DNA from: a virus
IMG/VR virus record: IMGVR_UViG_3300009420_000076
Location: 1-26,042 of that record
DNA: 26,042 bases
Reading direction: 5' to 3' (one strand)
In this document: one piece after another, positions 1-26,042 of the stretch
Numbering within the stretch: the first letter of the stretch is position 1
How the letters are laid out: the number at the start of each line of letters is the position of its first letter
Notes under the pieces: generated by a model
Seen by the model: only the letters and a program-made list of their open reading frames with translations
What the model was told of the DNA's origin: nothing
The model's database searches: none
Made by a program: the position numbers and the translations under genes

Positions 1-2
1 AA

Positions 3-275
3 AATTCGGCAGAAATGTATAAGATGAATATAACGCCAATTGCTGGTGCATTAGAAACTGTACTAAACTTAGTTGGTTATAATTATAACAGACGAACTAC
101 TGGAAGACATGAAACTGGTTTAATTGCTGAACAAGTGGATAAGTATATTCCACAAATTGTAACATATAAAGATGGCAAACCAGATGGTATTCAATATACT
201 AAACTTGTTGGTTATCTTGTTGAATCAATTAAAGAATTGAAAAACGAAATTGATATTTTAAAAGGAAAAAAATAA
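3..275 (+). CDS. Tail fibre/structural protein, C-terminal peptidase S74 chaperone domain (5' truncated by window)
   Basis: The reading frame is open to the left edge, so the gene begins upstream and only its last 90 codons are seen. These match the C-terminal intramolecular chaperone (peptidase S74, endosialidase type): NSAEMYKMNITPI, then ALETVLNLVGYNYN, then TGLIAEQVDKYIPQIV, then a YTKLVGYLVESIKELKNEI helix. This family trimerises tail fibres or spikes and then cuts itself off immediately before a Ser, using a Ser/Lys pair. Here Ser and the Lys five residues later are present, but the usual Asp after Ser (SDxRxK) is Ala. The upstream fibre domain is outside the window. An internal ATG at 15 would remove the cleavage site and is unlikely to be the start. 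The next gene starts directly after the stop codon, so the two are probably co-transcribed. Confidence 0.85.
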   Translation, partial: NSAEMYKMNITPIAGALETVLNLVGYNYNRRTTGRHETGLIAEQVDKYIPQIVTYKDGKPDGIQYTKLVGYLVESIKELKNEIDILKGKK

Positions 276-908
276 ATGGCGACACTATTAGCAACCACAG
301 TACCTTCAATAACAGGTGTAAGTTCGGCTGTTGTTTTACAAAATAAAACAGGTGCTGGAACACAAGGTGTAATAACCATTAATGCTAGTGGAAATATTGT
401 TTGTACAGGTGATGGGGTTACGGCTTTCACTCAGACAGCAAGCACAACAGCATTTACAGTTAATGCAACTTCATTCATTGTAGATTCTACTAACAATAGG
501 ATTGGTGTAGGAGTTACTCCTTTAGAAGCACATCATGTTAGTGGAAATTCCGTTTCTACTGGTGATGTTGTTACAAATTATTCAGATGAACGACTTAAAA
601 CAAATCTTAACCCAATTGAAAGTGCATTAGAAAAAGTTAACAGCCTACGTGGTTTTGACTATGATAATGTTGGCGCAAAACCAGAAATAGGTTTTGACCC
701 AACTCGTAAATCAGATGTTGGATTAAGTGCTCAAGAATTACAAAAAGTTTTACCTCATGCAGTTTGTACCGCACCGTTTGATATGGATGGTGAGGGCGGA
801 TCTAAAAGTGGTGAAAATTATTTAACAATACGTTATGAAAGAGTAGTTCCATTGTTAGTTGAAGCAATAAAAGAATTAAATGCAAAATTAGACAGTCATA
901 ATCATTAA
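276..908 (+). CDS. Short tail fibre protein with autoproteolytic S74 chaperone domain
   Basis: This 210-aa protein has an SD (aaagga, about 9 nt upstream) and starts immediately after the previous stop. Residues 1-102 are a Ser/Thr/Val-rich beta-type stalk (TGAGTQGVITINASGNI and similar). Residues 103-210 are a canonical S74 domain: SDERLKTNLNPIESALEKV, then GLSAQELQKVLPHAV, then YERVVPLLVEAIKELNAKL ending in a His-rich tail. In this family the domain folds the trimer and is then released by cleavage before Ser103, with Lys108 as partner. That would leave a mature fibre piece of only about 100 residues, so this is probably a small distal fibre or spike tip. It is the second S74 protein in a row, so the two may form different appendages or alternative tips. 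The family assignment is firm; the appendage is not identified. Confidence 0.88.
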   Translation: MATLLATTVPSITGVSSAVVLQNKTGAGTQGVITINASGNIVCTGDGVTAFTQTASTTAFTVNATSFIVDSTNNRIGVGVTPLEAHHVSGNSVSTGDVVTNYSDERLKTNLNPIESALEKVNSLRGFDYDNVGAKPEIGFDPTRKSDVGLSAQELQKVLPHAVCTAPFDMDGEGGSKSGENYLTIRYERVVPLLVEAIKELNAKLDSHNH

Positions 909-922
909 ATGATTTGATAGTT

Positions 923-934
923 AATAAATAAATA
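923..934 (+). promoter_or_regulatory. T4-type late promoter, overlapping double AATAAATA
   Basis: In the 50-nt gap before the adhesin gene two overlapping AATAAATA octamers lie at 923-930 and 927-934. They are close to the T4 late promoter consensus TATAAATA, which is read by RNA polymerase with the gp55 sigma factor. Start sites would fall about 20 nt upstream of the adhesin ATG at 959. This is a match by eye in AT-rich DNA, supported mainly by its intergenic position. Confidence 0.5.
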
Positions 935-958
935 CAGTAAACAGATAGGATAAACAAA

Positions 959-1849
959 ATGGCGTATAAAGTAGGAACAACGGCAGTCGTAAACGATAGT
1001 GCTCAAGTATTATCATCGCAATTATCAGGCGCTTTGCCTGCACTTGACGCTAGTTCATTGACTGGTCGTGTAAAACATCCAATGAGACAATTTTTGATTT
1101 GTCATACAAGTCATTGGAGTGTTCATAATGGCGGATGCTGTCTTGCTTGGAATGTTCCAGACGGAACACAAACTATATTCATTGAATTACAAGGCGGTGG
1201 TGGTCCAGGTGGAAGTTCTGGTTATGATTATGATATAGCAACAGGCGGTTGGGGCGGCAACTATGCCGCTAAAACGTATTGTTTAGCCGCAGGTCATTTT
1301 TCAGATACATCAACTTATCAATTATGTGCAGGCGGTACTTCGCATTGTGCATGTTGTGGTCACTGTCAACCTTGTAGAACAGGTTGTACATCATGGGTTG
1401 CAAACGGCCTTGGATCAACTAACTTTTGTGCAACTGGTGGAGAAGGTGGTTGGACTGCTTGGGATAAACAATCAAGTTGTTATGATTGTACAATTGGTGC
1501 CCAATGTACAACTGGTAACCATGTATCCGGTGGTTGGGGACAATGCCAATCGTGTACTCCAGGCTGGTATGGCGGTGACTGGGGATTTACCGGAACTATG
1601 GGAATGCTTCAAAAATCTTACAGTTGTTGTAGTGATATTAGTGGAACTAGAGGCGGCCCAACTGGTCCGTTTGCTGGTGCCCAAAGTAATGGTAGAGATA
1701 CAAATGAGTGTACTACAACTGGTATGGGTTGTTGTCGTGCTCATTCCCAGTTCCCTGGCGGTGGCGGTGGCTCATCCGGTTTTGATGGCGGTAATGGCTG
1801 TTGGGGCGGTTTTGGCGCTGGCGGCGTATTACGAGTTACATATATGTAA
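959..1849 (+). CDS. Glycine- and cysteine-rich tail fibre adhesin
   Basis: This 296-aa protein has an SD (taggata) upstream. Residues 1-36 (MAYKVGTTAVVNDSAQVLSS, then a LDASSLTG motif) look like the N-terminal attachment segment of marine T4-like tail fibre proteins. Residues 37-75 hold a small beta region ending in FIELQGGGGPGG. From there the protein is a low-complexity matrix of Gly-rich motifs (GGWGGN, GGEGGW, PGGGGGSSGF, WGGFGAGG), as in distal adhesins of T-even type. It contains 23 cysteines (about 8%), often paired or clustered, for example CACCGHCQPCRTGC. Such a density is strange for a protein made in a reducing cytoplasm and suggests disulfides formed outside the cell or metal binding. 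It is followed by a second Cys-rich gene, probably its partner. The role as receptor-binding tip is inferred from composition and place. Confidence 0.75.
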   Translation: MAYKVGTTAVVNDSAQVLSSQLSGALPALDASSLTGRVKHPMRQFLICHTSHWSVHNGGCCLAWNVPDGTQTIFIELQGGGGPGGSSGYDYDIATGGWGGNYAAKTYCLAAGHFSDTSTYQLCAGGTSHCACCGHCQPCRTGCTSWVANGLGSTNFCATGGEGGWTAWDKQSSCYDCTIGAQCTTGNHVSGGWGQCQSCTPGWYGGDWGFTGTMGMLQKSYSCCSDISGTRGGPTGPFAGAQSNGRDTNECTTTGMGCCRAHSQFPGGGGGSSGFDGGNGCWGGFGAGGVLRVTYM

Positions 1850-1872
1850 AGAATTAGGAGAATTTTAAGAAA

Positions 1873-2835
1873 ATGGCACATATTACAAGAACAGTTACAT
1901 ATAATATACCAAATAAAAGATATTGTTGCGATCATAGTTATGTTCAAGCAACACCAGGCGTAGATTGTTGCGACGATATGCCAGATGATTGCTGTGTTGA
2001 TGACGAAGGTAAAACTTCTACACAAACATATCATGGACCATCTAAAATTATTTTATTAATGGATAAAGAAACAAATTGGATTAAAGAAGTTATTGATCCA
2101 CAGTATCGCACAGGTCAACCTTGTCCTAAAGACATGTATGAACTGACATTAGATTGTAATGAGTCAGATGAAAACTGCATTAGATGTATGTTAATCGGAC
2201 CTTATGATCGTATAGCACAAGAGTCACTTGATGCAATGGCACCAGGACCAACCGGTCGTGGTCAAAATGTAATCGATGAAGGCGACCACCCAGATAATGA
2301 CGGGCAACGAGACCGGAATTGTGTTGATGCACCACTTCTTTATGAAATTGCAGTTGGTCCGGCTGATCAACCAAATGCAGTTATGGCTGACCCAACACAT
2401 GTTGAAGAAGTATATGACCAAAATTCAGTAGCAAAAGGCTGGAATGGTTCATCTTGGCATAAATTAACATATGAAACTGGGCGTTGCGGAAACGATTTTC
2501 CTTCAAATGAAGGAAGTCGTGACAACTGGGATATGGATTTTATCAGAAGTGCTAGAACAGATGATTTATGTGCATCTGATCGTTGTACATCACCAGATAT
2601 GCCACAAGCAATGTTAGATGGTTGGCACAAATACAGACAACAATTAAGAGATTTACCAGCAGATTGGGCTGGTGTTCCAGAAGATTTAATTGTATTTCCA
2701 ACTGCTCCTGATTGTTGTGATAATGGAGTTGGTGAATGCGAAATGACTGGTGTTCCATACGTCCAAATTGCTGATCGTAATGCTGATGGATGTCAGGCCG
2801 CGGTTGAAGCACAACTTCCAGACAATGTTAACTGA
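1873..2835 (+). CDS. Cys-rich acidic protein with tail-fibre-assembly-like C-terminus
   Basis: This 320-aa protein lies 23 nt after the adhesin and has an upstream SD (aggag, 12 nt before the ATG). It is acidic and contains 18 cysteines, many as CC pairs flanked by Asp (YCCDH, DCCDD, DDCCVDD, PDCCDN). Residues about 251-280 contain WHKYRQQLRDLPADWAG followed by FPTAP. This resembles the W..YR..LRD.P motif of phage tail fibre assembly chaperones. The likely role is folding or capping of the preceding adhesin, like T4 gp38 acting on gp37. The matching cysteine richness of the two neighbours suggests a specific pair. The Asp-flanked Cys pairs could equally bind metal. The chaperone motif is short, so the assignment is moderate. 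A structural tail protein that stays in the virion is the main alternative. Confidence 0.6.
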   Translation: MAHITRTVTYNIPNKRYCCDHSYVQATPGVDCCDDMPDDCCVDDEGKTSTQTYHGPSKIILLMDKETNWIKEVIDPQYRTGQPCPKDMYELTLDCNESDENCIRCMLIGPYDRIAQESLDAMAPGPTGRGQNVIDEGDHPDNDGQRDRNCVDAPLLYEIAVGPADQPNAVMADPTHVEEVYDQNSVAKGWNGSSWHKLTYETGRCGNDFPSNEGSRDNWDMDFIRSARTDDLCASDRCTSPDMPQAMLDGWHKYRQQLRDLPADWAGVPEDLIVFPTAPDCCDNGVGECEMTGVPYVQIADRNADGCQAAVEAQLPDNVN

Positions 2836-2845
2836 TCAATACAAT

Positions 2846-2853
2846 TATAAATA
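2846..2853 (+). promoter_or_regulatory. T4-type late promoter TATAAATA
   Basis: An exact TATAAATA octamer lies in the gap after the adhesin/partner operon. It is oriented towards the glycosyltransferase-carbamoyltransferase operon and sits 95 nt before that operon's first ATG. The predicted transcript would read through the hairpin at 2864-2885. Confidence 0.55.
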
Positions 2854-2863
2854 ATTTTCCTCA

Positions 2864-2885
2864 AAGGCCCTTAGTTAAGGGCCTT
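2864..2885. terminator. Perfect 10-bp hairpin (terminator-like, no U-tract)
   Basis: AAGGCCCTTA at 2864-2873 pairs perfectly with TAAGGGCCTT at 2876-2885, giving a GC-centred 10-bp stem with a 2-nt centre. It follows the Cys-rich gene by 28 nt and marks the end of the fibre operon. No run of T follows on the plus strand, so it is not a textbook intrinsic terminator. It may instead block mRNA 3' decay or act as an RNA-processing site. Its right arm overlaps the -35 box of the next promoter. Confidence 0.5.
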
Positions 2886-2912
2886 GACATTACATACAAC
2901 CTATGTTAAAAT
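2884..2912 (+). promoter_or_regulatory. Sigma70-type promoter TTGACA-17-TAAAAT
   Basis: TTGACA at 2884-2889 and TAAAAT at 2907-2912 are separated by 17 bp, the ideal spacing for host sigma70. The promoter reads into the glycosyltransferase gene at 2948. Together with the late octamer at 2846-2853 it suggests that the modification cassette is expressed both early (by host polymerase) and late. Confidence 0.6.
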
Positions 2913-2947
2913 AATATTAAATACTACCTTATATCACAATTAATTAT

Positions 2948-3976
2948 ATGAATCGTTCCAAGGCTTTTTTTATTAATGGCGGTGCTGGCCGTGTTTTATG
3001 TTCAATTCCTGCTCTAGAAAGATACGCACAAGACTCAGGTGATGAAGATTTTATAATTGTATGCGAAGGGGGTATGGACTTCTATCGAGGACATCCTATT
3101 CTTCACAAACATGCTTACGAAAATTGGCACAAGGGTCTTTTTTATGAACATCTCAGAGACAAAGATTTACTTTCTCCAGAACCATATAGAATCAATGAAT
3201 ATTTTAATCAAAAGTGTAGTCTTGCTCAAGCATATGATATTGAAATCAATAATCTTGAAGAATCAAGAGAATTGCCTGCTCCGACAATCAATCTCAATAA
3301 AATGGAAACGATTACAGGGCATCAAACTATTCAACAAATAAAATCAGAGTTAAACAAAAATAAAACAATAATTGTTCAACCTTTTGGTCGTTCTGTTACT
3401 CATATGGGTGAGTATTTTATTGATAGTACATCACGCTCTTTTGAAGTTCATAATATAATTAGAATCATTAATCAACTACGAGAAAAATATGCTGTTATAG
3501 TAATGTCTGAGTTTCTGATTCCTATTCCAGAAAATAAAAATCATCTAGTAGCAGTACCAAAAGAACCAAATTTAAGAATGTGGGCAGCAATGATGAATTC
3601 AGCAGACCACTTTTTAGGATGTGATTCTGTTGGCCAACATATGGCTAAAGCATTAGGTAAAACTGCTACAGTTGTTGTTGGTTCTACTGTACCAATTAAC
3701 ATAACTTATCTTAATGATGATAGTTTTGATATTATTGATATAGGAAAAGAAAAAGAAAGAATTTATTCTCCTATTAGAGTAACAATAGATGATGAGACAG
3801 ACAGAATGAATGATAAAGTAATGATGATGGATGAAAAACAAGAAAAACGAATTGTTGATTCGTGTATACAATTCTTAGGTAAAGGAACACCATTTAATGG
3901 TACGTTTACACCAACACAACAAGTAGAAAGTTGTCAAGTACATGGTACCAATAATCTTTTAAATTTGGAAAAATAA
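2948..3976 (+). CDS. GT9-like (heptosyltransferase-fold) glycosyltransferase
   Basis: This 342-aa protein has the layout of GT-B glycosyltransferases of family 9 (LPS heptosyltransferase type). The N-terminal loop is FINGGAGRVLCSIPALERYA (residues 8-27). A central strand-loop IIVQPFGRS begins the second Rossmann domain (about 141-149). The donor-site motif GCDSVGQHMAKALGK (224-238, with Asp226, Ser227 and His231) is followed by TVVVGSTVPINITY, as in the DSG..H motif of GT9. It should transfer a sugar from a nucleotide-activated donor; donor and acceptor cannot be read from the sequence. It starts the operon with two carbamoyltransferases 3 nt downstream, so one attractive idea is that the carbamoyl groups go onto the sugar it adds. 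No clear SD is seen before this ATG, but the start fits the first beta strand. Confidence 0.68.
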   Translation: MNRSKAFFINGGAGRVLCSIPALERYAQDSGDEDFIIVCEGGMDFYRGHPILHKHAYENWHKGLFYEHLRDKDLLSPEPYRINEYFNQKCSLAQAYDIEINNLEESRELPAPTINLNKMETITGHQTIQQIKSELNKNKTIIVQPFGRSVTHMGEYFIDSTSRSFEVHNIIRIINQLREKYAVIVMSEFLIPIPENKNHLVAVPKEPNLRMWAAMMNSADHFLGCDSVGQHMAKALGKTATVVVGSTVPINITYLNDDSFDIIDIGKEKERIYSPIRVTIDDETDRMNDKVMMMDEKQEKRIVDSCIQFLGKGTPFNGTFTPTQQVESCQVHGTNNLLNLEK

Positions 3977-3979
3977 ACC

Positions 3980-5767
3980 ATGAGTTTGTGGATTGCAGGC
4001 ATTTCTCTAGGACATAATGCTGGGGTTTGCTTATTAAAGGATGGTGAAGTTGTTTTTTCAATTGAAGAAGAAAGATTATCAAAGCATAAGCACGATGGTG
4101 GGCCTATACTTAGTATGATGAAGATATTAGATCATACAAATAAGATTGATTATTTGGTAGTGACTGGATTAAATCCATGGGCACAAAGTGATACACCTTT
4201 GACCAGTGTTTTAGATTACAGTAGGGAGCCATTATATCAAGGACTTGCAAGAAGATTGGGATTAATTAACCAACCATTAAATCATAAACTTTTAGATGAA
4301 CAATCACCACAAGTCATTAATATGTTTGAAAATCATCACCAACTCCATTCAGCGATTGCTTTTTACAATTCTGGATTTGAAACTGCAACAAGTGTTATTG
4401 TAGATAGTTCTGGGAGTTGTAGAACGATGCAAATAGAAAAAGAAAATTCTACATATTTTGAAACAGAATCTTTTTTTACCTGTTCTTATCAGAAAGGAAT
4501 TCATCCATTATATAAACAAATGATGTGTGACAAAGGCGGAAGCCGTATAATAAAAAATTGTCACGATAGCATATTGAATGAAACTTTTGATTTAGTTACA
4601 GATGAAGGTCCTGGAATTGGGAAAGTTTGGGATGCAGTAACAGATTATTGTGGATTTAACATAAACGATGCAGGCAAGACTATGGGTTTATCTGCATTTG
4701 GTTCTATAAATGATGAATTGCCCGATTTATATCAAAATGATACGGCTAATAAGGATTTGATTAAAGCATGGTATCCCCATCGTGCAGAACTTAATATATT
4801 TAAATATTGGCGTTTAAATGATGCTGATTGGGAAAAGGATGACTTATCTAAATCCAATGGTAGAAGGGATATGGCATTCAAGGCACAGAAAGAAACCCAG
4901 GAACAAGTTTTAAAGTTAATCATCAAAGCATCAGATATGAGTAACAATAAGAATATTGTATTAAGTGGAGGTTATGCTCTTAATTGTGTTTCTAATTATT
5001 ATTACTTGGATACACTAAAAGAACACGACATACATTTGTACGTAGAGCCAAATTCTAGCGATGCAGGAACTGCAACTGGAGCCGCTTTTCTGTATCATAG
5101 CACTATTAGTAATGTTAGTAAAAAAGAAAGAATCGAGAGTTTGTTTTTAGGACCAGACTATAATTATAGTATCAATGATATCCAAGAGAAGATTGAAAAA
5201 TACGATGCAGATATTACTAAGTGTTCATATAAAGATGTTGCTGAATTAATTAAAGATGGAAATATTGTTTCTATATTTCAAGGTAGAAGTGAAAATGGAC
5301 CAAGGGCATTGGGTAATAGAAGTATATTGTTTAATCCAACAATTAGTAATGGTAAAGATATAGTGAACAAAGTAAAGGGGCGAGAATATTTTAGACCGTT
5401 TGCCGCCTCAGTAATGAAAGAGTATGTTCACGATTGGTTTGATATGAAAGGATTAAACGAATCTCCTCATATGATGTATGCGGTTGATGTTAGGGAAAAT
5501 AAAAAGGATTTAATACCGGCAGTATTGCACGTAGATGATACTTGCAGAATACAGACCGTGACCAAAGAAGACAATGAGCATTATTATAATCTCATTGAGG
5601 AGTTTTATAAATTAACAAATATACCATTATTGTTTAATACTTCATTTAATTTAGCAGGCGATCCTTTAGTGGAAACTTTTGATGATGCACTTAAAGTTTT
5701 AAATAATTCTGGAATGGAATATTGTTATATGCCAGAATTAAGCAATTTGATTAGAATAAAAGGATAA
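3980..5767 (+). CDS. O-carbamoyltransferase, NodU/CmcH/TobZ family (copy 1)
   Basis: This 595-aa protein is close to the usual length of the family (TobZ about 570). The N-terminal Kae1/ASKHA-like domain shows GHNAGVCLLKDGEVVF (11-26), the metal motif HHQLH (119-123), VDSSG (141-145), GKTMGLSAFG and LSGGYALNC, then SSDAGTATGAA. The C-terminal domain shows GPRALGNRSI, KGREYFRPFA, SPHMMYAV and LLFNTSFNLAGDPLVET. The family makes carbamoyl-adenylate from carbamoyl phosphate and ATP and passes the carbamoyl group to a hydroxyl on sugars, antibiotics or, as reported for some phage enzymes, 5-hydroxymethylcytosine. It is paired with a paralogue 3 nt downstream. This copy differs from its neighbour at usually constant places (VDSSG against VDGAG, HVDDTCR against HVDGTCR), so it may have a shifted substrate or reduced activity. 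Confidence 0.93.
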   Translation: MSLWIAGISLGHNAGVCLLKDGEVVFSIEEERLSKHKHDGGPILSMMKILDHTNKIDYLVVTGLNPWAQSDTPLTSVLDYSREPLYQGLARRLGLINQPLNHKLLDEQSPQVINMFENHHQLHSAIAFYNSGFETATSVIVDSSGSCRTMQIEKENSTYFETESFFTCSYQKGIHPLYKQMMCDKGGSRIIKNCHDSILNETFDLVTDEGPGIGKVWDAVTDYCGFNINDAGKTMGLSAFGSINDELPDLYQNDTANKDLIKAWYPHRAELNIFKYWRLNDADWEKDDLSKSNGRRDMAFKAQKETQEQVLKLIIKASDMSNNKNIVLSGGYALNCVSNYYYLDTLKEHDIHLYVEPNSSDAGTATGAAFLYHSTISNVSKKERIESLFLGPDYNYSINDIQEKIEKYDADITKCSYKDVAELIKDGNIVSIFQGRSENGPRALGNRSILFNPTISNGKDIVNKVKGREYFRPFAASVMKEYVHDWFDMKGLNESPHMMYAVDVRENKKDLIPAVLHVDDTCRIQTVTKEDNEHYYNLIEEFYKLTNIPLLFNTSFNLAGDPLVETFDDALKVLNNSGMEYCYMPELSNLIRIKG

Positions 5768-5770
5768 AAT

Positions 5771-7609
5771 ATGAGTTTATGGATTGCGGGAATTGCCAGA
5801 GGACATAATGCTGGAGTTTGTTTATTAAAAGATGGAGAAGTTGTTTTCGCTATTGAAGAAGAACGACTTACACGAAAGAAGTATGATGGTTCTCCATTTG
5901 CTTCTATGATCAAGATTCTTGATTATACTGACAAATTAGATTATCTAGCAATATCACATACACAATCTGATCATAGTGTATGTGATTATACATGTGAAAC
6001 TGTATATACTTCTCTTGCAAGAAAATTGGGTTTAATTGAACATAAAAATGCAATAGATGAAAAAAGTCACAGCCAAGTATTAGAAATGCATGATTGGCAT
6101 CATAAAATGCATGCCGCTTGTGCATTTTATCGTTCTGGATTTGAAACTGCAACCGCAGTTATCGTTGATGGTGCTGGTACACGTATTAATATGGTCTTAG
6201 ATACGGGAGATGGCCCGGAACAAATAATGACTTGGGAACTTGAAACTATTTTTAATTGCTCATATCCAGATAATTTTAATACATTATATAAACATCAAGG
6301 TGGTAATGGACCTTGGCCGGCAGTACATGATAAAGAAATGCTGTCTACTCGTGAAGGAGAAGAAGGATCTCATGAATTAATTCTTGATGATAGTGCTGGT
6401 ATTGTAAAAGCATATGAAGCAGTAACGGACTATTGCGGATATTCAGGTATCGAAGCAGGAAAGACTATGGGATTGTCTCCATATGGCCAACCAAATGATA
6501 ATATACCAGATATTTACAGTACTAATAGCGGTGGGTGGACAACATCAGATAGAAATGTTGTCATTCCAACATATCCGAATGGCGCAAAACTTAATACAGG
6601 AGGATATGCGGAATTGCATGAGTTTTCAGACGATGATATAACAAAGTTACAGAATCGAAGAGATGCAGCGTATGCTGTTCAAGCAGGATCTCAACAACTT
6701 GTTCTTGAATTGATACGCAAAGCAGTTAAGATGAGTGGAAATAGAAATGTTGTTCTTTCTGGTGGATATGGTTTGAATTGTGTTGCAAATTACTGGTATC
6801 TTGAACAATTAAAAGACGAAGATATAAATCTGTATGTTGAACCAGTTTCAAGTGATGCGGGTACTGCTTTTGGAGCGGCAATGTTAACTTATCATTCTGT
6901 TACAAAAGATGATACAAAGCATAAGTTTGCTGAATCATTATTTCTTGGTCCAGAGCCGAAAAACACAACAGAAGAAATTATTGAAACTGCAAAGAAATAT
7001 GCTGATATATACATCCCAAAGTTACAAAGTAGTGCAACTAATATACATGATAATCAACATCCTGAAGATGTAATTAACCTAATTTTACAAGGAAATATAG
7101 TTGCATTATTCCAAGGTAAGAGTGAGAGTGGGCCACGTGCTTTAGGTAATCGTTCTATTCTATATGATCCACGCACACTTGATGGAAAAGATTATGTGAA
7201 TAAAGTTAAACGTAGAGAATATTTTAGACCGTTTGCCGGATCTATTCTTCATGAACATGCACATGACTGGTTTGATATGAGAGGATTAGAAGAGTCCCCA
7301 CATATGATGTATGCAATGAATTGTACAAATGACGAATACGCAAAACAGATTCCAGCAATCGTTCATGTAGATGGTACTTGTCGTATTCAAACTGTTAAAA
7401 AACACCAAAATCCATTATACTATGAAATTATCAATGAGTTCTATAAGCAAACTGGTGTTCCAATTATTTTCAATACATCTTTTAATCTTGGTGGCGAACC
7501 ACTTGTAGAAACAATTGATGACGCTATTCGTACTCTTGCTGAAAGTGATTTGGAATATCTTTATATTCCAAATAGTGAGTTGATTATTCAAGTGAACAAT
7601 AATAAGTAA
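5771..7609 (+). CDS. O-carbamoyltransferase, NodU/CmcH/TobZ family (copy 2)
   Basis: This 612-aa paralogue of the preceding gene has an SD (aagga, 8 nt) and starts 3 nt after its stop. The first 35 residues are nearly identical to copy 1 (MSLWIAGIxxGHNAGVC, GEVVFxIEEERL). All family motifs are present: HHKMH, VDGAGT, GKTMGLSPYG, LSGGYGLNC, SSDAGTAFGAA, SESGPRALGNRSI, RREYFRPFAGS, HVDGTCRIQTV and FNTSFNLGGEPLVET. Its catalytic and metal motifs are closer to the family consensus than those of copy 1. It should transfer a carbamoyl group to a hydroxyl acceptor using carbamoyl phosphate and ATP. The pair clearly arose by tandem duplication followed by divergence. The acceptor is unknown; modified DNA, a virion glycan made with the upstream glycosyltransferase, or a host surface sugar are the options. 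Confidence 0.94.
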   Translation: MSLWIAGIARGHNAGVCLLKDGEVVFAIEEERLTRKKYDGSPFASMIKILDYTDKLDYLAISHTQSDHSVCDYTCETVYTSLARKLGLIEHKNAIDEKSHSQVLEMHDWHHKMHAACAFYRSGFETATAVIVDGAGTRINMVLDTGDGPEQIMTWELETIFNCSYPDNFNTLYKHQGGNGPWPAVHDKEMLSTREGEEGSHELILDDSAGIVKAYEAVTDYCGYSGIEAGKTMGLSPYGQPNDNIPDIYSTNSGGWTTSDRNVVIPTYPNGAKLNTGGYAELHEFSDDDITKLQNRRDAAYAVQAGSQQLVLELIRKAVKMSGNRNVVLSGGYGLNCVANYWYLEQLKDEDINLYVEPVSSDAGTAFGAAMLTYHSVTKDDTKHKFAESLFLGPEPKNTTEEIIETAKKYADIYIPKLQSSATNIHDNQHPEDVINLILQGNIVALFQGKSESGPRALGNRSILYDPRTLDGKDYVNKVKRREYFRPFAGSILHEHAHDWFDMRGLEESPHMMYAMNCTNDEYAKQIPAIVHVDGTCRIQTVKKHQNPLYYEIINEFYKQTGVPIIFNTSFNLGGEPLVETIDDAIRTLAESDLEYLYIPNSELIIQVNNNK

Positions 7610-7623
7610 AAAAATAGGAAATT

Positions 7624-8013
7624 ATGAGAAATATTAAATTAAGAAACCTTATCTATGAAAACAAAGGATACTTTGATGTACTTAACAAAGTATTAAATTC
7701 TGAACAGTTATCAATAGGCGAAGCATATAAAATTAGTGGCGTTGCTAAAGGCTTAACTGAAAAAATGAATACGTATATGGAAGTTAAAAAAACATTGCTT
7801 GACAAATATAGTACACCTGATGAAGAAGGCAATTATAACATTCCAGAGGATAAACAAAAAGAGTTTAATGATGAGTATGTTGAATTACAAAATATTGAAT
7901 TTGAACTTGATGGTGTTGGTAAGATACCATTTCCAGAATCAATAAAAACAGGTATTACACCTTCAGATATAACAGTTCTAGCAGACTTTTTTACATTTGA
8001 CGCAGAAGTATAA
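7624..8013 (+). CDS. Small DUF1617-like phage protein
   Basis: This 129-aa helical protein has a good SD (aggaaatt). It begins MRNIKLRNLIYENKGYF and continues with a helical hairpin (LSIGEAYKISGVAKGLTEKM), then VKKTLLDKYSTPDEEGNYNI, then EFNDEYVELQNIEFELDGV. The pattern of short N-terminal helix, LxxAYKIAK-like segment, LLxKYG..DEEGN and a late E-rich helix resembles DUF1617, a phage protein family often found near tail genes and of unknown function. The match is from memory of the family pattern, not a search. It is the last gene of the carbamoyltransferase operon and converges with the NUDIX gene on the other strand, with only 2 bp between the stop codons. Confidence 0.6.
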   Translation: MRNIKLRNLIYENKGYFDVLNKVLNSEQLSIGEAYKISGVAKGLTEKMNTYMEVKKTLLDKYSTPDEEGNYNIPEDKQKEFNDEYVELQNIEFELDGVGKIPFPESIKTGITPSDITVLADFFTFDAEV

Positions 8014-8015
8014 TA

Positions 8016-8435
8016 TTATAAAAGACTTTTTATTTTTTGCTTGTTTAATTTGTCATAAAGAACAAGTTTAGCACCAACATGAAGTGGCTTGGGGTATGCA
8101 TCAATTTTAACCCAGCAATACCCTGCACTTTCCCCGTTTAATTTAGGCGTAAATTCATCATCAACGATAATTGCAAAACTGTGATATTTGAAGTCTTTGT
8201 TTTCTATTGTGTAGCAGTTTATTGGAACAATCTTATGGGCGGTAGCATCAATACCAGTCTCTTCCATAATTTCACGGGTAAGGGCTTCTTTATTTGTTTC
8301 GTCTATTTTTTTCTTTCCGCCAAAAAATCCCCAGACTTTATGTCGTGAACGTAATTGTAATAACATTCTACGAGTCTTTGAGGACACGATCATTGCACCT
8401 AGTGCTTCTTTATAAGTAGATTCTCCAGAAGCCAT
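8016..8435 (-). CDS. NUDIX hydrolase
   Basis: This 139-aa protein contains a perfect NUDIX box G-x5-E-x7-RE-I-x-EE-x-G-I: GGKKKIDETNKEALTREIME followed by ETGI. NUDIX enzymes cleave a nucleoside diphosphate linked to another moiety, using Mg bound by the box glutamates. Candidate substrates are oxidised dNTPs, nucleotide sugars or capped nucleotides. The open frame extends upstream to 8594, but that part is the other frame of gp15. The chosen ATG at 8435 (MASGESTYKE) has an SD AAGGAA about 9 nt upstream on the minus strand. It overlaps the 3' end of gp15 by 26 nt, so translation is probably coupled. It is the third gene of the leftward gp14-gp15-NUDIX operon. The substrate cannot be predicted; a nucleotide-sugar role near the glycosyltransferase cassette is possible but speculative. 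Confidence 0.88.
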   Translation of the reverse strand: MASGESTYKEALGAMIVSSKTRRMLLQLRSRHKVWGFFGGKKKIDETNKEALTREIMEETGIDATAHKIVPINCYTIENKDFKYHSFAIIVDDEFTPKLNGESAGYCWVKIDAYPKPLHVGAKLVLYDKLNKQKIKSLL

Positions 8436-9753
8436 CACTATATGTTCCTTGACCGGTAATCGCCCATGTTTGAGTTGTTCCATTGAATGATAATTGTTGG
8501 GTGCTTGCACTATTGTAAACAGTTTCAACACCAGATGTTGTTGCACTTGCATCAAAACTAACTGCCCAGGATGTTGTAAATGTAATAATATCATTTGTAC
8601 TACATGTTAAACCACCCCAATTTGAGTCGTTAGTTACGCCAGCAGATACAAGATATTTTTGTCCACTTACACTGGCTGGTAATGTTCCATCGCCAGGATA
8701 ATTTACACTTGGATCAATATACATGTCTATTGAACCCTGACTATTTGATGGTAAACTGTCTGCATCAGCCGCAAATGCCAATGAATTTGCATCACCAGTA
8801 TCTGTTAAGAGACCAATTATATCGGCAGTATCATCAAGCGGATCTTCACCTACTCTTAATCTAAGTTGACTTGATCCACTAACAAATTTTCCATATTGCT
8901 TTAATACTTCTAACCATGCTAAGGTTGCTCCACCAAGGCTAACTGAGTCTTTTAAAGTAACTCTACCATTTTCATAAGTTATTTGCATGTGTTTGCCAGT
9001 TATAACAGTTGATCCGGCAGGGTAACTTGGTGTTGTTTGATTTGCTTTAAATTCCGCTATTTCTGAACCATCAGCGGCAGCCGCAATACTTGCAATAATA
9101 GTATGAATAAGTTTCTGATGACTAACTTTACTTGGTGCACCTAAGTATATAGGCATTGTATAAGTCAATGTAGAAATATCTATATTTTCTTCTGTTCCAA
9201 CTGGAATGGCATTTGATGACCAACTTATACCAGTCAATTCTACATACGTTAGTGATGCCCAATCAAATACGTTATCATTACTAAGCAAATTAATAGCAGG
9301 ATTGAATAATACTAAAATTTGTTCAAGTATCATCAGTTTTTGTTCTGTGTTACTTGTTGCAATGTCTAAATTCATTGTAAGCAAATATGGGACTGGCATT
9401 AGCCTTTTAATTGCATACCTATTACCAGGTCCGTCTGTATATGTTTGTGTGTCTTCATCAAATTCTTTTTCTATTGCATATACAGTATCTGAACCATGTG
9501 GATTTAACCTATATTCTGCGTTTGGTTGTAAGTCTTGAACATAACATGACATCATTGGAACAGTATTTGCCATATTTTCGGAATTGTTACGAATAATATT
9601 TTGCACCATTCGCGATGATCCACCGTATACTGTAGGAAGTTTTCGCATTACTTGGGTGGCGGCGTCTTCAGATATTTTAACACTAAAAGTACTAAAAATC
9701 GCCATAAATTGTTTTATAAACTTTCGCAGTTGTGCGTCGTACCAATAATCCAT
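8410..9753 (-). CDS. 15: Tail sheath terminator/stabiliser, T4 gp15-like
   Basis: This 447-aa protein matches the gp15 pattern of marine T4-like phages: MDYWYDAQLRKFIKQFMAIF at the N-terminus, KLPTVYGGSSRMVQNIIRNN (38-57), RLMPVPYLLTMNLDIATSN (117-135), TEQKLMILEQILVLFNPAI (136-154) and TLTYTMPIYLGAPSKV (195-210). gp15 caps the last tail tube and sheath ring and joins the tail to the neck. T4 gp15 is only 272 aa. The extra length is a C-terminal domain after about residue 330, with DPSVNYPGDGTLPASVSGQ, KYLV, and a final GFWRIYL, which I recall from cyanophage gp15. Its ATG shares one base with the gp14 stop (TAATG), so translation is coupled. Unlike T4, genes 14 and 15 here are on the strand opposite to genes 13 and 18. 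Confidence 0.88.
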   Translation of the reverse strand: MDYWYDAQLRKFIKQFMAIFSTFSVKISEDAATQVMRKLPTVYGGSSRMVQNIIRNNSENMANTVPMMSCYVQDLQPNAEYRLNPHGSDTVYAIEKEFDEDTQTYTDGPGNRYAIKRLMPVPYLLTMNLDIATSNTEQKLMILEQILVLFNPAINLLSNDNVFDWASLTYVELTGISWSSNAIPVGTEENIDISTLTYTMPIYLGAPSKVSHQKLIHTIIASIAAAADGSEIAEFKANQTTPSYPAGSTVITGKHMQITYENGRVTLKDSVSLGGATLAWLEVLKQYGKFVSGSSQLRLRVGEDPLDDTADIIGLLTDTGDANSLAFAADADSLPSNSQGSIDMYIDPSVNYPGDGTLPASVSGQKYLVSAGVTNDSNWGGLTCSTNDIITFTTSWAVSFDASATTSGVETVYNSASTQQLSFNGTTQTWAITGQGTYSDGFWRIYL

Positions 9754-10730
9754 TATATATCCGTTTTAGGTTTTATAACATTACTAAGTCCTTGGACAGT
9801 CTCAAATGTACTGCCGTCACTATTAGTAATAGTACTATTGTCATTAATATAATCTGATGCAGTAAACATTTCACTTTCTGGACTTGGCGTAGGTGCATTT
9901 ACTTCAATTGGTACCCACACATTTCCTTGCTTTTCATATAATGTTTGTGGATGCATGTCTGTCCGTATAACTCGTGTCCCCTCACCAGCATTTAAAGGGA
10001 ATGTTGTCATTGAATGAATTTTTTGTGTATATGTAGAGTCTACCGGACCGTGTGCCATGCCAGTATATTCCAAATGCCCTGTGTATCGTTTGCCAGTTGG
10101 GTTATCTTCTCTTGCATCTAATACATTTGCTTCAGCAATCGCATCTAAAGTTTCTCTAACACTAACCGCACCATCTTCTTTTTCAAATATATCTCTGTAT
10201 TCTTGTGAATCTGTTAATGGTGTACATTTTACACGCCATAAATGAGGATACCAAGTTGGACTAAACCCTTCTGCTGGTCTATTTCCTTCTTGCACTACAT
10301 AAAACTTTTTAATTGGATCAGCGTCAGCATCTAATCCATATTCTTCAATTAAATGTGGTAATTCTAATACATCACCCGTCATTAATTTACGTTCCATAAG
10401 ATCAACCATATTTGATAAATGGAATGTAATAAAAAGTGTATCACCGGTTAAAAATATGCCAAACTGAGTAAGATCAAAGTCAGAATCTTGTACTTGATAT
10501 GATCCTCTTAGTTCATATACTTCATCCGTGTATTTTCTAGTTCTATTTTCTTGGAAAAGAACATCTTGAATGGTGAGCTCACCAGCACCTTCTTCGTCAA
10601 TTGTTTCTGGACCAATATATTTGTGAACAAATATTCCAGTACCGCCCATTTCAAACTGTTCTTGTGCGGCTCTATCAAAATATTTAAAATCGTTTGATTT
10701 ATTTGGTCGCCATAAACTAATTCTAGGCAT
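9753..10730 (-). CDS. 14: Neck protein, T4 gp14-like
   Basis: This 325-aa protein is the first gene of the leftward operon. It has a clear minus-strand SD (GGAG, 6 nt before the ATG) and a late promoter octamer 39 nt upstream. The N-terminal region resembles the gp14 neck family of marine T4-like phages: a short aromatic start (ISLWRPNKSNDFKYF), a GTGIFVHKYIGPETI strand pair corresponding to the YYLPRT region, and YELRGSYQVQDSDFDLTQFG, then ITFHLSNM and MTGDVLELPHLIEEYGL, corresponding to the FEGDGDFLSKFGLEI and R..EGDLIYFP regions. gp14 with gp13 forms the neck that joins head and tail and carries the whiskers. T4 gp14 is 256 aa, so this one is somewhat longer. The position next to gp15 supports the call. 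The similarity is recognised by pattern, so confidence is slightly below that for gp15. Confidence 0.78.
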   Translation of the reverse strand: MPRISLWRPNKSNDFKYFDRAAQEQFEMGGTGIFVHKYIGPETIDEEGAGELTIQDVLFQENRTRKYTDEVYELRGSYQVQDSDFDLTQFGIFLTGDTLFITFHLSNMVDLMERKLMTGDVLELPHLIEEYGLDADADPIKKFYVVQEGNRPAEGFSPTWYPHLWRVKCTPLTDSQEYRDIFEKEDGAVSVRETLDAIAEANVLDAREDNPTGKRYTGHLEYTGMAHGPVDSTYTQKIHSMTTFPLNAGEGTRVIRTDMHPQTLYEKQGNVWVPIEVNAPTPSPESEMFTASDYINDNSTITNSDGSTFETVQGLSNVIKPKTDI

Positions 10731-10768
10731 TTGCTACTCCAATTCGTATTTCCATATAACCTCAATAT

Positions 10769-10776
10769 TATTTATT
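10769..10776 (-). promoter_or_regulatory. T4-type late promoter for the gp14-gp15-NUDIX operon
   Basis: TATTTATT on the plus strand reads AATAAATA on the minus strand, 39 nt upstream of the gp14 ATG. It is the left arm of an 18-bp palindrome whose right arm (10779-10786) is the late promoter of the divergent operon. The two arms are separated by only two bases, AG. Confidence 0.6.
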
Positions 10777-10778
10777 AG

Positions 10779-10786
10779 AATAAATA
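10779..10786 (+). promoter_or_regulatory. T4-type late promoter for the internal-protein-like operon
   Basis: AATAAATA on the plus strand lies 31 nt upstream of the ATG at 10818. It mirrors the minus-strand octamer at 10769-10776, forming a back-to-back divergent late promoter pair. Confidence 0.6.
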
Positions 10787-10817
10787 CTTGCAACGAAATC
10801 TTAATAGAGGTACGTTT

Positions 10818-11597
10818 ATGTTAATACGTGATGTAATTGTTGAACAACAATTAAATGAAGGTTGGTGGGATAATTTTTCTAATTGGACAGGAAAAGTACT
10901 TAGTAGCGTTGCCGCCGATGTAACTGGTGGTGCAATAGGCCAACATTATAGAGGAAAACGTGATAACAAAGGCGATTTCATTCCAGGAACCGCACCCAGT
11001 AATGATGTCACATCAATTATGAAACCACCTGCTCCAGCAAAAACACGCACATTAAGACGTGGTTCACGTGGCGCTGATGTCAAAGCAATGCAAAAAGCAA
11101 TGAATTTAATGGGTTTTGATACTGGTAATCCAGATGGTATTTTTGGACGAGGAACCCTAAAAGCAGTAAAAGCAATGCAATCAAAATTAGGTTTAAAGCC
11201 TGATGGATTGGTTGGTCCTGGTACACGTAAAGCAATGTCTCAAGCACATTACGGTAAAGCACTTAATAAAGCTCAACAAGCAAAAGTAAAATCCGCTAAA
11301 AAAGCAGGAACAATAGACAAATTTGGTACGTCAGATAAAGGCACAGCCAGCAACGTATTACAAATTAAAAGCCCAAAAGTTCAACGTGATTTATTAGGAA
11401 AAGATGGAAAAGCAAAATCATTTGAAGTAAGTTCAGGTACAATGGCAAAAATTAAACAAGCATTTCCTAGTGATAACATGGCTCAAAAAAGTGCAGTTCA
11501 AGAGTTACTTCGTTCACGTGCCCTTGGTTCAAAAATGTTTCAAGTTTCTGGTAAAGATGGAAGCAAATTAGTTCTTAAGAAAGATATAGACTACTAA
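10818..11597 (+). CDS. Peptidoglycan-binding-domain protein, candidate capsid-targeted/injected internal protein
   Basis: This 259-aa protein is basic overall. The frame is open from a TTG at 10788, but the ATG at 10818 has an SD (agagg, 7 nt) and lies 31 nt downstream of the late promoter, so it is chosen. Residues about 78-141 form a peptidoglycan_binding_1 domain: LRRGSRGADVKAMQKAMNLM, then GNPDGIFGRGTLKAVKAMQ, then GLKPDGLVGPGTRKAM. No catalytic wall-hydrolase domain is visible; the C-terminal part is Lys/Ala/Ser-rich and unknown. The N-terminus MLIRDVIVEQQLNEGWWDN resembles the T4 capsid-targeting sequence (MKTYQEFIAEA). It contains LNE-G (residues 12-15), which fits the prohead protease gp21 cleavage rule (I/L)-x-E-(A/G). 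The next two genes share this type of start. A role as head-packaged protein injected with the DNA, or as tail-associated cell-wall binder, is inferred. Confidence 0.75.
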   Translation: MLIRDVIVEQQLNEGWWDNFSNWTGKVLSSVAADVTGGAIGQHYRGKRDNKGDFIPGTAPSNDVTSIMKPPAPAKTRTLRRGSRGADVKAMQKAMNLMGFDTGNPDGIFGRGTLKAVKAMQSKLGLKPDGLVGPGTRKAMSQAHYGKALNKAQQAKVKSAKKAGTIDKFGTSDKGTASNVLQIKSPKVQRDLLGKDGKAKSFEVSSGTMAKIKQAFPSDNMAQKSAVQELLRSRALGSKMFQVSGKDGSKLVLKKDIDY

Positions 11598-11598
11598 T

Positions 11599-12195
11599 AT
11601 GAGAATTCGTGAAATAATAAATGAAGCGCCTGATGATAATGATAAGAAAAAGAAATACAAGACATCGGGATTTGGTAAAGATGTTCATCCATCTTATTAT
11701 GAAAAGTGGCCACAATATACTGGTGGTGCATGGTTTACTAATGTACGTCAATTTCATGATCATCTGATGGATCCAAAGTCATATTATCACAAAAAGGCAG
11801 TACGTTCTCCACAACATCCAGTTACCGGAAAACCTGACCTTCGATTTAAAATGCCAGATAAACGAATAGCCAACGATCCAAATTTTAAAGCCAGATATGT
11901 TGCGGCATTAGGTACAGCCCCCACACAAGCAATAGCAACAACCAAAAAACCAAGCACAATACTTGACCCCAACAGAGGTGGATTAAGTACGGCAGATATA
12001 ACAAAACCACAACCAACTGCGGTGGCATCAACACAAGATCCTCAAGCACAAAAAGCATCAACACAAAGTCCACCAGACCCTCAAAATGTTCCACCAATGC
12101 CAAAAGCCGCAGGCAGAGCTGGTATAGTTAAGCAGAATCAATGGAAACAAAAGTACGGAAAAACACATAATCCGGACGGAACCCCAAAACAATGA
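11599..12195 (+). CDS. Hypothetical protein with capsid-targeting-like N-terminus
   Basis: This 198-aa basic protein starts one base after the stop of the previous gene. It begins MRIREIINEAPDDND, in which IINE-A (residues 6-10) fits the T4 prohead protease cleavage rule and the preceding residues fit the short amphipathic capsid-targeting peptide. Residues about 30-110 may be folded (WPQYTGGAWFTNVRQFHDHL, then KPDLRFKMPDKRIANDPNF). The C-terminal half is rich in Pro, Thr, Gln and Ala and looks disordered, ending in a Lys-rich tail. I do not recognise a family. Its place between two genes with similar N-termini suggests a set of internal head proteins delivered with the genome. No weight should be put on any enzymatic role. 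Confidence 0.7.
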   Translation: MRIREIINEAPDDNDKKKKYKTSGFGKDVHPSYYEKWPQYTGGAWFTNVRQFHDHLMDPKSYYHKKAVRSPQHPVTGKPDLRFKMPDKRIANDPNFKARYVAALGTAPTQAIATTKKPSTILDPNRGGLSTADITKPQPTAVASTQDPQAQKASTQSPPDPQNVPPMPKAAGRAGIVKQNQWKQKYGKTHNPDGTPKQ

Positions 12196-12713
12196 AAATA
12201 GCAGAATTACTTAATGAGTCTGATCCTTTTATGACTCCAGAGCAAGAAGCAAAATTTAAAGAATTGAAAGCACAAAGTCCAGTATTCAAAAAAATAAATG
12301 CTCATTATGCTAAAGTAATGCAGTCACTTAAAACAAATTATGGTTTTCCTAAAACTATACTACTTGATCTTGATCAAATGATGTCAGGTGAAAGAAATAC
12401 TCCATCTACAATACCAGTTGCAAAATATCTAAAATTAGACCCTAACAAAATGTGGAATCCAACAGGAGGCGGTGGCGCAGGCCTGGATCTAGATTCAATG
12501 TTAGACATGGGTGACGACGAGTTAAAAGATTTAGATTTAGACGATACAGACTTAGGAAGTGATGGTCAAGGTGAAGGCTGGTGGGCAGAAGGTGTAGACG
12601 AGAAACTAGACGCTCTTTATGAGATATTGGATGGTAAAATAAATGATCCAAAAATATCTGACATGGTAGCCAAAGAAACCTTTCGATTAACTCGCTTAGT
12701 AGCAAAAAAATAG
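12192..12713 (+). CDS. Hypothetical acidic protein with capsid-targeting-like N-terminus
   Basis: This 173-aa protein overlaps the previous gene by 4 nt (ATGA), so translation is coupled. It begins MKIAELLNESDPF, the same type of start as the two preceding genes, with LLNE-S in place of the usual E-A or E-G junction. Residues 14-60 are helical (EQEAKFKELKAQSPVFKKIN). Residues 90-128 form a Gly/Asp/Leu-rich acidic linker (GGGGAGLDLDSMLDMGDDEL, then DLDLDDTDLG). A C-terminal helical unit follows (VDEKLDALYEILDGKINDP, then SDMVAKETFRLTRLVAKK). The EGWW of its centre echoes the NEGWW of the first gene of the group. No known family is recognised. It ends directly at a sigma70 promoter and so closes this late operon. 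Confidence 0.68.
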   Translation: MKIAELLNESDPFMTPEQEAKFKELKAQSPVFKKINAHYAKVMQSLKTNYGFPKTILLDLDQMMSGERNTPSTIPVAKYLKLDPNKMWNPTGGGGAGLDLDSMLDMGDDELKDLDLDDTDLGSDGQGEGWWAEGVDEKLDALYEILDGKINDPKISDMVAKETFRLTRLVAKK

Positions 12714-12742
12714 TTGACATTTCCCTTTGAATAGCATATAAT
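12714..12742 (+). promoter_or_regulatory. Consensus sigma70 promoter TTGACA-17-TATAAT
   Basis: TTGACA at 12714-12719 and TATAAT at 12737-12742 with exactly 17 bp between them is a full-consensus host promoter. It begins at the first base after the preceding stop codon and reads into the gene at 12779, which has a strong SD (gaggtg). It marks the start of an early or middle transcription unit inside the structural region. Confidence 0.8.
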
Positions 12743-12778
12743 ATATACATAGAGTAAAATAATTTACGCAGAGGTGCA

Positions 12779-13039
12779 ATGTCTGTTAATGAATTTGATT
12801 TTGTTCATGAAAACGTCGATCCAATCGATGCAAATTTGTTTGACATGGATGGTAGTATCCCCTTTAATGACAACCATACCTTAGCCCACATTATGCATTT
12901 GGCTGGCATATTTCCTAGTGTATCTCAAGCACGTAAAAATGGGTGGCACAAACCCATTCCATTTGGTTTTTCCGAATTCATAGTAGGAAAGAACCGGAAA
13001 CAGGTATTCATCCTTAATAAAATTGAGAAATGGACCTAA
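12779..13039 (+). CDS. Small conserved phage-type protein, unknown function
   Basis: This 86-aa protein is the first gene after a consensus sigma70 promoter, with a strong SD (cagaggtg, 5 nt). The N-terminal half is acidic (DFVHENVDPIDANLFDMDG). The C-terminal half, LAGIFPSVSQARKNGWHKPI followed by PFGFSEFIVGKNRKQVFI, has the outline of a small S4-like RNA-binding fold, in which an S-x-x-xAR...G...V segment makes an alpha-L loop. That likeness is weak and is given only as a lead. The gene overlaps the next by 10 nt. Early expression is expected from the promoter. Confidence 0.65.
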   Translation: MSVNEFDFVHENVDPIDANLFDMDGSIPFNDNHTLAHIMHLAGIFPSVSQARKNGWHKPIPFGFSEFIVGKNRKQVFILNKIEKWT

Positions 13040-13452
13040 CTCCTATCACTTCAAGTTTAATAATATTAGCTCATACAATGACTGCAACTTATATGGATGT
13101 TGATCCAGAAAAAGTTCGTCCAGTAAAAGCCGCATACACCCTTCCAGTAAAACAGTTACCTAAAGTATGTGGTGCTCAATGCAAACCACCAAGTACAGCA
13201 GTTTATAGACAACATGTTGAAAAAATTTATCTTGGAGTAAAACCATATTATAAAGATAGATTTATTTTCTCACAACTATTACATGAAACTGTTCATCATT
13301 TTCAATATGTACTGGGGGTTAAAGATAGATGTGAAAATGAAGAAGAATTGCATGCCGTAAAACTTCAAGGAATTTATTTACAAAGTAAAGGTGCTAAATG
13401 GTGGAGTGCTAGTAAAAATAGAGAAAAATACAACAATGGTAAGTGCAACTAA
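13030..13452 (+). CDS. Small HExxH zinc metalloprotease-like protein
   Basis: This 140-aa protein contains LLHETVHHFQ, a gluzincin-type HExxH motif with His85, Glu86 and His89. It is followed 15-17 residues later by an acidic helix (NEEELHAVKLQGIYL) that could give the third zinc ligand, Glu104-106. Four cysteines (47, 51, 101, 139) are also present. The N-terminal 20 residues are hydrophobic (ITSSLIILAHTMTATYM) and could be part of the fold, a weak membrane anchor, or artefactual if translation starts later. The ORF overlaps the previous gene by 10 nt. It may be a minimal protease acting on a host or phage protein early in infection. No substrate can be named, and a non-catalytic zinc protein is possible. 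Confidence 0.62.
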   Translation: MDLTPITSSLIILAHTMTATYMDVDPEKVRPVKAAYTLPVKQLPKVCGAQCKPPSTAVYRQHVEKIYLGVKPYYKDRFIFSQLLHETVHHFQYVLGVKDRCENEEELHAVKLQGIYLQSKGAKWWSASKNREKYNNGKCN

Positions 13453-13458
13453 ATATCT

Positions 13459-13671
13459 ATGAAAGTTACTAAATTCAAAGAAATTTTGAATCATTCCAAA
13501 CACATTGATCATCACGAAGAATATGAAATACGACGGTACAAAGATAACGGAGGGTATATAATAATAGATGCATTAGGCGATTTTGTTATCTTAGAAGAAA
13601 ATAAAGCAAGTAAAGTATGTGAAATCATCTTCAGTGATCTTGTTAATAAAAAATTGGTCGTAATTAATTAA
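13459..13671 (+). CDS. Small hypothetical protein
   Basis: This 70-aa protein lies 6 nt after the metalloprotease-like gene. It has a helical, basic N-terminus (MKVTKFKEILNHSKHIDHHE) and a beta-rich C-terminal half (YEIRRYKDNGGYIIIDALGD, then FVILEENKASKVCEIIFSDL). No SD is evident, so it is probably translated by coupling. It has no recognised family. The codon use and tight spacing match the flanking genes, which supports its being real. Confidence 0.55.
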   Translation: MKVTKFKEILNHSKHIDHHEEYEIRRYKDNGGYIIIDALGDFVILEENKASKVCEIIFSDLVNKKLVVIN

Positions 13672-13672
13672 T

Positions 13673-13732
13673 ATGATATGTACTGAACAAATTATAAAAG
13701 AAAGATTACATAATACAAAGGATCCGGTATGA
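13673..13732 (+). CDS. Possible 19-aa micro-ORF (coupling or leader peptide)
   Basis: The 57-nt gap between two genes holds an ORF of 19 codons (MICTEQIIKERLHNTKDPV). Its ATG lies 1 nt after the preceding stop (TAATATG), and its TGA overlaps the ATG of the next gene (ATGA). It would connect two genes by an unbroken chain of stop/start contacts. There is no SD of its own, and the downstream gene has its own SD, so chance is quite possible. Confidence 0.2.
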   Translation: MICTEQIIKERLHNTKDPV

Positions 13733-14259
13733 GCAAAGTTACTTTAGGAAATAGATCACCAAGAACATACAAATATAATAGCACAAAAGAATACATAGAC
13801 AAATTTCCATGTGCATATAGGCAATTCAAAGCAGACAGTCATTGTAATGTTATTCATGGTTATAGTTTTACTATGAGATTCTTTTTTGGTTCGGATCAAT
13901 TGGATGTTAGAAATTGGGTTGCTGATTATGGTGGAATGGGAGAACTTAAACAATTTTTAGATGACATGTTCGATCACACATTATTGGTAGCAGAAGATGA
14001 ACCAAAAATGGATCTTTACAAACAACTAGAAGAAGCAGGAATAGCAAAACTTACTATATTGCCAAAACTTGGTTGTGAAGGTCTTTCTTCTATGTTATAC
14101 AAATATATGAACGGAGTATTCATTCCTGATATGTGGGGCAAAGGTGAAGCAGAAAGACTTTGGTGTTATAGAGTAGAAGTACGTGAAACACAAATTAATA
14201 TGGCATGGCGTGAAGGACATAGAGAATGGGGCGAAGACCTATTCAATGTTGATGAATAA
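13729..14259 (+). CDS. 6-pyruvoyl-tetrahydropterin synthase / QueD-like protein with altered zinc site
   Basis: This 176-aa protein has an SD (aaagga, 6 nt). It follows the T-fold QueD/PTPS layout: the active-site Cys39 in DSHCNVIHGYSF, the WVADYGGMGELKQFLDDMFD region matching the GMxxDFxxLK segment, the catalytic pair FDHTLL (Asp82-His83), and the C-terminal VEVRET (Glu153) pterin-binding Glu. QueD makes 6-carboxytetrahydropterin from dihydroneopterin triphosphate on the way to queuosine or to 7-deazaguanine DNA bases. Two of the three usual zinc histidines look changed: the AAH motif reads CAY (Tyr30) and HGH reads HGY (Tyr45). HGY may be normal for marine phage members, but Tyr30 is odd. 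It may use metal differently or have lost synthase activity. Confidence 0.75.
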   Translation: MSKVTLGNRSPRTYKYNSTKEYIDKFPCAYRQFKADSHCNVIHGYSFTMRFFFGSDQLDVRNWVADYGGMGELKQFLDDMFDHTLLVAEDEPKMDLYKQLEEAGIAKLTILPKLGCEGLSSMLYKYMNGVFIPDMWGKGEAERLWCYRVEVRETQINMAWREGHREWGEDLFNVDE

Positions 14260-14268
14260 GGAAGTTAT

Positions 14269-14454
14269 ATGGAACAATCTACTGAAGAAGAAACTGATTA
14301 CGATGTTTGCGTTAATTGTGGCAAAGAAACAAAATATAAAAAAACTGTTCACATAGATTACCGAATTGGTTACATTGACGGTGCCGGGCAATTATGCCCA
14401 CGATGTCACTATAATGAAACCTTTATAAGAGGACCACGAAAACAAAAAGGTTGA
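14269..14454 (+). CDS. Small zinc-ribbon protein
   Basis: This 61-aa protein has a strong SD (aaggaag, 6 nt). Two CxxC knuckles, CVNC (14-17) and CPRC (43-46), are separated by 25 residues of predicted beta strands. This is a classic zinc-ribbon layout that binds one Zn ion. The tail is basic (RGPRKQKG). Such small phage proteins often bind nucleic acid or host RNA polymerase, but nothing here says which. Its stop codon lies inside the -35 box of the next promoter. Confidence 0.7.
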   Translation: MEQSTEEETDYDVCVNCGKETKYKKTVHIDYRIGYIDGAGQLCPRCHYNETFIRGPRKQKG

Positions 14455-14478
14455 CTCTTTCGTCAAAGGTAGTATAAT
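14451..14478 (+). promoter_or_regulatory. Sigma70-type promoter TTGACT-16-TATAAT
   Basis: TTGACT at 14451-14456 and TATAAT at 14473-14478 are separated by 16 bp and read into the gene at 14524. The -35 overlaps the stop codon of the zinc-ribbon gene. Confidence 0.65.
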
Positions 14479-14523
14479 AGTTGAAGTTAAGTTAATTCAT
14501 TAATTTCATTCAATGGAGAAATA

Positions 14524-15714
14524 ATGGCTAGAGCAAAAACAAGCAATTTACTGAAGCAAGCACCTAAAAAGAAGAAGCGTAAAACACAGGCAGATGTTGA
14601 TGCCCAACATATTGGTTATGAACCAGACTGGCAAGATACTGGCATACAAGAATCAGGTCTGCATAGTAAAATGGCATCCGCACTTAATTATTATGCTTAT
14701 ATTGGTACGCCAAAACTTGCTAAACAGTATTTGATTGATTATGCAGAGCAAATTTTAACTCTTGAAAAGAGTGAACTTAGTAAACTTAGAGCAATTTCAG
14801 ATAGAGATCTTTTACCAACTAAATGTTGGGTAGCACGAATGGTTACATTGGGTGCTGGATTGGAACAACGATATATTGAACATACTAATGAGTATGTTAA
14901 AGACTTGCTTATAATTGGTGAAAATAAAAAAGAAACAAGAGAGAAAAAAGCAAAAGTTAAACAAGCGGCGCCTTCCATATATGACAGAGTAAAAGAACAA
15001 AGTGGTGAGGTTGCGGCTGAATTCGAAATACTTAAAGATTACTATTTCGAAAAGAATACCGCATTTGTAATGGGTATGCAACAACGTAGTTGTTTAGATA
15101 TTATGCGAGAGACTGAAGCAAATCAGGCTCATGTACGTATCATCAAAAGGGACAACGAAGAAGAGTTAGTTGAAATTAATAGTGCTATCAACAAAACAGA
15201 TGAAGATCTTGTTGAAGGGTATTCGTGTTATAGCAAAAAACAACTTGAAGGATATGCAAATTTTTTACAAGATATTATTGATGCTTGTGATATGATTATT
15301 GGTGAGAGCAGGCAAAAACGTCAGCCACGTAAAAAGAAACCAGTAAGTGCTGAGAAAAAAGCGGCTAAAATGAAATTTGCAGAAAAAGATGTAAATGTTA
15401 ATGTTGTTTCAGAATTACCAGTAAACATTGTTGACTCGACAGTAACATTTGTGTATAATAAAAAGACACGCAAATTAGGTGCGTATATTGCTGATGACAC
15501 TTCAGGATTAGATGTTAAAGGACAAAAAATTCTTAATTATAATCCAACCAATAGTGTAGCAAAAACACTTAGAAAACCAAAAGAGCAACTAAAAAACGTA
15601 CTTATTTCACGTTCAAAAGCTCTTAAGTTTTTTGAGAATAATATTAAAACTACAGCAATTAAACTTAATGGTGCAATGAACCAGCACTGGATTATTGTAA
15701 AAACTTATAAATAG
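14524..15714 (+). CDS. Conserved-type phage protein, 396 aa, unknown function
   Basis: This gene has its own sigma70 promoter and an SD (ggag, 6 nt). The N-terminus is strongly basic (KQAPKKKKRKTQADVD). Residues 45-100 are helical with many Tyr/Leu (MASALNYYAYIGTPKLAKQY). A middle Lys/Glu-rich helical region (residues 130-290) has a second basic patch (RQKRQPRKKKP). The C-terminal domain (about 300-396) is beta-rich (VTFVYNKKTRKLGAYIADD, then GLDVKGQKILNYNPTNSVAK, then NQHWIIVKTYK). I recall similar C-terminal domains in hypothetical proteins of marine T4-like phages, but I know of no function. The basic segments suggest nucleic acid contact. The late promoter for the next operon overlaps its last codons. 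Confidence 0.72.
   Translation: MARAKTSNLLKQAPKKKKRKTQADVDAQHIGYEPDWQDTGIQESGLHSKMASALNYYAYIGTPKLAKQYLIDYAEQILTLEKSELSKLRAISDRDLLPTKCWVARMVTLGAGLEQRYIEHTNEYVKDLLIIGENKKETREKKAKVKQAAPSIYDRVKEQSGEVAAEFEILKDYYFEKNTAFVMGMQQRSCLDIMRETEANQAHVRIIKRDNEEELVEINSAINKTDEDLVEGYSCYSKKQLEGYANFLQDIIDACDMIIGESRQKRQPRKKKPVSAEKKAAKMKFAEKDVNVNVVSELPVNIVDSTVTFVYNKKTRKLGAYIADDTSGLDVKGQKILNYNPTNSVAKTLRKPKEQLKNVLISRSKALKFFENNIKTTAIKLNGAMNQHWIIVKTYK
15706..15713 (+). promoter_or_regulatory. T4-type late promoter TATAAATA
   Basis: An exact TATAAATA overlaps the last codons of the 396-aa gene and sits 58 nt before the ATG of the acidic protein. It most likely drives the operon of acidic protein, gp13, heme oxygenase, bilin reductase and dNMP kinase. 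Confidence 0.6.
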
Positions 15715-15770
15715 AATAACGCATCCATTATGGGTGTATTATATATAGAATACATTTTAGGAGTTGAATT

Positions 15771-16103
15771 ATGTCAGGAGAACTTTTAAGGTCTTATATT
15801 GATTTGCTTGATGAGAAAAATGATGATACGAGTGTAAAGGTTAGACGTGAAGTCACCGAAGCATTTGGTACATTTTCCTCACAGTACAATCTTGATGGTA
15901 TTAAAGAGCAAGTTATGGATCTCGTTAATGCTGAGATAGACCGTCAGGTAACTGAAGAAGTGGACGAAGAAGTAACCGAAGAAACTGATGAAGTTACAGA
16001 AGATGACGAAGAGCAAGTTGATGAAGCATCTGATGAAGATTCAGATGATGACGAACTAAAAGAAGAAGATTCGGACGAAGAAGAAGAAACAGACGACAAC
16101 TAA
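15771..16103 (+). CDS. Small acidic protein, possibly prohead-core (gp67)-like
   Basis: This 110-aa protein has a strong SD (aggag, 8 nt). Residues 1-62 are helical (MSGELLRSYIDLLDEKNDDT, then VRREVTEAFGTFSSQYNLDG). From about 62 to the end the sequence is almost all Glu, Asp, Thr and Val (EEVTEETDEVTEDDEEQ and similar), low complexity and presumably disordered. A short helical head followed by an extremely acidic tail is the composition of T4 gp67, a prohead core protein, and of other capsid-scaffold or DNA-mimic proteins. There is no sequence-level proof, and the neighbour is a neck gene rather than the portal/scaffold cluster. The late promoter supports a virion-assembly role. Confidence 0.6.
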   Translation: MSGELLRSYIDLLDEKNDDTSVKVRREVTEAFGTFSSQYNLDGIKEQVMDLVNAEIDRQVTEEVDEEVTEETDEVTEDDEEQVDEASDEDSDDDELKEEDSDEEEETDDN

Positions 16104-16114
16104 GGAATTAACAA

Positions 16115-16855
16115 TTGGCTAATAATCGTCAAGAGCTTTCAAAAGAAGTAGAACTTATGCTTGGCGGAGGAATGGTTGATGTAGAGCTTGATCCTGAACA
16201 TTATGAACTTAGTGTTCAGAAAGCCTTAGATAAATTCCGTCAACGGTCTGATTCCGCGGTTGAAGAATCATTTATGGTTTTAAATTTAAATGAAAACCAA
16301 AATGAATACGTTTTACCGGATATCGTTATCGATGTTAGGGATATTTACAGGCGCAGTTCGGGTCAGTCAATGGACACAGGTCCAAACTTCGAACCTTTTG
16401 AAGCAGGATATCTTAATACGTACATGTTACATCACGCAAGGTCTAGTGGTCTATTAACCTTTGAATTATATTCAGGGTTTGTAGAGTCATTAGGTAAGAT
16501 GTTGGGTTATGAGTACATATTTCAATATAGACGGCACAATCATACAATTATAATTAATCGACGTATTAAAAGTGATACAGAAGTATACTTACATGTATAC
16601 AACTATATGCCTGATGATATATTGGTTAAAGACACTTATACAGGACCGTGGCTAAGACAATGGGCATTAGCAGAAGCAAAACTAATGTTAGGTCAAGCAC
16701 GGTCAAAATTTGGACAAATTACAGGTCCACAAGGTGGTACAACACTTAACGGTGATGCTATCAAAACCGAAGCCCAAACCGAAATGCAAGCCTTAGAAGA
16801 AGAACTCAAAACATATACGGCTGGCAATTCAGGTCTTGGAGTATTAATAGGCTAA
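16115..16855 (+). CDS. 13: Neck protein, T4 gp13-like (TTG start)
   Basis: This 246-aa protein uses a TTG start at 16115, supported by an SD (aagga, 8 nt). The next ATG, at codon 15, has no comparable SD. The N-terminal helix region (NRQELSKEVELMLGGGMVDV, then ELDPEHYELSVQKALDKFRQ) matches the gp13 pattern of marine T4-like phages, in which a residue set like LI.YCLRRLG.P...ID.DQ..DRI..AL.F.. occurs. The C-terminal part, WALAEAKLMLGQARSKFG, then GGTTLNGDAIKTEAQTEM and LEEELKTY, matches the conserved end (K..WG..L.KFGG...PGG..L.G....EA..E...LE.EL). gp13 joins head and tail at the neck with gp14. It is unusual that gene 13 lies on the plus strand, over 5 kb from genes 14 and 15 on the minus strand. 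Confidence 0.78.
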   Translation: MANNRQELSKEVELMLGGGMVDVELDPEHYELSVQKALDKFRQRSDSAVEESFMVLNLNENQNEYVLPDIVIDVRDIYRRSSGQSMDTGPNFEPFEAGYLNTYMLHHARSSGLLTFELYSGFVESLGKMLGYEYIFQYRRHNHTIIINRRIKSDTEVYLHVYNYMPDDILVKDTYTGPWLRQWALAEAKLMLGQARSKFGQITGPQGGTTLNGDAIKTEAQTEMQALEEELKTYTAGNSGLGVLIG

Positions 16856-16869
16856 CCCATAAACTTTAT

Positions 16870-17412
16870 ATGTCAAAAACACTTAAAGAACTCACCTGGG
16901 AACAACACAAAAACGCTGAAAGACAATGGTTTGCAAAACAGATGATAACCGGTAGGATTGAACCATCTGTTTATCACAGATATTTGGTTAATCAATATGC
17001 TTGTTATGATGCATTAGAATCAAATTATGGCGTTCCCATTAAAGAAGTTGCTAGAACAAAAGCAATTATGCAAGATATCGAATATTTTACACCAGATGAA
17101 TTTGAATTATATCCAAGTGTACAAAAATATGTTGAACATGTTACTAATGGTTTAACAGATGCTCAACATGCTGGTCATGTATATGTACGATACATGGGAG
17201 ATTTGAGTGGCGGGCAAATGATATCAAGTAAAGTGCCTGGTCCAGGATATTATTATAAATTTAATAAACCAACAGATGAATTAAAACAAACTATTAGAGA
17301 TTATATAGCAAGTTTTGATCAAGAAGAAGTAGCAAACGAAGCAAAAGTTGTTTTTGATTTTGCTACAGCATTATTTGAAGACATAGAAAAAGATGTCAAC
17401 AGCAATATTTGA
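16870..17412 (+). CDS. ho1: Heme oxygenase (biliverdin-producing)
   Basis: This 180-aa protein has the two signatures of HO-1-type heme oxygenase: the proximal helix LTWEQHKNAERQ with His13 as heme ligand, and the distal helix YVRYMGDLSGGQ (residues 105-116), whose glycines let O2 bind. The middle segment, YLVNQYACYDALE, also fits the family. It cleaves heme to biliverdin IX-alpha, Fe2+ and CO using O2 and reductant, usually reduced ferredoxin. At 180 aa it is shorter than typical bacterial and cyanobacterial forms (about 210-240). It lies 14 nt after gp13, has no clear SD, and overlaps the bilin reductase gene by 20 nt, so the two enzymes are made together. The product biliverdin is the substrate of the next enzyme. 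The family call is firm. Confidence 0.93.
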   Translation: MSKTLKELTWEQHKNAERQWFAKQMITGRIEPSVYHRYLVNQYACYDALESNYGVPIKEVARTKAIMQDIEYFTPDEFELYPSVQKYVEHVTNGLTDAQHAGHVYVRYMGDLSGGQMISSKVPGPGYYYKFNKPTDELKQTIRDYIASFDQEEVANEAKVVFDFATALFEDIEKDVNSNI

Positions 17413-18070
17413 CGCATTTGCTAAATGCGAAGAAGCACTACTAAGTCATTTAAAAATTACTGGGTCACCAGTTGATGATTATCATGATTGGCCATGGCGC
17501 AATTATGTATTTGAATCAGGATTTTATCGCAGAGCTCATTTAGATGCAGTACAAACAGATGATTTATACATGTTTCATTTGTGTGTATTCCCCCATGTAT
17601 ATAATCCAGCACCAATTTTTGGTGTAGATGTTATTGCTGGTAAAAAAATTGTTAGTGGTGCATTTCATGATTTTAGTAAAGCCGGTGATGACCAACATTA
17701 TATGATGCAGTGGTTTCAAAATAAAGTAGAACCATATGAATGGTCAAATACACGAGAATTACCGGAATGGGCACAAAATATATTCAGTCCTGGTATGATA
17801 GCAGTTAGTAGAACAAAAAATGAATCAGATTATATAAATTTTGTTGAACTTGCTCAAGACACTTTAGTATATTATTTGTCAGAACTAGAACATACAAATG
17901 ATGAACTAATATTTAGAGATGAGCCATTAAGTGATTATACAAAGGCTCAAAATTGGTATTGCTTTAACCAGAAGCAAAACCCTCACACTCCACGGGTAAT
18001 GGGTAATTTTTGTGACAGTGAAGAAACTGTTCATAAATTTATTCATGAATGTCTATTTCCAGAAATATGA
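17393..18070 (+). CDS. pcyX: Ferredoxin-dependent bilin reductase, PcyX-like
   Basis: This 225-aa protein carries the FDBR family core: WPWRNYVFES (34-42), YRRAHLDAVQ (45-54), LYMFHLCVFPHVYNPAPIFG (58-77), VDVIAGKKIVSGAFHDFS (78-95) and RELPEWAQNIFSPGMIAV (121-138). His62 and Asp79 correspond to the PcyA His88/Asp105 proton-relay residues. Asp51 stands where PcyA has Glu76, which is a feature against a plain PcyA. FDBRs reduce biliverdin in two-electron steps with reduced ferredoxin. Phage classes are PebS (cyanophages) and PcyX (marine phages thought to infect alphaproteobacteria), both reported to make phycoerythrobilin. The overall resemblance and the ho neighbour suit PcyX, but PebS cannot be excluded without an alignment. 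It overlaps heme oxygenase by 20 nt and the dNMP kinase gene by 4 nt. Confidence 0.85.
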   Translation: MSTAIFDAFAKCEEALLSHLKITGSPVDDYHDWPWRNYVFESGFYRRAHLDAVQTDDLYMFHLCVFPHVYNPAPIFGVDVIAGKKIVSGAFHDFSKAGDDQHYMMQWFQNKVEPYEWSNTRELPEWAQNIFSPGMIAVSRTKNESDYINFVELAQDTLVYYLSELEHTNDELIFRDEPLSDYTKAQNWYCFNQKQNPHTPRVMGNFCDSEETVHKFIHECLFPEI

Positions 18071-18702
18071 AATCAAAAGTAATTGGTATAGTTGGATTTA
18101 TCGGATCAGGTAAAAATACTGTTGGCCAAATCTTAATAGATGATTTGGAATATGTTGCCGTGAGTTTTGCTGATTCTTTAAAAGATGCTTGTAGTGCAAT
18201 TTTTAATTGGCCACGAGCAATGTTAGAAGGCAATACAGATTTAAGTAGACATTTTAGAGAAAAAGTAGATCCTTGGTGGAGTAAACGATTAGATATTGAA
18301 GAATTTACACCTAGATATGCATTACAATATGTTGGAACAGACGTAATGCGTAATCATTTTCATAAAGATATTTGGCTTGCTTGTGTTGAGCGAAAAGTTG
18401 AACATTTACTTGAAAATAACAAAAAAATTGTCATAACTGATGTTCGTTTTAAAAATGAAGTTGACTTGATTCAACAATTAAACGGAGAAATATGGCATGT
18501 ACAACGAGAAAATCCTAAATGGTATGCTGAATTTTTAACAATGGAAAATAAAACTTTGGCTGAAAAGGAAGCATTTTTAGTTAATTTAGGAGCCCACCCA
18601 TCTGAATATGATTGGCTTATTACTTCAAAGTTTGATCATATTATTCAAAATACTGGAAACTTAGACCAACTAAGACAGTCTTTACTATTTATCGCAAAAT
18701 AA
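18067..18702 (+). CDS. 1: Deoxynucleoside monophosphate kinase, T4 gp1-like
   Basis: This 211-aa protein (T4 gp1 is 241) has a P-loop GFIGSGKNTV (residues 10-19) in the GK-(D/N)-T form of dNMP kinases. It is followed by VSFADSLKDACSAIFNWPRA, then LEGNTDLSRHFREKVDPWWS, a segment typical of this family, then FTPRYALQYVGTDVMR and VITDVRFKNEVDLI. It phosphorylates dGMP, dTMP and modified dCMP to diphosphates for phage DNA synthesis, accepting modified pyrimidines in T4. An in-frame ATG at 18049 would add six residues, but the ATG at 18067 gives the common ATGA overlap with the bilin reductase stop and begins right at the first beta strand. It is the last gene of the late operon. Confidence 0.9.
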   Translation: MKSKVIGIVGFIGSGKNTVGQILIDDLEYVAVSFADSLKDACSAIFNWPRAMLEGNTDLSRHFREKVDPWWSKRLDIEEFTPRYALQYVGTDVMRNHFHKDIWLACVERKVEHLLENNKKIVITDVRFKNEVDLIQQLNGEIWHVQRENPKWYAEFLTMENKTLAEKEAFLVNLGAHPSEYDWLITSKFDHIIQNTGNLDQLRQSLLFIAK

Positions 18703-18717
18703 CTCCATTGCCATAAC

Positions 18718-18737
18718 AGCATGTTTCAGCACATGCT
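18718..18737. repeat. Hairpin after dNMP kinase gene
   Basis: AGCATGT (18718-18724) pairs with ACATGCT (18731-18737) around the loop TTCAGC. It lies 15 nt after the kinase stop codon with no T-run, so it is at best a weak or processing-type terminator. Its right arm abuts the sheath promoter. Confidence 0.4.
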
Positions 18738-18739
18738 AT

Positions 18740-18747
18740 AATAAATA
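18740..18747 (+). promoter_or_regulatory. Late promoter AATAAATA (overlapping extended -10 TGCTATAAT) for the sheath gene
   Basis: AATAAATA at 18740-18747 lies 48 nt before the sheath ATG. It overlaps TGCTATAAT (18734-18742), an extended -10 element of host sigma70 type without an obvious -35. The strongly expressed sheath gene is expected to use the late element. Confidence 0.55.
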
Positions 18748-18754
18748 CTGAAAA

Positions 18755-18771
18755 TAAGTCGTTACGACTTA
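18755..18771. repeat. Hairpin in the 5' leader of the sheath mRNA
   Basis: TAAGTCG (18755-18761) and CGACTTA (18765-18771) form a 7-bp stem with a TTA loop, between the late promoter and the sheath SD (ggag at 18783-18786). It would lie at the very 5' end of the transcript and may stabilise the mRNA or tune translation. Confidence 0.4.
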
Positions 18772-18795
18772 CTATCTAATTCGGAGATTTGAGGA

Positions 18796-21700
18796 ATGGC
18801 AACACTAGTATCCCCAGGAGTGGCAGTATCAGTTACTGATGAAAGTTTTTACGTTTCAGCAGGTGGCGGAACTGTTCCACTTATTGTAGTTGCAACTGGC
18901 CAAGATAAATTAAATGCGGCCGGTGACGCAACAGCAACAGGCACAATGAAGACAAACGCTAACAAACCGTATATTGTTACATCACAAAGAGAACTGTCAA
19001 ACACATTTGGAAGTCCTTCGTTTCAAACAATTTCAGGGACAGTTCAACAAGGTTCAGAAGTTAATGAATATGGGCTTTTAGCCGCTTATTCATTTTTAGG
19101 TGCGGCAAACCGTACAATAGTTATTAGGGCAGATGTAGATTTAAATGCATTGACTGCCAGCAATACTTCTCCAGCAGGTGCACCGGCAAGTGGTGCTTTA
19201 TGGTTCGATACTACTAATACCGTTGTTGGTATTAGCGAACTTAACTCAGCAGGCGCATGGGTTGCACAAACAGTACTATTTCCTAAAAGTACTGACGTTA
19301 ATGGCACAGGATTAACCTCATATCCAGATGGTACATTTGGAACATTAGGTGCTTATGCTATTGTAACTATTGATCAAGCGGGTGTTACACTGAGCTCAAT
19401 GAGCGTTTACAAGAAAATGTCCAACAACAGTTGGGTTAAAGTTACTAGAACAAATATGTCAGGCAATGTTTTTGCCCTTCCACATACAAATGTTCCTGAT
19501 TCTCCACAAACAGGGGATATTTGGTTTAAAACAACATCTCCATTAAACGGAACTGATTTAAGCATTAAAAAATTCTCTGCAAGTACTGGCAGTTATACTG
19601 ATCAAAATGTTAAATTTTATGCGTCAGATGCTGAAGCGGCATCTCCAGGTGAATTTGGCAATGGTACAAAAGCAAAAGTTGAACCAGTATTAAATGCAGT
19701 TGTTTCCAACATTACAGTTGTTAATGGTGGATCGGGGTATACGGCCGTTCCTACTGTTACAATCACAGGTGGTGGTGGTTCAGGCGGAGCCGCATCAGCC
19801 GCAATTGATGGTAATGTTTCATCAATTACAGTTGATACAGGCGGATCAGGCTATGCCAGCACACCAACAATATCCATTGTTGGCGGAAATAATAATGCTA
19901 CAGCAACAGGAATTATGGACGGTACACTAACATCAGTAAACTTAATTACTACAGGTGCAGGATACACATCCGCACCGACTGTTTCTATTGCTGGTGGTGG
20001 TGCTGGTGCAAGTGGTGCAACAGTTTCCGCAAATATTTCCGGTTATTTAAATGCAGTCAATTTGGTTGACGCTGGTGAATATTCCAGTGTACCTTCAGTT
20101 ATTATTTCAGGTGGTGGCTCGTCAAGTCATGCACAAGCAACCGCAGTACTGAATGGTGCAGTAACATCAGTAGATGTTACAGTTGGAGCATCAGGCCCAA
20201 ATTCAGGTACAAATTATCAATATCCACCAACAGTTACTCTTGCTGGTACTAACCAATCGGCAAGTGCTCAAGCAAACGTAGAAGGTGGTATTATTTCTTT
20301 TGATATTACAAATCAAGGCACAGGCTTTGCCTCGGCGCCAACTATTACAATCACAAGTCCAGCAGGATCAGGTGCAGTAGCAACTGGTAATATTGTTGGT
20401 GGTGTTGCATCAGTTGTTGTGCAGGATGCAGGTTCAGGTTATACTGCTCCTCCAACAGTTGTTATCAACCCAGCATTAGGTGATGAAATTATTAGTGCGG
20501 CAGTTGTTGAAGCAAAACTTGATGCAGTTTTAGATTCAGTAACAGTCGATACAAAAGGTGCATACGAATATAAACCAACTGTAACGATTGTTCGTGGTGC
20601 AGGCGACAATATTGGCGCAGGTGCTACAGTTAATACAGTTATTAAGGCTCCAATCGGTGCAATTACAGTAACAGATGGTGGTGGTGGTTTTGCAATAACA
20701 TTACCAACTGTTGAAATTACTCCACCAGCAGGTGGTGTTGCTGAAATTGCGGCTACTGCAAAAGCTCATTTAGGGCGAACAGTTACTGGTGTTACAGTTA
20801 CAACTGGTGGTTCCGGTTATCAAAGAGCTCCAAGTTTACAATTAGAAGTTAATCCAGGTACAGGATCAGTTGCATTTGGTGCTGGTGGTGGTGATAATGT
20901 TCCATCAGCCTTATCAGCAACAGTCCAAGGTCCAGTTAGTGCAGTTAATGTGGCTCAACGAGGACGTGGTTTTAGTAGTCCTCCATCAATTACTATTGTT
21001 CCAGCCGCAGGCGACAATCCATCAGTTGGTGCCGCCGCATCATCAATTATTAAAGGTGATATTGAAACGGCCGCTATTAGTGTAGGTGGAACAGGATATA
21101 TTGATCCAGATAACGTAGCAGTAGCAGCAACAGGTGCTAACGCAACTGGTACAAACTTTGCTTCAACTGTTTCAATTAACAGATACGTTGAAGCCGTTAA
21201 CATAACAAATCCTGGTAAAGGTTATAATACAGGTGGTGCTGTAACAGTTCAAGTTTCAGGTGGTTCGACTCCTGCTACTGGTACAGTAACATTTACAAAA
21301 GTTTTAGATGATGTAGTTCTTACAGCATTAGGCCATGGTTTTAAAAATGCTATTACTGCTAGTGAAGTAACAGTTTCGTTCACAGGCGGTCAAGCCGGTG
21401 GCGCCACATATCAAGGTGATGCTGACGTTACATTTACTGGTGTATTAGAGCATGTTGAAGTAACAAATAACGGTAGTAATTATGATAATGGTCAACCCGT
21501 TACAGTTGCATTCACTGCTGATGGTGGTGATACAAATGCAGTTGTTCCAACTGCTACAGCAAGACTTGGTTATGGTGCTGGTGCAACCGCTAATGCATTC
21601 TTAAACGGTGCAATTACTGGTGTTACTGTAAGTAACGGCGGTTCAGCATATAGAGTTACTTCACATTATACACATTCAACACAAGGTAACTCATCGACAG

Positions 21701-24700
21701 CGGCGGTAGTTTCTAGTGAACCAGCAGTAGTATTAGGTGCTCCAGACATTGCAAACTTAAATTCAAGTGGTCCAAGTAGTGGTGCTGGAACAATACAAGC
21801 AGTTGGTGAAGTTAAACTTAATGGTGCCGCATTATCAGGTACATTTGTTAATGGTGAGAGCTATACAACAAGTAATGGTTTATTAATTACTAATGGTGGT
21901 ACTGGTTACGGCGCAGGTACAACACTTACAATTTCCGCACCAGATGAAGGTGGCGGAACACAAATGACTGTTTCTAGTGTAACAGTTGTTGGTGGTGTTA
22001 TTAAAGCCGTTGTGCTATCAAATGAAGGCGCAGGTTACTGGAGAACACCAACTATCACAATTACAAACGATGGTGGTGCCGCTTCGGCCGCACAATTTGA
22101 TTTAATACTTGAAGGTGCAGTTGCCGCAATTGATGTAACAAATGCAGGTACAGGTTATAGTGATAATCCAGCAATTTCTTTAACAGGTGGTAATGGTTCA
22201 AGTTTTGCCGCAACAACCGCAATTTCGGGTATTTTAGACAGTATTGCAGTTACGGCAGCCGGACAATATTATAGTGTAACACCATCAGTTACAGTTGCTA
22301 CTAACACAGGTATTGCAACTGCGACAGTTACAAATAATGCAATTACAGCAATAGTACTTGCTGATCCAAACTCAGCAACAGCCTATACGTCACGGCCTGT
22401 TATAGTTGTTGTTTCAGCAAATGGTGACGAGGTAACTGGTATTGATATTGTTACAAGAGGTTCGGCAATGACTGTTGCACCAACAGTAGCAATCAACGGT
22501 ACATTAACAAGTGGTTCAGATAATGCAACTGCAACGGCCCATTTAAGTAGGGCAATTAGTGGTATTGTATTTGACGAAGCAAATAATGGATTTGCCCGCG
22601 GTGCTGAATATATTAGTATACCTAACATGGTATTAAGTGCAACAAACGTAGCAAATCTTGATGCACTTGTTATGACATATACTGGTAGTGATGGTTATAC
22701 ACCAGCAGTTGCGTCACCAACAAGTACAGTTGCATTAACAGATGGTATTTTATCCGTTACAGTTACAGCTCAAGGTTCAGGTTATCCATTGCCAACATAT
22801 ACTGGTACAGTATTAAACAATATTGCCGCAGTAATTACAGGTGGTACAGGAAATGCTAATTTTCAACTTGCAACTGCAACACCAGAAGTAAGTGGTACTA
22901 TTACAGACATTGTTGTTACAAATAAAGGTGATGTTGATCCAGCAAACGATACAGGTTATCAACATCCAGTAGCATTTGCGGTAACATATACAGATAGAGC
23001 AAATGATCCGGTAAGAGTGGGTGGTGATACAGACGCGACCGTAACTGGAACATTAAATGGTTTCTTAAGTTCAATAACAGTTGATACAGCAGGCGCAGGC
23101 TATGGTGAAGCACCTAGTGCAACCGTTGCCGCTCCAGACTTACAACTTAACACCACTGCAAGTGGTACAGCAACCGTTGATATTAATGGTGCAATTACAA
23201 GTATATCATTAACTAACAACCAAACATTAACAACTGGTAGTGGTAGAGTTGTTGCATCAGATATTAGTATTGATGGTAGCAATCAATTAACAAGTCCAGG
23301 TGCATTAGATACAAACGTAAATGTTACAATGGAACATGTTAATAATGGTGGTAATACAAATCCAAGTAATTATGCTACATTTAATATTACAAGTGATAAC
23401 TTTGTATATAAAATTGAACTTGATAATGATAGTGGTGGTACATATCAAGATGGTAAACCAGCAATTGGCTTTGTTTACACATCGGGTGGTGCCGGCGTTG
23501 TAGCAGGTTCGTCATATGAAGGTGAATTGACAAGTATTACAGTAAGTTCACCAGGTAATAATTACCAAACAGTACCAACCGTACAAATTGTAAGACATGG
23601 TAGTGATACCCTTACTACAGATGGTGCGGCTACTGCAAATATTATTGGTGCTATTGCTTCATTTAACGTATCAGCCGCAGGTTCAGGATACAACCAAACT
23701 CCAACAGTTCAGTTGGTTGGTAATACCAGTGCAAGTGCTTACGCAACAATTACTGGTGTATTAGATAGTGTTACAGTATCACAATCAGGTTCAGGTTATA
23801 CTGATGCTAGAAATATTTCGGTTAGTATTTTGGGTGGCAATAATGATGCTACTGCCGAAGCAAAAATTAATGGTAAGGTTACTGGCGTTTCAGTTCTTAA
23901 TGGTGGCTCAAATTATCAGAATACGCCAACAGTAACACTAACAGGTGGTGGTGCTGATGTATCGGCTCAAGTTATTGCCGCAATCAAAGGCCCATTATCA
24001 AGTGTAACAGTTGATCCTAATAATAAAGGTTCAGGTTACACGAGTGCACCAACAATCAGTTTCACAGGTGGTGGTCAAACAGTACCAGCAAGTGCAACAG
24101 GTACAATTAGTGCAAGTGTTACAGGATTTACGATTGTTAATGCCGGAACAGGTTTTACAGCAACACCAACAGTAACATTAAGTGGCGGCGGTGCAAGTTC
24201 ACAAGCAACTGCAACGGCCGGTATTAATGTTGTTCTTAGTAGCATTACAATAGGTGCTGGTGGAACGGGTTATACATCCATTCCAACAGTTTCAGTATCA
24301 GGTGGTAATCCAACAACTCCTGCAACTGCAACGGCTGTTATTAACAGTTTTGTAAGTGGTATTACAGTTACAACAGGCGGAACAGGATATGTAAATATAC
24401 CAACCATTACAGTTAGTGGTGGTAATGGTACAGGTGCTACAGCAACCGCAACAAACAATATTTCCGATGTTGCATCGTTTACTATTGTTGATCCAGGCAG
24501 TGGTTATGTTGCCGTTCCAACAATCACACTTAGTGGTGGTGGAGTAACTAACAGAACTGCAACTGCTGAAATTGAAGCAGGAAAAGTTGTAGCAGTAACA
24601 TTAGGTGGAACACCAGATACAGCCTTAACAGGTGGTGTAAGTGCTTCAGTACTTGGTGGTGGTATGCCAACAAGTGGATCAATTTATGCTAGAGTAGTTC

Positions 24701-26042
24701 CAGAAGAAGCAAGTTTTGCATTACGTTCATTTGATGGAATTTCAGCAGCCAGTCAGGCTATTACAACTGGTCCTAGTGCAAATGAATTGTCTGCATCCTC
24801 CACAGGTGCACCGGGTACAAACCCAGATGGTACATTGTGGTATGATGGTAACATTACATTAGACTTATATAAACAATCTGCAGGACGATGGGTGCCACAA
24901 GCAGTTTCAAAATTTGGAACATCTGCACCGTCTGCTCCAGCAGGAGGAGATGTTTGGGTTGATACAACAGACCTAGATAGTTTTCCATTAATTAAAGAGT
25001 ATGTAAGCAATGTATGGGTAACTAGAGATAATACAGATCAAAGCACACCAAATGGTGTTGTATTTGCTGACTTAACATCAACAGCGGCTGACCAAACTAA
25101 CAATGGTGGTGCAACTGGTGTAGATAGTAATGCTCCAGATCCAGTATTATACCCAGGTGGTACATTGTCCGTTAACTTAATTCATTCAGGATTGGTTGTT
25201 AAAGAATACAATGCGGCCAATGCGGGTGCATTTAAATGGCGTTCAGCAAGTGGTACAAAAGCAAACGGCGCAGGTAATTTTGGTCGTAATGCTCAACGTG
25301 CAGTAGTTGTTAAGAAGATGCAAGCGGCATTAGTAGCAACTAATTTAAGAGCTGAAACATTAACATATAACTTGATTGCATCTCCTGGTTATCCAGAATG
25401 TGCAGACGAGATGTTAGCATTGAGTGTAGATAGAAAAGAAACTGCATTCTGTGTTATAGATACACCATTTAGATTAGCACCAACAGGGGTAACTGCATAT
25501 ATGGCAGGAACTGGTGGAAGTGAAAACGGTGAAGATGCCCTTATTACTAAAGATAGTAAAATGGCAGTTTACTACCCCCCAGGGTATTCAACAAATACCG
25601 ATGGTTCAACAGTTGTTGTTCCTCCAAGTCATATTGCACTTAGAACTTATGCTGTTAATGACCAAATTGCATTTCCGTGGTTTGCACCAGCAGGTTTAAC
25701 AAGAGGTGTTGTTTCCAATGCAACTAATGTAGGCTACATTGACGATGAAAACGAATTTGTAGCAGTAGCATTGAACCAAGGTCAAAGAGACACACTTTAT
25801 GCAAACAAAGTTAATCCAATCGTTAACTTCCCAGGACAAGGTTTAATTGTTTTCGGTCAGAAAACATTAAGTCCTGCAGAAAGTGCATTGGATAGAGTTA
25901 ATGTTGCGAGACTTGTAGTTTATATCAGAGAAAGACTCGAGTCACTAGCAAGACCATTTGCTTTTGAGCCAAATGATGAATTAACTCGTGCAAATGCAAG
26001 AAATGCTGTTGAGAGATTCTTAGCAGACATTTACGCAAAACG
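18796..26042 (+). CDS. 18: Giant tail sheath protein, T4 gp18-like, with repeat insertion (3' truncated by window)
   Basis: I read the frame codon by codon from the ATG at 18796 to the window end and found no stop: 2,415 codons, and the gene continues. T4 gp18 has 659 residues. The SD is ggag, 9 nt upstream. The N-terminus MATLVSPGVAVSVTDESFYV and the segment EYGLLAAYSFLGAANRTIVI (residues 90-109) are typical of phage sheaths. Residues 124-277 hold two PxxGxLWxDT units. Residues 296-1935 are about 40 GSGY-type repeats. Two more LW units follow (about 2001-2082), then the conserved core and C-terminal region (AVVVKKMQAAL, RLAPTGVTAYMAG, YYPPGYST, IAFPWFAPAGLTRGVV, VNPIVNFPGQGLIVFGQKTL, LVVYIRERLESLARPFAFEP). 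The sheath contracts to drive the tube into the host. The insertion probably projects from the sheath surface. Confidence 0.92.
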   Translation, partial: MATLVSPGVAVSVTDESFYVSAGGGTVPLIVVATGQDKLNAAGDATATGTMKTNANKPYIVTSQRELSNTFGSPSFQTISGTVQQGSEVNEYGLLAAYSFLGAANRTIVIRADVDLNALTASNTSPAGAPASGALWFDTTNTVVGISELNSAGAWVAQTVLFPKSTDVNGTGLTSYPDGTFGTLGAYAIVTIDQAGVTLSSMSVYKKMSNNSWVKVTRTNMSGNVFALPHTNVPDSPQTGDIWFKTTSPLNGTDLSIKKFSASTGSYTDQNVKFYASDAEAASPGEFGNGTKAKVEPVLNAVVSNITVVNGGSGYTAVPTVTITGGGGSGGAASAAIDGNVSSITVDTGGSGYASTPTISIVGGNNNATATGIMDGTLTSVNLITTGAGYTSAPTVSIAGGGAGASGATVSANISGYLNAVNLVDAGEYSSVPSVIISGGGSSSHAQATAVLNGAVTSVDVTVGASGPNSGTNYQYPPTVTLAGTNQSASAQANVEGGIISFDITNQGTGFASAPTITITSPAGSGAVATGNIVGGVASVVVQDAGSGYTAPPTVVINPALGDEIISAAVVEAKLDAVLDSVTVDTKGAYEYKPTVTIVRGAGDNIGAGATVNTVIKAPIGAITVTDGGGGFAITLPTVEITPPAGGVAEIAATAKAHLGRTVTGVTVTTGGSGYQRAPSLQLEVNPGTGSVAFGAGGGDNVPSALSATVQGPVSAVNVAQRGRGFSSPPSITIVPAAGDNPSVGAAASSIIKGDIETAAISVGGTGYIDPDNVAVAATGANATGTNFASTVSINRYVEAVNITNPGKGYNTGGAVTVQVSGGSTPATGTVTFTKVLDDVVLTALGHGFKNAITASEVTVSFTGGQAGGATYQGDADVTFTGVLEHVEVTNNGSNYDNGQPVTVAFTADGGDTNAVVPTATARLGYGAGATANAFLNGAITGVTVSNGGSAYRVTSHYTHSTQGNSSTAAVVSSEPAVVLGAPDIANLNSSGPSSGAGTIQAVGEVKLNGAALSGTFVNGESYTTSNGLLITNGGTGYGAGTTLTISAPDEGGGTQMTVSSVTVVGGVIKAVVLSNEGAGYWRTPTITITNDGGAASAAQFDLILEGAVAAIDVTNAGTGYSDNPAISLTGGNGSSFAATTAISGILDSIAVTAAGQYYSVTPSVTVATNTGIATATVTNNAITAIVLADPNSATAYTSRPVIVVVSANGDEVTGIDIVTRGSAMTVAPTVAINGTLTSGSDNATATAHLSRAISGIVFDEANNGFARGAEYISIPNMVLSATNVANLDALVMTYTGSDGYTPAVASPTSTVALTDGILSVTVTAQGSGYPLPTYTGTVLNNIAAVITGGTGNANFQLATATPEVSGTITDIVVTNKGDVDPANDTGYQHPVAFAVTYTDRANDPVRVGGDTDATVTGTLNGFLSSITVDTAGAGYGEAPSATVAAPDLQLNTTASGTATVDINGAITSISLTNNQTLTTGSGRVVASDISIDGSNQLTSPGALDTNVNVTMEHVNNGGNTNPSNYATFNITSDNFVYKIELDNDSGGTYQDGKPAIGFVYTSGGAGVVAGSSYEGELTSITVSSPGNNYQTVPTVQIVRHGSDTLTTDGAATANIIGAIASFNVSAAGSGYNQTPTVQLVGNTSASAYATITGVLDSVTVSQSGSGYTDARNISVSILGGNNDATAEAKINGKVTGVSVLNGGSNYQNTPTVTLTGGGADVSAQVIAAIKGPLSSVTVDPNNKGSGYTSAPTISFTGGGQTVPASATGTISASVTGFTIVNAGTGFTATPTVTLSGGGASSQATATAGINVVLSSITIGAGGTGYTSIPTVSVSGGNPTTPATATAVINSFVSGITVTTGGTGYVNIPTITVSGGNGTGATATATNNISDVASFTIVDPGSGYVAVPTITLSGGGVTNRTATAEIEAGKVVAVTLGGTPDTALTGGVSASVLGGGMPTSGSIYARVVPEEASFALRSFDGISAASQAITTGPSANELSASSTGAPGTNPDGTLWYDGNITLDLYKQSAGRWVPQAVSKFGTSAPSAPAGGDVWVDTTDLDSFPLIKEYVSNVWVTRDNTDQSTPNGVVFADLTSTAADQTNNGGATGVDSNAPDPVLYPGGTLSVNLIHSGLVVKEYNAANAGAFKWRSASGTKANGAGNFGRNAQRAVVVKKMQAALVATNLRAETLTYNLIASPGYPECADEMLALSVDRKETAFCVIDTPFRLAPTGVTAYMAGTGGSENGEDALITKDSKMAVYYPPGYSTNTDGSTVVVPPSHIALRTYAVNDQIAFPWFAPAGLTRGVVSNATNVGYIDDENEFVAVALNQGQRDTLYANKVNPIVNFPGQGLIVFGQKTLSPAESALDRVNVARLVVYIRERLESLARPFAFEPNDELTRANARNAVERFLADIYAK
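19165..19626 (+). repeat. Two PxxGxLWxDT units in the N-terminal part of the sheath
   Basis: Unit 1 (19165-19284) reads SPAGAPASGALWFDTT, ending AGAWVAQTVLFP. Unit 2 (19489-19626) reads VPDSPQTGDIWFKTT, ending GSYTDQNVKFYAS. Both are about 40-45 residues of the same small beta fold and mirror the two units after the repeat block (24796-25041). Confidence 0.6.
19681..24600 (+). repeat. About 40 degenerate protein repeats (~41 aa, ~122 bp) inside the sheath gene
   Basis: The coding repeat unit is roughly a V..SVTVTNGGSGYT segment, followed by xxPTVTIxGGGG and ATATAxVxG. Well-preserved GSGY-type cores lie near 19729, 19840, 19951, 20434, 20806, 21895, 22027, 22147, 22777, 23086, 23677, 23788, 24028, 24259, 24379 and 24493. 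Diverged ones lie between (for example GRGF near 20963, GKGY near 21217, GNNY near 23545). Spacing is mostly 111-130 nt. I saw no Cys and a single Trp (near 22045) in the whole block. The copies are diverged in DNA, so this is an old or fast-evolving array, not a recent duplication. Confidence 0.85.
24796..25041 (+). repeat. Two PxxGxLWxDT units after the repeat block of the sheath
   Basis: Unit 3 (24796-24918) reads GAPGTNPDGTLWYDG, ending AGRWVPQAVSKFG. Unit 4 (24919-25041) reads SAPSAPAGGDVWVDTTDLDS, ending VSNVWVTRDNTDQ. They match the units at 19165-19626, so the GSGY array sits between two pairs of the same domain. Confidence 0.6.

Follow-up and report, generated by a model that had tools for sequence, protein, structure and literature searches.

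A predicted heme oxygenase and PcyX-type bilin reductase gene pair between the neck and dNMP kinase genes of a PA5oct-like marine phage

Organization of the locus

The window, i.e., the whole stretch of 26,042 nt analyzed here (positions 1 to 26,042 of IMG/VR virus record IMGVR_UViG_3300009420_000076), harbors putative genes for a heme oxygenase (HO) and a ferredoxin-dependent bilin reductase (FDBR), located between a neck gene and a dNMP kinase gene. The features relevant to this locus and its surroundings are:

8410..9753, minus strand: tail sheath stabilizer (phrog_11196, 5e-81; phrog_227, 3.9e-23; 33-35% to PA5oct and Atu_ph07)
9753..10730, minus strand: virion structural protein (phrog_11591, 2.2e-71; 37-38% to PA5oct-type phages)
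14524..15714, plus strand: phrog_11903 protein, homologue of PA5oct EST35_0192 (1.6e-47; 33% to PA5oct)
15706..15713, plus strand: TATAAATA, possible T4-type late promoter element (exact match, position)
15771..16103, plus strand: short acidic ORF opening the gene run that ends in the kinase (ORF list)
16115..16855, plus strand: neck/head-tail adaptor protein, gp13-like (phrog_211, 2.7e-34)
16870..17412, plus strand: ho, putative heme oxygenase, 180 aa (ORF list; PF01126)
17393..18070, plus strand: pcyX-type putative ferredoxin-dependent bilin reductase, 225 aa (PF05996; 5owg; tree; residues; model)
18067..18702, plus strand: dNMP kinase, T4 gene 1-like (PF21448, 1.1e-17; phrog_139, 6e-47)
18796..26040, plus strand: tail sheath gene, open at the window end (47% to the PA5oct sheath over 428 aa of the C-terminal part)

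The ORFs of ho and pcyX, both on the plus strand, overlap by 20 nt, and a gap of 14 nt separates the stop of the neck gene from the start of ho. While the longest kinase ORF begins at 18049, the sequence pointed to 18067 as its likely start, which forms an ATGA overlap with the pcyX stop, so that ho, pcyX, and the kinase gene follow each other as consecutive overlaps. The overlapping gene pair described in an earlier sequence-only reading agrees with both the ORFs and the Pfam matches, and its location between neck and dNMP kinase genes was confirmed by the matches to phrog_211, PF21448, and phrog_139. The same reading had placed a late promoter upstream. An exact TATAAATA was indeed detected 65 nt 5' of the gene at 15771, which is kept in six contigs of the window's clade together with a spacing of 64-65 nt, but occurrences of this motif in the window do not exceed chance (2 found, 3.7 expected). 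From its position only, late expression of ho-pcyX may be inferred.

Heme oxygenase and bilin reductase

The deduced product of ho matched the Pfam family Heme_oxygenase (PF01126) with an E value of 6e-21 (75.6 bits, cut-off 23). H13 corresponds to the proximal histidine, the distal stretch GDLSGG is retained, and H13, D111, G114, and G115 are invariant across 28 sequences. Its AlphaFold model (pLDDT 94.3) displays the all-helical HO fold, and Foldseek matched it to HO-1, HO-2, and HmuO with a TM-score of up to 0.89 by query length. Based on profile, residues, and fold alike, it is assigned to the HO-1/HmuO family.

For the reductase, the match to Fe_bilin_red (PF05996) reached an E value of 1.4e-19 (71.1 bits, cut-off 31), and its closest relative in the PDB was PcyX_EBK42635 (5owg; E 2.7e-40), with PcyA at 4.5e-11. 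Foldseek assigned the AlphaFold model (pLDDT 92.5) to PcyA and PcyX with E values of 7e-14 to 7e-11. The equivalents of PcyA residues H88, D105, and N219 are present as H62, D79, and N196, while Asp occupies the position of E76 and Pro that of D220. According to the HMMER alignment, both substitutions also appear in the solved, phycoerythrobilin (PEB)-making PcyX_EBK42635, and Asp and Pro at these positions are invariant in 38 phage relatives; we infer that E76D and D220P are product determinants. For both genes, dN/dS was low (0.07-0.24 in the window's clade, 0.05-0.22 in its sister clade), which indicates purifying selection. Judged from their sequences, ho and pcyX are real and intact genes with catalytic residues kept, and homology predicts with high confidence that the encoded pair is enzymatically active. 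The families found are thus in line with the previously suggested conversion of heme via biliverdin into a reduced bilin, and a pink pigment is the expected end product of the pair.

A maximum-likelihood tree was calculated for 50 FDBRs (midpoint-rooted drawing with several long branches and without alphaproteobacterial PcyA, for which no reference sequences were found in 397 other Pseudomonadota genomes or in plasmids). The reductase of the window fell inside the PcyX-type clade with a support of 100/97 and outside cyanophage PcyA, Synechocystis PcyA, and PebS/PebA, which bears out its earlier designation as PcyX-type. PebS groups with PebA across a 98/96 branch from it, so that the phylogeny proposed with that designation, comprising PcyA, PebS, PcyX, and PebA references, gave no grouping with PebS. 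Within the PcyX-type clade, the window reductase and clade B (L009-L024, L093) form a separate group (99/96), while PcyX_EBK42635, about 42% identical to the window reductase, is nested in a Mosig-like pelagiphage group and shares 86% identity with Mosig PcyX.

Based on this clade and the two shared substitutions, the predicted product is probably PEB rather than PCB. Less plausibly, the enzyme could be no PEB synthase but an alphaproteobacterial-type PcyA yielding PCB. All three equivalents of H88, D105, and N219 are compatible with such an enzyme, and phage CB_2, with a comparable cassette, encodes an FDBR that proved to be a genuine PcyA (PMC11480375). In addition, alphaproteobacterial PcyA, absent from our tree, has been placed together with phage PcyX in one clade, AX (PMC10151467), so that PEB as the product stays a prediction. 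On the other hand, the change of Glu76 to Asp and of Asp220 to Pro, as in PcyX_EBK42635 and without exception in the 38 phage relatives, as well as the grouping with PcyX in the tree, argue against a PCB-forming enzyme.

Relationship of the carrier phage

The neck protein and the virion proteins encoded on the minus strand revealed their best matches in jumbo phages PA5oct, Atu_ph07, Phosso, and SCTP-2. The neck protein shares 41-44% identity with PA5oct, Atu_ph07, and Phosso, compared to 22% with Mosig, and the dNMP kinase is 43% identical to PA5oct EST35_0194. Moreover, the genes for a NUDIX protein, sheath stabilizer, structural protein, phrog_11903 protein, neck protein, kinase, and sheath share order and strands with PA5oct. 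One difference is the gap between neck and kinase genes, which measures 4 nt in PA5oct and harbors ho-pcyX in the window; neither HO nor FDBR had a match in the PA5oct and Atu_ph07 records. Capsid and portal genes lie outside the window; in sister clade B, a record of 65.7 kb encodes a major capsid protein and a portal protein with 66% and 53% identity to PA5oct, against 33% and 32% to Mosig.

Judged from gene relatedness and synteny of this 26 kb fragment, the carrier is related to jumbo phages PA5oct and Atu_ph07, an identity that the sequence-only reading had missed; a T4-like or pelagiphage type of virus does not agree with virion genes and synteny. A pelagiphage carrier, suggested by the nearest annotated HO and PcyX (Mosig), was rejected, as the tested virion genes were PA5oct-like. 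Named phages with the most similar virion genes have heterotrophic hosts, e.g., Pseudomonas, Agrobacterium, and Sinorhizobium.

Apart from the gene pair, the fragment displayed further features. The sheath ORF (18796-26040) encodes more than 2415 aa, with phrog_10581 matches at both ends and about 1700 aa of glycine-rich repeats between them, compared to 879 aa for the PA5oct sheath. Two tandem carbamoyltransferase genes of the NodU/CmcH type (3980-5767 and 5771-7609) adjoin the tail fiber region, and a gene for a QueD-like 6-pyruvoyl-tetrahydropterin synthase (13729-14259) is possibly linked to deazaguanine DNA modification.

Cargo site and block exchange

Among the relatives kept from the scan, those with a neck protein of about 50-54% identity carried neither HO nor PcyX in the stretch examined. 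In some of them neck, kinase, and sheath genes follow in a row, and others harbor a different gene at this spot; in L099-L171, the commonest occupant is a gene for some 210 aa that matches no Pfam family. Because the genes found there differ in this way, the spot between neck and kinase genes that holds ho-pcyX is likely a cargo site.

Comparison of the window with L005 revealed 97-99% identity in the neck gene and 94-99% from about position 18000 on, while identity dropped to 78-91% in ho-pcyX. Accordingly, dS was 0.07 for the neck gene, 0.65 for HO, and 0.45 for PcyX. Since the drop is confined to ho-pcyX, the simplest reading is replacement of the pair by recombination, so that close relatives appear to exchange it as a block.

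The gene pair in other loci

In nearly all compared loci, HO was found together with PcyX, with overlapping ORFs in many of them. The order in clade B is neck, 2OG-Fe(II) oxygenase, HO, PcyX, often another 2OG-like gene, and sheath. A third group of about 30 contigs displayed Hsp20, ClpS, HO, and PcyX in this order, in some contigs with DnaK, GroES, an IMPDH-family enzyme, or a tryptophan-halogenase-like gene nearby. ClpS and Hsp20 directly 5' of HO-PcyX were seen in L030-L060 and L094, which represent a different phage group; overall, ClpS was detected in 31 of the 44 searched records, and in none from clades A (that of the window) and B or from Mosig. In L044, L046, L047, L049, and likely L042, the tryptophan-halogenase-like gene (about 500 aa) lies between HO and PcyX. 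The Mosig locus has ferrochelatase and 2OG oxygenases upstream and neck genes downstream, with a ferredoxin gene elsewhere in the genome, and two records among the relatives encode AlaS (5-aminolevulinate synthase). One phage record of 118 kb (L027/G015) carries two PcyX-type reductases, one (L080:13029-13718) without an adjoining HO and the second (L081:19116 to L082:301) within a DnaK-Hsp20-ClpS-HO-PcyX run.

A genome scan for cellular PcyX yielded only two MAG contigs, L093 and L094, assigned to a marine gammaproteobacterium and a Halobacteroidaceae bacterium. As both carry HO-PcyX loci and displayed a phage-like gene order, they are probably misbinned phage contigs.

Genes for photosynthesis and bilin acceptors were searched in the window and related records, mostly fragments, with at least one control genome positive each time. 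Neither the window nor any of 47 related records contained psbA (photosystem II D1; 0/48), which extends the earlier observation that the window lacks photosynthesis genes, and PHY (phytochrome), CpeT, and the phycobilisome family were each absent from 44 related records. Given that these records are mostly fragments, the absence of both gene types is only suggestive. A ferredoxin gene, which the sequence-only reading had proposed to look for, was found in none of the fragments of the window's clade, and Fer2 was present only in Mosig among the records searched.

Comparison with known cassettes

Descriptions of PcyX and the hemO-pcyX pair date from 2016 and 2018 (Ledermann, as cited in PMC6755814 and PMC11480375), so the pair in ocean phages is already known, and what is new here is the type of carrier phage and the insertion spot. 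A full-text search of partial coverage for jumbo phages together with heme oxygenase returned nothing relevant, which does not prove priority, and neither a marine jumbo phage survey nor a 2026 jumbo phage review mentions heme or bilins.

The pelagiphage hemO-pcyX pairs (isolate Mosig EXVC030M; metagenomic EBK42635) encode the same enzymes in the same order with overlapping ORFs (14 nt in Mosig, 20 nt in the window), adjoin neck gene(s), and are likewise without detected photosynthesis genes. In contrast, HO and PcyX of the window are only about 40% identical to theirs and fall into a separate tree clade; the Mosig pair precedes the neck genes, while that of the window follows the neck gene and precedes the kinase gene, and the fragment contains neither ferrochelatase nor alaS. 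Marine and freshwater phages also carry hemO-pcyA/X-alaS cassettes, in part on contigs whose gp13 groups with pelagiphages, and the joint presence of the catabolic enzymes has been called enigmatic (PMC11480375). These share HO and a PcyA/X-type FDBR as cargo, but no alaS was detected in the window or in the other records searched from clades A and B; cassettes lacking alaS have been published. As freshwater phage CB_2 shows with its PcyA, an FDBR cassette outside pelagiphages was already known. Cyanophage PebS, or PcyA with ho1, shares the pathway and the general fold with the window pair, but belongs to another FDBR subfamily, and neither psbA, located near the ho gene in P-SSM2, nor cpeT, located beside pcyA in P-SSM7, was found in the window's group.

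Possible role in infection

Tentatively, we propose that ho and pcyX form a two-gene cargo between the neck and dNMP kinase genes of a marine PA5oct-like jumbo myophage, probably transcribed late in infection as part of an mRNA that also covers virion genes. HO would open host heme, yielding biliverdin IX-alpha, Fe(II), and CO, and PcyX would take electrons from a ferredoxin, probably that of the host, to reduce biliverdin by four electrons, most likely to PEB via 15,16-dihydrobiliverdin. The gene overlap would coordinate both enzymes, and biliverdin would thus be withdrawn from the oxygenase. The advantage would most likely be heme turnover in an infected heterotroph and not light harvesting: Fe(II) would be freed for non-heme iron enzymes, heme would be cleared, and a radical-scavenging reduced bilin would remain.

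This light-independent use of Fe(II) and the bilin is the role we prefer, and we consider it possible at best. It would fit with the 2OG-Fe(II) oxygenase genes adjoining the pair in clade B and Mosig and with Hsp20 and ClpS adjoining it in about 30 other contigs. However, marine phages frequently encode 2OG oxygenases, and the position of these genes next to the pair may reflect this background. Furthermore, release of iron needs HO alone, no ferredoxin gene was found in the fragments of the window's clade, and relatives with 5-aminolevulinate synthase or ferrochelatase make more heme, leaving no net iron.

Since a reductase for a four-electron step is strictly retained, the bilin itself seems to matter. 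Although somewhat unlikely, it might be the selected product, which a bilin-binding protein of the host (bacteriophytochrome, globin, or other) would take up as chromophore or ligand, with consequences for host signaling or metabolism. PcyX is under strong constraint, and alaS or ferrochelatase in relatives would meet a demand for tetrapyrrole, for which reason we rank a bilin signal close behind the heme/iron role. In Bradyrhizobium ORS278, a hemO-pcyA-alaS island adjoins a phytochrome gene, and bilin-binding globins lie beside FDBR genes in non-photosynthetic bacteria (PMC11480375, PMC10151467). Genes for phytochrome, CpeT, or phycobilisome-family proteins, on the other hand, occurred in none of the 44 phage records.

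A contribution to light harvesting in cyanobacterial hosts, the role put forward for PebS and PcyA of cyanophages, is very improbable. Cyanophages typically carry HO and FDBR genes, and in a cyanobacterium expressing PcyX, PEB was made and entered phycobilisomes (PMC13197396); nevertheless, such photosynthesis cargo is disfavored by the separation from cyanophage PcyA and PebS in the tree, by the lack of psbA (0/48), CpeT, and phycobilisome-family genes (0/44 each), and by the heterotrophic hosts of the nearest named phages. We give just as little credence to a recently acquired chance passenger without benefit and heading for loss: although only the small clade of the window harbors the pair among the compared neck relatives, such a reading is already disfavored by purifying selection, by the intact active sites, and by the persistence of the pair in several phage lineages and gene neighborhoods.

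Returning to the light-independent role, a separate PcyX-type clade may have become established, as horizontally exchanged late-operon cargo, in PA5oct-like marine jumbo phages with heterotrophic hosts, where the bilin or its by-products would serve infection, a reading we put forward with reserve. The heme-to-bilin pair occurs in several neighborhoods and in at least two phage lineages lacking photosynthesis genes, and this recurrence together with the apparent block swapping argues for a real, general benefit unrelated to photosynthesis. The question is thus sharpened to what bilins do for phages without photosynthesis genes, and relatives of the PA5oct type in which the site of ho-pcyX is unoccupied provide natural controls.
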